Below, piece after piece: positions 1 to 64,000 of a DNA stretch of 64,000 nt. The position numbers were made by a program, and so were the translations under genes. The stretch's first letter is position 1; each line of letters starts with the position of its first letter. The notes under the pieces were generated by a model. That model saw only the letters and a program-made list of their open reading frames with translations, had not been told where the DNA came from and did not search any database. This stretch comes from Gracilariopsis chorda (lineage: Eukaryota > Rhodophyta > Florideophyceae > Gracilariales > Gracilariaceae), in the NCBI GenBank assembly GCA_003194525.1, contig NBIV01000029.1, positions 186,001 to 250,000 on the forward strand. The letters are read 5' to 3'.

Positions 1-284
1 AGAGCGACGGGGACGAACGGCGATGCCGGTAACAATATCCCTATACAGGGCGAAACACCAATGCAATTGGAACAATTATACTCCCAGTGATGGGTCCCTT
101 TAGATGTGCAAGGGGGTTAGATGTCCCGTGGTTTACGGCGTTTCCCTCCAAGGAGGAGTAGAGTACGCGCGCAAGCGGCAACAACTAGAGCCAATTCCCC
201 AGGTTGGGGTCCCTTGTTGGGGAAGGTTTACTGGTGTGACGGCAGTGCGCCGTCGCACTAAGTACTAGTGTCTATCGGACCGGT

Positions 285-310
285 GCGCTGACCTCATATG
301 AGGTCAGCGC
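285..310. repeat. 26-bp perfect palindrome, left subterminal
   Basis: The sequence from 285 to 310 is a perfect 26-bp palindrome centred on CAT/ATG, with core GACCTCATATGAGGTC. It lies 16 bp inside the left end of the piggyBac-like element and shares its 16-bp core with the right end, so it is probably a transposase-binding site (inference). Confidence 0.85.
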
Positions 311-788
311 AGCGGCACGCAAAATTAAAAAAAAAATTGAAATCTGATCCGCATGGCCCTACATTGCAAATTTTGAACTTGAAACATGGCCTACCGGGTG
401 GTCTTTCAACTATAAGTACTTGTAGAAGACGACCACTGAGCCATAACAGCAGCTCAGCGGTCGTCAGGTCACATGCGAGCAGCAAAACATGAGTTCGAAC
501 CTCGCTGAGTTTCATAAAACTCCAAAACTCCTTCGGGAGCTCGACTAATTCTAAATATCTTTAAACTCTCAGAACGTTTATAACACCCACTTGAACAGCA
601 GAAAGAATACGGTGACATCTGTTAAAGGGGCAGTTTCGTAATAGAGTTTAAATAATCTAGCAAGTCTAAATAACGCGGATTGAATTAGTAGGGGGCTAAA
701 GGTAAAATGAACTTATTGTAAACTTTTGCATTCAAACATAGATTTTTAATATAAAAAACGAAGGTTGACAAGGTTTTGGACATCTTCG

Positions 789-2891
789 TCAGCTTCTGAA
801 CTTCATTATACCGTGACATTCTTCAATGTGTTTCATAAAACAATCTCTATTAGTACCAGTGTGACATAAAAACACTTCTTTTTCCTTTCTGATATAGCAG
901 CCAGAACATAAAAACTTGGACTTTGTATTACCTTTGCAGAAACTGCATCGTCCTTGATATAAAGCTTTTGTAATCTTGCCATCCTTGTTTTTTCTCCTTC
1001 TATTCGTCTGCATTAAATGCAAGCCAGTGCCTGCAAACATTGGCTTCTCATGATCATTTTCACATTCTTGCTCATCTCTGCTCATTAGACCTGTGGTATC
1101 CCATGTATTCTCAATTAGTTCATCAGCCAATTGGCAATAGAAGTCGTGCGGACTTTTCACGTTTCGGGTTCCATTTGCGGCTTTGTACAACTTCCAGGCG
1201 TCCACAATATAAATTGATAAAAGAGAGCAGTTCACTCGAAATGACCACTCTTTCACTTCAATTTTCTTCTCCAGATTCAGATCATCTTGTCTGCATCTAT
1301 TATGGCGATCGACCATTGAACAGTTTTTGTAATACTCTTCACACACTTCGGGAATTGCGACCTCCATTTCCACTTTCTTAGAAATATTTCCCTCCCGTCT
1401 CCACCTTTCTCGAATAATAGGACAGCCAGGACTAACCGTGCCAGAGGTTGATACGAAATACCTTCTTTCTCTGTCCATCCACATTACAGCCATTATATCA
1501 TTATTGATAATGCTTCCTTTCGATAGCATAGATACAAAATCACCCCTGTCTGATAAAGTAGTTTCGGAGAGATGTGTCATCGGATATTCACGAGTAGCAT
1601 TTTTGACAACTCCAGTAAACCTTAAACCTTTTTCCAGTAATGCTTTCGCTGTACTGACAGACGCAAAAAAGGAATCCGCACATACCAACCGTCCTGATCC
1701 AAACCATGGTTGCACTAAGCGAAGTAAGACTGCCGTTCCATGGGCGTTATCAGAATCAAAAACTTGTTCCGGAATATTTGCACCCATATTGAGCTCAATG
1801 TTCAGCATTATGCCACTTCGTGCACAACATACGGCCTTCATTTCAAGACCATTTTCCGGCTTTCTGTCTAATGCCGTATAGTGCGGAAGCCCGACATCAA
1901 TCCAATTACCGCCTAATCCGTACCATCGTGACATTCCTTCGTCAACACATAAGGCATGTGATGGCGTGACAAAAGACCGACGATGGTCATTGATTGCCTT
2001 CACAAAATCTGTTACGAAGGACCAACGCGCGATTCCCTGCTCTTCAGTCACACCATTTCCGCTGAAGCATATTGAACTTCTAAGCATTTCAAATCTGTTC
2101 CGTGACATCGCAAGACCAATATTTGGCTGAGGAATAAACTTAGAAAAAGGCTCGAGGCTCCAAAGATCCCGTCTGTTAGAGAACTCAATGCGAGTCATGA
2201 GGATAAGAATTCCAAAGAATTTGAGCAATTCTCCCCCTGAAGTCCTCCGAACGTCTTCGCTTTCTAACCGAACATTTGTTCTGTTCACTATGAACTGCAA
2301 ATGCTGCATAGGGAACATCCAAAGAAAGAAATCTAATGCACTCATGTTTGGAGGAACGTGACGCGGTGAGATAAAATCTCCAGCTGGGCCAACCACTTTC
2401 CACTGATGCATTTGCATACAACCATTCAGAGGACTCAACGTCGTACAGGTTTCCCACACACGACCGTGAATCACAGTTGATTGGACAGGTGCATTTTCGC
2501 TTAATAAACTTGTTTGCGGCTGCAAAACTTGCATCTGAGATGGTGTGACAAGAGCATCTTCCTCGATATTTTGCGTATTAATGGGTTCAACCTCGGTAAT
2601 AGGCTCTTCTGCAGCATTCACGGCTTCGTCAACACCGGTACCTAGCTTGACACTAGATAGAGGTAGAGTTACTTCTTTTTCTCGGTTCGGTAGATGAAAC
2701 TTCACAGTCAGAAAAGTGAGATTTCGATTGTTGATCTTACGTATGTCAACATTGAGGACAGAACCGTGTACCGTTGTTGACTTCCATAGAGATCCGTAAT
2801 AACGTTTGCATTCAGCGTCATTTGTAACCAGACGAGCACGACTGTTGACAGTTGTTCCAACAGTTCTGCCAAGATCTGTGGACGGGGCCAT
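789..2891 (-). CDS. piggyBac-like transposase (DDE_Tnp_1_7 family)
   Basis: This 700-residue protein catalyses cut-and-paste transposition in the nucleus. The first ~175 residues are unassigned. The family core runs from about residue 180 to 575. The acidic residues expected for piggyBac enzymes are visible: D317 in CVDEGM, D406 in CADSFF, D473 in WMDRE and D528 in MVDRH. The C-terminus (about 648-694) is a cysteine/histidine-rich zinc-binding domain with spaced pairs such as CSFC and CSGC, like the end domain of this family. The ATG at 2891 opens the frame, and there are no internal stops. It lies alone inside the 269-3095 element. Nothing seen would inactivate it, so it may be functional, although the CTAG target duplication departs from the family norm. 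Confidence 0.93.
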   Translation of the reverse strand: MAPSTDLGRTVGTTVNSRARLVTNDAECKRYYGSLWKSTTVHGSVLNVDIRKINNRNLTFLTVKFHLPNREKEVTLPLSSVKLGTGVDEAVNAAEEPITEVEPINTQNIEEDALVTPSQMQVLQPQTSLLSENAPVQSTVIHGRVWETCTTLSPLNGCMQMHQWKVVGPAGDFISPRHVPPNMSALDFFLWMFPMQHLQFIVNRTNVRLESEDVRRTSGGELLKFFGILILMTRIEFSNRRDLWSLEPFSKFIPQPNIGLAMSRNRFEMLRSSICFSGNGVTEEQGIARWSFVTDFVKAINDHRRSFVTPSHALCVDEGMSRWYGLGGNWIDVGLPHYTALDRKPENGLEMKAVCCARSGIMLNIELNMGANIPEQVFDSDNAHGTAVLLRLVQPWFGSGRLVCADSFFASVSTAKALLEKGLRFTGVVKNATREYPMTHLSETTLSDRGDFVSMLSKGSIINNDIMAVMWMDRERRYFVSTSGTVSPGCPIIRERWRREGNISKKVEMEVAIPEVCEEYYKNCSMVDRHNRCRQDDLNLEKKIEVKEWSFRVNCSLLSIYIVDAWKLYKAANGTRNVKSPHDFYCQLADELIENTWDTTGLMSRDEQECENDHEKPMFAGTGLHLMQTNRRRKNKDGKITKALYQGRCSFCKGNTKSKFLCSGCYIRKEKEVFLCHTGTNRDCFMKHIEECHGIMKFRS

Positions 2892-3063
2892 TGTGTACGA
2901 AGGTTGTTGACGATAGTGCTTGATGTGACAGCTACGACTGTTGGTGATGTGTTGTGGACATGGTTCAGCGCTGCCGGCGTAGAAGACATGATGAGAAGAT
3001 CAAAGCGAAAAAGTGTTTGGAAAAGTTTTAAGGTTTTGATAAAGTTCTAGAGTAATTAAGATT

Positions 3064-3079
3064 GACCTCATATGAGGTC
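3064..3079. repeat. 16-bp perfect palindrome, right subterminal
   Basis: GACCTCATATGAGGTC, identical to the core of the 285-310 palindrome, lies 16 bp inside the right end of the element. The matching placement at both ends points to a role in transposition. Confidence 0.85.
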
Positions 3080-3317
3080 GCTGGTCAGATAGACACTAGC
3101 TTCCCAGAAATGGGTGCGAAAATAATAAATAATATTAACTAAAATACTCCACATTTCGTGGCAACATCCACTACTGTGGCCAACCGCCAATTGACCCAAA
3201 AACGTGTCCCACGTGTCCATACCCACCATTGTGGGGCGTAGTTCATATACACACTACACAACCGATAATATCGGGAAAGCGTTCAAGTACCAAGAATCCC
3301 TCCCTGAGGGCGTTGCA

Positions 3318-4071
3318 CTACAATCTATACCGATGCGGACTTTGCAAATGCAATCAACCGCAATTCGGTCACCCGCAGTCTTCATATGATCTCAAACACC
3401 TGGGTATATTAGAAATCCAGCAAACAGAACGTGGTTGCAATTTCAAATACGGAGGCAGAATAAATTGCAGCTAATAGTGCTAATAGTCACAAGCACTGGC
3501 TTCCTAACTTGCTTTCCTGAGCAACTCTAACCTGCAAGACACCGAAACCTCACCACATGCCAAAAAAAAGAAAATACATCGACATCAGGCATCATTAACT
3601 TCAACATCACATAGCTCAAAACCACATCACGCTTAAACGAGTATCCACTATCAACATGATTGCGTACATCTTCATAAAACTGCTACATCGCGACAGATAC
3701 ACGAAGTTGCGTCACCGTCTTAATGTCACACCTTTCCTAACTCAAAATGCAAACGAGCAACTGGGGACTGTCAATCAGCAATCACACCCTTGCTGATTTA
3801 CATTTTTCAGCAAGCCAATCAGCATTACAGTAGAACACAACATGTAACATCGAGCAGCGCGAGCTCACGAAGTAAAAGTAAGAAGAGTAGAGTCTTCCTG
3901 TCACAGTGCGCACACAAATAAGCCTGGCGCAAAAAAGGCCAATTGCACGCACACAATATGGGATTTGTGTAATCCGGAGGCACCCCATTTACCGCCTTGG
4001 TGCTTTTTTATTGGCCTATATGTGGTGGCCTGGTCAACTAACAATTTCTGGACGCACCTACTCTTCACATG
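3318..4071. other. Intergenic, no gene recognised
   Basis: There are only short ORFs on both strands, none with a recognisable motif or good coding character. The stretch links the LTR fragment to the Harbinger element and looks like anonymous sequence. Confidence 0.6.
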
Positions 4072-4320
4072 TTAGGCCCTTTCTACATTAGACATCTCAC
4101 GGCGCATATTGTCTCAAATACCCGGTATTCTGGGGATTTCCCATTTCACAGGACACTTTCCAAGCTGTCCAATTTTCCCTCCATTTTGGGGTCGCTCGAA
4201 AGCGAGCCCAACTCCGGACCCACGCTTGACCCAACCAAAGGATCATCTCCATGGACACGACAAGACGTCGCTTGGTCGCAATCGCCGTTTGCAACGCATT
4301 AACATGCAATTGGCAACGCC

Positions 4321-5469
4321 ATGTCGTCGACGCCACTTGCCTACGCCACTCATATGTTGACGACAGATGCAAGAACTGGAGCTACAGGACGTCTGTGGGA
4401 GCGCAAGCGCAACTCTCCCACATGGTTCTTTGATTATGCCATTACATATGACTTTATGGGAAGTGCCTCTTGGCGAAGCAACTTTCGCATAGCCTACGCT
4501 ATTTTTCAACGCATTGAAGGCGACCTCCGTTCCCAAATACGGCTCAGCAACTCAAAGTTCCGAAAGGCACTACCAGCAGAAATCAAACTTGCTGCTTTCC
4601 TTCTCTATGCTGGTGGAGGGACTTGTGAGAGAGTAGCAGCCCAACTCGGGATTGGACCTAGCACAGTATCTGCGGCCGTTTCGACAGTTAGTAATGCCAT
4701 TGCACAAAAGTATCAACATGTTATTCGCTTTCCAACATCCGAACAGGATATTGCTACTACGATGAAAGGCTTTCAACAAATCAGTGGTGTTCCATACTGT
4801 GTTGGAGCCATGGACGGGACTCATATAAAGTGGCCCGCTTGTCCGCAGGACCAATATTATGAGTATCGATGCTACAAAGGATACCCTAGCATCGTACTAT
4901 TCGCAGTGGTAACGTCAGATAGACGTTTTATTTACGTCGAAATCGGAAAGCCTGGAGTGCTAGGAGACTCTACAATCTATGAACGATCAAGTTTGAAGCA
5001 GAACATTGAGAACGGGGTGTGGCTAGGGCATGATATCCCAGATCTAATTATTGCGAATGTTCCCATACGTCCGTATCTCATTGGAGATTGCGCGTTTCAG
5101 CTGAGCCAAAATATGATGAAGAGTTGTAGTGAAGCGGAAAAGAACGCTAATCCTGTCCTTCGGACTTGGGATCAAATTGCAGGGAAAACGAGAAAGCCGG
5201 TAGGATGTGCGTTTGGTATGCTCAAGCACCGATTTTCTGTGCTGAAAGATGGAATCAAGCTCCACCACGAAAACGAAATTGTCCTCTTCATTTTGGCGTG
5301 TGTGATGCTGCAAAATATGTGCATCTATGACGGAGATGTCGTTGAAGAATACTTATCTCCCGATGAAACGGATGATCTAGACGCTGTGGTTACCGCTGAG
5401 ACAGGAGCCGCAAAGAAGCAGAGGGATGCTTTGCTTTATTATATAACGAAGGATGTCAACAGGGAATAG
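4321..5469 (+). CDS. Harbinger transposase (DDE_Tnp_4), probably inactive
   Basis: This is a 382-residue nuclear DNA transposase. An N-terminal helical region (about 50-135, with a helix-turn-helix like stretch near GIGPSTVSAAV) precedes the DDE domain. The first catalytic D is D165 in GAMDGTHI and the second is D256 in LIGDCAF. The third acidic residue should lie just before AFGxLKxRF. Here the stretch reads VGCAFGMLKHRF, with glycine at 295 where the family has E. The codons GGA TGT could come from GAA CGT by two transitions (inference). The frame has no stop. Its partner protein gene lies downstream in opposite orientation. The ATG at 4321 is the first in frame. Confidence 0.92.
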   Translation: MSSTPLAYATHMLTTDARTGATGRLWERKRNSPTWFFDYAITYDFMGSASWRSNFRIAYAIFQRIEGDLRSQIRLSNSKFRKALPAEIKLAAFLLYAGGGTCERVAAQLGIGPSTVSAAVSTVSNAIAQKYQHVIRFPTSEQDIATTMKGFQQISGVPYCVGAMDGTHIKWPACPQDQYYEYRCYKGYPSIVLFAVVTSDRRFIYVEIGKPGVLGDSTIYERSSLKQNIENGVWLGHDIPDLIIANVPIRPYLIGDCAFQLSQNMMKSCSEAEKNANPVLRTWDQIAGKTRKPVGCAFGMLKHRFSVLKDGIKLHHENEIVLFILACVMLQNMCIYDGDVVEEYLSPDETDDLDAVVTAETGAAKKQRDALLYYITKDVNRE

Positions 5470-5489
5470 CTATGCGATTGTTTCTGGTT

Positions 5490-6221
5490 TCAAAACTTTT
5501 CCATTAGACGTTCCAATACAGCTCGTGTTTTCTCCCGTTCATCATTGCATCTCTTTAGCTCCGATATAATTGATGCATTAGTTGCTTCTTGCTTGGCAAC
5601 GAAGTCCGCCAGAAGCACGTCTCTGGAGAGCTTGATGGTTTTTCGGCTGGTGGATTCTGGTAATGTTGTGCCATATGTTCCGTCGTCAGTAGAATACTGC
5701 GCAGGTGGATCATACCGAGCTTTTCCATTCTCCAATTCGTGCATCTGTTCGAAATATTCGGGATTATCATAAAGGTCTGCGTCATCTCCATCTCTTCCGG
5801 ATGCTTTTAGCTTGGTAATGAAAACTGGGTATTCTTGCTTGATGCGCGTAAATTTCTTCTTCCAACCCTAGGCAGTGCGCTTTATCTGGTATTGTTTCTC
5901 CGCTCGCTTAACAGCTTCTGTGAAGACGTCTTTGAGACTCTTTTTCTGAGCTCTCCTGTCACCATAACCTGCTTGCTTCATCATTTGGAACAATATGAGC
6001 ACTGTGTTATTGTCGTAGTGCTGGCTGTCAGATGTGGGTCGTGTTGAGCTGGGGGACGCGCTTTTTGGTTCGATGTTTTCGTCCAAAGATGGAACGGAGA
6101 TTGTGGACGTTGGTGCTGGTTGTGGTGTGGCCAACAAAGATTGGGAAGAACTGCTACCACTTTTTGCGGTTTCAGGTGACAGAGGCAGCTGGGTATTGTG
6201 TTAGGATGTGCTCTGAGCCAT
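5490..6221 (-). pseudogene. Harbinger Myb/SANT-like partner protein, broken
   Basis: A single reading frame runs from the ATG at 6219-6221 to the stop at 5490. It is interrupted by two in-frame stops: TAA at 6201-6203, seven codons in, and TAG at 5868-5870. The first part is Ser/Thr/Pro-rich. The middle resembles the tri-helix DNA-binding part of Harbinger accessory proteins (GWKKKFTRIK... PEYFEQMHEL). The tail is a charged coiled coil (about the last 45 codons). In this superfamily the partner protein helps the transposase enter the nucleus and bind its ends (established for the family). The location, tail to tail with the transposase, supports the assignment. Its sequence is not close to the partner at 54524-55354. 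Confidence 0.75.
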
Positions 6222-6482
6222 GATTTCTAGTGGTTGTATGGCCGTTGTGACGCATAAAGGAAATGGACAAAAGGGAGCAATGGTGGGAACGTTGTTTTAT
6301 AGTCGGCTGCGTCTTGTCATTTGGCGCGAAAGGGTTCCGGGCAGTTGTTATGTGTTGTCTACTGGGTGTTTCTACATTGTGGCGGGAGTTGTGTCTTTAC
6401 ATGAAAAATGTCCAATGGACAATTCGCTCGAAAATAGTGTCCCGGCCCGGGTTGTCTCAATTCATATGTAGAAAGGGCCTTA

Positions 6483-7548
6483 AGTTGCTTGGTGGGAATG
6501 CATCCAGTGCTGTCCGCGTGTCTCTGTCTCTCTCTCTGTTTACGAACGAGTAACATCAATTCTATGTTAGCCCGGGGGTTTGCTAAGGACCCCTACAACC
6601 TATAACGCGTTCTTCGTACGATAGCTATTAGCAACAACCCGGAGTCGTGCTACACACACTGGGTTACTACTATACTAAGAATGCATTAGGTGTCTAGGCG
6701 TGTTCAACCGCAGAATCGTTTCGTTTCCGAGGACTGTTGCCTTCTTCATTCCACCATTTCATTCAACCTCTAGAGGTCCTCGGGTAAGGGGCACACCACG
6801 ACAAGGCGATTCGCATGTACCACGTTGGCCGCCAAGAAACCATTGACGACATCCTTTCCGCCCAATCCTCATTTCAGCGGCAAGATCGGGGGTAAGAACC
6901 GGCGCGTAACCTGCTGCGGCGTCTGATCCAAGTGTAGATCCTCCGAGAAAACCCTGGAAAAACCCCGGTCCAGAGGCTCCTTTGGAGCTCTTCCTTCGAG
7001 GGAAAAATTCAGGGAAACAGCGGCTGGATCTTCTTCCGGTAGCGGGCCCGTGACCGACTGCGTACGTGCAGTTACGCGGGTGACTTTTCAAGACTATTCA
7101 CCCAGGTCCGCGAGGGCAACTGGCAAGCTGACCGGTTGCTTGGGCGAGTTTAACGACCTCCCGGGTCGTCCGCGCGTCAAACGGATCTGGACAGGACAAT
7201 GTTAGGCGAACCCTCATACTTCAAGCATGGCCGCAAACAAACACCCTTTTCGATGGCTTCATATCAGAACAGAATAGTTCACTGAATTTTTGGGCTGTGA
7301 ACCGGATGTGATACCGCGAGGCTCTTTGCCCATTAGGACGTAAAAGTCGAAAAGTTCCAATACTCTAACCCGGCTTCAATGTGCGCCCGGCCGCGCCAGT
7401 AACACAGAAAACGCCACACGAGATTTCTATTGACAACTCCTTTCTTTAAACCGCGAGAAACCCAATTAAGAAAGCATATTGCTTCTCCTAGTGGATCCGG
7501 AAGAAGATAAGTATACCACGTGAAGGATGAGTCGAATGTGCTCTACCT
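6483..7548. other. Intergenic, possible old mobile-element fragment
   Basis: No gene could be assigned. A minus-strand open stretch at 6759-7091 has no ATG and begins just after a stop; it contains a Gly/Ala-rich run (GFLGGSTLGSDAAAGYAP) with no match I recognise. The DNA from about 6740 to 7160 is unusually rich in short inverted repeats such as CCTCTAGAGG, the same texture as the 19470-30850 retroelement. It may be a fragment of a related element, but this is only inference. Confidence 0.4.
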
Positions 7549-10500
7549 TCAAGAGACCCGGTCTTGCTGGTAGCTTGCTTCCTGCAGTTCCTCAAAGAGG
7601 GCTGAGACTGCAATATCACTAAGATTACTTATCGGCATGTTTAAGCAGGTTTCTGAATGACCAGCAACAACAGCCAGACATTGAGCTCTAGAAATGGCAA
7701 CATTCAGACGATTTTTGTGCAACGAAAAATGCAGTCCTTTCCGGAGTACGCCGGAGAACTCATTCTTGTCAGGTGACAGCTCGGCTGGGGTTTTGCTTAA
7801 AGCAAAGAATTCATTTTCGTCTTCAAGAATGGCCGCGATACTGCGGGGACTTCCGGTACACAAAGATACCAGAACGACAGGAGCTTGTTGGCCTTGAAAC
7901 TTATCAACCGTTCCCACACGAATTCCCGATGGAAGCTCCTGACGTAATACCTTCACTTGGGCATTATATGGGGCGACAACAAGAATATCATTTGGACCAA
8001 GCTTGCTTGTGACAGAATTTGCAGTATACGTCACTCCTAACAATTGGTTCGCGTACTTGACAATCGCGCTGACTTCTGCAGGTTGTTGCCATTTTGTTAC
8101 TAACGTGGATTCGTGAACTTCGTACTCCGAATCACAAGCTAAGAAGAAGATACCTGAAGTATGGGAATGATTAATGATCTGGACTCCGGCGGTATTCAGT
8201 CCGTTCTTTGCACATATGGTTGCTGGAAGAAGCGAACTATCATAGAAGGTGTTAGAAACAAATTGACATAAAGATGGGGCCATTCGGTACGATTCTGTCA
8301 AGAATATACCGCGAGACACGGGAACTGTTGCAACGTCATCCCCAACAACATATGAGAGACAACTCTTCGAAGTTTCTCCAGGATGAGCTCCCTTGATAGG
8401 CATCTCGAGTTGTTGTTGATCTCCTACCAAGACTCCGTACTTGGCACATGAGCCCATTGCGAAAAAATTGGCTACTGGCACCTGACTAGACTCGTCTACA
8501 AAAAGAAAGTCAAAAAGCGCTTCACTTTCTTCCCGACAGAGTTGGTAGCAAGTTGCTCCGACTAGAGATGCCTTTCTACGTCCGCGTTTGGATTTACGCC
8601 GTGCAACGCTTCCGGGCACCGAAGAAACCGGTTCCACATAATTCGCGTTGCTTCTGCCTGCAATCGGTTTTACATCTAGGTCGCGTAGATTGGCTTTGTG
8701 CGGCATACTCAGATCTTCAGAACATTTGGTTCCAACCTTACATACATGAGAATAATGAAGTCCGCTTCTTACAACGGATCTCAGGAGATTATCTATGGCG
8801 GCGTGCGAGTTCGAACTTACCGCGACTGTCTTATTGTGCTTAGAGATAAGTTCGCAGATAATCCTGGCCGACAGAGATGTCTTCCCACTTCCCGGAGGTC
8901 CCTGGATAACAAGAACGCCAGATGTTCCCCTGGAAGCAAGAAAACCAGCAAGTTTTTGGCCTTGACAGGTCTTTTCTCTCAGAGAGAGCAAGGTATCCGT
9001 TTCCGTATCTTCGTCAAGTCTGCGCCGATTCAAGAATGAAACACAGAGTGATAACGACTTGTCTCTTGTACCGCGTAAAAGGCTATCTCCCTTTCGGCAT
9101 ATGCTCTCTCGAAGTGGGGCGTCGCAGATCTTGAGTTCCTCTGAACTAATAATCGATCCATATTCTGGCGGGGAATCTTCGTCCTTGAGTTTAGCCGTAA
9201 GCAGTACTGTTCCAGTATTTGATCTTCTGGGGCTTTCGAACCCCAAAACTGTCATGAAGCTGTAGATAAGATGGGTCCGATCATGGTTTGCACCAGGTTT
9301 TGTGCGTGTTTTAGAAGGTACTACGAACGCAACACTGTCACCTTCGGCAAGACTGACTACTTGGTCCCGGTTGTAAGAGTATCTGAAGACATGCCTTCTC
9401 GAGTCGTTGAGGTGCTCCTTAGAGTTCAAGATAGACATTCCCGTTATACATTTCCCATCGTCAAAAAGTTCGAAGAATTGAGAATTCACGGCAGCTTCTA
9501 TTCTATCTCGAAATGCGCGACGAACTGGACTTGACTCTCTAACGTAGAAGCCAAGAAGATGAGTCATGGTTCGTTGCGCACTTGGGCGAAGGATCCCGTC
9601 ATCATTTTCCATGATAAGATCACTGATTTCGTTGCTTCTTTGAATAACCTGTGAATCTTCTTGCTTTTTGGACAAAGTACGTCCACAAGCTCCAGGAAGA
9701 ATCTGAACGTGATCCTCTTGTGAGATGACTGGTGAAATGCTTAAAGCTTCAGGGTTGTCATCGTGACTATGAGCGTCTCCCGATGGGAAGTCTTTCGACA
9801 ACCAAACCACAACACGAAGTAAGCTTTCACAGTCTTGTTTGTTGTATTCATATATTTTTTCCAGGATTGGATGAGCCTGGTTGTTCTTGGCTAGATCTAA
9901 ATCCTCGGAGAAGCATTTCAATCTCCATTCGTGGTACATACCAACGGATGATTCGGCATCTGCCAATTCATCATCCTCGCGAATAACTCCAACAATCTTT
10001 TCTATACTCTTAATCGAATAACTTGAATCGCCTACAACCAATGCCGAACGAATGAACTTGTACACATCAAAGAACACTGCTTCCTCGAGTAAAGACTCAA
10101 ACAGACGCGCAGCTTTCAAGCCCTCTTCGGTTTGCACCCTTAAGGAAACTCTTCGTAGGGCACTGACTTCGTAATGACCGTAGTGAAACACGTGAGATCG
10201 TTTTACGCCGTCCACGCTGTGCTCCTCAAGTTTGTTGTTGACCCAAGTTATGAGATGAATGAATGCTTCTTCTTCTTCGGCTCGAGTGTGCGCCCACCAG
10301 GCTTGAAATGAACCATCATTTCTAGTCGATATACCCAACAGATACTCTAGACCACCTTCAATTAATGGATATCCTTCGATGTCGAAGAACATATCTCCGT
10401 CGGAAATGGTGGGCATGCATTCGCTTTGCTCCTTTCTTTCGTAAGCGATACTGCCGCTTTTTCGTGACCTGTATTGCGTACATGCCTGACGGTGAAGCTG

Positions 10501-11544
10501 AACGTGTGCAGTTCGAAGGTCTCCACACGATACCATCGCATTGATTTCGTGAAGTGGAATATTTGCGAAGTCCTTCAACGAACTCACACCGCATTTGCGA
10601 ATAATATGGTTTACCTGCGACGTTCGAATACCGGCAATTAACTGAAGGGAATCAGCGTCTTCAAGGGTTTCCTTCGCGAGAGTTCTCCATGGTGACAAAG
10701 TGTGAATAGGTCCATCTGGAACTGGAATTGGGTGGCATTCATTGAAATTGGACATGAATGAGATATAATCATTCTTAACTCTCCTAAACAAGTACTTGAG
10801 GTCTCTAAAGTTAAGCCGAGTAGGTGGGCTGTGGGGTGGACCGAGACATAGGTAGGCGTAGTCCGGATGCCTGATGCCCAGGCGCCGGTGTACGTCTTGA
10901 AGCATAGACGCGTAACATGCCACTTGTAACGCAAAATCGATTGAGATCAGCGACGAGAACTTGACCTCGCATGGGATGTATGCATTGGGGTCTACATCCG
11001 CTTGCTGACCGCTTGTCACGTATGGATCTATAGAAGAGAGCATAAGCAAATCCGCATACCCGCCGAGCGTATCATCACGAAGTGCAGCTCCTGCAATCAG
11101 GGGTTCTTTGCGGCGAATTGCCTCCTCTGTCAGTTTGTAACGATCTGGGTGTGCGAAAGGGATGCGGTACACAGTGGTGGCTGTTAGAGATTCTAAGTAG
11201 CTCAAAAGACGTTCTTCATGAACGCGACCAGCAGACCTGAGAGCATCTTCTAGGGTGGTAGTTTCATCGCGTTCCGGGGCTAGATCGGGACGTCGGTGAC
11301 ACAATTCATTCAAGTGTGCAACAAAGCGAGAGCGACGAAATGACACGAGATCATGTGGTGATCGAGAGGGCTTTGGCCGTGCCACTGGCTTCTGGGATGG
11401 TTCTTTCGTTTGCACACATCGGGCTTGATTGTCTCGAGTGCCGGGAGAGCCGGGTATACGAAAGCGTTGCACAACCTGTCGTAAAGGATTGCGAAAGAAA
11501 GGAAAATGGAAGAAAGTTGCTCTCCATCCCATGTCGTTTCCCAT
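7549..11544 (-). CDS. RecB-like nuclease / RNase H-like / SF1 helicase fusion (TM0106 type)
   Basis: This is a single-exon gene of 1331 residues; ATG at 11542-11544 is the first in frame. Residues 1-60 are basic and aromatic (MGNDMGWRATFFHFPFFRN), which suggests an organelle-targeting extension. About 95-280 is a PD-(D/E)XK RecB-like nuclease, with D in GGYADLLM near 164 and CEVK near 193. About 385-590 is an RNase H-fold exonuclease-like region (FFDIEGYP, then YNKQDCESL). From about 840 a superfamily 1 helicase follows: GPPGSGKTS (Walker A, near 885), LFVDESSQV (Walker B), VLVGDQQQLEMP, VDKFQGQQAP and NVAISRAQ. This order is that of the bacterial TM0106 family. The role is probably DNA processing or repair; substrate and compartment are unknown. 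Lateral or endosymbiotic origin is likely (inference). The NHE gene starts divergently 0.9 kb away. Confidence 0.9.
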   Translation of the reverse strand: MGNDMGWRATFFHFPFFRNPLRQVVQRFRIPGSPGTRDNQARCVQTKEPSQKPVARPKPSRSPHDLVSFRRSRFVAHLNELCHRRPDLAPERDETTTLEDALRSAGRVHEERLLSYLESLTATTVYRIPFAHPDRYKLTEEAIRRKEPLIAGAALRDDTLGGYADLLMLSSIDPYVTSGQQADVDPNAYIPCEVKFSSLISIDFALQVACYASMLQDVHRRLGIRHPDYAYLCLGPPHSPPTRLNFRDLKYLFRRVKNDYISFMSNFNECHPIPVPDGPIHTLSPWRTLAKETLEDADSLQLIAGIRTSQVNHIIRKCGVSSLKDFANIPLHEINAMVSCGDLRTAHVQLHRQACTQYRSRKSGSIAYERKEQSECMPTISDGDMFFDIEGYPLIEGGLEYLLGISTRNDGSFQAWWAHTRAEEEEAFIHLITWVNNKLEEHSVDGVKRSHVFHYGHYEVSALRRVSLRVQTEEGLKAARLFESLLEEAVFFDVYKFIRSALVVGDSSYSIKSIEKIVGVIREDDELADAESSVGMYHEWRLKCFSEDLDLAKNNQAHPILEKIYEYNKQDCESLLRVVVWLSKDFPSGDAHSHDDNPEALSISPVISQEDHVQILPGACGRTLSKKQEDSQVIQRSNEISDLIMENDDGILRPSAQRTMTHLLGFYVRESSPVRRAFRDRIEAAVNSQFFELFDDGKCITGMSILNSKEHLNDSRRHVFRYSYNRDQVVSLAEGDSVAFVVPSKTRTKPGANHDRTHLIYSFMTVLGFESPRRSNTGTVLLTAKLKDEDSPPEYGSIISSEELKICDAPLRESICRKGDSLLRGTRDKSLSLCVSFLNRRRLDEDTETDTLLSLREKTCQGQKLAGFLASRGTSGVLVIQGPPGSGKTSLSARIICELISKHNKTVAVSSNSHAAIDNLLRSVVRSGLHYSHVCKVGTKCSEDLSMPHKANLRDLDVKPIAGRSNANYVEPVSSVPGSVARRKSKRGRRKASLVGATCYQLCREESEALFDFLFVDESSQVPVANFFAMGSCAKYGVLVGDQQQLEMPIKGAHPGETSKSCLSYVVGDDVATVPVSRGIFLTESYRMAPSLCQFVSNTFYDSSLLPATICAKNGLNTAGVQIINHSHTSGIFFLACDSEYEVHESTLVTKWQQPAEVSAIVKYANQLLGVTYTANSVTSKLGPNDILVVAPYNAQVKVLRQELPSGIRVGTVDKFQGQQAPVVLVSLCTGSPRSIAAILEDENEFFALSKTPAELSPDKNEFSGVLRKGLHFSLHKNRLNVAISRAQCLAVVAGHSETCLNMPISNLSDIAVSALFEELQEASYQQDRVS

Positions 11545-12449
11545 TATTGTTGAAACAAATTGCAAGAAAGAGTTGTATAAATTTTCTTCTCAAGGTTGAA
11601 GGACGTATCGAGCGACGGCTGATTAACAAGTTGTGCTACCGAAACGGAAGAAAAGGGAACTCGTATCATGTACGCGAAAAGAACAATTGCCGAGCGTAGA
11701 GCGTTGTCGTACAGCTTTGCAAAAAGAAGCGGATTTTGTCCAGCGCAGCAGTAGTAGCTTTTAACTTGAGGGCTAATGTTTTATTTCTGGTCGCTGTTCA
11801 CGAACAAGTTGCGAATACTTGGGCGTGATGGAATAGTAAACAGAGAAGTTCTTTCTTCTACGACACATGGGTACCAACGGTATCATCATCAAAGATGAGA
11901 CCAACTATTCTCAAGCTAATGCAGCCCAGATCTGACGTATTTGTATCTATGTAGAGAACCCCTTTTAACCGTTCCGCGTCATGGCGTGCAGTCACTGCAG
12001 ATCCCGAGGTGAAGTGTTATGATAATTTTTTGGAAGCGGTTGAAGTACAATTCGGCAACAATAGTTTTGAAGGGATTCGAACTCTGTAGATAGATATCTT
12101 TCGCCAGCACTCCCTTTCCGGGGCAACCTGTGCATTATGACAAGGAAAGGAATTGATCGCGGCATCCCTTTCGCTACGCCTGTGCCTCATTCATACATCC
12201 AGTTTTCTTTTGCATTCGCTACTTGAGAACACCGGTAACCAGCTACAAGGCGGTCTACGTAAGGATACCAGAGCAGGTTTATTTTCAGCCTCGCTCCGCA
12301 GAAAAGCTTCTCACCACTTAGCTTCCTCGTCAGTCTCCTTCTAAACCGGAATCGGCTTCTCACTTTGCTTCAAAAAGCTGAAGTCTGATGTGTTGAATTA
12401 TTCGTGATAGCTTCAACTATTGGGCTGGTCTGTTTCGAAAAAGGCCGAT
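11545..12449. other. Divergent intergenic region, likely two promoters
   Basis: This 905-bp region separates the divergently oriented nuclease-helicase and exchanger genes, so it should contain both promoters. Short ORFs are present but none looks coding. No clear TATA box or repeated operator was identified. Confidence 0.55.
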
Positions 12450-14378
12450 ATGTCATTGGAAGAACCTCAGCCAAGTAGATCAATCGATCTAAATTCGACT
12501 AATCAACAGTTTCCTTCTCTCTCAGAGTTTCTAGAAGAGCCAGTTAACTATGAATCTCAAACTCGACGCAGAGCATGGCTCTACTTTGGTGGTACTATCC
12601 TTGCATTCGCGGTAATCGTCACGTTATGGTCTTCGAGAGCAACCTCTCGCCGAGCTACACAATGCCCTGATTGCAACTGTGGAGCTGAAGGGGGAGCACC
12701 ACCCGTGTCCTACGAAGGCGCAGAGTCCGTGCTCGGGGTCGGTCTTTCGATCTTTACAATACAACTCGCCCTTTGTGTGTTTGCCACGTACATTCTCGTG
12801 CAGAACCAGGTTTTGTTTCTCCCCTCCTGCATTGCCTACGTTCTGCTTGGAGTGCTTGTGGGGAGCATCGTGCGAGTCAGTGGTGCAGCAAGCACTCTCG
12901 GTATTAGCCTGCCGAACCAGGAACAGTTCTTTACGTTCATACTTCCTCCGATTATTCTAGAAGCGGGCTACTCTCTAAACAAAGCCGATTTCTACGCAGA
13001 AGGTCTAGGGATTCTTTTACTCGCCGTTCCGGGAACTCTGGTTTCGGCACTGGCCTTTGGTGTTGGCATGTACATTACTGGTGTTCTGGGGATTAGTTAT
13101 TTCTTCTCTTTCTGGGAAGCTATGACTTTCGGTGCATTGCTTTCAGCTGTTGACCCGGTTGCTACAATTGCTATTTTCTCTGCTCTAAAGGTTAATAAGA
13201 CTCTCCACTTCTTGGTTTTCGGGGAATCGGTATTGAACGATGCTGTCGCTATTGTGCTTTATCGGACTTTTTCACGTCTCATTGGGTACGCAGTTACCAG
13301 TTGGTATGGTCCACTTTTTACGTTCATCTACATCTTCTTCGGTTCAGTGATTGTAGGTGCCGTACTGGCAGCGATCTCCGCACTTCTCCTCAAGCATACA
13401 AACCTTTACCGCAACCCGTCGTTAGAGTTTTCGTTTTATCTGTTAATGGCATACCTGCCTTATCCGTTCTGCGATGGAATTGGTATGAGCGGGATCCTAG
13501 GTATTCTCACAAGCTCTGTCGTATTGGCACACTACGCGCATTACAACCTATCTCAGATAACCCAGATTTCGTCCCAACAAGCATTTCGAACTCTTGCATT
13601 TCTCGCCGAGACGTTTGTGTTCATTTATTTGGGGACTGCGTTGACGACGTTTAATCATTCCTGGCATATTGCAACAATCGCCTGGGGGATAGTATTCACG
13701 CTTCTGTCTCGAGCTGCGAACATATATCCCCTGACTCATCTCTTAAACAAATGGAGAACGGATAAGATTTCAAAGAAAACACAACTGATAATGTGGTTTA
13801 GCGGCTCTTTGCGAGGTGCTATTGCATGGGCCCTTTCATTAAGTCTACCGAGCCGAAATGGCTCTGATGACACACGCAGAGTTGTGGTATCTTCTACGCT
13901 TGCGATCGTTCTTTTCACAGTCATCGTTCTGGGTGGGGGTATGCTTCCGCTACTAAGATTGTTAAGAGTCGAAGATGAGGCCGCCAATTCGCAGGATAGC
14001 GATGAGCTAAACGAGGATGATGTGTCAAATGAACTGCCGAATGGTAATGGCCTGGAAGAGTCCCCATCTTTGGCGAGTTTGTTTGCACAAAGGTTACAGC
14101 GCCTCGATGAAACATGGTTGAAGCCTGCCCTGTTAGCATCATCTACTCGCAATATGGTGGCTACGAATCGAACACTACAGACGCTTGCTGTGTCTGCGGT
14201 GGATCGGCTAACTCCCCATGAACTTGGCTCTTTGCTCGATTCCTCAGCAGCCATAGACTTTCCTCAACCCGGAGAATTGCAAGGCGCTAGGGCACAGGAA
14301 GGCAGAGTTGACGCAGAAATGGAGGTAGTTGTGAACAAAGGGCAGCTTACTCTTGGCTCGAGTAGAGAAGATGAATAG
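12450..14378 (+). CDS. Na+/H+ exchanger, NHE/CPA1 family
   Basis: This single-exon gene encodes 642 residues; the ATG at 12450 is the first in frame. It is an antiporter swapping Na+ or K+ for H+ across a membrane. There is a hydrophobic segment near residues 42-58, followed by a Cys-rich loop (CPDCNC). About eleven further hydrophobic segments lie between about 95 and 490. Diagnostic motifs are FFTFILPPIILEAGYSL near 160-176 (inhibitor-binding segment of NHE proteins), VDPVATIAIF near 234, FGESVLNDAVAIVLY near 257 (with the ND ion-binding pair) and SGSLRGAIAWALSL near 452. The acidic C-terminal tail (about 510-642) is cytosolic. The motif set resembles the endosomal/Golgi NHE6-8 type more than plasma-membrane forms (inference). 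Divergent from the nuclease-helicase; its stop is 79 bp from the CMC2-like stop, in convergent arrangement. Confidence 0.95.
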   Translation: MSLEEPQPSRSIDLNSTNQQFPSLSEFLEEPVNYESQTRRRAWLYFGGTILAFAVIVTLWSSRATSRRATQCPDCNCGAEGGAPPVSYEGAESVLGVGLSIFTIQLALCVFATYILVQNQVLFLPSCIAYVLLGVLVGSIVRVSGAASTLGISLPNQEQFFTFILPPIILEAGYSLNKADFYAEGLGILLLAVPGTLVSALAFGVGMYITGVLGISYFFSFWEAMTFGALLSAVDPVATIAIFSALKVNKTLHFLVFGESVLNDAVAIVLYRTFSRLIGYAVTSWYGPLFTFIYIFFGSVIVGAVLAAISALLLKHTNLYRNPSLEFSFYLLMAYLPYPFCDGIGMSGILGILTSSVVLAHYAHYNLSQITQISSQQAFRTLAFLAETFVFIYLGTALTTFNHSWHIATIAWGIVFTLLSRAANIYPLTHLLNKWRTDKISKKTQLIMWFSGSLRGAIAWALSLSLPSRNGSDDTRRVVVSSTLAIVLFTVIVLGGGMLPLLRLLRVEDEAANSQDSDELNEDDVSNELPNGNGLEESPSLASLFAQRLQRLDETWLKPALLASSTRNMVATNRTLQTLAVSAVDRLTPHELGSLLDSSAAIDFPQPGELQGARAQEGRVDAEMEVVVNKGQLTLGSSREDE

Positions 14379-14457
14379 GGTAACTTGAACCAAACATCTG
14401 TACAAAGTGTATGACTTCCGCTTGACGATAAAACGATCGTTTCCGACGGCGTAATTC

Positions 14458-14764
14458 TTAACTGTACTCTTTTTCTTCTTGTAGAGTGCGACGGAGACGC
14501 TCTTTTTCTTTCTTTGCCTTCGCGGCATTTATTTCCCTTCTAACAAGATATTCGTCGGATAGGCACTTGTCCAACGCAGCTTTGACATCGTTGCATGCAC
14601 CTAAAAACTTTGCGAATGATCGCTGTTTGTGACACATCTTCAGATCCTGGATAGCTTCTTGACACTGTGAAGAGGTTAGACATACATGATTTAATGTCAT
14701 TTTCTCTGAGGGCAGTGAGCAAACGCACCATTGGGTGTAGATGTGGTGCAAGGGTAGGATGCAT
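14458..14764 (-). CDS. CMC2: COX assembly mitochondrial protein CMC2-like, one 64-nt intron
   Basis: Exon 1 is 14764-14729 (MHPTLAPHLHPM), the intron is 14728-14665 (GTGCGT to CACAG), and exon 2 is 14664-14458. The spliced product is 80 residues. Its start matches the MHPxLxPHLH signature of CMC2, and it has the twin CX9C motif: CQEAIQDLKMC, then CNDVKAALDKC. The tail is lysine/glutamate-rich. Family members are imported into the mitochondrial intermembrane space by the Mia40 disulfide relay and help assemble cytochrome c oxidase (established for the family). An unspliced ORF beginning further upstream (14826) lacks the CMC2 N-terminus, which favours the spliced model. The gene converges with the exchanger gene. 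Confidence 0.9.
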
Positions 14765-16317
14765 CTTTGGATAGCTGTGCGAGTATTATCTCTCAGATGG
14801 AATGGAGGCAGTAACTGGGGAGTCAAAACTTAACCCGATGACAGAGCTTTGAAGTGCTGAGAATGAGTTTGTGGCAGGATGCTGGGTTGTGACTTGGGGT
14901 CATGGGTTATGATGAGTAACGTGTTCTCTATGAATAACAATGCCAAAGAGATGTTGGACTGCTGTTTTACCTTCTACGAACGGTAGTCATACCGGATTAT
15001 TTGAGAAATGGGTCAATTTGAGACGAGTGATTTGCCAAAAAGATGACTGATGTTGAGCAAAACCTGAATTTGGTTTTGCAAAATTGCACGGATCTACATT
15101 ACAGGCGTTTGTTTAGCAATATGATTTCAGGTGGGTTGCGTTTTTTGAAGCGCCAATATCGGCAAAACTGGAGTTCAATATATTTGGTCTGCAAACGTGA
15201 AAGTAAAGTACTCCAAGAAAAAAGCTTGTGCGTTCTCTGTGAAGAAGAGAGAAAAGCAGTGAGGGTGTACAAAGAAGTACTTTAGTGGTGGTACACGTTT
15301 ATTGTGTAGCTGTTGGTTTTTTTCCCCAATACCCGGACCAAATGCCTTTGCCCTTGCATTGCGTTGAATAAAGCAATAGCGTCCGTCATCTTAACATTGA
15401 GGCTTCTAATATGTTACTTTTACAATATTCTGCTCTATTGCGTTCCAAACGAACAAGATTCAGTGGCACTGACAAAACAGAACGCGAGTTTTGAGAGACG
15501 ATAGAAATTCCAAGCTTTGTTCTCGTCTCATATTAACCCCTTCTTGGTCTACCATCGATGCGGAACGTACCAAAAGCTACGCAAAAGTTTACATATTTTA
15601 AGGTCATGAAAGTGTTCCAAATTAAGCCTTTCTGACTGCTACCAATGGTACAGTTGGTACCGTTGATAGCCTCCGATCGGCAAGGGGGAACATTTTCTTA
15701 CCCCGGCTCCAGGGCCTGGAAGGCTACCTAGAAACGATCGAAGGGCTACCCGAGTGTGCCCAGTATGTTCTGTCAAGCTGGCAGGAACTGTGCTCTGGAT
15801 GGCATCCATTCTCATGTCAGGACGGCGTCAAGGCTGTGGTCGACCTTCTCTGATTTGAAATTGACCCAAACTGTAAGAATTCGTTCATGATTGTGGCCAT
15901 AAAAAGTTTCATTTTCTTGCTATATTTTCAGCACGCAACTGCGCTGTGTAGTTCACCCTCGAGAATGCATGGTTCACCGAAGCTTGTTCAGCCTGCTTGC
16001 CTCGGCTTTTTGCTTTCCCTTTTCCACCTTGATTCATCTTCATCCTGGGGGACTTCGAGAAGCCGGTTTCCACCAGATTCAGTGCTTCACGGTCGCGCTA
16101 CTTGTGAGTCCTTTGTGAGGAACAAACTTCACAACTACCCAACAGGTGACGCAAGAACGACAACCTTCGTTCGTGTTGCAACAACTACTTGTCAGGCCAC
16201 TCAGGCCCTCGATAAAGCGCGGTGGAGAGTATTCGTCGGTACGAGCAGGGCGGCGCAGGCCCTGGAGGGCCAGAAAGTGCCGCCCTTCGGGTCAGACGGC
16301 AGCGAAATGGCATCTTG
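14765..16317. other. Intergenic upstream of CK2 alpha
   Basis: No recognisable gene. A minor ORF at 15043-15285 has no known motif. The 5' exon or leader of the downstream CK2 alpha gene should lie in this stretch: a polypyrimidine tract and CAG at about 15930, and a GTGAGT donor-like site near 16106, hint at upstream introns. The start codon could not be fixed. Confidence 0.5.
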
Positions 16318-17575
16318 AGTGTCGCAACTGTGTATAGCGATATAAACGTTCGCCGTTTGCCGGACTACTGGGATTATGACAATCTTCAAGTTCGATGGGG
16401 GTACGTGCGAGCCACTATCTTTGCTTCCATGCTTTGGTATTTCGGGCCAGTGATTTTGTACTTTGCACAGTCATTGCACCAAGTTATCACCATCTGCCCG
16501 CTGAAGGCGTCTCCTCAGTCCTTTCGCATTGTTACTGACTGTAATTCTCTCTTTCCTTCTTCTGTTTTGTTGGTTTTTTTTTGTTTGCGTCGTGAGCAGT
16601 AATCAAGATGACTACGAAGTAGTGAGAAAAGTCGGGAGAGGGAAGTATTCCGATGTTTTCGAAGGTGTCAACGTGCTAAAGGATGAAAAGTGTGTAATTA
16701 AGATTCTGAAGCCAGTGAAGAGGAAGAAGATAAAGCGTGAGATAAAGATCCTACAAAGCCTTTGTGGTGGCACGAACGTCATTCAGCTCAAGGATATTTG
16801 TAGGGATCCACAGTCGAAGGTGCCATCTCTTATATTTGAGTACATTAACAACAGAGATTTCAAGGCCTTGTTCCCCACGTTTACATCTGGAGATGTACGC
16901 TATTACATCTACGAGGTGCTGAAAGCCTTGGAATATGCCCACTCAAATGGAGTGATGCACCGTGACGTGAAGCCGCAGAACATTGTAGTCGATTATGAGA
17001 AGAAGAAGCTGCGGTTGATTGATTGGGGTCTTGCCGAGTTCTACTTCCCTCATAAGGAGTACAATGTGAGGGTCGCTTCACGGTATTTCAAAGGCCCAGA
17101 GTTGCTCGTGGACTTACAAGATTACGACTACTCTCTGGACATGTGGTCTCTCGGATGCATGTTTGCGGGAATGATCTTCCGAAAAGAACCGTTCTTTCAT
17201 GGTCATGACAATCAGGACCAGCTGGTGAAGATAGCACGGGTGTTGGGCACTGACGATCTTCAGGACTACTTGACAAAGTACGGCTTGCAGCTGGACCAGA
17301 ACTTCAGGGCTATGGTAGGTTCGCATCCGAAGCGATCCTGGGAGAGCTTCATCAGGGAAGAAAACCAACACCTTGCGACACCCGACGCACTGGATTTGCT
17401 TAGTCGAATGTTGGTTTATGACCATCAGAAAAGGATCACTGCGCGGCAAGCGATGGCTCACCACTTCTTCGCGACAGTTCGCGAAACAGAGGCCAAAGCA
17501 CGGGAACTTGGAAGGGCTGGGAATGGTACAACAGAAACAGGTTCAGGCAGTGATGCAATGAGCATTGTATCGTGA
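16318..17575 (+). CDS. CK2A: Casein kinase 2 catalytic subunit alpha, one 199-nt intron
   Basis: The first visible exon (from about 16318 to 16400) encodes [19 protein letters not shown] and RWG, the conserved CK2 alpha N-terminus. Intron 16401-16599 (GTACGT to GAGCAG) joins it in frame to NQDDYEVV at 16600. The kinase domain follows: glycine loop [15 protein letters not shown] lysine, basic cluster [10 protein letters not shown], catalytic HRDVKPQN, and DWG in place of DFG, a CK2 hallmark. The C-terminal tail is short and Ser/Gly-rich. CK2 is a constitutively active Ser/Thr kinase of nucleus and cytosol that pairs with a beta subunit. No ATG exists in frame in the first visible exon, so the true start is on an upstream exon; ATG at 16313 is out of frame with it. 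The annotation is thus 5'-incomplete. Confidence 0.95.
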
Positions 17576-18149
17576 AGGCTGGGGCTGCGGGTTTGAGCTC
17601 GCTATTTATGTAGTCTGTTATGTACTGCCGACGTCTGTAAATGTGCATTTGCGTGCTAACTCACATGATGCAATTGTGTGCACGTTTTGTCGTTTCAGTC
17701 GACCGTGATGCTCATCAAACATGTTTGGTTCTGTTTTTCTCTTGTAGACGAACTGAAATCCTCAGGAGTAGGTACTGGTGGTCCCAAGAGCCAACGCTGC
17801 AGATCTCGTACTGACAAACGACAAGTCGTTCTGTTCATCTCAAGCAGTACCCGTCTCTGAAATGAAGGACAAAGGACCCACTGGATTCGCAACGTCGTCA
17901 GTAGGGCTCATAAACACTTCGCTGATCTTCGTTCACTCGTGCTCTTGTATCTGTCGAACGTGGGCACTTAGAATGGGATAGCGGTCTAACCTATGTGGAG
18001 GATGCGACGGGAATTGATCCCGTGATTTACGAAGGCGGACAGTTGCCAAATGTTTTGTCCAGAACAAAGAATCCACAATTTATTTTTTTCCGAACGATAT
18101 ACAGTAGGACTACAAAACAGTTACTTTGCCACAGCGCACACATGTAAAT
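17576..18149. other. Intergenic downstream of CK2 alpha
   Basis: This should contain the CK2 alpha 3' UTR. No other gene is seen. A short tRNA-like B-box (GGGAATTGATCCC near 18010) has no matching acceptor stem and is not called. Confidence 0.5.
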
Positions 18150-19250
18150 AGGATATGAGATGAAATGAAGATAATGCGCATGCAACGCATAAAACCGCAG
18201 ATTAGGCAAACACGTCATTTACTCATAAACGCATAATAGAATGTTGTACTGTTACCTAACCTTACTAGCAAAACTGAAAATAACGTAGTAACGTAACTGA
18301 TCAAGTACACGGGTCTAGCTTCTCGTCATCGCTTTCCAAGCTCCGAAACTGGACATTCATGCGTCATTAAATCTTAGCGTGGCACTTCTAAATAACCAAC
18401 CTTTACTTCCTTCCAATTCCTTTGCCAACTCTGTGCTGCCTATTCATCACCCAAAAACAATTTTCGAATTCACTTTATGCAGGTAGTACAAAGTCACATG
18501 CATATTCGTCATTTCGAAACAAAACTTGAACGATTTCCCATAAAATTATCTGGTTCATCTAAATTTGAACGATAGACTAAAACATGGCTCACAAAGCCGT
18601 CTAAAATAATTTTCGATAACAATTCTATCACATGAAACTTTTTCATTTTAACTTTCGTCTACAATACTTTAAAACCACTTTTAGGCGTTTTATTTGAGTA
18701 TGTGGCTCTAAAAAGTGCCATAACATCTTGACAACCATTTATAGTAAAAACTCCCAATATTTCTCAAATAAATCTGCAATTGTGCCAGTATTGCTAATTG
18801 GTTTCTGAATCTTTTTTTTCAGTGCGATTTCATAAAATGTATCAAATTTATCACATATTATATAAATATCAGCTACTGGACCTGGATAATAATTTGAACG
18901 ACCACTTTCCAATCCATTCGACGATATTGAAATTTCAAATTTAAATCCATGACGTTTATGCTTCCCACTTAAATATTTCTTACCCTCTTTCACACTCCCA
19001 GAAGGGCAAAACATGTGTTGAAATGTGACTTTTGTCGCATAATGAGAAAATGTAAAATACTTGAATTTCTTTTGTGCTCAGTATCGTTCCGCGTCGACCG
19101 AATCGCATCGTTTTTCAGTTCTAGTTCGTCATAAACGGGATCTGAAATAAAATCTAAAAGTGTTTTATTAGACGCTCGAAAGTTATTCTTTCATTTTTGA
19201 AATGCTATCCAAAAACCATTTTCTGCCATCTTTGACAACCATTTAAACCA
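18150..19250 (-). pseudogene. DDE_Tnp_4-like transposase relic, copy 1
   Basis: AT-rich DNA with a worn minus-strand coding sequence. The clearest stretch (19014-18739) reads PSGSVKEGKKYLSGKHK then HGFKFEISISSNGLESGR and YYPGPVADI. Just upstream lies KVTFQ. Together these match the central catalytic part of a Harbinger-related transposase family known from algae and oomycetes. The same protein, differently damaged, lies at 50120-51415, and noncoding flanks also align (for example CATTTACTCATAAAC at about 18217 and 50158). Stops and frame changes are numerous. Ends and inverted repeats were not found, so the limits are approximate. Confidence 0.7.
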
Positions 19251-19469
19251 TATCCAAAACATATTTCCTGGAAACAGAAAAGTATTTTCCTCGGCCTATG
19301 TTACAATTGTATCAAATAAATGTAGATAGAAAATTTATTATCTCTCAAAACTCAGTAGCATAGACATTGTTCATTTCCATGAGGGTTTGTAAATATGTTT
19401 GATATAAACTGTCAAAATATGAGGCTTGTGGGACTGCAATATTCGTCACTTTTTGAATGCGTTGTGAAC

Positions 19470-20284
19470 TGCAACGCCCTCAGGGAGGGATTCCTGGTAC
19501 TTGATCGTTTTCCGGATATTATCGGTTGTGTAGTGCTTATATGAACTACGCCCCACAATGGTGGGTATGGACACGTGGGACACGGTTTTGGGTCAATTGG
19601 CGGTTGGCCACAGTAGTGGATGTTGCCACGAGATGTGGAGTATTTTAGTTGATTTTATTTATTATTTTCACACCCATTTCTGGGAAGCTAGTACTTAGTG
19701 CGACGGCGCACTGCCGTTGCACCAGTAAACCTTCCCCAACAAGGGACCCCAACCTGGGGAATTGGCTCTAGCTGTTACCGCTTGCGCGCGTGCTCTACTC
19801 CTCCTTGGAGGGAAACGCCGTGAACCACGGGACATCTAACCCCCTTGCACATCTAAAGGGACCCATCACTGGGAGTTATATTATTCCAATTGCATTGGTG
19901 TTTCGCCCTGTATAGGGATATTGGTACCGGCATCGCCGTTCACCCCCGTCGCTCTCGCGACTCACTTCGTCCTCTCTTCCTCCTCTTCGCCCTTCCTTTT
20001 TCCCCTTTTTAGGGTAGCACCTCCCGCTATCCGCGGCCCTCGTGTGCGCATCCGTCCACACACCCCCACTTACGTGGAAACATCCCTCTACTGAGGATCA
20101 CACTCCGCTCACGAGGATACCGATTCTTCGCCTTCACCTCCCTGCGCAAGTCGCGACAGGTGTCCCTGGTCTTACAAACCGGCTTCGCCGTGACACCTCT
20201 GGGAGGGCTCTACCCAACTGGTTTCACCCCGTGAGAGGAAGATCCCGAACGTCTTTCGGTGTTTTTCCCATTTGGGGCATTACA
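19470..20284 (+). repeat. 5' LTR, 815 bp
   Basis: It begins TGCAACGCCC and ends GGGGCATTACA. The partner at 30036-30850 has the same length and about 95 percent identity. A TGG-starting stretch about 8 bases past its end (near 20293) is a candidate tRNA primer-binding site; the tRNA was not assigned. Confidence 0.93.
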
Positions 20285-20393
20285 CCACAAAGTGGTCTCC
20301 CGACCTAGAATCGGTTTTTATTTTCCTCTTACGAGGTTTGTTTTCATTCACCGGAAGTTCCGTGCTCGTTTCCCGTCGTAACGGTATTTTCTT

Positions 20394-22570
20394 ATGTCGA
20401 GAAATCCCTCCGATGCGGAGCCAGTGGTTACGAGTAGTCGCTCCCGCGACAACGCGGACACTTCCGAAGTTCGGTTCGTACCCCGTATCCCTATACGGAC
20501 AAGTTCAAGCCATGCTGGTGCCGCTTCATTGCGGAATGATACCCCCGACCGGGAACCCCGGAACCTCCTTTTGCCCTCGTTATCACCCCCGCAGGGGAAT
20601 GCAGCATGGACTCCGGCTGTTGCCGCAGTGCTTCAGGCACCCCTGCCTGCTCCGGCTGTCGTGGCTTCAAGCCCCCGTGGAACGGGCGATAACACCCCCA
20701 GGTGACTTCCCTGGAATCCCAGGTCCGCGCTCTGTGGATCGCCCATGACACCCTGGAAGGGGAACTAAAATCCCTCCAAGAGGTGGTCTTGGCAACCCCC
20801 GTAAAAACGGTTGCCGAAGAACTCCGTATTTTACGGTCTGACGCCAACTCCGTGTTGGAGAGTTTGGGACAACCCGCCACCTTCATCGAAGGAGTTGAAG
20901 CCCGATTTGATCGGATTGGTGCCCGCCTGGAGACGCTGGAGCAGTTCGTCCTCATGGATAAACCATCCCCGGATGATCCAGTAAACGGGGCATCGCACAA
21001 CGACCAGCTTGCTGGGAAGAAGAAACGCCGTCATTGACGGAAACACCACCGAAAATATTCGGACTCCGATTCTTCGACATCGTCAGACTCATCCCGAAAC
21101 CATTCGGTTAGCTCGAGCTCCTCGGACTCCGACTCGGAGGACGAGAAGCGAGGCTACTCCTCCCGCTCGAAGCGGTCATCGGCCACTGGAGGTGTGATCC
21201 GAACCCGCCAGAAGGGGAGAAGACACCCCGGTCTCCGGGAATTGAAACCGACAAACCCGCATTACCGGAAGCTTTTATCGTACCGGTACTACCGGCTCGA
21301 AGATTCGTCACTTGGACGTACGCCCCGTGGTACGGGAAAGGTCCGAGAATGCATTAAGCGAATGCAGCTCTCGCTCCGAAACCAGTATTTTACTGGAGAG
21401 GACCCAGTCCTAGTACTGGATTTCTTATCCCGCTTTGTAGCGGAGGCCGATATCCTCGGTATGAATGAGGGACAAGCCTATTTGGCTTTACCGTATTTCT
21501 TACAGGGAGTGGCGGAGGACCAATACAACTCTGTCAGAGGATCTTCTCGTGCCTCCGAGGGAGGAGTTACTTGCTGGCCGGAGGCTGTGCAGTATCTTCT
21601 GCTCTCCTACGCCACAAACAATGCTATTCAGCAGGCTATCCTCGCTTTGAGAGATACACGCCAGCGTGCTGGAGAGACCGAGACCGATTACTCGGTGCGC
21701 CTTAACAAGGCTTTCCACAGATGTGGTAACGTATACCCCGCTGGGGAGCGCATTACCATGTTCATCGATGGTCTTGACCCGGCAATCCGGAGTTTAGTTA
21801 CCCGTTATCGGGAGGACAAGCGGAGGATCACCTATCTCGACCTGGTTCAACACGCTCGAGCGGAAGGGGATGCACTCCGTGCAAGAACTCCGAACAATCG
21901 GTCTAAATCCGCCAAGGCGTTGTTGCTGGAAAGCGAAACTTCCTCACTCCCGCTCACTGCGGATGGGAACCCTGGACAGAGATTTGATACCGTGCATTTA
22001 GTGCAGGGGGATGGTTTGTCGATACCAACCAGTGATTTGCCGTCGACGACGGAGATGACCCGTGATACGGGAACAGAAGACCCCGTTTTGTACGGTGGTA
22101 ACAGTCGGGTCCAACCCCAACGACTCCCGTTTTCAAACGGTCAATCCCGTTATCAACGGCCTCGATGGACTGACACCGGCCCTGTGGTTCGCTTCTCCGA
22201 CACTCGGAATAATAATCCGCGTGTAGCGGTGTTGGCTCTCATTTGCCACCTATGTTATGCCCATGGCCATACCTCCCCTCAGTGTATCTGCTCACTGAAG
22301 GATATGGCCAAGGTGGTGCCAAACTACGAGGCCCTCACTCCAGAGGAGAAACGTTCCGTCCCAACGGCTTCCTACCTCCGTGCTAAAACGGACTTTTCCC
22401 ATGCCCTACCACAGACCCCGCGTGCGCGGCAAGCTTCATACACCCCGATTCGGGAGATCACGCAACCATCCGTTGCAACCCCCGCTTATGCGGATAGAAA
22501 CCCCGTCAACGAGATGAAGCACTCGTTGTCGAGGAAACCAACCCACCGCCGAAGGCGGAAAACTAACTGA
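20394..22570 (+). mobile_element. Gag-like region of the chromovirus fossil
   Basis: Three successive open stretches (20394-20705, 20702-21037 and 21194-22570). The second is a predicted coiled coil (LESQVRALWIAHDTLEGEL). The third has a capsid-like helical region (near ALPYFLQGVAEDQY, then VRLNKAFHRCG and FIDGLDPAIRSLV, typical of Ty3 gag capsids) and near its end a zinc knuckle, CHLCYAHGHTSPQC. A fossil; not treated as a working gene. Confidence 0.8.
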
Positions 22571-22583
22571 GGGAGCCTCCCCT

Positions 22584-25500
22584 TTGGGAGAGGCGTCCTC
22601 AAAAACGAGGCTGTTGGCGCCCGAGGCGTCCCCGCCTCGCTCCCAAGTGAAAGTCCTCTCGAGGAAAGACACCGCTGACGCGGACTCTGCTCACCTCGGT
22701 GTGTTGCGTCGCCCGTGGGTACGGAGTAAAAATCCCCGGATTCCCGGTAGAGTCTTGGTCTTGGCCAAGTGCAACTATAAGGGCTATGCCGACCTCGACC
22801 TTGATCCCCAGTTTATGGTGAGGTTTCTCACCGTCCTGGATACAGGTGCAGGCCCCAACATTGTTGTGGAATAATTGTTACCCCCACTTGTGCGGTCTCG
22901 TATCCGCTCTGACGCGGTCCCCGACATTTCGGATGCGAACAACAATCCGTTACAAACGGTGGGCACAGTGGACCTCGTCGTGAGACTTGGTACCTCTGTG
23001 GTGAAGTTGGACTTCATCGTTTGTCGTTCATTGGCAGCACCAGTCATACTGTGAAGTGATTACTGCGACATATTTGTCGACGCAATCAGGCCCCACCTCA
23101 CGCGTGTAGAACTTGACGACGGATCGTCAGTTCCGATTGTTCGCCGCCCGCTAAAGCGGTCCTCTCGGAAAAAAGTTCCGCTCCCTGCTGCGCAGGAACT
23201 ACCGCCCGCATCCCGCGAGTCCACCAAGCTCCGCGTCGCGGCCTCGGTTTCTATACCACTTGATTCCCAAGTCTGGGTGCAGGTAAATTCCCGTCAACAC
23301 GGTCTTCGAGTTATACAACCCCTCGCCTCGTTGTACGAGAAATCCCAGCTGGCGCTGGCTAATGGAATTGTCTCCATTTCCCCGGATGTTCCTTTCCGGA
23401 TATTGGTTGCCAATTTTTGCAAACACCCCCAGTATCGGGTAAAACACCAAGTAATTGGGGGTGTAACCCCCCATCCTATGGGAATGCTGCCAACGAAAAT
23501 GACAGCCGCCGATGTACTCGGAGTTACCACCTCTTCTGAGGAGTTCGCCCCGCCGTCCGAAGACGTCAAGTCTAAGGAGGGGGAGGAAACCGCTACTTCA
23601 GCGTCGAACATACCGAGTAACTCGGAATTGGAATTGCGAACCACACCTGTTCCACAGGACAATGCTCCATCGAGCAACGACCGGATTGATCCGGAAAAAG
23701 CACTTGAAGCGCTGAACTTCAGCCACGTGCCAGAGTCGCACCGCGACAAACTCCGTACTATGTTACGGGAATTCACCACAATGTGGGATGGCTCGCTTGG
23801 CGAGATTGATGCAACGGAACACCGGATCGATTTAATCCCCGGTGCACGACCGGTTGCACAACCCCCTTACAGGGCAGGTCCGAAAGCTCGGGAAGAGGAG
23901 CAGTCCCAAGTGGACAAGATGCTCCGCGCAGGTGTGATTGAGCCCGCTCAATCACCCTGGGCATCCCCAGTTGTACTGGCTTTAAAGGCCGACGGAACCT
24001 GGAGGTTCTGTGTCGACTACCGCCGGCTCAATGCCGTGACTGTTAGGGACACGTACCCTATCCCTCGTATAGACGAGTGTATTGACTCCCTTGGAGACGC
24101 CACTGTGTTCACGGCCCTCGATGCCAATTGGGGATATTGGCAAGTACCTTTCAGACAGGAGGATCGCGACAAAACCGCATTCACCTGCCACACAGGAACG
24201 TACCGCTTCAAGCGGATGCCATTTGGGTTAACCAACGCCCCCGCCACCTTTCAGCGTGCAGTAGGTATTCTACTCAACCGCTTTAAGTGGCGGAGTTATC
24301 TGGTCTACCTTGATGATATTATCATCTTCTCCAACTCGTTGGACGACCATCTCACTCACGTCCAAGACGTGCTGACCGTACTCCGCGATGCGGGAATTAC
24401 CCTCAAGTTGAGGAAATGTGAGTTTTTCACAGATACTGTGAAGTATCTGGGTCACATTATCCGTCCTGGACGGTTAGCGATCGAGAAAGCTCGAGCCAAA
24501 TCCCTCGTTGAAGCGAAAGAGCCCCGTACTCAAACGGAACTGGGCTCCTTTTTGGGGCTGGTCAAGGTCTATCGACGGTTTATCCCGAACTTTTCGGATA
24601 CCGCGGCGCCCCTGAACGCGTTGTTGCGAAAGGTGAACCCCCCAAAACTGGGAACATTTACGCCCGAGCAATCGGAAGCCTTTAACTCCTTGAAGGAGGC
24701 TGTCACATCAGCACCAATCCTACATCTCCCAAAACTTGGGTTGCCATACTCCGTAAATACGGACTCGAGCGACTACCAAGTCGGGTGTGCTCTTTTTCAA
24801 ACCACCCCCGAAAGGGAACGACACCCAATCGGTTATTGGTCGCGCTCGCTCAATGTTCATGAGCGGAACTACTCCGTATCGGAGAAAGAGTGCCTCGCCG
24901 TCGTATGAGCGATGACAACTCTGCGCCCCTACCTTATGGGAGTTCACTTCACCGTGTACACGGATCAATCCTCATTGAGGTGGTTGATGAATATGTCCGA
25001 CCCATCGGGACGCCTGATGCGCTGGAGACTCCGCCTCGCGGAATATGACTTTCATGTCATTTATAAAAAGGGCGCGCAGAACACCCAAGCCGACGCCCTG
25101 TCGCGTTTACCCACAAGTGGGGAAGCACTCCCAACGGAGGATGATGAAGTCCCATGTTTCATGGCCATAGACCCAGATGATCCGGAATGTGCCGACGAGG
25201 CTGGGCCAGAACACTGGGACGAGGATGCTGACTTTGACGAACTACTCGCATCGCGAGATGAATCTGAGAACCCGTTACCGGGAAACTTTGTACCGGTATC
25301 ACCGGAAGAAATGATCCGAGAACAATTCGGCGACCCATTCTGTACGAGGATTCGTGCCCGTCCTAACGGTGGTGAACATCTCCCTTTCGGGGTAAACGAC
25401 AAAGGCTACCTCGTACGGAAGGTCGAAGCCCGCCCACAGATTGTGGTACCTCATTACCTGCAGTCGCGGGTGTTACATCTATCACACTACGCCCCCATTG

Positions 25501-26432
25501 GAGGTCACCCAGGTGGGAGGAAACTCTACCTAACCCTGCGAAGGGATTTCTATTGGCCCACCATGGCGGTGGATTGCTACGCAACCGTGTGGTTCTGTAG
25601 CGAATGCGCGAAGAATCGCGTGAAACTTCGCAAAAATGCGAAGAAGATGAAACTATTCCCTGCAAGGGCGCCGCTCGAGTTTATCGCGATCGATATTCTC
25701 GGACCAGTACTCACCACGAAACGTGGAAACAAGTTTCTACTTGTCATTACCGACCGCTTTTCTAAGCTGGTACAGACTGTCCCTCTTCGGAGGATAACCG
25801 CTCTCACGGTGGCCCAGGCTCTGGTGACGCACTGGATTTTCGTCTACGGTCCCCCTGTGGAGGTGCTCTCCGATAACGGGAAGCAGATCGTGAGCAAGTT
25901 CTTCCAGGATGTTTGTCGCATCCTGGATGTCAAGAACTTGTTCACGACTACCTACCACCCCCAGTGTAATGGGCAAGTTGAACGGTTTAACCGGATGTTA
26001 CTCGCGGCGAACGTTCCTACGTCGCAGACCACCCAAAAAACTGGGACATGTACGCTGATGCGTAAACCTACGCGTACAACACGCAGGTACACCGGACTAC
26101 CGGAGTTTCGCCATTCGAGTTGGTTCTATCTAGAACACCCCCGCCTGTGGCGCTGGAACCCCAAGCTACCTTGGACAATTTCCCATCAGTGGGTATCTAC
26201 CGGCAGCAATGGAAGCAATGGCTTTCCAAGCTGGTCCCCGCTGCACGGAAGTCTATGGCACGGGCCCAAGCCGCTTACAAGCGGGATTTTGATGCTCGCT
26301 TGCGAGGGAAACCATCCCCGATTCGGGCGAATAACTACGTTCTCATCAGGAAGGAGTACTACAACCCGGAACGGGAGAAGCGCCATAAACTCTCGCCTAT
26401 GGCGGATGGACCATTCAAGGTCATCTCTGTGA
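22584..26432 (+). mobile_element. Pol region of the chromovirus fossil (PR-RT-RH-IN)
   Basis: The parts follow the Ty3 order. An aspartic protease active-site motif (LDTGAGPN) lies near 22845. Reverse transcriptase with FCVDYRRLN and VYLDDIIIFS falls in 23277-24500, then RNase H (NTDSSDYQVGCALF). The integrase region in 24912-26100 has an HHCC zinc-binding part (HLSHYAPIGGHPGG ... CSEC) and the core segments AIDILGP and LSDNG ... GQVERFN. The region is broken in several places. Confidence 0.88.
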
Positions 26433-27747
26433 ACACCGACACTGTCGTGGTAGAGATGGGCGACACGCACGAACGGATTTCCCGTGATCGTGTTGTCCTT
26501 GCCCCTCCTCCCTCGTCAGAGGTAGTCCTGGATCCAGGCAACCCCGTTTCTATGGACTCTGCAACACCGGAATCATCTGGGAGTACTAGGCCTACGGTAC
26601 TACCACACCCCAGCCGGGGACTCTCAGACCTACCGACCCTGTCGGACTCACCGCCTCAGCCGGGTAATTTGGGCCCCTCAGCGCCCGCCCCTACCACGCC
26701 CGCCCCCCTGGCGCGATTTATACCCGCCAGGCGGGGAATGTTATCCCTTATCCCGCCGCTCCGTCTAATGAGGGGGAGGAGAACACTCGTTTTCCAGGAA
26801 CGATATCGCCGTCGCAACGGGAAACACGGAACATACATAACACTGACCGTGGAGCACGGAGTATGTCACACGACACTAACCCCCCGTTCTCGGGCAGTGC
26901 TGCGCAACAAGAACCAGACGCGCAGGCCTCGCAAAAGCGGCAGTTATACCGTGCTACACGGGAGGTTGAAGCGCAACTACCGCACACCCCTGTCAGGGAA
27001 AAAGGCAGCCAAGCCACAGTCGAAGCTTCAGACCCTGGCGCGCAAGCGCCGGAAACGCCTCCCGTCGTCGACGGAATCGAAGCCCCCGCTCCGGGGAATA
27101 ATTTGCGCCAACCCCCGCAACGCTGTGGCGAAGAACCGAGGAACTCGGGAAAAACGCGCGCAATCGCACGCTCGAAACCGGTCGTACCGGACGCTGCCCC
27201 TCCTCATGGAGACGGTGCACCGCGCTCAGCGGCAATTCCCGTGAAAAGGGTGTCATCGGCACCTGCCCGGCACCCCCCAAAGGGAAAATTTGACCAAAAT
27301 ACCAGTGTACCGGAGTTAGCCCCAGGCAACCCGTCAGTAGCCGGGGACACCACGGCGTCGCTGGAACGTATGGTGCAGAGCGCTTGCGCACCTAGCAGGG
27401 AGGCGGAACGCTTACCAATCACCGTGTCGCACGGGACCACGCAGGGGATGTCGCAAACGCCGTTCCCGCATACGTGGCAAAGACCCCGCAAGCTCGCGGT
27501 TCGGGAAGAAGACCGCACTCGCGGAGTTCAAGTCCCCCGCCGACTGGCGGTTCGCCCGGCCTACCGTGATGACGGGAACAACGACGCCCCTCTGGGGAAT
27601 GACTTACCGGTGAAAACCGTGACGCCACACACCCTCTTGAGAGATATCTTCCCGCATGAGCAGCGGCCACTAGGACAGCGCACGGCAACGCCGGAGACAT
27701 CGCCGACAACCCGGATGGGGGGCAACATACCGCACAGCGGGTAACCC

Positions 27748-27999
27748 TTGCAAGGGAGTACAACCACCACCCGGCACGGCCGGCAGGTCTACGAACGAGA
27801 GTTCGTAGTAGACCGACTTGTCGGACACACCTGGGACCAGGATTGTAATCTACAATACCGCGTCCGCTGGTACGGATATGACCCCAGTGGGGATACGTGG
27901 GAGACAATTGAACACCTCCCACGATCGCAGGTCGTGCGATACCACCGTCCAACGGGAACTGCAGCCCCAGCCACGCTGGTTAATGCCAAATTCGGGTAA
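27748..27999 (+). mobile_element. Chromodomain of the chromovirus fossil
   Basis: A chromodomain is clear: FVVDRLVGHTWDQDCNL then YRVRWYGYDPSGDTWETIE. Position after the integrase marks the element as a chromovirus. The intervening ~1.3 kb (26433-27747) is Pro/Arg/Ser-rich and has overlapping open frames on both strands with no recognisable domain. Confidence 0.85.
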
Positions 28000-28186
28000 C
28001 GTTGCTGCGCGAGCGGAGGGCAGTAAGAAAGCATAGCAAGGGAAGGTCCGTCCAAGACGGGGAATTCTGAATGGAAATCACCGTCCGAGACGGGAAAGTT
28101 TACCTAGTAGAGCAGCAAGCTCCATACTACACTACACTAACTGGCATAGCCAGGGAAGGAACACCAGGAACCTGGACAAAAGGGGC

Positions 28187-28813
28187 TCACTCTTCGCCGT
28201 CGCCCGGGGCGTAACAACCAGCGAGGCGGTAGGCCAACGCGTCCGCCATAGTGGTGACATCCCCCGATACCTCGGCAGCGCTCAGACCGGCACCCCGGAG
28301 AAAACGTGCGATGATCTCGTTTCCATTTGCCGTCACCCCACTGGGGATAGAAGGTCCGGCACTTGCCGCTGAAGGGTCAGCAGCCGGCTCGGCCGGAGAT
28401 ACCCCCTCTGGGAAAGCTTCCGTGCTAGCGCCGGTTTCCTCTACGTCCATCTCCCCGGGGTCTTCCGGTTCGTTATCGACCATTGGGTCATCCCCGCCGT
28501 ATGCGCGGTAGTAGTCGTCAGAATCGACGTACCCCACCGGGTGGTCTTCCGGCACATGCCGGGGCGCATCGCGAAGCTCGCGCGCCTCCTCGGAGGAAAT
28601 TTCCCGGAACTCCCAGGGGTCGAAGTAGATAAAATCCCTCACAAGGGCGGTGTTTCTACCCAGTCCCGGACCACCGGTGTTACCGCTGGCGCCATCCAGA
28701 CGACCGCTTTGCTCCAGCGGGACCTCACTCCAGCTAACGCTGTCAATGTACCCAAATAATTGGAGGACCTCTTCATTGTTGGCCTGGCCCCCAAGGGGGT
28801 TGCGAAGATCCAA
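28187..28813 (-). mobile_element. Antisense ORF 2 in the chromovirus fossil
   Basis: An open minus-strand stretch of ~208 codons between the chromodomain and the 3' LTR, opposite to gag and pol. It is acidic (long Asp/Glu/Pro run in the middle) with a more structured C-terminus (NEIIARFLRGAGLSAAEV). No known domain. It directly follows the antisense ORF at 28829-29974. Antisense ORFs in this position occur in some plant Ty3 elements (established), with unknown function. Confidence 0.6.
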
Positions 28814-28828
28814 ATTGCGGATCGCTGT

Positions 28829-29974
28829 TCACACACGCGGTGGGAGGAACCAGAGACGAAACTGGTCGTACGCCTCGTTGAGAATATAAGCCGCAGTGCG
28901 GGCCGCCCACTCCGTAACCACTACGGACCACAACGCCGACCGGGGATCCTGCATGAGCAGCGAACCGAGGTACGTAAGTACAGGCGGCAGTTCTATGTAG
29001 CACTCCCGGCAGGCTTCATGGAAGCGCCACCACTCGGGGAGTGCTACATACCGACCTAGTCGGTGAGGCGGCGCAATTCGCTCTATCTCCACGTTCTGAT
29101 ACGGGATGAAATACCCGAATCGGGATCGCCAACGGCGCTTATAGCGGATGAAGTTCTGGAGGAAGGTTGACCGGTATTGCCGAGAAAGATAGCGGAACTC
29201 CGCCCGAATAATCGGTCGCTCCCAACAAAGGGCTTCTTGCCGCGCTGCCGGGAAATTCCTCCAAGCGAGGGTCTCGAGACGGAACAGGTTGTCACTGTAC
29301 CCAATCTTCCCGCGAGTGCGGAAGTGGCTAACGTCGAAGCGAAACTCCGGTGGGACCGGTACATCGAATGGAGCCTGGCTCTGCCGTTGGTATGCCATGC
29401 GCGTCAACGCGGTCTGCGCCGCGGCGACGGTCTCGCCCGAATTCCTTCGGAGGTGGTGACGCGGAATCGAAATCCGGTGACGCCAATCCCACGATGTGGT
29501 GACTGCTCTGGGCAGATCCCCCGGAAGGGTGTCTGAGCCATCCGCATAAGCGGTGACCAATCCCTCATTGAGGACAGCGACTGGGTGAAACCACGGGGCA
29601 AGGCGCAGGCACGACGCGTGATTCCGATTCATCGGGTTGAGCCCCACCAGGGTGTTGTAGGTTGGCCAGTTGAACGCCGGAGCGGTTCCGGAGGACCCCA
29701 CCGAAGGTGGTAGTGCGAAGGGATGGTCGGCTGTAGCAGCCATATTCCCCGGTTGTACCGGATGTCGATCGCCTTGAGGCAGAGGAACTGACCGGAAACC
29801 GGTGGTGTATCGCCCGAGAGGCCTCGGAGGTTGGCTGTTGTTGTTGATGTTGTTGTCGTTGTTCATTTCTCCCTTTTTGAGGGTGGCTGTTGTTTTTGTT
29901 TGTGCGCTCGATGACTCTGGTGCAGAGGGATTTACCGGAGAACCGGAGACAGAGCACGCCCTTTTATCACCCAT
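28829..29974 (-). mobile_element. Antisense ORF 1 in the chromovirus fossil
   Basis: A 381-codon minus-strand ORF with a proper ATG at 29974, close to the 3' LTR. It has a low-complexity Asn/Ser/Pro-rich first ~60 residues, then a globular, Arg- and aromatic-rich part (FRFDVSHFRTRGKIGYSDN, RYKRRWRSRFGYFIPYQN). No family was recognised. Its length and composition argue that it was once translated. Its promoter would lie in or near the 3' LTR, read backwards. Confidence 0.65.
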
Positions 29975-30035
29975 TTTCGTCTGGGAATCCTCCGCGTCCG
30001 CGGTCGTTTTCCCGTCTTAGGGGGGGGATATGAAG

Positions 30036-30850
30036 TGCAACGCCCTCAGGGAGGGATTCCTGGTACTTGATCGTTTTCCAGATATTATCGGTTGTGTAGT
30101 GTGTATATGAACTACGCCCCACAATGGTAGGTATGGACACGTGGGACACGGCTTTGGATCGATTGGCGGTTGGCCACAGTAGTGGATGTTGCCACGAAAT
30201 GTGGAGTATCTTAGTTAATATTATTTATTATTTTCACACCCAATCCTGGGAAGCTAGTACTTAGTGCGACGGCGCACTGCCGTCGCACCAGTAAACCTTC
30301 CCCAACAAGGGACCCCAACCTGGGGAATTGGCTCTAGTTGTTACCGCTTGCGCACGTGCTCTACTCCTCCTTGGAGGGAAGCGCCGTGAACCACGGGACA
30401 TCTAACCCCCTTGCACATCTAAAGAGGCCCATCCTTGGGAGTATAATTGTTCCAATAATATTGGTGTTTCGCCCTGTATAGGGATATTGTTACCGGCATC
30501 GCCGTTCGCCCCCGTCGCTCTTGCCACTCACTTCGTCCTCTCTTCCTCCTCTTCGCGCTTCCTTTTTCCCCTTTCTAGGGTAGCACCTCCCGCTATCCGT
30601 GGCCCTCGTGTGCGCATCCGTCCACACACCCCCACTTACGTGGAAACATCTCTCTACTGAGGATCACACTCCGCTCACGCGGATACTGATTCTTCGCCTT
30701 CACCTCCCTGCGCAAGTCGCGACAGGTGTCCCTGGTCTTACAAACCGGCTTCGCCGTGACACCTCTGGGAGGGCTCTACCCAACTGGGTTCACCTCGTGA
30801 GAGGAAGATCCCGAACGTCTTTCGGTTTTTTTCCCATTTGGGGCATTGCA
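30036..30850 (+). repeat. 3' LTR, 815 bp
   Basis: It begins TGCAACGCCC and ends GGGGCATTGCA. It is preceded by a G-rich polypurine-like tract (about 30019-30027). Differences from the 5' LTR are scattered, mostly single substitutions. Confidence 0.93.
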
Positions 30851-31680
30851 ACACACGTTGGTTGGACTGGGGCAGCATTTATTTCTTGTTAGCGTAGTAA
30901 AGCTGCCTCAGCCAGTACATTGATAGGATTTGCAGCGTCACACTTAGTAATGGTGGTCATGATGTGTTTCTGTACGCTGAAGGATTTTGCGAAACGTAGA
31001 AGACTTGTTTATTGTTCATTAGTAGTGGTTAGCTATTTTTTATCAAAGTAGCACTGCAATAACTAGGTTTATCGGAGTATTACTGCATTAGCTATGTTTA
31101 ACGGGATGAAAGGGTCTTTCAGACTGTAAGAAAGTGAAGACCGTTTATCGGAGTGGTGTTCTGGCTGTAGAAGCCCTTCCGCTAGTCGCCTAGTGTAGTA
31201 TTTGTAGTAGCACACGTGTATGCTGGTGGCAGCTGGTGCCGCGCGAACCGTAAGCCATACAATTTTGGCGCGGCCTACCTAGATAGTTACTCTCCGCTAG
31301 AGCGGCCGACGCTCTCAACATATAAACTCAAGGTGCTTCCTACTAGGCTCTTCGTCTTAGTTCCTTGGCACGGGTCCTTAGTCGTAGTAGGAGACGCAGC
31401 TCGTCAAATTGCTGTACAGGCTGCGCCGTATCGGATATCTACCGCTACATCGACTCCCTGCTTAGGCGCGTGGTACGTTTTTGGGCTACGCGTGTCTCCA
31501 TACTCGGCCTCACGACAGGGGGCCTTGCTCTACCCCGTACCTTCACCGTTCCGTCTTTTCCGACTCGGTAGCCGCACGGCCCTACACACCTTTCCGCGAT
31601 ACCCACTGCCAACGTTCCCGGACATTTCACCTGAGTAGGATGTCCGCGCGTACTACCTCACACAGACATCGATGCTTTGG
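30851..31680. other. Intergenic, no gene recognised
   Basis: A plus-strand open stretch at 31216-31638 has no known motif and poor coding character. The phrase TTTATCGGAG recurs near 31070 and 31144, hinting at old repeat sequence. Nothing else was seen. Confidence 0.4.
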
Positions 31681-32468
31681 TGCAGTGCTCGTGAGTGGGA
31701 GAACACCGAAAGGCACTCGGGATCTTTCCTTCTTAGAGGTGAACCCAGTTGGTTAGAGCCCTCCCAGAGGTGGTGCAACTATTTCTGGTTGTAAGGCTGA
31801 GGTCGCCCATCGCGACTTACGCAGGGAGTTTGAGTTGAGAATCTGGTACCTGCGAGAGCGGTGTGCGTGGGTGAGGGTCCTCGAGAGAGGTTAGGTTTCC
31901 ACGTAAGTGACATGTGCAAACACGGGCCGCGGGCAACGGGAAAGCCACCCTGTAAAGGAAAGGAAGAAAGGGGAAACTGAGGCACATAGTAATGACGGTG
32001 GCAAATGGCAGTGCCAGTAAGTATCCCTTGTGCAAAGGCGAACACCAAAGCAGTTGGAATAACAGTCCAACTACTGGGGTCCTTCAGACAGGCAAGGGGG
32101 ATAGACGTTCTGGAGGCTATGGTACTTTCCTCCAAGGAGGAGTAGAGAGCAGGTGAACGCGGTGAGGTCTTGAGCCACCTTCCCAGGTTGGGGTCTTTTC
32201 TCGGGTAGTTTTTACTCTTTTGAAGGCAACTCGCCGGCGCACTAAGTACTAACCATCCCAGCAATGAGTATAAAATAATAATATAAACTATATAAAATTA
32301 CTCCACATTGGTGGTTCATGCCTACTACTGTCGCCAACCGCTAATTGACTCTTGCGTGTACCTCGTGTCCCATCCAATACCAGTGGTCATAGTTCATGTA
32401 ATGAGTACATTACCAAAATATTCGGGAAATCAACCAAGTGCCATACATACCTCCCTGAAGGCGTTGCA
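31681..32468 (-). repeat. Solo LTR of the same family, old, minus orientation
   Basis: The ~788-bp block aligns end to end, reversed, with the 815-bp LTRs. Shared segments include GGGAGGGCTC, the CTCCTCCTTGGAGG region and the starting TGCAACGCC (ending at 32468). It is much more diverged than the 19470/30036 pair, so it is an older insertion or a sister family. Neither side continues into gag or pol, and no flanking duplication was found. Confidence 0.85.
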
Positions 32469-32635
32469 CTTCAGATGCACTCTAGACACTACGAAGTTGA
32501 CGTAAACCTGCGGCTGCGGTATGTGTACCAGCACATACTGTATTTACCATAGGATTCATTGTCTTTCTTCTATGGCAGACAGAGCTGCTGCTCGGAAAGG
32601 GCATATATGCGCATACGTCCTAGTACATGATGCAG

Positions 32636-32830
32636 ACATTGTAACTGCTGAGGTCAAGATGCCTTGTACTGCATTTTCACTTGCTTGGATCTCCGTCTTT
32701 GCGTCCGCCCGGTCGAAGTGCGACCATTTGTTCGCTTTGCCAACTAGTGTGACGCGTTAGCTGCAGAAGTGAGGGCAGACTATCAACCAGGCAGAACTAC
32801 AGTTCTTGTAAAGTATATCCCAGTTGTTGC
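32636..32830 (+). repeat. Dispersed ~190-bp repeat, copy 1
   Basis: This segment aligns with 34766-34960 at roughly 80 percent by eye; shared words include TGCGACCATTTGTTCGCTT and TATATCCCAGTTGTTGCA. Copy 1 has an open frame across much of its length (MPCTAFSLAWISVFASARS), the second has stops. They may be fragments of one duplicated gene or element. Confidence 0.75.
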
Positions 32831-33097
32831 ACTGGTAGCATCATCCCGTGATGGCAGATTGCCCAGTTGTGCAAGAGACATGGAGGGAACGTTGAAACCC
32901 TTTGAACAAGGTATGAGACTGTAGCGCAGAAAGAAGTGAATGTTTCTGAAAAAGCCTAGCTTTGGGGGAGAGGCTGAGTTGCGCCAGACTTGGAAACTGC
33001 TGTACAATGTTCTGGATCTCTTCATTAAAGAAAAACAGGCAAAGAAGGGACCCAGCCAGAGACGACCCGTTGACGAGCGAGAGCAGAGTTGTGAAGA

Positions 33098-33411
33098 ATG
33101 GCAGAAAACGATGAAATCATTTGTCAATGCAAATGGAAATCGAGCATAGATGCCAACTGCAGGTGAGTTTGAGGCCAATTCGTAATCACTTTCGAAGCAA
33201 AAGAATACCATGAACAGAACAAAGTAAGCTTTCTCGGTGGCAGGTTAATGTGCTTATTGAGCTCTTTTGCAGCACCTACCACAAGGGAATTGGTGTGCGC
33301 GATTTGCATCCCGTCGAAAGAAAACCCGTACGAGTTATGCACTGCCTTACGGTGCCGGGACGGTTCGTTGTAAATAGACCAGCATGTTTTCGCAAATTGC
33401 AAGTGCATTAA
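33098..33411 (+). CDS. Possible small spliced gene, function unknown
   Basis: An ATG at 33098 opens a frame encoding MAENDEIICQCKWKSSIDAN. It meets a strong donor (CTGCAG/GTGAGT) at 33163. An acceptor with a pyrimidine-rich tract (GCTCTTTTGCAG) ends at 33272. Splicing keeps the frame and gives a 67-residue product ending at TAA 33409-33411, with four cysteines and a basic second half (GVRDLHPVERKPVRVMHC). I do not recognise it. The case rests only on good splice signals and a maintained frame; it may be chance, or part of a longer gene. Confidence 0.35.
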
Positions 33412-33514
33412 AGCACGTTAAAAAGCAGGGGTTCGTAGAAAGCTGTCGTCAATATCCATTTCTTTCCTTGGAAAGGCAGCTAATGTGAGGTGGCCTTTGA
33501 CGAAAACCCCCGTC

Positions 33515-33986
33515 CTACATGAAACGGTTTCCTGGCGGATTGTGAGGTATATGCACAGTACGCTTATTGACATCTATTATCCAGAACTCTGAAATCCAGC
33601 TTGTGGTGTACTTGTTCAGCTTGGTCGTGCTGTCAACATCCAAAAAAGAGTTCGACACCTTGATCACCAAAGGGATGTCTCTCGGTTCAGGATGGCCATA
33701 AATGCGTTTTTTGGAAAGATGCGTATCTGGCTCTTGTTCTAATTTACCCTCCGACAGAGAAATAAGAGTACCTGGCCCAATTTTTGCCACATTGGAAAAG
33801 TTGTTTTACACATAGAGGGGTGAGGTTCTTTACGACCTCAGAGTGACGGGGTGATTGAGAACTCATCTGAATGAGAACGCCGTCGACCAGCTCGGTACGA
33901 GCATGATCCAAGATAGCGGTCCCAGTAAGCTCATGGTACGCATCCACAGTCAAACCTTCATACTTCAGAGGCTCAAGATGAACGTT
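33515..33986 (-). pseudogene. Uma2-family (DUF820) nuclease-like gene, frameshifted
   Basis: Two overlapping minus-strand frames carry successive parts of one Uma2-type domain. The upstream part has TVDAYHELTGT, the diagnostic ARTELVDGVLIQMSSQS and H in RHSEVVKNL. The downstream part has HPEPRDIPLVIKVSNS, the D near VDSTTKLNKY and the SEFWIIDVNKRTVHI end. The frame changes near 33780 within an A5 run. No ATG was found in the open stretch before the domain; a TAA lies at 33987. Uma2 proteins have a PD-(D/E)XK fold and are extremely common in cyanobacteria, rare in eukaryotes (established). Here the second acidic/Lys pair looks altered (VIKVS where bacteria have a VEVLS-like run). Probably a transferred gene now decayed. 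Confidence 0.72.
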
Positions 33987-33999
33987 TTAAAGAGCTTTA

Positions 34000-36120
34000 A
34001 TCACAGTTGAATGCTCTTTGGCGAGAAAATGACCCTGCGCACCCGAAGAGATCACCGAAGAGGGTGTCTTTTCTATGCCTTGGTGATTGAAGGAAGACTG
34101 TCCTTCGCGAAGGACATTACGCAGATTTGCCGTGGCGGCTCGTCTTTTGTTTGGCCCGGGCCTCAATGCAGAAGAGTAATATGTACTTTCGCTCTTGAAC
34201 CTGAAATGGCAAGTTGCTCTTGTCAAAAGGCCTGAGTGAATCATAAGATTATGACGCGGTGATGAAAGAGAGAGTCGCGAAGATGAAAAAATGGCAGTTT
34301 GGGGATTCTTTCTGTAGTGAGGCTGCAATTGAAAGTAAGGATCCACGTTTATACTTTGAATGCAGACTTTTAGAAGAGGGCAAAATGGCTGGTTGGGGGC
34401 CTACCCATCTGATTTGCAGCGATGGTTTGCGCGTACGTAAGGATACGAAGGAGGGAGCTATTTTCTATAGCGAAGAAACATTTGTCGGTGCTCAAGGGTC
34501 TGTTCATGTGGAGACACCGTTCTGGTTTATGTAAAGCAATATAATCTCTTGCTGGAGGGGGGCCAGAGGGGCTGCAAGAACTTGATAATGTTTTGACTGC
34601 ATTTAGTATGCAATTATCATCGTTTTATTACCAAGTGAGATTTCATCATCGCGGTAACGTGAAACAATTTCTGTTCTACATGATGTATCCTATATGGTCT
34701 GCTGTGAAAGAGTGAAACGGTTCAATGAGTACTTGTAACGCTGGGAGAAGGGAATGGTGAAGCAGACATGGCAACTGTCGAAGTCAAGGTTCCATGTACT
34801 GCATTTTCAATTGCTTGAATCTCCGTCGTTGTGTCCGCTGGCTCGACTTGCGACCATTTGTTCGCTTCACCAACAATTGTGACGCGTTACTTGCAAAAGT
34901 GAGGGAAACCTATCCACTGCTCAGAACTAAAGTTCTTGTAAATTATATCCCAGTTGTTGCAGTACAGCCAGTGCGGTTAATACACCGACAGTAAGGGTTA
35001 GCTACAGTGAGCGAAAGAACTATACGAAACTCCAGTATTTTGACCATATTTGGCCTTCTAGACAAAAATGGTACGAAAAAGTTTGTAAAGTAGCGTCAGT
35101 TACAAATCAAAATTTAGCGATGTGAAAAGAGAGCAGATATGTTTGGCAAAGAAGCATGCTTTCTTCATAAAAGATTACCAATGCATTGCAAAATGCTACA
35201 TGTTGCCCCTCAAAAATCTATTAATCTTAAAGGTTTTCCCTAGACAGTGGTTGGCTTGGGCTTCTGTATTGAGTATAAATGGTGATGCAGCATCTTCTTC
35301 TACGATACGAGGCAATTCCTGACTTCTTTCTTAAAGGTGAATTGTATTGCAAGAAAAGCTTAAAAGAATCAGACTGTTCTTACTTGCATCACCAATGCTT
35401 ACCAAGTGTAATTTGAGCGTCATGTTGCATGCTTTCACGACAGTGGACGACAACAATCTTTTTATACCATTCTTTGCCAGAGGGTAGATCATAAATAGAT
35501 TCGTAGCTCATGAGTATCAGCACTGGGGTGCAATGCCAATAGGAAAAGACGAAAAATAGAAGGACGAAAGCCGCAAGTCCTGCAAATGACCTTAGTAGTT
35601 CGGACGCTCCGCTACAGTGTAGTAATGATAGCCCTGAGATTAGCCACGAACTAAAGCAGACAAAGCAGCCGTAGGTAGGAAAATCAGTGGCCACTATGAC
35701 TGTGTGACACACACTTCAACTCCAACAGAGCAACAGCTGGGGCTTTACATGATAACGTGCTTGCACAAAACTTGAGATGCAGCAGATGTTATATTGCTGT
35801 GATGAGTATGCCGTCTGATCTTGTTACAAGCCTGAGGCAGCCGATTCTCTCACGATATGCAGGAGACAAAGCTGCACTGTTAGAGACGGAAATTGGGATG
35901 CAGTATTGTTGAAGGCAAGGAGGAGCAAACAGCTCTAAGAGAAGTTGAGGGTTGCCAAATGGACGAGAAGGGGTTCGGCCCGAGATGGCGTGAAGGCCAC
36001 CAACACCGGGCCTTTGTAGATAGTTTGATTAGTCGCTTACCTTCCATTTCTGCGTACTAGGTCTAAGCATTAACTCATAACAACCTGTCATGGGACGTTT
36101 CCTTGCCCTGACAAGCCAGC
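34000..36120. other. Intergenic, no gene recognised
   Basis: Apart from repeat copy 2 (34766-34960), only short ORFs are present. A plus-strand frame at 34262-34534 and a hydrophobic minus-strand frame at 35389-35712 are open but lack any motif. No RNA gene was seen. Confidence 0.4.
34766..34960 (+). repeat. Dispersed ~190-bp repeat, copy 2
   Basis: The partner of 32636-32830, same orientation, 2.1 kb away. It contains stops in the frame that is open in copy 1. Confidence 0.75.
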
Positions 36121-36645
36121 TTGGCAAAGGCATTGTCCATGTTAGGGTATCTTTTTGTCTATAAAATACAATTAGATGTCAGTGATCGGCTACAATACTT
36201 ATGTCCTAAACACACCACGAAGGCACAGCCAGTCGCAGACTCTATCATTTGCGATATTTCAGACAAATTTAGTCCGTCACATCAATCCATTCCATACTAT
36301 CCGTTTATCGGTATGGAGGGTGAGGAGTACGAAGACACCCATTCTCGAACTTCAGCGACTACTGCTCAAGACGATACCGATGGATTCCGTTCCCGCATCC
36401 AGGGCTTTGGTCGGTCAAAAGACTCACTGTTGGGATTGGAGGAATTAGTATGTCGTGTTTCTGAAAAGGAAGTGATGATGGAGGTCCAGAATACCGAGAA
36501 TTATGATATAATTGCCCATACGCTCACTCTGTACATGTGCCGGCTATTGCACGGTTTGGTAGTCGCTTCACACTTTCATAGTTTGATAGAAACAGCTCCA
36601 GTTCATTCCCTTCTGTCTGTCATTGAGACTCGTTTCGACAAGTAA
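36121..36645 (+). CDS. Hypothetical protein, weakly supported
   Basis: A 174-codon open frame with a middle Thr/Ser/Asp-rich stretch and a helical C-terminal half (EELVCRVSEKEVMMEVQ). The start (TTG at 36121) is not an ATG; the first in-frame ATG is at about 36139. No family recognised; it could be an exon of a larger gene or a chance frame. Confidence 0.25.
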   Translation: MAKALSMLGYLFVYKIQLDVSDRLQYLCPKHTTKAQPVADSIICDISDKFSPSHQSIPYYPFIGMEGEEYEDTHSRTSATTAQDDTDGFRSRIQGFGRSKDSLLGLEELVCRVSEKEVMMEVQNTENYDIIAHTLTLYMCRLLHGLVVASHFHSLIETAPVHSLLSVIETRFDK

Positions 36646-36656
36646 ATGATTCAGTC

Positions 36657-37300
36657 TTGCATTGCGCAAGAATAGCGTCCTCCGCGGAAGTGCTGGTTGT
36701 GGATCAGCATCATGAAAGGGGTTTCTTGAATATGGTTTGGTTCTGTAGCCGTAGCTTCGGCATAGTGTATAGATTGTTGAGAAAACTTTCAGGTATTTGC
36801 TGGATGTATTGTTGGGGCTGGGTCTTGACAGCTACAGTTTGTTGGGTAACAGCTTGAAGATCGTGTTGCAGACTGGCTGCAAGGTATGGCAAAGTGGAAC
36901 GCGAGGGTTGATGAGTCTGCTGGGAGGGGTTGAGAGCAACTGTGGCCGTGGCGGCAGCGGCACCGGAGGTGGCGGAAGACACCTGTTCGTGTTATTGGAA
37001 AGGCGGCAAAGATGGTCCTTAACATGATGTGGAGCGTTCTTGCAGATGAAGGTATACCGCAGTCCATTCAGTGCGTAAAAATTCGATTTTTCGTACAATG
37101 ATGACAGAACATGCACTTGGGTCCGGTACCAGGCGTGTCAGTGTCTTCCTAGAACTGACGCAAAAGTGATTCTTGGTGCCCGCGCTTGCGGATGGAGCCG
37201 GTGGCAATGGCGCTGCAATCGGTGGCGCAACGACTTTGCGTAGCGGTCATGGGGGGGAGTGGGCGTTTAATATGCGACGAGCAGGGGAGCCATTGTGATA
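36657..37300. other. Gln/Ala-rich minus-strand coding-like stretch
   Basis: The minus strand at 36982-36710 encodes a low-complexity Ala/Thr then Gln-rich run (AAAATATVALNPSQQTHQ, QPQQYIQQIP), typical of linker parts of transcription factors or transposases. Frames before and after are broken. No domain could be named. Confidence 0.25.
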
Positions 37301-37751
37301 AAAGCAGGCGAGAGAGGGGGAGGTTCCAAAAATGAGATCGTTTCTCATCTGGAATCCACTTCTCTCGTTTTCGACCTAAGGCAAAAGAGGTTAACTTCCT
37401 GACTTAAAGAAGAATATGGCCAACATGAGCCATTTTAAGCAACTTTGTTCTAACATTTTTTTGTGTTGTGTTAAATTGTGGGTTTTTTACAACCTGTTTG
37501 TGCTGCTGAGGGTCGCTTAAAACGTTTTTGTAACTAAAGAGAAAAATAATTGTAATAGAAAAGCTTTGTATGAAGTCTTATAGTCAAAATAGATGCTCCA
37601 GCCAATCATTGTGCAGGAAAAGTCTTTAAATTTAACAGATATTTGAGGAGTGTCGTATAGAAATTTAAATTCATTGGTAACCTCTTTGAAGAAAGCATGG
37701 TTCTTTGCCAAACACAGTGACCCATTTCTGGCATCAATTCATTTGCTTTTA

Positions 37752-37829
37752 CAATCGACGCTATTCTCTAAAAGTTCTTGTACCAGTTTACAATTGACGC
37801 TATTCTATAAAAGTTCTTGTACCAGTTTT
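37752..37829 (+). repeat. 39-bp unit in two tandem copies
   Basis: Two adjacent 39-bp units (37752-37790 and 37791-37829) start CAATyGACGCTATTCT and end TTCTTGTACCAGTTT. They differ at a few positions. Confidence 0.85.
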
Positions 37830-39168
37830 GTTTAGAAGGCTATGAATTGTCACTATATTAGGGGTTTGTATCGTTGTCTCGCGCACTGTAGCCTTTCTTG
37901 TATACGTGTGGATGGATACCGTTGGTTGGTAAGAGCATATCTCTGGTGCCTCTTGAATGTGATTTAGAGGCAAAATTATAAAGATTGGCATCTGTATTTC
38001 GTCTCTAAATTCTCCACTGGATTGAATAGATTTACTACAGTTTTAAAAGTGCCTCCCAGGCAAACCCGTTTAGGCACACTTTTAGAAGCTGCGTTTAACC
38101 ACAATTGGTCAGTTTTATCAGCGGATCACATGTTCTTTTGGCGAATTAAAGAGCAGAGCTATCTTTTCTGCCCACACGTCTCCGCCAGAGACGTCCTGAG
38201 CTTGTTTACCTCCTTTAAGTCCACTTTCCAGACATAGAACCTGACTATTATCCGTTCACGCTCTGTAACATCACAATTGATTCTTCCGAGGCCTTTGTAA
38301 CTCCTTTTGCTTCACCATCCCCCCCATTGCGGAGGCAAAACCCTCTCACGCAGCACTTATCCATCCAGTATCATGCAATTGACAAACAACATCATACCAT
38401 CTAAGAAATGCCGCTACTCCTGCAACCAGCGAATCAATTTTTGATAGCATTATGTTTGGCAACTTTGCGTGATTGAGAAGTACGGGTTTGTTCTCATCAT
38501 GGTACATTAGAATGTGTTTTACGTATTCCCAGTAGAGTAATAGTGCTCTATGTCAGCTACGAGTCCACGTGACAAATAGTACAGCACGATGGTCCGCGAA
38601 GTATCTCGCACGGAAGACGGCAATTTGGATGAACACCTGATAGAGTTTCGAAGGCATCCAATGTTGGTTCGATAGGTATTCTCTGCATGCTTGCAGTCCA
38701 AGATTTGTACTTTGCTGACAAAGGCGATTTGTCGCCATGGTCGTCGCATAAAGCGCTTTGAACAAGAACAAAGACCGAGATCCAAATCGTTGTCGAGTTT
38801 CTTATTACTTTAATGAGACAGCGGAATGATTGGTCAGAACCTCACCGTCAACACAGCTACTCGTATTTCACCCTCTGCATTTAACGTCGGTGTTCTCGTT
38901 ATGCTAGTTTAGCATTCAAAAGGCAAAGAATTAAAATGAACGAATAACGACTCTTCAAACCCAATTTTGAATGAATCAGATTTCTCAAAATAATTCCATA
39001 CATAGCACAGAGCTAGTTTGCTTGGGACAAAAGACTAGCAGTATACTAGACATTGCCCAGTTTCTTTGGAGGTAAAGCTAGCGCCAGACTCCACTAACAC
39101 CTACCCTCTCAGGTGCACGTGGAATCCAAATCTTACTGGTCCTGAGCGGTGCCCCTTCAAATAGCAAA
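37830..39168. other. Intergenic, no gene recognised
   Basis: Only short ORFs on both strands (for example 38519-38785 minus), none convincing. The left end of the CACTA-like element at 39.4 kb should lie near the end of this stretch, but no terminal repeat was identified. Confidence 0.4.
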
Positions 39169-39169
39169 A

Positions 39170-39198
39170 TAGAATAGATAGAATAGATAGAATAGATA
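39170..39198 (+). repeat. Short AATAGATAG tandem repeat
   Basis: About three copies of a 9-bp unit (AGAATAGAT) lie just upstream of the CACTA-like transposase gene. Confidence 0.8.
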
Positions 39199-39422
39199 CA
39201 TAGAGTTTACATAACCAAATAGCTTTGGCTTTATATCACCCGTTGCTCGACCTGCTCCCTGCATCGCATGCTCTACCCCACGCCCTATGAAAAGACTCTC
39301 TGCATCACGTGCACCACCTCATCTACGTGCGCCATAATTTTACGCTCCCCGATATCCCACTCCGCCACCACCCTCCCTTCTCTGTTTCCAAGCATCCCGT
39401 TCTCCGTTCTCCTTCCCCCGCC

Positions 39423-42400
39423 ATGATACCCCGTTGCCATCCCCGTTGCACGTTCTATGGCCGCACCGCTTTCTCTGTCCAGAGTCACCAACGCAGGTGC
39501 CCTCATCGACTCACCCCCGACAAACGCCCCTCCTCCTCCGCCAACGCTCCCGTCCAGTTCCCTCCGAGGACCAAGCGACGAAAATCCGTTCCAAACCTCT
39601 CCACAATTCCTCCTCCCACTCCCTCACACCGCCCCTCCGACAACGTCCCATTCGCCGAATATGAACCCGATCACATCCAACAGGCCTCCCTTTCCCTCCA
39701 AACACAAGACGAACACCACATGGCAAGTCACGCCCTCTGTTCAGTCTCCTCCTCAAACCCACCTCCCCATACATCGTCCCAATCCCCCTCCCTTCTCCTC
39801 AACAACCCCCATCTCGAGCAACTCGTCCTCTGCATCTCCTCCATCGCTCCCTCCTTCAGCACACGCAAAGCCGACGAACTCATGTCCCTTCTCAACCACC
39901 CGGACTTCTCCAAGTCAGCCTTCCAGAAATCCATCTCCTCCGCAAAGCAGTGCCTCGCACTCCAAGAACACCTCCTCAAGGAACGCATCAGCTCCACCGG
40001 CTTCCTCCCTCTCACACTCACCGACGAGCACAACTCCTTCTCCGCAACCCTCTTCCAAAAACGCACCACAGACGTCCTGAAGCAACAACTCGCTCTCGCA
40101 CACTTCAACAACACCTTCTTCCAACCCATCTCCCAATCTTCCCCTTCCTCCTCTTCCACCCCCACCTTCGCCCATCCTATGGCCGCAGCCTTTGGAAACA
40201 AAGTCGTTTCTGCCTTCAAACATGCCATCATGCAGTGCCACATCAATGACATCGTCTGGCACACCCCCGAAACAACCGGTATGGAATCTTTCGTCGGTCT
40301 CGTCCAGTTATACTCCGATAAGTCCGCCACCTCACTCAAGAGCTCCTCCATCAACTCATATCCCCTTCACATCACCCTTCTCAACTTCTCAGACGCATTC
40401 CGCCGAAAGTGTATCTCCGAATACCTCACCCTCCTCGGATACCTCCCAACTTCCTTCTCCCCCTCTTCCTCCCCCGACCACGAAGACGTCATCCCACATT
40501 CGTCCTCCAACATCCCACGCGAAACAAGAATGGACCTCATTCAGCGCGCCATCTCTGCAATCCTCAACCCACTCTTCTCTTCCGTCCTCCTCGGTTTCTC
40601 ACTCCGTGACGCCCACGGTATACTCCGCCACTGGCACCCCATCCTCTCCAGCTACTGCGCAGACATCCCAGAGGCAAAGGACATCCTCGCCATCTCGCAC
40701 GGAACACGACCAAAGCACCCCTACCCCAGATGTACCGTCCCCCGCGAACACCTCTCCCTCAACATAAACCCCATCCACTTCCGCACACAATCCCAGACTC
40801 GAAACAAACGCAGATAGCACGCCGCTCTGCTTCGCCAGTCCAACGAAGCCCAGCTCCCCCGCAAGCCAAAAGCCGCTCGCACCAAAAAGGAACCAGCAAC
40901 CAGAGCCCTCCAGTCCCTCTCCCTCGCAAAGTATCCCTCTCTCTTCGAATCTTACGCCATTTTCAACATCACTCCCCTTCTCTCCTCTTACAACATCTTC
41001 GCCTTCGAGCCCCTTCACAACTTCCACCTCGGCGTCTCAAAGCTCATCAAAGCCACCGCCATCGAACGACTACGCTCCGAATCACTCTTCACCACAGTCG
41101 GCCCCAACAACACCAAACTTTCCTTCCACTCCATCCGCAACTCCATCCTCAAACACTCCAACTCCATCCTCGCCGCCATCGGAAAGGACTCCCCCGCACC
41201 CGGCCTCCACATCGACTTCTCCACAACCGACAACTCCCAATCCCTCAACGGCTTCTTCACCACAGAAAGCTTACGAGGAATGCTGGAAGCAAAGGATTAC
41301 CGCACCCTCGACATGGTCTTCCCCTTCATCGGCGCCTTCTTTGACAGATGCTGCAAAGAACCCGACTCCTCCCCCATCACTTTTGTCTTCACCAAGTACA
41401 CAGACTTCTTTCTCTCCGCTATTCGATACAACTCCTCCCCCGAATGGACAGACACCTCCCTCCTATCTCTCAAAACACACATCAGATCCTTCAAAGTCAC
41501 AGCCGCATCCATTCTCCGGCCCTACCACTCCTCCCACCTCGGCACCCTCAAGTTCCATCTCCTCGACCACATCTTCGAAGACATACGCCGATACGGGGGT
41601 CTCCAATTCAACGACGCAGGCATCTTCGAGCACGCCCACATCCTCTTCAAATCATATTACTCCAAAACTTCCAAGCGAAGAGCCACCGCCCATACAGAAA
41701 CCATCCGTGCTATAGACCGCTCCAATCTCTTCAAAGACTGGAATCCACTTTCCGTAGACCCTTCCCTATCCTCCCATGCTCGACCTCAACCTCAACCACA
41801 GCCACGCAAACCCTCCTTCGTACGTGACGCAAAACATCTTTCCTTCTATGACATCTTCACAGCCGCAAAGTACCTTGCATCCACCCCCAACGCAAGTCCA
41901 AAATTTCTTCAAGAACTCTTCTCTTCAGACACGCTTTCCATCATCTCACAACTAGGTCACACCACACTTCATTCCTTCGTCTCCCTTTCCATCGAATATC
42001 TCAAGCTAAATCCCGCACCCAACAACCTCCTTCGAACTCGTCTCACCTTCGTCAACTCCGCATACGTCGTCAGCGGTTACACCCCAACACTACACAATTA
42101 CAACAAAGAACGAAACGAACTTGTCCTCCAAGAACCCTCCGTCCCTCTCCTCCAGCGCATCTTCGCCGTTTCATCATTCGGACCTTCCAGATCACCAAAG
42201 ATCTCCCATATCCTTATCGCAGAAACCAACTCCTCCTCTCCATCCACACCCACTGTATGGGTCTCCAAGCTCGTCGCCCTAGTTCGCTTCAAACTCCCTT
42301 CCCCCTCTTCAAGCCCTTCCACCCCCATTACAAAGGAATTCGCTTTCGTACAATTCCTTGAACTCGTACCACCTCGCGACAATGTCGATATCACTCTCCA

Positions 42401-42677
42401 CTTCGTCTGCCTTTGGTGGTCAACCGATGACGAGCGGGACCACACCACCGATCCAGTTCCCATCTCCAAACCTTCGACTGACGACAACGTATCCCCTTGG
42501 TTCGGCCTCATTCCTTCCACCTCCATTCTAGGTGCAGTACCCGTCATTCGAGAAAACTACCCCGCCCCGCCATTCACTCCTCGTCTTCACTGGCGCTTCC
42601 ATCGTTTCTACATCAACCGAATCTATCGTGACATCTTTTCAAAGTCTTACGCCCCACAATCTACAACACATCAGTAA
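39423..42677 (+). pseudogene. CACTA/Plavaka-like transposase, one stop codon
   Basis: One frame of 1085 codons from the ATG at 39423, interrupted only by TAG at 40815-40817. The N-terminus has a zinc-finger-like CHPRC ... H ... C pattern, followed by a Ser/Pro/His-rich linker. Next come blocks typical of Plavaka-type CACTA transposases: LYSDKSAT (the conserved Y-x-D segment), YPLHITLLNF, CISEYLTLLGYLP, HWHPILSSYCADIPEAKD, a PYPRC turn, then EPLHNFHLGVSKLI. The late block FHLLDHIFEDIRRYGG ... EHAHILFKSYY matches the H-x3-H and E-x2-H region near the end of these enzymes. Codons strongly favour C endings. The match is by motif memory, so the superfamily is fairly sure and the subgroup less so. 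Confidence 0.72.
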
Positions 42678-42702
42678 ACCACCCGTTCCACCAGTAACAC
42701 TA

Positions 42703-45118
42703 TTATTCTTCAACTTGTTCTTCATAACGTCCCAGACCTTCCTCCCACTGCGCCTCAACATGATCCGTCGCCTCACCTCTCCCAACATCTCGACTCTCTT
42801 TCACCAACCTCTTCATCCACACATGTTCTGGCCGCCGCGCAGCAACATAACAGTCCAGCACCCCTCCCAGCCGTTTCGTCATATGTTCCAAAAAGTATTC
42901 ATCCTTCACGGCCAAGTATATCCTCCGTTTCGAAGGTATCCACAGCGCTACCGTCACTTCTCTATCCCCATTGCCAGCTATACAACGCGGGTCACCTTCA
43001 TCGCAACCTTCATTCTCCAATTCTTTACGATGTAGCTCTCTCACCCTCTCCCACGCCACACCAAGTAGATTCTCTACCGCGAGCAGAAGTTACTCACCGT
43101 ACAACGTAGAAAATAACAACTGCAGTCTTCCTCCACGCCCCACATCTGTGTCCATTGCCGTCAAAGAACATCCGATCCACGCATCCAAACGAGCCAAATG
43201 CATCACTGTCCCATCAACGTACTCCATCTTTCCCTCCCTTTCCGTTCCCACCTCATATCCCATGAATTCTTCCAACACTTCCACCGCAGCTCCGTTCTTG
43301 AAGTACATGTCCCCTTCACTAAACTCTCTCAGCCGCCCAGCAACCTGAAATCCAGAATACGTAAGATCTTCGATTGTTTTCATCCTCCAAGAACATAACC
43401 TACCAATCCTCGCCTCCCCATCCCCCATGAACTTCGTCTTTACTTCCTCTAAATGCTTCTTCAACTCAATGTCTAGCTCCGTCCCCTCCCGTGGTCTCAC
43501 ACGTCTGGCTATTAAGTCATATCCAAGCAACGAAAACATTTTGTCCCGTGCCGCACGCTTCCGAACCCCAATCACATCACTCAACTTCTGCTTCATACGT
43601 TGCTTCAAGCACCTGTCCGCAACAACCTCCCGCACGCATTGATCCTTCCTACCCGCTTCAAGAATCGACTCCCATCTCTCTCCCTCAATCTCAACGCCAA
43701 CCAAGTACTTCAATAGGTCATTACTTCCTCCTCGCGACGAAGGCGTGTACGACCTCATCTCAGACGCAATCTCAAACGGACATCGAGGTACAATCTCCTT
43801 TCCTCCCCCAACAAACACACTCCCCTCTTTTCCCTTCCCCAATACTTCGCATCGATTCGTCCAGTTCCTTTCCACACCCTCCGAAGTAAAACAAAGCTCC
43901 GATACCTCCACCTTCGCATAGTACAACAACCTATCATATACTACCCTGGCAAACCCATAAAAACCCGCTTGCACATCAACCACATACTTCCTACGCCCTC
44001 ACAATTCCTTTTCACCTTCAGATCCCTTTCTCTCCCCTCGTCTCACCTTCATCCCGTCCCGTAAGCTATCTATCAGCATATTCTTCTCGCTCATATCTTC
44101 TCTCATCCTCTTCAGTTCCTCTTGCGTCCGTTTCAGCGACATCTTTAGGCTGCAGTGGTCCCCTTTTGACCTGCGCGAGTTCTGCCTTCAACATATTGAC
44201 CCTCTCCACTAACGAAGATCGAGACATCACACCGATGTCGTCATTCCGTGCATCTCCCAAAATATTGACAGGCAGCCGTCGCTCCTAAGCAGGCTCACTT
44301 GGCGACCGATGAACACTTCGTTTCCTCTCTTGCATTCCTTCTGGAGTCCGCGGCGTTCTGCTTCCTTTATCACTTTCCAAGTCTTGAGCCATTTGCACCT
44401 TTCGCGCCCGTACCGGGGTGCTCGTACGTTCTCTGCTTTTCGATGCTTCCTGTATTCCATCCGTCGCTCTGACCACTTCTTCCACTTCTCGCGTTTCCTT
44501 TAAATCAGAGCGGCGTCCCACTCTTTCCTTTTTTCTCTCTCTCGTCCATCTCCTCTTCCCAATGTGATCCTCTTCGTCCCCATCACTCTCTACCAAAGGG
44601 ACATTTACCTCTTCTCCATATTGATTACCCCTTGGGGCCCCACCTCTCTTCAGCGCAACTGCCTCTTCCATTTGTTTCCTTTCCGGCATTTCTTCATCTT
44701 TATTTCAGTCTTCGACCCGCGCATTTGCTTTCAAGCCTATCTGATCTGGTACCTCTTCCCTTGTCCAAGCAGCCGACCCTTTCTTGCCCTCCACCCCACC
44801 ACCAGACCCAGGCATAGATCGCTGTCCCCGAACCGAATCTCTCTAGCGTGCTACATGCGCAAGGGCATCAGCCTTCAAATTCTCACTCGTCGTGCGCTCA
44901 CTCGTCGTGCGCTCGGATACGACGTTCTTTGCCCCAACTCTTCCCCCTCTCTTCGAAGCACCTTCTCCTGACCTCCTCCCCGATAATCCGCTCCTGGGAA
45001 CACATGATTTCGCTTTCGTTCCACTCGCCGTTTGCTCCTCAATAGCCTTTTGCCACGTCTTAGCCGCACTCGCCGCACCACCCCTTGCTGGGCCTCGCTT
45101 CTTTCCCTTCGGCGCCAT
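42703..45118 (-). pseudogene. Unknown protein carried with the CACTA-like transposase
   Basis: A minus-strand gene starting at ATG 45118 (MAPKGKKRGPARGG). The first ~350 codons are low complexity, basic and Glu/Arg-rich, with a short duplication (SERTTSERTTSE). The last ~420 codons are globular, best seen at 43983-43090 (VYDRLLYYAKVEVSELCFT, LLKYLVGVEIEGERW, LSDVIGVRKRAARDKMFSLLGYDLIARR) and 43059-42703. It is broken by in-frame stops, including TAG at 44843 and TAA at 43090-43092, and by a frame change near 44000-44066. No known domain. A basic tail plus a globular domain would suit a DNA-binding accessory protein, but that is a guess. It could also be two genes. Confidence 0.5.
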
Positions 45119-45439
45119 TCTTGGAGTCAAAACTCTTGCGCAAGTGGCTGGTGACGCTGTGGGTTGGCGCACGCCGTGTGTTTTCCGGGAAAATCTCGCC
45201 ACCCGATGCGCCCAAAAATATTTGCTTTTTGTGAAATCTTGAAAATACAATCCTCGGTGGTAGTGAAAATGGACGTTTCTGTGTCTCATCTATATCACTT
45301 TTTATCTTCTATCCCTACTGAAAAGTAATATTGTCCTAAGTTAGGACTAGACATCCGTTCACATAATAAACGACATCCTTTAGCCAAGCTGTGGAAAAAG
45401 GTTTATAACAACAAACTAATCAATGACTGTCGTTCCATC
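45119..45439. other. Spacer between the unknown and methyltransferase-SET genes
   Basis: About 320 bp between the methyltransferase-SET stop and the next gene's start on the same strand; it should hold the promoter of the 42703-45118 gene. Nothing specific was seen. Confidence 0.4.
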
Positions 45440-48400
45440 CTACACATTCAAATGGGTTTGCCAGTCATAAACATCACCGTATATGGCGAAGAGTTCCTCT
45501 CCTTGCTCTATGTCGGCTGTCGCCTCCATCTTAATAATTTTGTAGTCCGTTATTCCCCCTAGTGTTCGTCCCACTCCCGGTGTCCGTTTCATTCGCACAG
45601 TAGCCTCCCATTTTTTCACGAGGCCATCCACCATGGCATCTAACTGTTTATCCCCTTCCACGTACTTTGGATCGTTGATATACCCCGCAATACAAAAAAG
45701 GGGCAGGAACCACCAATAAAATGGGGTTTGCTTGTTTTCCATGCCAATTCGTCAGCTGTTTTCGATGCGGAAGTGATTGTAACTGTTGACCGTAGACTTC
45801 TATCTCCACCCCATACTTCCGGAAGCGATCCTTCGTCACACCCATGACTCCCTCCCCGTAGGTCTTGTGCACTTCTTTCAGACTCGAAAGGTCATGATAA
45901 ACCAACGTCCCGTAGAAATAGCACACTACCTCTCCTGCAGCAATTCTACGAGTTGCAAATACTCCAACACCAGCATTTTCGAGACGAATAGTAGACTTGC
46001 CCACTCGCAACCCATATTGCACAGCCTCCATTGCCAAGAGAGACTTCATGTTCTCCAGATTCATTCTTCCCTGCAGCTCCCTCGGCCATCCATCCATAGC
46101 TTTCTTCCTTCCCAACTTCCCTAGAATTTCACTTTGCCACAAAGTGGAAAGAAAGTCGACAGGGTGTGGGGGAAGAATTTGGTACGGTGGAAATCCGTCG
46201 ACAGCCCTCCATAACACTGTTTTTCTGCTTCTTCCCATTGGGAATGCAGAGGAAACACAATGGGCCATCTTTCGAAGCTCCTGGCTCTTCTCAGTATCCG
46301 TGTGTCCTTCCCTTATTATGGAAGCGAAGCGAACAATAGCGGCATGCCTGGCGTGTTCAAAGCAAGCTTTGTCCGGTTCACACCCCACAAACTTCCGATG
46401 CTTGTGCAGTTCCATGCACCCCATGGCTGTCGAGAACGTTCCGGCAAACATTTCGACCACGAGGTCTCCTGGCTGACTGAACCTGCAAATCAGCTCTTTC
46501 AACAGTGCCCTACACTTCTGTTCCGGTGGCACCCTCTTCCTCGTATACTTCCCATCCGGGTTTTTCACAGATCTCATGAGCATCTCACTATTCGACATCG
46601 GCGGCACCTGATCCATGATTGCATGAACGCTGGGTATCGTGAAGCAACGTAATTGAAGTTCTCATCGTTGACCATCCGGTGCTGTTGTGCATCAGGAACT
46701 CCAGACCGAACAGCATGTACAGCGTATTCTGTCGTCTGGTGCAACCGGCAACTTCTTCTCCCAACGTTACCCGTCGTATTACCTAAAGACCCTACATAAT
46801 GGAGGAGCTGTACGTCGACGACAAAGGAGTAACGCTTCGTATCAGATTCATCCATGTAGGTAACTTTCCGTAGCACATCCCGCCACAACGGTACCTGATC
46901 CCATGAGCAGAAATGTATAATATGTCCACCAGGACATAGAAGCTTTGACGACCTCCTCGCTGACCTGCTCATGCCCTTCTCGGTCAGAATACCGTGTTCG
47001 CTGTTCTCCAAACAACGCTCAGAACGAGTCCCATATGGCGGATCGGAAAGCAGGAACTGTACCCTTCTTTCCCTAGATACCTCGCTTTCGCCAGACTTGT
47101 TGTCGTCAACTTCGATGAGATTTTCGAACTTGCAGTTATGGAGACGGAAGTTGCCGGACATCTCCTTCTCACAATACTTGTAAGCTATCACATCATCCAA
47201 AGTCGTAGGGTACGGTGGTGCACAAATCCCCGTGCCTTGGACATCATACGATAAATTATGCGACAAAGCTGTTGTCTGCAGTCCTTCAGTGGTCTTTGGT
47301 GCAGTACCACGTTCCGCAGTAACACGTTCCGCATCCTCTACCATCTCTATCTCTTCCACTTCTTCCAACTCACCCTGCTCACAACCTTCCGCACGCTCAG
47401 CACGTTCGTTCCCACCACCAGCCGTACCAGTTTGTAACGGCTCCATAATGATGTCAACGTCTCCTGCAGGCTCTGGTTTCACAGCTTGATGTACTTTGAC
47501 ATTGCTTCCATGCAATGCAATGAGTTTCAGAGGCTTTATGGCCTCTTGAACCGTATTGACAAGAGATTCATTAAATTTCTCAAACCGCAGAGGGAAAAGT
47601 CTTGTTCTCGTGATGATGAACCTTTTGAGGGCATCCCATTTGCTGGGAGCAGAGATTTGGAACAGTTTCTCTTGTAACACCACATTAGAAAGGTCACCAA
47701 GGTATTCTTTGGCACAAAGGCGAAGCGCTCTATGCACTGGTTCCGGCAGATTCCATGCCAATTTGGTAATGTTTTCTTCTACGGTGGTGACGTTGTTCTC
47801 CTACACAAACTGTTTGGAACAATCTTTGTGTTGGACGTCCATGGAGCGTTGTGCGATATCGGTGAAGACTACACTGATATAGTCGAGTCGAATGTAAAGC
47901 AAGATCATAACCTCAACGTTGGGAAACCCGAGGAATTGGGCGACACAATCCCAAGCCCTGGTCACCAGCTGCACACCATCCCCGACTCTCTGACTCTGGG
48001 TCTTGTCCGACAAACTAACTTTCGAGAACTGCTTAGCTGCCATGCCCCTTTTCCTCTTCCTACCACTTCTTTTCTTATCCACGGCAATCTGTTGCGCCAT
48101 AGACAACCCAATGACCATTTCAAAGTCGGTGCAAGGGTCCGTGTGGAAAGCGGAAGATTTCTTGGTTGCTCCCAGAACACGGGACTTGCAAAAGACAGAT
48201 AGCAACACGTTACGGGGAATTCCTTTAAGCCCTTCCCTTTTACAACAAACCTTCCAAAAGTCCTTTACACGCCTGTCTTGTTCACGGTCCTTTACGTCCA
48301 CCACTCTTGCCATGAGATAGAGTTGACGTAGATGGCCTCTGAGAGACATGTTACGGAGCTCGTAGTCCGAATACGAGATGTAATCCGGTCCGATGAGAGT

Positions 48401-48568
48401 GAGAAACATTTTCTTGACAGAGTCATGAACGTTGCGACTTTGTACCGCGAACTGCATAACGTCGGTGTGCTTCAAACTTCTCGGCTCATCCACATTTTGC
48501 CTCGTCGTTGCGTTGTCATCACGAACTGCAAGATAAGCATCAATAAGCTCTTCTCCGGTTCCGGGCAT
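45440..48568 (-). pseudogene. DNA N6/N4 amino-methyltransferase fused to a SET domain
   Basis: The gene starts at ATG 48568. About 255 codons of unknown fold come first, with a nuclear-signal-like KKRSGRKRKRG. Next, within 47761-46574, the methyltransferase catalytic motif SDPPYGTRSE appears with LLCPGGHIIHFCSW after it. Further on (46616-45648) is the AdoMet-binding motif VVEMFAGTFSTAMGCMEL ... FVGCEPD. The order DPPY before FAG is that of bacterial beta-class amino-methyltransferases (PF01555). A SET domain follows: NAGVGVFATRRIAAGEVVCYFYG and, after a frame change, GYINDPKYV ... DIEQGEELFAIYG. Such a protein could methylate DNA and histone lysines. Damage: a stop at 47801-47803 and frame changes near 46610 and 45735. 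The usual SET NHS motif reads INDP, so its activity is doubtful. Confidence 0.8.
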
Positions 48569-48590
48569 CTTGAATGAACCCGTTTCCTTC

Positions 48591-48761
48591 GGATTATGTT
48601 TCTCTTCGTTTTGGGTCGAGGTCCGTGGTCCGAGGTGTCATGGTGCTCCATCGCGATAACGATGGAGCGCCAGGCATGAATTTTAATTAAAATTTCGCGT
48701 CCTGGCGCTCCATCGTGTTCACGATGGAGCACCGCGACACCTCGGACTATGGACCTCGACC
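48591..48761. repeat. Nested palindromic repeat (foldback), full copy
   Basis: From about 48614 to 48761 the DNA is one large imperfect inverted repeat with ~74-bp arms centred on AATTTTAATTAAAATT. Each arm itself contains a hairpin, GGTGCTCCATCG then CGATGGAGC. It is preceded by GGATTATGTTTCTCTTCG, which also begins the second copy at 49068. It lies 22 bp upstream of the methyltransferase-SET start codon. Confidence 0.85.
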
Positions 48762-49067
48762 AAAAAATTATCGAATTATATTTGCAATGCAAGTAATTGC
48801 GAGGGGAATTGCAGGGATGCTACGTTGACGACAATGGATGTCATGAAAACGATATATAGTGCTTACGTCCATCTCTTTGGAATCTAGCAGGCGTGATCAC
48901 GGGAGCTTCAAAAGAAAGGGGTAACAATGTTGGAGACGACCGCTCCAGTGCTTTGTTCAACAAGGAAAAGTTGTTCTTCGGGTTCGGTAGACGTTTGTGA
49001 TCGCCCAAACCGACGCACCGAATGCGGTTGCGAAGAATGCGTAAGACGCTCTTGACTTAGTTGCCAC

Positions 49068-49161
49068 GGATTATGTTTCTCTTCGTTCTGGGTCGAGATC
49101 CGTGGTCCGAGGTGTCATGGTGCTCCATCGCCATTACGATGGAGCGCCAGGCATGAATTTA
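49068..49161. repeat. Palindromic repeat, left half copy
   Basis: This matches 48591-48683 nearly base for base (GGATTATGTTTCTCTTCG through GCCAGGCATGAATTT) but stops at the centre of symmetry, so only one arm is present. Direct orientation, 477 bp from the first copy. Confidence 0.85.
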
Positions 49162-49500
49162 AGAAGATGCATGGAGGTGGAGAGGAAGATGGGATGGGAG
49201 GTGCTGTCGGGAGAGGGTCTCCGGTTGCTCCTGGAGGTCCAGGTGTTGTGAGAAAGAGGTTGAAGGAGAAGGACGAAGAAAGATTGGAGGGTCGGAGTCG
49301 TTTGAAGAGGAGGCATGGAATGAGGGGAGAGGGAGAGGAAGAATGGTTATGTTTAGGAGTGTACTTGAGGTTGTTAGGACTACGGAGAGAATTTTGGAAG
49401 GGGAGAAGGATAATTGAATGGGTGGTATTTGAATCTGGTGCGCGGTGCGTTGGGTGTATGAGAAGGGAGACAGCTGCCCCGATGAGTTCCTCAGGATGAG
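49162..49500 (-). other. Purine-rich block, possible inverted element fragment
   Basis: The plus strand is strongly G/A-rich here, the mirror of the C/T-rich 39.3-45.2 kb block. Read on minus it gives an open Ser/Pro-rich stretch much like the linker of the CACTA-like transposase. It abuts the half palindrome at 49161. I could not align it to a particular part of the element. Confidence 0.35.
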
Positions 49501-49575
49501 TTGGACGTCAAACTAGGGCAGTAGGAAGTTTGAAAATCCAAAATTGGAAATAAATATGTTAGTTTGGGTTGCGTG

Positions 49576-49618
49576 CTCGAAATGGCGCTGGCCGCTGCGT
49601 GGCCAGCGCCATTTTGAG
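49576..49618. repeat. 18-bp-arm hairpin
   Basis: CTCGAAATGGCGCTGGCC (49576-49593) pairs with the reversed sequence at 49601-49618 around a 7-base loop, with one mismatch. It stands alone in AT-rich DNA. Confidence 0.85.
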
Positions 49619-50119
49619 ATCTGTATCTAGCTTTTAATGGAGAATTAACTTGCTCCAAACTTGAAACTAGCGATGTGCAGTGCAGGTGAGACAAGGCTCT
49701 GTAAGATATGGAAGTGTGAATTCCAAAAACTTCTTTTTTTACTTGGCAAGCGCCAGAAACTAGCAGAATCTATCATTTTCGTAGTTTTTTTCAGCTTTTG
49801 CCTAAAAAACTTGCGATCTAGCACCTCTATCTAGCATTTCGAGAACACTGACGAAGGTCTAGCATTAGAAATCAGCATTTCTGCGCTCAATTCTTGTCTC
49901 TAAAACAGAAAATTAGAGACAGAATATTAGCGGCACATTAGATATGCTCTAAGAGGAAGGCTATACAAGGGCTTGTCCAATAGCGCCACTTTGGGCACTG
50001 CCATTCTCGTTATAGTAATAACCTCAGTGCTGTGGCACAACTACAGAAAGCAGGGCTACAAAGCAATTATACTACTGAAGCGCAAAGAGCTTGGATTTGC
50101 GTTAATATTGAGTTAATGT
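49619..50119. other. Intergenic, AT-rich
   Basis: No gene or RNA recognised. It probably includes the end of the downstream transposon relic, whose terminal repeat was not found. Confidence 0.4.
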
Positions 50120-51415
50120 GCAGGAAGAGCGCAGACCCGCAGGTAGTGCAAACAATTCATTTACTCATAAACCTATCATAAACTGTAGTACTAGCGTGGT
50201 TAGCTAAAGACACCAGTAGACTTGCAAATTACGTACATGCCAATCAACTACGCGGATCTACCGTCTCTTCATCGCTCGCAACGTCACGAAACTGAACGTC
50301 GAAGTGGTGCTGCCGCTTTTTGCGCCATTTCTGAATAGCCATTCTATCCTTTTTTCCAATTTCTCCCTTATAGCGCACTGCCTGTTCATGACACCCACAT
50401 AAAATGTTCCATCCATATTTCGGAGCGGATGCAAAGTAACATGCCCGTTTGTCACTCCAAGACAAAATTTGAAATTTTTGTCATACAGTTTTTCGTTCTA
50501 CCTAAATTTGAAAGATAGAATAAACCAAATTTTGCACAAGCAACCAAAACAGTCTTCGACGATAATCCGATGCGATGAGATTTTGGATTTTCATATTCGT
50601 CAATCAAACTAGGCTACTCGTTCCTTGGCATCCTTTTCGAATGTATAGCTCTACAACATTCGTTTGCTCCATGATAACTTTTGTCCAACACTACTTCCCA
50701 GTAACCTTCGTACTCATAAGATAAGCTTTCAATGTCCGTCATACTCCTCTCATAATTCCTTTTCTTCAAGGCAAATGCATGAAAATATTCCACATTTTCA
50801 TGCAGAATATCAACATCCGCTACTCACCCAGGGTAATGATTAGAGCACCACATTGCCAAACCACTCGATAGCACAGAAAATTCGACCTTAAATCCATAAA
50901 GCTTTTGTTTTCCACTAAATTATTTCTTTACTGCTTAACAATTCCTGATGGACGGTAAAATTGCTGAAAAGTAACATCAATGGCGTTGCGTTCATACCTA
51001 AAACATTCAAATTCCTTATTTTTCTCGATTTTTTTTGCATAGACCAATGGATGTTGGTTTCTAAAACAAATTCGTCGTACACGTTGTCTGCAGTATTTTC
51101 CATAAATTTGTTGATTAAAACCTCAAACGTACTCGTTTTCATTTTGAAAATATCCGCCAGAAATTCCCATTTAGCACCGTGCTTAACGAAAGTCAGCATC
51201 ATGAATAAAACATCTTTCCCAGAAATTCTTTCCCACGTCTTGTGTTCCAGTTTTCACGAATGAAATTCGAAACAAAATTCCAGACCTGTTGAAACTCTGA
51301 TGCAATTAAATTCGTCATTTCAAGAAGGGGTTTGAACACTTCTTCCTGGTCAGTCGGTGACGGACTGGATGAAAAATCAAAGTATTCCACAATCTGCGTT
51401 TTTGGCTGCAAACGG
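50120..51415 (-). pseudogene. DDE_Tnp_4-like transposase relic, copy 2
   Basis: Minus-strand coding sequence starting near 51411 (MQPKTQIVEYFDF). The order is: GKDVLFMMLTFVKHGAKWEF with IFKMKTSTFEVLINKF, a helix-turn-helix-like part; NAIDVTFQQFYRPSG, with the first catalytic D; KQKLYGFKVEFSVLSSGLA and SNHYPG; then VADVDILHENVEYFHAF. Stops and frame changes are numerous. This is the same family as 18150-19250, and the two help define each other. The noncoding right side also aligns between copies. Confidence 0.75.
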
Positions 51416-51470
51416 AAAGGTAAATATACCGATAAAAATAAGAAGAATACATCATATCGGTTGCATTCCT

Positions 51471-52820
51471 ATGTTGCCATCTGCACGTTCCCTATCTGCG
51501 ACATCTCCTTCGTCCCTCATGACCTGTAGCATTTCACACACCTCCACAACTCAACACAACCCAAACCGCTTCTGTATCTCGCTCTCTTGTCTACGGAACA
51601 GCAAAAGACAGTCTGTATACTTCCAAAAATCCACGAACGGTAGCTCTGATTACCGGCTGCACTACGAGCTTCGTTGCATCCGCAAAGTTACTTCCGTTTC
51701 TCTACGTTTTGAGGTTGTCCGCAAGTACCATTATTCGATGAATGCCCAAACAGATCGATTCTCACTAACTATTGGCACACATAAGTTTGGATTGGTAGGG
51801 TGCTGGGAACGCCGCGGAATTACTTGCGATGCACCAAACAAGTTTTCTTTGACAACGGAATTTCCACACAACTCGAGGTTGAGTACTGCTTGTTCGTCTA
51901 TCTGTGTCTGCCTGTTTCGCAACAGAGGAGAAATCGTCACACGTGCCTTTGACGTCGTCCACATTCCAGTTAATGAAACTCAGACTCGTCAAAGTGTGGT
52001 CTCGGACAGAGAAGCATATCGATTATACAACCGCTTTTGCGGTTTGTGTTTTCCTGAAGACAACTATGAAGCAACTTCGTCCCCCGAATCATCGGCACGC
52101 GTGGGTATAAATCGCAAAAGGATTTTTATTCGTTTCCTACTGGGGCAGCATAACAAGAAATTCTTAGATGCAATATTCAATGCGTTACAAAGGAAATATC
52201 GCAACAGCCGATTCAGTACATCCTGGACCGTTTCTCCCGACCTCTATAGTTTATGGCGCTGTACATGTTCAATCACGACAGAACTATTCGCGGACGCCAC
52301 GAATGAAAGTGGTGTACTGAAGAAGTACTGTAGCATTGACAGTGAAGATGGTTTATTTTCGTCAAGTAGCCCTTGGGGCTATGTTGAAGATTGGATCGAA
52401 GAAGCATGCGGAAACCCTCTTTTTGACACTATGCTATATTATTTGCTTTTGATTACGGCTTTAGAGGAGAGATGCCATACTACAGGTGTGTAATACTACC
52501 TTTAGGGAATCGTTATGGGTTTTTTGGAGCATTTAAACAGCATCTCAAGCGAAGGTACTCTTCTCGTTTCTATTCAGGGAGGTGCCTTGCCATTTCGGAA
52601 TCAGTTGGGTATTTTATCATTTGGAACTAGTAACCCGAAAGGCGGCTCATATCCAAGTATTGGTTTGTTTGTATGGCAGAGTCGGCAGTATCTTCTTAAG
52701 AATCCTATTCCTCAAGATGTGGAAGTAGGGTACATGAAGGGGACAACATGGGCACTGCTGGATCCAGTGAAAGCTCCCCTTTACTTCCACAGTTTAAGGG
52801 AGCATTTCCGGATGAGTTGA
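51471..52820 (+). CDS. Unrecognised protein, two adjoining frames
   Basis: The first frame runs from ATG 51471 to the stop at 52493 (340 codons). It has good coding character: Cys-containing, globular, with FEVVRKYHYSMNAQTDRFSL, DAIFNALQRKYRNSRFSTSW and WGYVEDWIEEACGNPLFD. A second frame, 52515-52820 (101 codons), starts 22 bp on with its own ATG and reads LLVSIQGGALPFRNQLGIL and SIGLFVWQSRQYLL. The two are probably parts of one gene separated by a frameshift or by an intron using sites I could not fix; the obvious GTGTGT...TTTAG interval is only 20 nt. No family recognised. It may be host or mobile-element cargo. Confidence 0.5.
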
Positions 52821-53313
52821 GGAGTGACGAAAGTGTTTCGTACCTGTTTTAATTGTAATGCTTAGTACTACAAGTAAGAATACCTTTCTTAATTTGATCA
52901 ATTCGTTTAGTGAAATAGCCTCTTTAGTTTCGTACAGCTAAAGAGAAACGTTTTCAATAGAGAGCTTACGACTGCGCAGCATTCTGCGAGCCACTCACAG
53001 AATTCCGGCAAGTGTGCATGCCCACGTGTAAACTAAAATTGATACAGAATTCTGTTGTCGGAGGGTTTACGCAAGCACGCACAAGTTGACTCTTGAGTAT
53101 TACGCAGGAAGGCCTCAGCATCTGTCATGCTCCGGGACTCTGGCAGCAGCCACCATGTCTGGTCATCGCCAAAAAGACGACAGTCTAGTTGGAATTGCAA
53201 CTCGATTCCTCACTTCTACTTGCGCGTTACAAGCTGTCGTTCGCAAGCGTAATGTGCACAAAGCCTCTGCATTTTGCTCGGACCACGCGTTACTGCAGCT
53301 TGCGCAATAATAC

Positions 53314-54335
53314 ATGCGCCATCGTGATAACTACACCATCCACCTCTGCCGTCGCAACCGTGTATCTCTTACTGACTTTAAATTTAACTTCAATCAGCTT
53401 AGCGACTTAGATTGTCTAAACCAATTTCGTTTTTGTAAAGATGATCTTACTAAGCTCGTTCCTGTTATGTCTTGACCCTCTGTTAAGACTTCAACTACCC
53501 GTAATCGGTATGCTTGCACACCTGTTCTAGCCACTTGCGTCGTACTTCGTCGACCTGCTACTCCAGCGCGTTGGGTAGACTTAGAAGAGCTCTTTGGCAA
53601 GCACGCGTCACAACTCTCCGGGATCTTTTGGGAAGCGATAGAGATATTGCTTGATGCAAGAAAGCATTTGCTCACCAGTCCTCTCAGCGCCGAATTTCTC
53701 AATGCAAGACTTTCTTTGTACGCGGAAGCGATTAACAGAAGGTCCAATACGTTGCCGAACTGCGTCGGCTTTATAGACGGGACTGTGCTTGGCATAGCAC
53801 GGCCAAATGGTAACCTTGCGCAGCGTGTCGTGTATAACGGGCATAAGCGCAAGCATGCGCTTAAGTACCAAGCCGTAAATAATCCCGATGGACTTATCAT
53901 GCACCTACATGGCCTACTCGAAAGCCGTAAACACGACTGGACCTTATAAATTCGCTCCGGACTGGACGAAGAATTGCCAGAAGTGCTGCGGCATAAAGAC
54001 GTATCGTACTGTATATACGGAGACTCGGGTTATAACGCAAGGGGGTTTATGGTGGTGCCCTTTCAAGGTGCAACCCATCACCAGCACAGAAAACTTTCAA
54101 CAGCGCTATGTCAGGCGTACATATCAGCGTAGAGTGGGTCTTCAAAGAGCTCAAAATGCACTTTGCTACAGTGAACTTAAAGCGCAAGATGAAGGTTTTC
54201 GAATCACCTATCGGTATGCTATACACAGCATCGATGCTGTTGTCGAACTTCCGCAACTGTTGCTATACAAACCAGATATCGAAGTACTTCGGGGTGCCCC
54301 CTCCCTCTCTTGAGGAGTATGTATCGCATAAATAA
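53314..54335 (+). pseudogene. Harbinger transposase 2, broken
   Basis: From ATG 53314 the frame encodes a DDE_Tnp_4-type transposase. The parts are: an N-terminal helical region (LEELFGKHASQLSGIFWEA); first catalytic D in CVGFIDGTVLGIARP; the YNGHKRKHALKYQAV block; second D in YCIYGDSGYNARGF; and third, E, in SVEWVFKELKMHF. It is interrupted by TGA 53473-53475, TAA 53947-53949 and a frame change near 54095. All three catalytic residues are kept, unlike the copy at 4321. It is a different Harbinger lineage from that one. Confidence 0.85.
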
Positions 54336-54364
54336 TAGCTCGCGGAGGGTCCCGAGGAGCGAGG

Positions 54365-54416
54365 GAAAAGTCCGCGCCCCGAGAGGAAAGAGGGCGCGAA
54401 GCGAGCGGACTTTTTC
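54365..54416. terminator. Hairpin between convergent Harbinger genes
   Basis: GAAAAGTCCGC (54365-54375) pairs with GCGGACTTTTTC (54405-54416), with a GC-rich loop. It sits between the two convergent genes of the element, so it may help end transcripts, but that role is a guess. Confidence 0.35.
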
Positions 54417-54523
54417 GTGCGCACCCCCACAGGGAGCTCTCCACGAGGAGAAGCTAGCGCGATTCTGATGGTAAAAGATGCAGTTTGTTACTCCAAAAAG
54501 CATAGAGAGCAAAAAGGTTACTT

Positions 54524-55354
54524 TTACTTATGCTTAGCCAGTAGCTCCAGTAGCGCTTTATGCTTCTCCAACTCCAGCTTACTATGCTTGAAACGCTCTT
54601 CGCGTTGCTCTTCTCGCTCTAAGCGGCGCTCCTCTCTACCTTCCTCGCGCTCCTTCTCGCGCTCAATACGATCTGCAATTGCGCGTCCCTGCTCAAAGAC
54701 CAAGCGTTCGCGTTCGAGATCTACGCAAGCAAGATCAGTCTCTTTGAGATAAGAGCCAAAGCGATCCATATCACTACCAACAACTGGCGGACCTCGGCTG
54801 CCCTTCTTGGCTCTCTTCCTGCTTCTGCTCCCCTTGTCTTCCTCAGATTCCAAAGAATCCCCATTTATTGACGAACCGCTGCTTCCGGTATCACTTACAG
54901 TCTTACGTTTTGTAGCGGCAGACATTAGAGTGGCACCCATGCGTTCCTTATCTTCTTCCTTCTTGCGTTCAGCGGTTTTCAGTGGCTTTTTCTGTGAATC
55001 ATAATAGTCTTTTGCCTCCCGCATTGTAATGAGCAGATCGGCAAGCTCCCCCATCTCCCCTCCCCCCACTCCTGACAGCCGCTGATTACCATCGTGAAGC
55101 TTGCAGTATTGCTCCTGCATACGCTTGTAGCGGTCTTGAAGTGGCTTCCAGCCTATAGATTCACCAGCAAAAGCAGATTTTGCGTTGACCTTTGTGGCTG
55201 CCTCTTCAAACGGCTTTTTCGTCTCGCCATACGGAGGCGTATGCGCTCTCGCAGATGTGACTTCACGCGCAATGACAAGATCTTGCGCTGCTGTGTATCG
55301 CGACTTCTTTCCGAGGGTGGGGGGCACAGCTTCAACGTCGTAAACTTTTCCCAT
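54524..55354 (-). CDS. Myb/SANT-like partner protein of Harbinger element 2
   Basis: An intact 276-residue ORF with ATG at 55354. Residues 18-115 form a tri-helix Myb/SANT-like DNA-binding region: KKSRYTAAQDLVIAREV, then KPFEEAATKVNAK and IGWKPLQDRYKRM, with the usual aromatic spacing, followed by GGEMGELADLLITM. A Ser-rich nuclear-signal-like linker (KGSRSRKRAKKGSRG) and a long charged coiled coil (EREKEREEGREERRLEREEQ) complete it. Partner proteins of this type bring Harbinger transposases to the nucleus and DNA ends (established). The gene is unbroken although the transposase beside it is dead. Confidence 0.85.
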   Translation of the reverse strand: MGKVYDVEAVPPTLGKKSRYTAAQDLVIAREVTSARAHTPPYGETKKPFEEAATKVNAKSAFAGESIGWKPLQDRYKRMQEQYCKLHDGNQRLSGVGGGEMGELADLLITMREAKDYYDSQKKPLKTAERKKEEDKERMGATLMSAATKRKTVSDTGSSGSSINGDSLESEEDKGSRSRKRAKKGSRGPPVVGSDMDRFGSYLKETDLACVDLERERLVFEQGRAIADRIEREKEREEGREERRLEREEQREERFKHSKLELEKHKALLELLAKHK

Positions 55355-55566
55355 CGTGGCTGCGTCGCGGTTGCTGGGCGTGGCTGTGTCGCAGTTGCTG
55401 GGCCGTATGGTGCTCGCGGTGGTGCATGTAAGGTTAGCTCTTTACCGCGAAATTCGTGAAATTCATTACACGTGGTACTCCTAGCTTTACTCACGCGACT
55501 TCCGTAACGACGCACTATTCAGAATTTTTCGTGAAGTCTTCGCTAGAGAATTCTGCATACTAAATT

Positions 55567-58500
55567 TCAGTGTAATGATTTTGGCAGAGTTCTGCTTCGT
55601 ACTCTGCAGAATTCTGAATGCGTATGCTCACTAATAAGAACTTCATCGACGTACTGATCGAAGTTCTCTGTATCCATAGAAGAATCAGATATCAAAGAAT
55701 GAGAGTGGTCGCAGCTGCTTTGCAAATATCCGTCGCTTGAAGCTTCATGTGCATTGGCAGATCCACTCATATTATAATGGCCCTTTTCTGCGACACCATT
55801 CTCGTCACAACTTGATCCGGTCGTTCCAGCAATAACATCAACATTGCGACTTTCTGTCTGTACAGGCTGAACTGATGCGCTTGTAATTCTGTTGAGACAG
55901 AATCGTGGTGCACATTTACATCCAAAGCACCGCTGCTTTTTTCTCTTGCATGAGCATCTTTGAGTGTTGCGTTCCCCTCTACATGCGCAGAACGAAAGAT
56001 TCTTAATGGCGCCCTTCAATCTGTTCACATCTTCCGCCTTCTCAGCTAATACTTAGCCCTCACGATCGTAACCGCAGCACGCCGAACATTCACCAGCAGT
56101 CTCGGCACATAAATGTAAGCACTCGGATCAACTCCAGTAATAATGCACGAGAAACCTTGCCCTAACAGCCTGGAGATAAATATGAGGAGCAGCGGGGATG
56201 AGTCTACATACGGAAGAGGCACAGTCAGCCACAAAATTTCTAACAGACACCCTCCACATCTCTGTACCGAAGGGGCCGTTGCATACAAACATATTGCTCA
56301 TCTGTTCCATCATTTTCTTTCGCGATGTCTGTCTGTCTTGAAGGTTCGTTTTTAAAACCGTCTCAATGTGATCCCTCTCTGCACGGAAACAGACTAGCTT
56401 TTTGCCCTCTCTCCATAAGTAGCCGAGGCACATAGTGTTCTCGTAAATCTCAGGAGACGAACCACAACCGATAAAACCAAGACGGCCAGCATTACTGATG
56501 TAGGCACTTAGGTATACTTCATGGGCAACGCCTGTGGTTCCTGGCATAAAATCACATCCACCAAACGCATACAAAGTTGCGATCGAGGCCGCATCGATTC
56601 CTGCACTTTCAATAGATTTGATAGCGTTATCAACGCTGTGTAGGCCTCTGTTAAGCACATGGAGTATGCCCGGACCAGTTAAGATTTTAGACAGAAGCGG
56701 AATGAAGGAAACATCTGTATCATCAGAGATAATGACGCAAGCATGCTCCAGATCACCTCTCGGCTCACATTCAGCTCTGGAGCGGTCCCACAAGTACCCG
56801 TAGAGAGGCTCTGCCCCGCAGATTCTCTGCTAGGGTGATTCCTCAATACTGCAGGCAGTATATATAATTTGAAAGCAGCAACGAATCTCGTCCCGGCTTC
56901 TCCGTGACGAATATGAATTGATTCCAGCTTCATAACTGACGATGTATCAAGTGAAACTGTAACTCCTCTCGTCATTAGTTCATAAGAATACAGTTACCTT
57001 TTTCGGTACAGGCCCCGCTTGGTCGCTTCAGAACAACGTTACCATGGAGAAACTCAGGATCGTGATTGAATGCCCTTCTAAATGTCCAGTCTCGCATATT
57101 TGAACCCTGAAAGTTCTTTAGTAAAACGAATGCTCTTCCGTGCATGTAAACAAGCATGACCAACTTCAGTTCTGTCACGAGCTCTTCCGTCGCAAGTGCC
57201 GAGCACAAAAGATGTAAGCATTCTAGCTCGTCTTTATACGATCGACTCGAGATAAGAGTGCTCCAGGGATGACTAATTCTTCATTGAAGTCCGGTAGCTT
57301 CATCAAAGCTTCTCACCTTCGTCGTCCCCGAAAAGAGCTGTCGCGCCCCTTATCTTGTCATGACGCTGCTGTTCCATCTTTTTCTGCGATATAACCATGC
57401 GTGGAGTGTCAATATGGAGCTGCACTTCAGGAAGATCTGATGGTTTCGTTCCAGATATCTACGCTCGTAATATTCGCTTCATTCTCCCTCTCACTACAGA
57501 ACTCACAGTAGTTCTGCGACCACCAGCACTCCCCCTGTATTGAATAGCATTCATGAGATCTATTTGTACTGAAACGTAGGATGCAATACAGGTGTGGACC
57601 AGCTCTCTTGAAACAGGGGGTGAACTGTTATCTTTTGTGCGCTGCAAGACATCATTCAAAGTGTACACATAAAACCTTCCCCCTCTCAGAGTATACTTCA
57701 GCATCCTGGACGTTTGCGCGTGGTATAGACTACCCTCACTTGTGAAAAATACATCCGCACTTGGTGAAATGAGATGCCTTCAAACATGAAAATGTTCCCA
57801 ACGAGTGTTCGCATCTCTCATCCCGACGTCACGTCCTGACTCCCTGGCTTCACGCTAGGCAATGTAAAGAGCATCTTTGGCTTTACAGATATCCTTTCGT
57901 ATGTCATTGAGTGTTTTTAGCAAATAATCCTTTCCTTTCGGCCTCTCGATTACTTGAAATGCTACCGGGACTCCGTCCTGGTGCGCGGAAAACATCAGCG
58001 CTGAATCTCCTTCTTTGGCCATGAACTGTCGTAGGGTTCTAACTCTCCTGCTCGACGTGCACGTCTTGAACGTTTTATCTCCAAAGAACTGCTGGGGGCC
58101 CTCCTCAGTAAGTATTCCAAAACAATCCGGAAAACGACAGAGGCGTGCAAAACAGTAGTCGTCTTGCCATCATGGAAAGACGACTACTGCTTTGCACGCC
58201 TCTGTCGTTTTCCGGATTGCTGTTCTCAACGTTAATGCGTATGATACGCATTAACGTTAAGAACAGCTGACTGATCTGAAGCTAATGCCATTCTTTGAGG
58301 AGGCGTTGCGGATAAATTTGAGAGACATTGAGAACCTCTATGCGCAGCGTCAAGAAATCCTCTCTCCCGCCTTACACTCAACACATGGCACCACCCAATT
58401 TACATTGTGACGCATTGCGATCGTAATATTGAAGGGCACCCTTTCCTTCTCCCACGTCATCAGCACCTCCAAATCTTCCATATGCGCGTGATGCACCATT

Positions 58501-61500
58501 TACACGTCTGACAAGTAACCTGAAATATGAGACCTACATGAGCCAAGGGGCAGCGTTCTCGAGATGAATTAACAAGTTTACACTCAAACTCTTGAGATGG
58601 CTCACCACTAGCATTTCAAGTATTTCATAGAGTTGAACCTATGTCCATCCTCTGAAGTCCATGGTGATTCGATTACTGCTTGTAAAACTTGGTACTTTCA
58701 TGACACTTGAGCCCGGTGTTTCCGTGTGTAGCTCTTCTTCTAGAGCCTCTGGTACAATAACCCTGAAAAAGGCGTAATACAAAGATAGCTCCTGATACTT
58801 AAGGTGATTGGGACCGTGCAAAATGTAAGTTAGGCGGAACCACAATGGCTCTGAAACAACTGTATGCACTGTCCGTGATAGAATATGGAAACCTACTGTT
58901 GGCAGCAGCGTACTAAAGAGAACAGTCCCAATAAAATGTTTTCCGTTGGGACCTGCACGCAGGCTAACTTTCACAGCTTTTCGCAATTTTGTTCCGATCT
59001 CCAACACATCTTGAAGAATGTGGATAACTGTTTTCGAGAATATCCCCTTCTTGGTTAAAGTATTGTTTTCCATGCTGTTGGTGGGATAATTACGCCATTT
59101 TGTGTAGAAAGCCGCTTATACTGAGCTCTTCGCTTCAAGAATGAGGCCAAATCTTCTCCAATTGTCGGGGTTTCCTCTACAACCTTGTCAATAGTTTAGA
59201 TGACAAGCGCAAATGCTAGCGAGAAGATAAATGCCCGATTGTTTCAAGCATGTCCATGCTTGAGAATGTTCTGTGCTTGGAAAGCAGACAAACCTGTGCA
59301 TTGTGCGAGTTCTGCTAGGCCGAGTCCATGGAGAGTCTCTTTTCACAAATAGGAGTACAAGGCCTGTTTTTCAGCATGAAAGAAGCCGAGAAAAGGAATA
59401 AGCCAATGATGCAAACATCCTTTATCTCTCCAGGATTCCATCCACAGCTCCAGAAGCATTTTGTAAGAAGGTTGATCCCCTGATACCACAACAAACCTTA
59501 GAAGTCTTGGAATTTGCCTTCATATCGCAGAATTTACCAGTTCCCACATGCGCCTTACAGTTATAATGTCAGAAGCGGGTTCCCTTGACACATCGACATA
59601 AACGATGTGCTGCTCGAAAAGATCTTGGCTGACCTTAGCACCTCCATGCGGTTTGAATGCAGATAAGAGCAAGGTGCGAAGGTTGATGTAGCTGTTGCCG
59701 GAAAGTTGTGCATCGCTACGTACCACTCTGCCTGTCGCCAGGGAGCCACCGATGTCTGCTAATTGATCTGAATATGTGGCGACAAGTGCGTATACGATGT
59801 CAAAGAATTGCTCTACCAATGCATTGTGCTCATCTGATGTGAAATGCTCGACAAGTTCTTCTCTTCTTGCAAGAACAGCAATCACTTTCTATTTCAATCC
59901 CTTTCGCTTCTGTAGAGGAGAAGATAACCCCTCATTATTGCATCTCTTTCCAGAGTGAAATGAACCCTGGACCAGAGATCAATTCATTTTTGAGATCGCC
60001 TTACCATCTACCTTAACGGTGTGAAAGGGCAATAATTCCCAATTATCGAACTGGCAGAAAGGAATGGAGTCTTCGGTCAGAGGTTGTACAGTATCCCAGG
60101 CACCGCTGCAAGCCTTTTCTGTTTCTGATAACAACCACAATCGGTAATCTTCTGTTAGGTTGTATGAAAAGCAAAGACCAAGGGCATTTTGAACGCTTCT
60201 AAAGGATGGGGATATTTCCACGATTTCCGCAATAGAAAGGCAGACAGTCAACGGCCCAGCCACGATTTTTGTATGGTCAAACACAACTTGTTCTATGACT
60301 TTTAAAAATCGGATGCAAAGCACCATATCAGCACGGTTAAGGTCACTGTTAAGGTAGCTCAAACACTCTTCAATGCTCAGCTTGGGCAGTACTTCCGCTC
60401 TATTGCAAAAAGTGGAAACCTTTTGGATGTTTGCATCTCTGCAACAGCTGAGGCTACCTTCCAACTGATTTTCTTTCTAGCAGAAGCCATCTGGATAACA
60501 AAGTCCTTCGAAAGGTCACACGTTATTTAGGAAATTTCTTCATTTAAAGACCAGTTACCATCCCAGTACTCAAGTCGACGGCTTTTGAATCTTCTTCTCA
60601 CTTCATCAAGCATGGAACATTTGGTGTTGTATGAGACACCTCCAGTAGACTTAAAAGCTCCAAAAATATGTGAACATAGAAGAGATTCAAGCGCATTTCC
60701 GACGATATAGCATCGCATTCGGTGACCAAATCTTTTCAAGTGAATATCATTGGCTACGAGCAAATGTCTGATTCTGCTTTTGGCAGTACGCCTGTCTACG
60801 TCCTTACCTCCCTCACAGCACAGCACCAACGATTGGCGGCATTTTAAGACGTTAACAAGTAGCAAAAATGGAACAGTTTCTGAAACCTTCAGCACCGTCG
60901 ACTTCGACATATTTGCAGAATCGCACACAATCTTCAAGCCTGGTTCTTGAACTGGTAAAGCTTTCTGCATTGCAGAAATTCTCTCCATAGCGTAAAGAAT
61001 ACAACGAACCAACCATCTGTCAACGGTATGCTCAAGAGTAGCAACGTCTGTGAAGGGGTCAATACCATCACTACCAAGTGTCACAATGTAAAGACATTGA
61101 GGACATTCATATTTTCCCTGTAGTTTCCGTACGTGAAGCACTTTATTACTGTATTCGTCGACCAATTCGTTGAACTAGATCAATTGTCCAATGGTATCCA
61201 AATCTTCTCCTTCGTGCCTGAATTTAGGCAGAGGTCGCAATCTTGACCCTGCGTTCTTGCATCCAGAACCTAAAAGCACACAATGACCGTATAAGGACCC
61301 TTTTCTGTTCTGATCACGAGCAAGTGCAGCACGTTGTGCATAGCGGCTATGATTGAGATGCAAAGAGCATAAATAGAACTCCCCTGGATTTAGCAGAAGT
61401 TCATGTGCTACTTGATTAGAAGCTGTAGATAACCAGCAGAATTCGGACATGAAGGTTTCGCGCATGTATTATTTGCATGATGTGAGATTATAAAGAGTAA

Positions 61501-61967
61501 GATCCCGTGTAGGGATCCTGCTTTGATCCACTAGTTTTCATTCTGCGCTGTTGCTGGTTTCTTTCAAGTTCCGTTTCGAAGAACAAACCGTACAAGTTTT
61601 GTCACTTTGCTTGCTGATGTGATTTGTACAACGAGAATGCAAAGCCTAAAAATCAAAAGGGTTGCAACGTTATTACGCCCTGTCTTTTCGGATTGCAAAT
61701 TACGGACCATCCAGTCTTTGTGCTTCGGCAGGCAAGACAAAAGAGCATGGTAGCTTGTTGGCTGGAAATGAACTGCTTAAATAGATTTTCAAGCGCACCT
61801 GTATCCACTTGTGCAGGACTTTGGATTGGTTTTGCACTAAGATCAACTTTGAGACATGGTTTGCGTGTATCGGAGACGCTGCAAGCGAAGCAAATGGGTT
61901 GTTTTAGCTCTTCGTCAACTTCTGTCATTTGGGATCGCTTTCGATTATTGCTTCCCTCAAACTCCAT
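55567..61967 (-). pseudogene. Large decayed gene with zinc pairs, PIN/FEN-like segment and CXC domain
   Basis: A row of minus-strand open stretches, separated by about ten interruptions, looks like one gene of about 2000 codons starting at ATG 61967. In order: PICFAC ... LFCLACRS and KTCTVCSS (zinc-binding pairs), a Cys/His block (YECPQCLYIV), helical parts (61165-58639), GVPVAFQVIERPKGKDY near 57950, and a PIN/FEN-like segment in 56793-56128 (VIISDDTDVSFIPLL, FGGCDFMPGTTGVAHE). It ends in a Cys cluster (CACRGERNTQRCSC ... RCFGCKCAPRFC) like the tesmin/TSO1 CXC motif. A PIN-like GCD segment followed by a C-terminal CXC motif recalls repetitive unnamed proteins common in animal genomes. Probably from a mobile family; no transposase motif was recognised. 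Confidence 0.5.
58123..58267. repeat. Two adjoining long hairpins
   Basis: 58123-58219 is an inverted repeat with ~43-bp arms, one mismatch and a ~10-base loop. 58219-58267 is a second, with 23-bp arms, one mismatch and a 3-base loop. They share the base at 58219. The left arm of the first continues, on the minus strand, the open frame of the surrounding large gene (DYCFARLCRFPDC). The right arm is thus an inverted copy of coding sequence, as left by template switching (inference). Confidence 0.92.
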
Positions 61968-63016
61968 TACTGGTTGTCAAAGCGCCATAATCAGCAGAGA
62001 GGCACTGAAGTCCAACATGTACGTATCTGGTCAGATGCTGTCTTCGCCGCGACGACTATAGTGACGAAGGAACTTCGGGAATGCGGCGATGTTCGTCACT
62101 GTCCGGGAATCACCCGTCAATGGTGTGTATGGGCAGAGTACTGGGCAATGCCGCACTGTCTTGAATTTCTTGTTTTCATATCATAACATCCCGCTTGTCG
62201 AATGAAAAGCTGTCCGTCATCGACCGTGGTAGAAAGTGTCAAAGATTGGGCTTTGGAGCCCCGAATCTTCGTCACTACCACAATGAATGGGACTGCCCGG
62301 CGCACCGTTAAGTGCTTGCTGGCGTTTCGAATGTGCTTAAGCCAGCAAGTGTAGCGCATTCGCAGCGTCAGTGGGCGAAATGTTGGCCATGGCGTTGGTT
62401 GGGGATACAGAGGTCTGTTGAAAACGTAGAAAAGTCTGTAAAGCTATGTTTATTGTAGTCTACTACGATTTTTGTGTGGTTCACTGCAGCTATGTAGTGT
62501 TTGCCTAATGAAAACATTTTGCAGACGTAGTCGTAGATTTGCAAAGTTTTTACTCTGGTGTGGTTTCGTTTTCTAATGGAGCTGATACTGCCTCTACCAT
62601 ACGATGCCCAGCAGTTTTCTATGACAGAGGGAGTATCTGCCCTCGACTCTTCAATTTGCGCATACGTCCTAGTGAGCAAGCTTGACGAGGTGCAGTGAAC
62701 GTTAGCCCTACCTGGGCGCTCCACAGACCGGCAAGGATTCTTTCATCATGATCGACCCACCTTTTCGACTTATTCAAAAGCGTACTCGTGTCACAATAGC
62801 GCAAGAAATCCAAATCACTGGCGTGCTCTCCAGTCTTCATAACGCAAGAGACACAATGGAAGAGTTTTCCGTGTTCCGCGTATCATCTGCAGCAGACACG
62901 AGCGGCGCTTCTAAACGCCCAAATAACCAGTGGAGAGGCCGTGAAGGCCAATTGGTCATAAATAAAATGATGTAAACGACTCTCAATCCCCAGTTCTTAG
63001 TATTGCGCGTTTCGCT
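61968..63016. other. Intergenic, no gene recognised
   Basis: Should contain the upstream region of the large minus-strand gene. Short minus ORFs at 62117-62359 and 62368-62724 have no known motif. The word TGCGCATACGTCCTAGT near 62653 recurs near 32607. Confidence 0.4.
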
Positions 63017-63056
63017 ATAGTGCCAAGCCACCAGATATAGCATAGGGTGGCACTAT
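63017..63056. repeat. Short imperfect hairpin
   Basis: ATAGTGCCA at 63017 pairs with TGGCACTAT ending at 63056, with further weak pairing (CCACC with GGTGG). It may be the remains of a small inverted-repeat element. Confidence 0.6.
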
Positions 63057-63273
63057 TCAGTAGAGCCTACTGTACCGAAGGGTTACCGCTGTAGGGATAG
63101 AATTGTGACACTTATAAAAGGTTGGCAGTCCGCTAAATTTGACCTTTTCTGTACCATTGTAGTCTCACCCACGAGGTCGATCCGAAGCCTATTTTTGTAC
63201 TGTACTTACTGTGAATGGAAGGCAGTGCCTCTCATTCTTTACTTCGTCGTCGTTTTCGTCTGTCTTAAATACT

Positions 63274-63327
63274 ATCTCAACACCCCACTCTTAATGATTT
63301 ATCTCAACACCCCACTCTTAATGATTT
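63274..63327 (+). repeat. 27-bp unit in two identical tandem copies
   Basis: ATCTCAACACCCCACTCTTA plus ATGATTT is present twice in perfect tandem (63274-63300 and 63301-63327), so the duplication is recent. Confidence 0.95.
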
Positions 63328-63334
63328 ACACATG

Positions 63335-63477
63335 TATGAGGGGGGTGTTGTTGATTGATGGGAGGCGGTGCGCCAATAAACCGCTCTGTATGCCTCTCTA
63401 CGAGCATGCAAAACTGCCATTTGGCGCAAAGCCTCCCTACCACTTAAAAAATTCAGCAGCAGCAGCAGCAGCAAAGC
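63335..63477 (+). repeat. ~140-bp repeat with internal inverted repeat, copy 1
   Basis: It begins TATGAGGGGGGTGTT and ends in (CAG)n CAAAGC. Copy 2 is at 63799. Inside, GGAGGCGGTGCGCCA pairs with a reversed TTGGCGCAAAGCCTCC, imperfectly. Confidence 0.85.
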
Positions 63478-63798
63478 TTCCTGCTTACTGGCTGGCACTC
63501 CCATAATGACTGCAGTGCCATCCAGTTACACAAAGCAACGTGTCGCGCTTTCTCATCATTGGCTGGCACTGCAGTCAATTTAGGCACCTAAACACAAACC
63601 CCTACGGCTCCACATACTCTCGGCGCCACGGCGCCCCGTGGTTCTACGAGCGCTATTGCGAGCGCAAGCGAGCAAAGTGCTCGGAGAGCCTCCGAACGCC
63701 ACGAAATACACAAAGCTACAAAACCAACGCGGCGCGCAGCGCCGCCCACGGCTGAAGGCCGTTTCCACTTGTCTCTCCATTATAAGTATTTGTTCCTC

Positions 63799-63935
63799 TA
63801 TGAGGGGGGTGTTCTTGATTGAATGGAGGCGTTGCGCCACAAAATCGTCTTGCACGCCCCCGTTTGCCCATGCAAATCGCCCATTTGGCGCAACGCCTCC
63901 CTACCATTTAAAACATTCAGCAGCAGCAGCAAAGC
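63799..63935 (+). repeat. ~140-bp repeat with internal inverted repeat, copy 2
   Basis: Same start and end as copy 1. Here the inverted repeat is perfect: GGAGGCGTTGCGCCA at 63825-63839 and TGGCGCAACGCCTCC at 63886-63900. A (CAG)n run at its end is followed by a (CTG)n run from about 63950, making a further inverted pair. The size and symmetry suggest a small nonautonomous element. Confidence 0.85.
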
Positions 63936-64000
63936 GTACAGTTAATTAGCTGCTGCTGCTGCATGTTGACTGTGCAATGGCTGCTGAATGGCTTGCAATA

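Follow-up and report, generated by a model that had tools for sequence, protein, structure and literature searches.

A dead, decayed Plavaka-type DNA transposon of 10,969 bp was identified at positions 38885–49853 of the window (the whole 64,000-nucleotide stretch under analysis) in its host, the florideophyte red alga Gracilariopsis chorda. It was bounded by 23-bp terminal inverted repeats (TIRs), CGTCGGTGTTCTCGTTATGCTAG at the transposase end (38885–38907, plus strand) and, read inwards, CGTCAGTGTTCTCGAAATGCTAG at the methyltransferase end (49831–49853, minus strand), which were 87% complementary to each other and the same as those of intact copies, and AA target site duplications flanked both TIRs (38883–38884 and 49854–49855). 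The gene set was placed by tblastn using the open C53 copy of the same genome (see below) as the query: (i) a Plavaka (CMCT, DDE) transposase gene at 39342–42668 (plus strand; 75% identity to the 1160-aa C53 frame); (ii) ORF-C, encoding a protein of unknown kind (821 aa in C53), at 42778–45190 (minus strand); (iii) a fused DNA methyltransferase–SET gene (1065-aa frame in C53), recognized by Pfam as well, at 45419–48583 (minus strand); and (iv) an ORF-A remnant (276-aa frame in C53; E 3e-11) at 49146–49328 (plus strand). The transposase and methyltransferase genes were convergent, with ORF-C between them. The original prediction had delimited a span of 39423–48568, which held as the coding core and fell short of the whole element with its TIRs and AA/AA duplications; the unassigned gene that it placed beside the other two was ORF-C, for which a Pfam scan of the open copy gave no match. 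Subterminal GCTAG[AT] repeats were located at both ends: at 38903, 39012, and 39034 (38903–39039) at the transposase end and at 49626, 49666, 49759, 49817, and 49830 (49626–49835) at the methyltransferase end. Gypsy, piggyBac-like, and Harbinger-like elements surrounded the transposon within the window.

Each of the three major genes was decayed in the window: the transposase gene had a TAG at 40815–40817 and encoded YPRC in place of the CPRC of C53, with loss of the first, zinc-site Cys of C(2)C; ORF-C had its frame broken near 44165 and contained several stops; and the methyltransferase–SET gene had a TAG at 47801–47803, two frame changes, and a stop near its C-terminus.

The transposase had been predicted as CACTA/Plavaka-like, and it was assigned to Plavaka by a PF18759 match in the unedited window frame 39291–40814 on the plus strand (E 5.2e-18, 65.8 bits, cut-off 26.3). 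Plavaka is grouped with CACTA/EnSpm in the CMCT group (PMC12730594), and the catalytic residues were assigned from the motif order described in the same source. The C53 transposase displayed the Plavaka order D, D, C(2)C, H(3-4)H, and E (YSDK at 372, ADIPE at 489, CPRC at 510, HLLDH at 788, and FEHAH at 811), and the corresponding window motifs were D at 40299–40334, D at 40653–40676, H(3)H at 41553–41570, and E at 41619–41639; the C2C and E patterns as written had no match in the transposase of the copy C228. The element termini were CGTCGG..CCGACG and thus neither TGT..ACA (PlavakaA) nor CATCA..TGATG (PlavakaB), the two forms described for fungal Plavaka (PMC12730594); judged by these termini, therefore, the element belonged to neither of those lineages. 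No TET/JBP domain was detected when the methyltransferase–SET, ORF-C, and transposase frames were scanned against the whole of Pfam.

A complete copy of 11,851 bp was found at C53:85235–97085, and all four of its frames were open (ORF-A, 276 aa; methyltransferase–SET, 1065 aa; ORF-C, 821 aa; and transposase, 1160 aa). The 1065-aa frame was present in 4 of the 150 scored PF01555 places and the 1160-aa frame in 4 of the 114 PF18759 places, the latter figure being also the number of PF18759 matches in the genome. TIRs of full elements started with CGTCGGTG, near-identical copies ended in CGTCGGTGTTYTCGGAATGCTAG, and 239 TIR matches with at most two mismatches were counted genome-wide (one with the reversed-pattern control). 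The 2-bp duplications matched in 16/16 copies: five out of five with both ends in view (scored by eye), 10/10 further ones (chosen among the TIR pairs listed), and the window copy; mispaired flanks matched in 4/90 control cases, compared with 10/10 of the real pairs, and no 3-bp duplication was found among the 10 copies tested. The predicted recurrence of these genes together inside shared TIRs with a short duplication was thereby borne out in other genome copies. For subfamily B, the right-end TIR was found, and the left-end TIR was not found within the 2.2 kb examined.

Blocks common to C53, C187, or C14 and other fetched copies were mostly 99.0–99.85% identical, with a few at 98.1–98.8%, and the window copy was 74–81% identical to fetched copies. 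Since fetched near relatives were mostly 99–99.8% identical, the family has moved recently; it is both old and recently active, and the window copy is dead. Internal deletions were present in many copies. Moreover, C187, C64, and C37 shared a stretch of about 1.3 kb that replaced the methyltransferase N-terminus, the replaced stretch holding a 287-aa frame; because these three copies carried an apparently captured stretch, sequence capture seems to happen in this family.

The association of the genes was quantified across the genome; the place counts (150 for PF01555, 114 for PF18759, and 85 for SET) were lower bounds, with the best candidates scored. A PF18759 place lay within 10 kb of 71 of the 150 PF01555 places (about 3.7 expected by chance), in convergent orientation in 70 cases; reciprocally, 71 of the 114 PF18759 places had a methyltransferase at most 10 kb away, in every case in facing orientation. 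A SET match was found 0.7–1.0 kb downstream on the same strand in 59 of the 150 PF01555 places, accounting for 59 of the 85 SET places. There were 79 methyltransferase places and 43 Plavaka places lacking a partner within 10 kb, which may be due to sequence decay, truncation at contig ends, deletion, or a partner that is truly absent; the 79/150 methyltransferase places without Plavaka were counted against the reading in which the element marks itself (see below).

The methyltransferase half matched PF01555 (N6_N4_Mtase) in the unedited window frame 45651–46661 on the minus strand (E 5e-8) and reached 66.8 bits in C53 (cut-off 26.7). As had been predicted, motifs DPPY and FAG in the bacterial (beta-class) order, followed by SET, were located in the window on the minus strand, with the methyltransferase motifs at 46422–47050 (DPPY at 47015–47050 before FAGTF at 46422–46457); in C53, motif IV DPPY at residue 524 was followed by motif I FAGTF at 723, which is the beta-class order. 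Motif I, F[AGS]GTF[ST]T, was kept in all frames scanned. DPPY was kept in C53, C336, the window, P0002, P0003, and P0008, and motif IV was altered elsewhere: DAPY in C228 and C12, DAPT in C637, and DSPY in P0004. These alterations raise the possibility that some subfamilies have an inactive methyltransferase or one of changed activity. The best PDB matches were adenine enzymes by sequence (DpnA/M1.HpyAVI, M.BceJIV, and CcrM) and, by fold, CcrM, M1.HpyAVI, and M.BceJIV, with the N4-cytosine enzymes (bdelloid N4CMT and PvuII) ranking lower. Judged from DPPY and from these nearest solved relatives, the methyltransferase half probably makes N6-methyladenine. A structure model of P0002 with 12 relatives had a mean pLDDT of 41.2 (31.6 for P0002 alone) and was reliable in the methyltransferase core alone, with a poorly modelled SET part.

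A profile of the methyltransferase domain retrieved 16 relatives: six from Gracilariopsis chorda, annotated as hypothetical, CcrMI-like, or YhdJ-like fragments, six others at 181–264 bits, and the last four at just 42–51 bits. P0011 was the hypothetical protein BWQ96_00201 of Gracilariopsis chorda, and G000:C1 encoded P0011 at 100% over 234 aa. Full-length protein searches returned one 94% relative and nothing more; in IMG/VR, 37 stretches fitted a pattern and none was confirmed as a relative.

The SET motifs lay at 45461–45974 of the window on the minus strand (GVGVFA at 45924–45974, INDPKY at 45653–45697, and YGDVYDW at 45461–45499). PF00856 was matched in the open C53 copy at 23.3 bits, barely above the cut-off of 22.4, in the same 1065-aa frame as PF01555, so that both profiles named in the original prediction were recovered above cut-off in a single frame. 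The start of SET in the broken window frame 45651–46661 (minus strand) scored E 0.011 and 16.6 bits, below the 22.4-bit cut-off. SET scored 26.8 bits in C637 and 23.3 bits in P0010, and the latter relative also joined PF01555 with SET, both above cut-off. The PDB match for SET was weak (E 0.011). The domain kept GxGVFA and the C-terminal YG..Y.W and was devoid of NHxC, the usual SET domain motif, with INDP[KR]Y instead in C53, C637, and P0010; a full SET was missing from the frames of C228 and C12, the two fetched subfamily-B copies. The SET half may methylate a histone or another protein at the element.

Selection on the fused gene was estimated from pairs of copies. Between C53 and C336 (72% identity), dN/dS was 0.14 for the methyltransferase, 0.24 for SET (112 codons), and 0.16 for the N-terminus, and the differences by codon position were 17, 14, and 41%. 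In the deep pair C53–C637, whose dS was saturated, SET and the methyltransferase changed least (pN 0.36 and 0.40), and the N-terminus and linker changed most (pN 0.51 and 0.53). A family just 36% identical still kept the methyltransferase and SET domains, and C228 had a transposase 49% identical and a methyltransferase 32% identical. The open piece of ORF-C at 43093–43998 gave a dN/dS of 0.15. The comparison of C228 with C12, young subfamily-B copies, gave a dN/dS of 0.81, which was counted against a conserved function. The anatomy, mobility, and conservation of the element were shown, which supported the anatomical part of the original prediction; its functional part, a DNA mark and a histone mark written by the element on itself or on its target, stays a hypothesis.

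The element ends were further characterized by their short repeats. GCTAG[AT] occurred at 11 sites in C53 and 11 in the window element, 8/11 in each lying within the outer 300 + 300 bp (p 6e-9 for C53 and 1e-8 for the window), and several sites were equidistant from the ends in both despite a fifth to a quarter of bases differing. Among the 16 four-base palindromes, CTAG was the most enriched at the ends (8.2-fold in C53 and 8.7-fold in the window), followed by GGCC (2.8-fold) in C53 and TTAA (5-fold, 3/11) in the window. The diverged C228 copy ended in CGTCTGTGTTTTCGGAATGCTAG, and 11 of its 26 CTAG sites lay within the terminal 300 bp at this end (p 4e-11). Neither C53 nor the window showed end enrichment of GATC, GANTC, or ATGCAT, save for six and five GANTC sites in the last 450 bp. 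CTAG is plausibly the methyltransferase target, a guess from this co-occurrence; alternatively, the GCTAG[AT] repeats may simply be binding sites of the transposase or ORF-C. As for the host machinery, an exon-wise search of the host genome found no cytosine-5 DNA methyltransferase (PF00145), the control being positive in 10 of 14 genomes, and PF05063 (MT-A70) had zero matches in the host, an uninformative zero because its control matched nowhere either. Given the PF00145 result, removal of 5mC need not be the role of the element, which may be setting a mark of its own. The Plavaka label and a host Set1 that scored best against yeast Set1 had suggested a fungal host, a reading dropped on the P0011 match to Gracilariopsis chorda.

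The reading favored here, held with about even confidence and drawn from sequence features, is that the fused protein would be an element-encoded writer acting on the element's own copies, where a DNA mark plus a SET-dependent mark would control its ends or genes. The methyltransferase half would write N6-methyladenine at the adenine-bearing CTAG palindrome in the GCTAG[AT] repeats of both ends, the SET half would methylate a histone or another protein bound at the element ends, and the resulting marks would set the usability of the ends for the transposase or keep the element genes on. Subterminal methylation acts in this way in the maize Spm element. TET is thought to act likewise in fungal Plavaka. 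Protection from silencing, gene activation, and timed use of the ends may each be what such marks bring about, the sequence fitting all three equally. A more specific version, tentative and on the whole doubtful, is that the protein would write adenine methylation on the CTAG sites of the ends together with a lysine mark on nucleosomes, the element thereby having its own epigenetic address, and that the expansion of 66 genes in Asparagopsis (see below) would be the same element.

It is also conceivable, if unlikely, that the methyltransferase half acts as a brake or timer of transposition, the ends being usable only when hemimethylated after replication, and that SET tethers the protein to chosen chromatin. 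Dam control of IS10/Tn10 is the model for such hemimethylation timing, and a methyltransferase of adenine type together with an adenine-bearing palindromic CTAG concentrated at the ends would suit it; however, the CTAG target is putative, the methyltransferase in bacteria belongs to the host rather than to the element, and the sequence data fit anti-silencing just as well. Rather improbable is a role of the fused protein mainly as a DNA- or chromatin-binding transposition factor, in which catalysis would be lost in one or both folds with binding conserved: variation of motif IV (DPPY, DAPY, DAPT, and DSPY) alongside a kept motif I, and INDP in SET where NHxC is usual, point in this direction, but DPPY was kept in C53, C336, the window, and P0003, the whole methyltransferase domain matched PF01555, and selection on the methyltransferase was as strong as anywhere in the protein. 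The purifying selection on the fused gene, and a gene order kept across families differing at no less than half of the transposase and methyltransferase residues, make it quite improbable that this gene is a chance-captured passenger or serves the host instead of the element, although the apparently captured sequence in C187, C64, and C37 and the methyltransferase places without Plavaka within 10 kb (79/150) speak for it. Beta-class methyltransferases are typical of bacteria; nevertheless, contamination or an assembly artefact has a practically negligible probability, as the gene was found in many different places, on contigs of up to 1.36 Mb and with duplicated flanking bases, and it was fused to SET and surrounded by gypsy, piggyBac-like, and Harbinger-like elements. 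Bacterial contamination was rejected on the basis of the long contigs, the duplications at element borders, and the SET fusion.

Several known systems resembled the present element in part. Fungal Plavaka elements carry TET (PMC12730594), and they shared with the G. chorda element the combination of a Plavaka transposase with a gene for an epigenetic-mark enzyme, and 2-bp (or 3-bp) duplications; they differed in that the enzyme is an eraser (TET/JBP) in fungi and a fused methyltransferase–SET in the red alga. Phytophthora HarbingerS and MuDR elements are likewise DNA transposons with a SET protein, but they belong to other transposase superfamilies, and a DNA methyltransferase is not mentioned for them in the introduction of PMC12730594. 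Mobile elements with their own DNA methyltransferase include SymbioLINE, SymbioDIRS, KnitGypsy, and DIRS with a Dam-like adenine methyltransferase (PMC5890265), and the KnitGypsy methyltransferase is under purifying selection (Ka/Ks below 0.2; PMC5890265); these, in contrast, are retrotransposons whose enzymes are of C5 or Dam type rather than PF01555, and the excerpt of PMC5890265 makes no mention of SET. The bdelloid rotifer N4CMT is also a captured PF01555 amino-methyltransferase joined to a chromatin domain, but it is a host gene with an SPPY motif, makes 4mC, and has a chromodomain reader instead of SET; it was stated to be without eukaryotic homologues (PMC8885841). Plavaka has been mentioned beside giant repeats in Amoebidium (PMC11244446), and a PF02384-type N6 methyltransferase has been described in fungi (PMC13297926).

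A light search of the literature found no report of a methyltransferase–SET fusion in a transposon or Plavaka element. Transposons with TET, SET, or DNA-methyltransferase genes are already known, as are elements with a single epigenetic enzyme. The union of a DNA-mark writer with a lysine-methyltransferase domain in one protein of a cut-and-paste transposon would permit asking directly whether a mobile element can set up a chromatin state of its own, here in a host without a detected cytosine-5 DNA methyltransferase. A parallel in another red alga was Asparagopsis taxiformis, which also displayed a PF01555 expansion: its 66 N6_N4_Mtase genes, against four in Gracilariopsis chorda, were called "potentially" its most striking feature and were given as gene duplications, with no link to transposons or SET in the excerpt of PMC12115072. 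We infer that these genes may belong to the same family as the G. chorda element, which would offer a testable reason for the unexplained N6_N4_Mtase excess in a red seaweed grown for methane-lowering bromoform (PMC12115072).

In the Gracilariopsis chorda genome, no methyltransferase match lay within 10 kb at 43 of the 114 scored Plavaka places (PF18759 matches), and among the TIR matches listed, some of these methyltransferase-less places, e.g., those on contigs C15 and C109, sat within paired TIRs ~7-8 kb apart; therefore, shortened copies of the element seem to multiply too. In copies such as C187, C64, and C37, the methyltransferase N-terminus was replaced by a ~1.3-kb stretch, which is perhaps captured host sequence; it contained a 287-aa frame (4606-5466, minus strand, in L025 from C187; also present in L001 and L006) that looked hydrophobic and had no Pfam match.

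The window copy harbored (i) a G+C-rich hairpin (CTCGAAATGGCGCTGGCC / GGCCAGCGCCATTTTGAG) at 49576-49618, with a similar hairpin at the equivalent place in C53, the copy with all frames open, and (ii) a 66-bp repeat stretch upstream of the methyltransferase gene (48609-48766 and 49086-49151), present in both inverted and direct copies (83-88%). The window additionally carried three other mobile elements, namely DDE_Tnp_1_7 (piggyBac-type; 792-2999, minus strand), DDE_Tnp_4 (Harbinger-type; 4303-5466, plus strand), and a gypsy-like RT-RNaseH-integrase (23055-26429, plus strand), together with a 1346-aa open frame (7552-11589, minus strand) that has an AAA_11/AAA_12 helicase C-terminal to an RNase_H_2 nuclease domain.

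In Asparagopsis, a figure legend for the bromoform (mbb) gene cluster named two DNA methyltransferases, one site-specific and the other adenine-specific (PMC12115072); these two might be copies of this kind of methyltransferase-bearing element adjoining the cluster.
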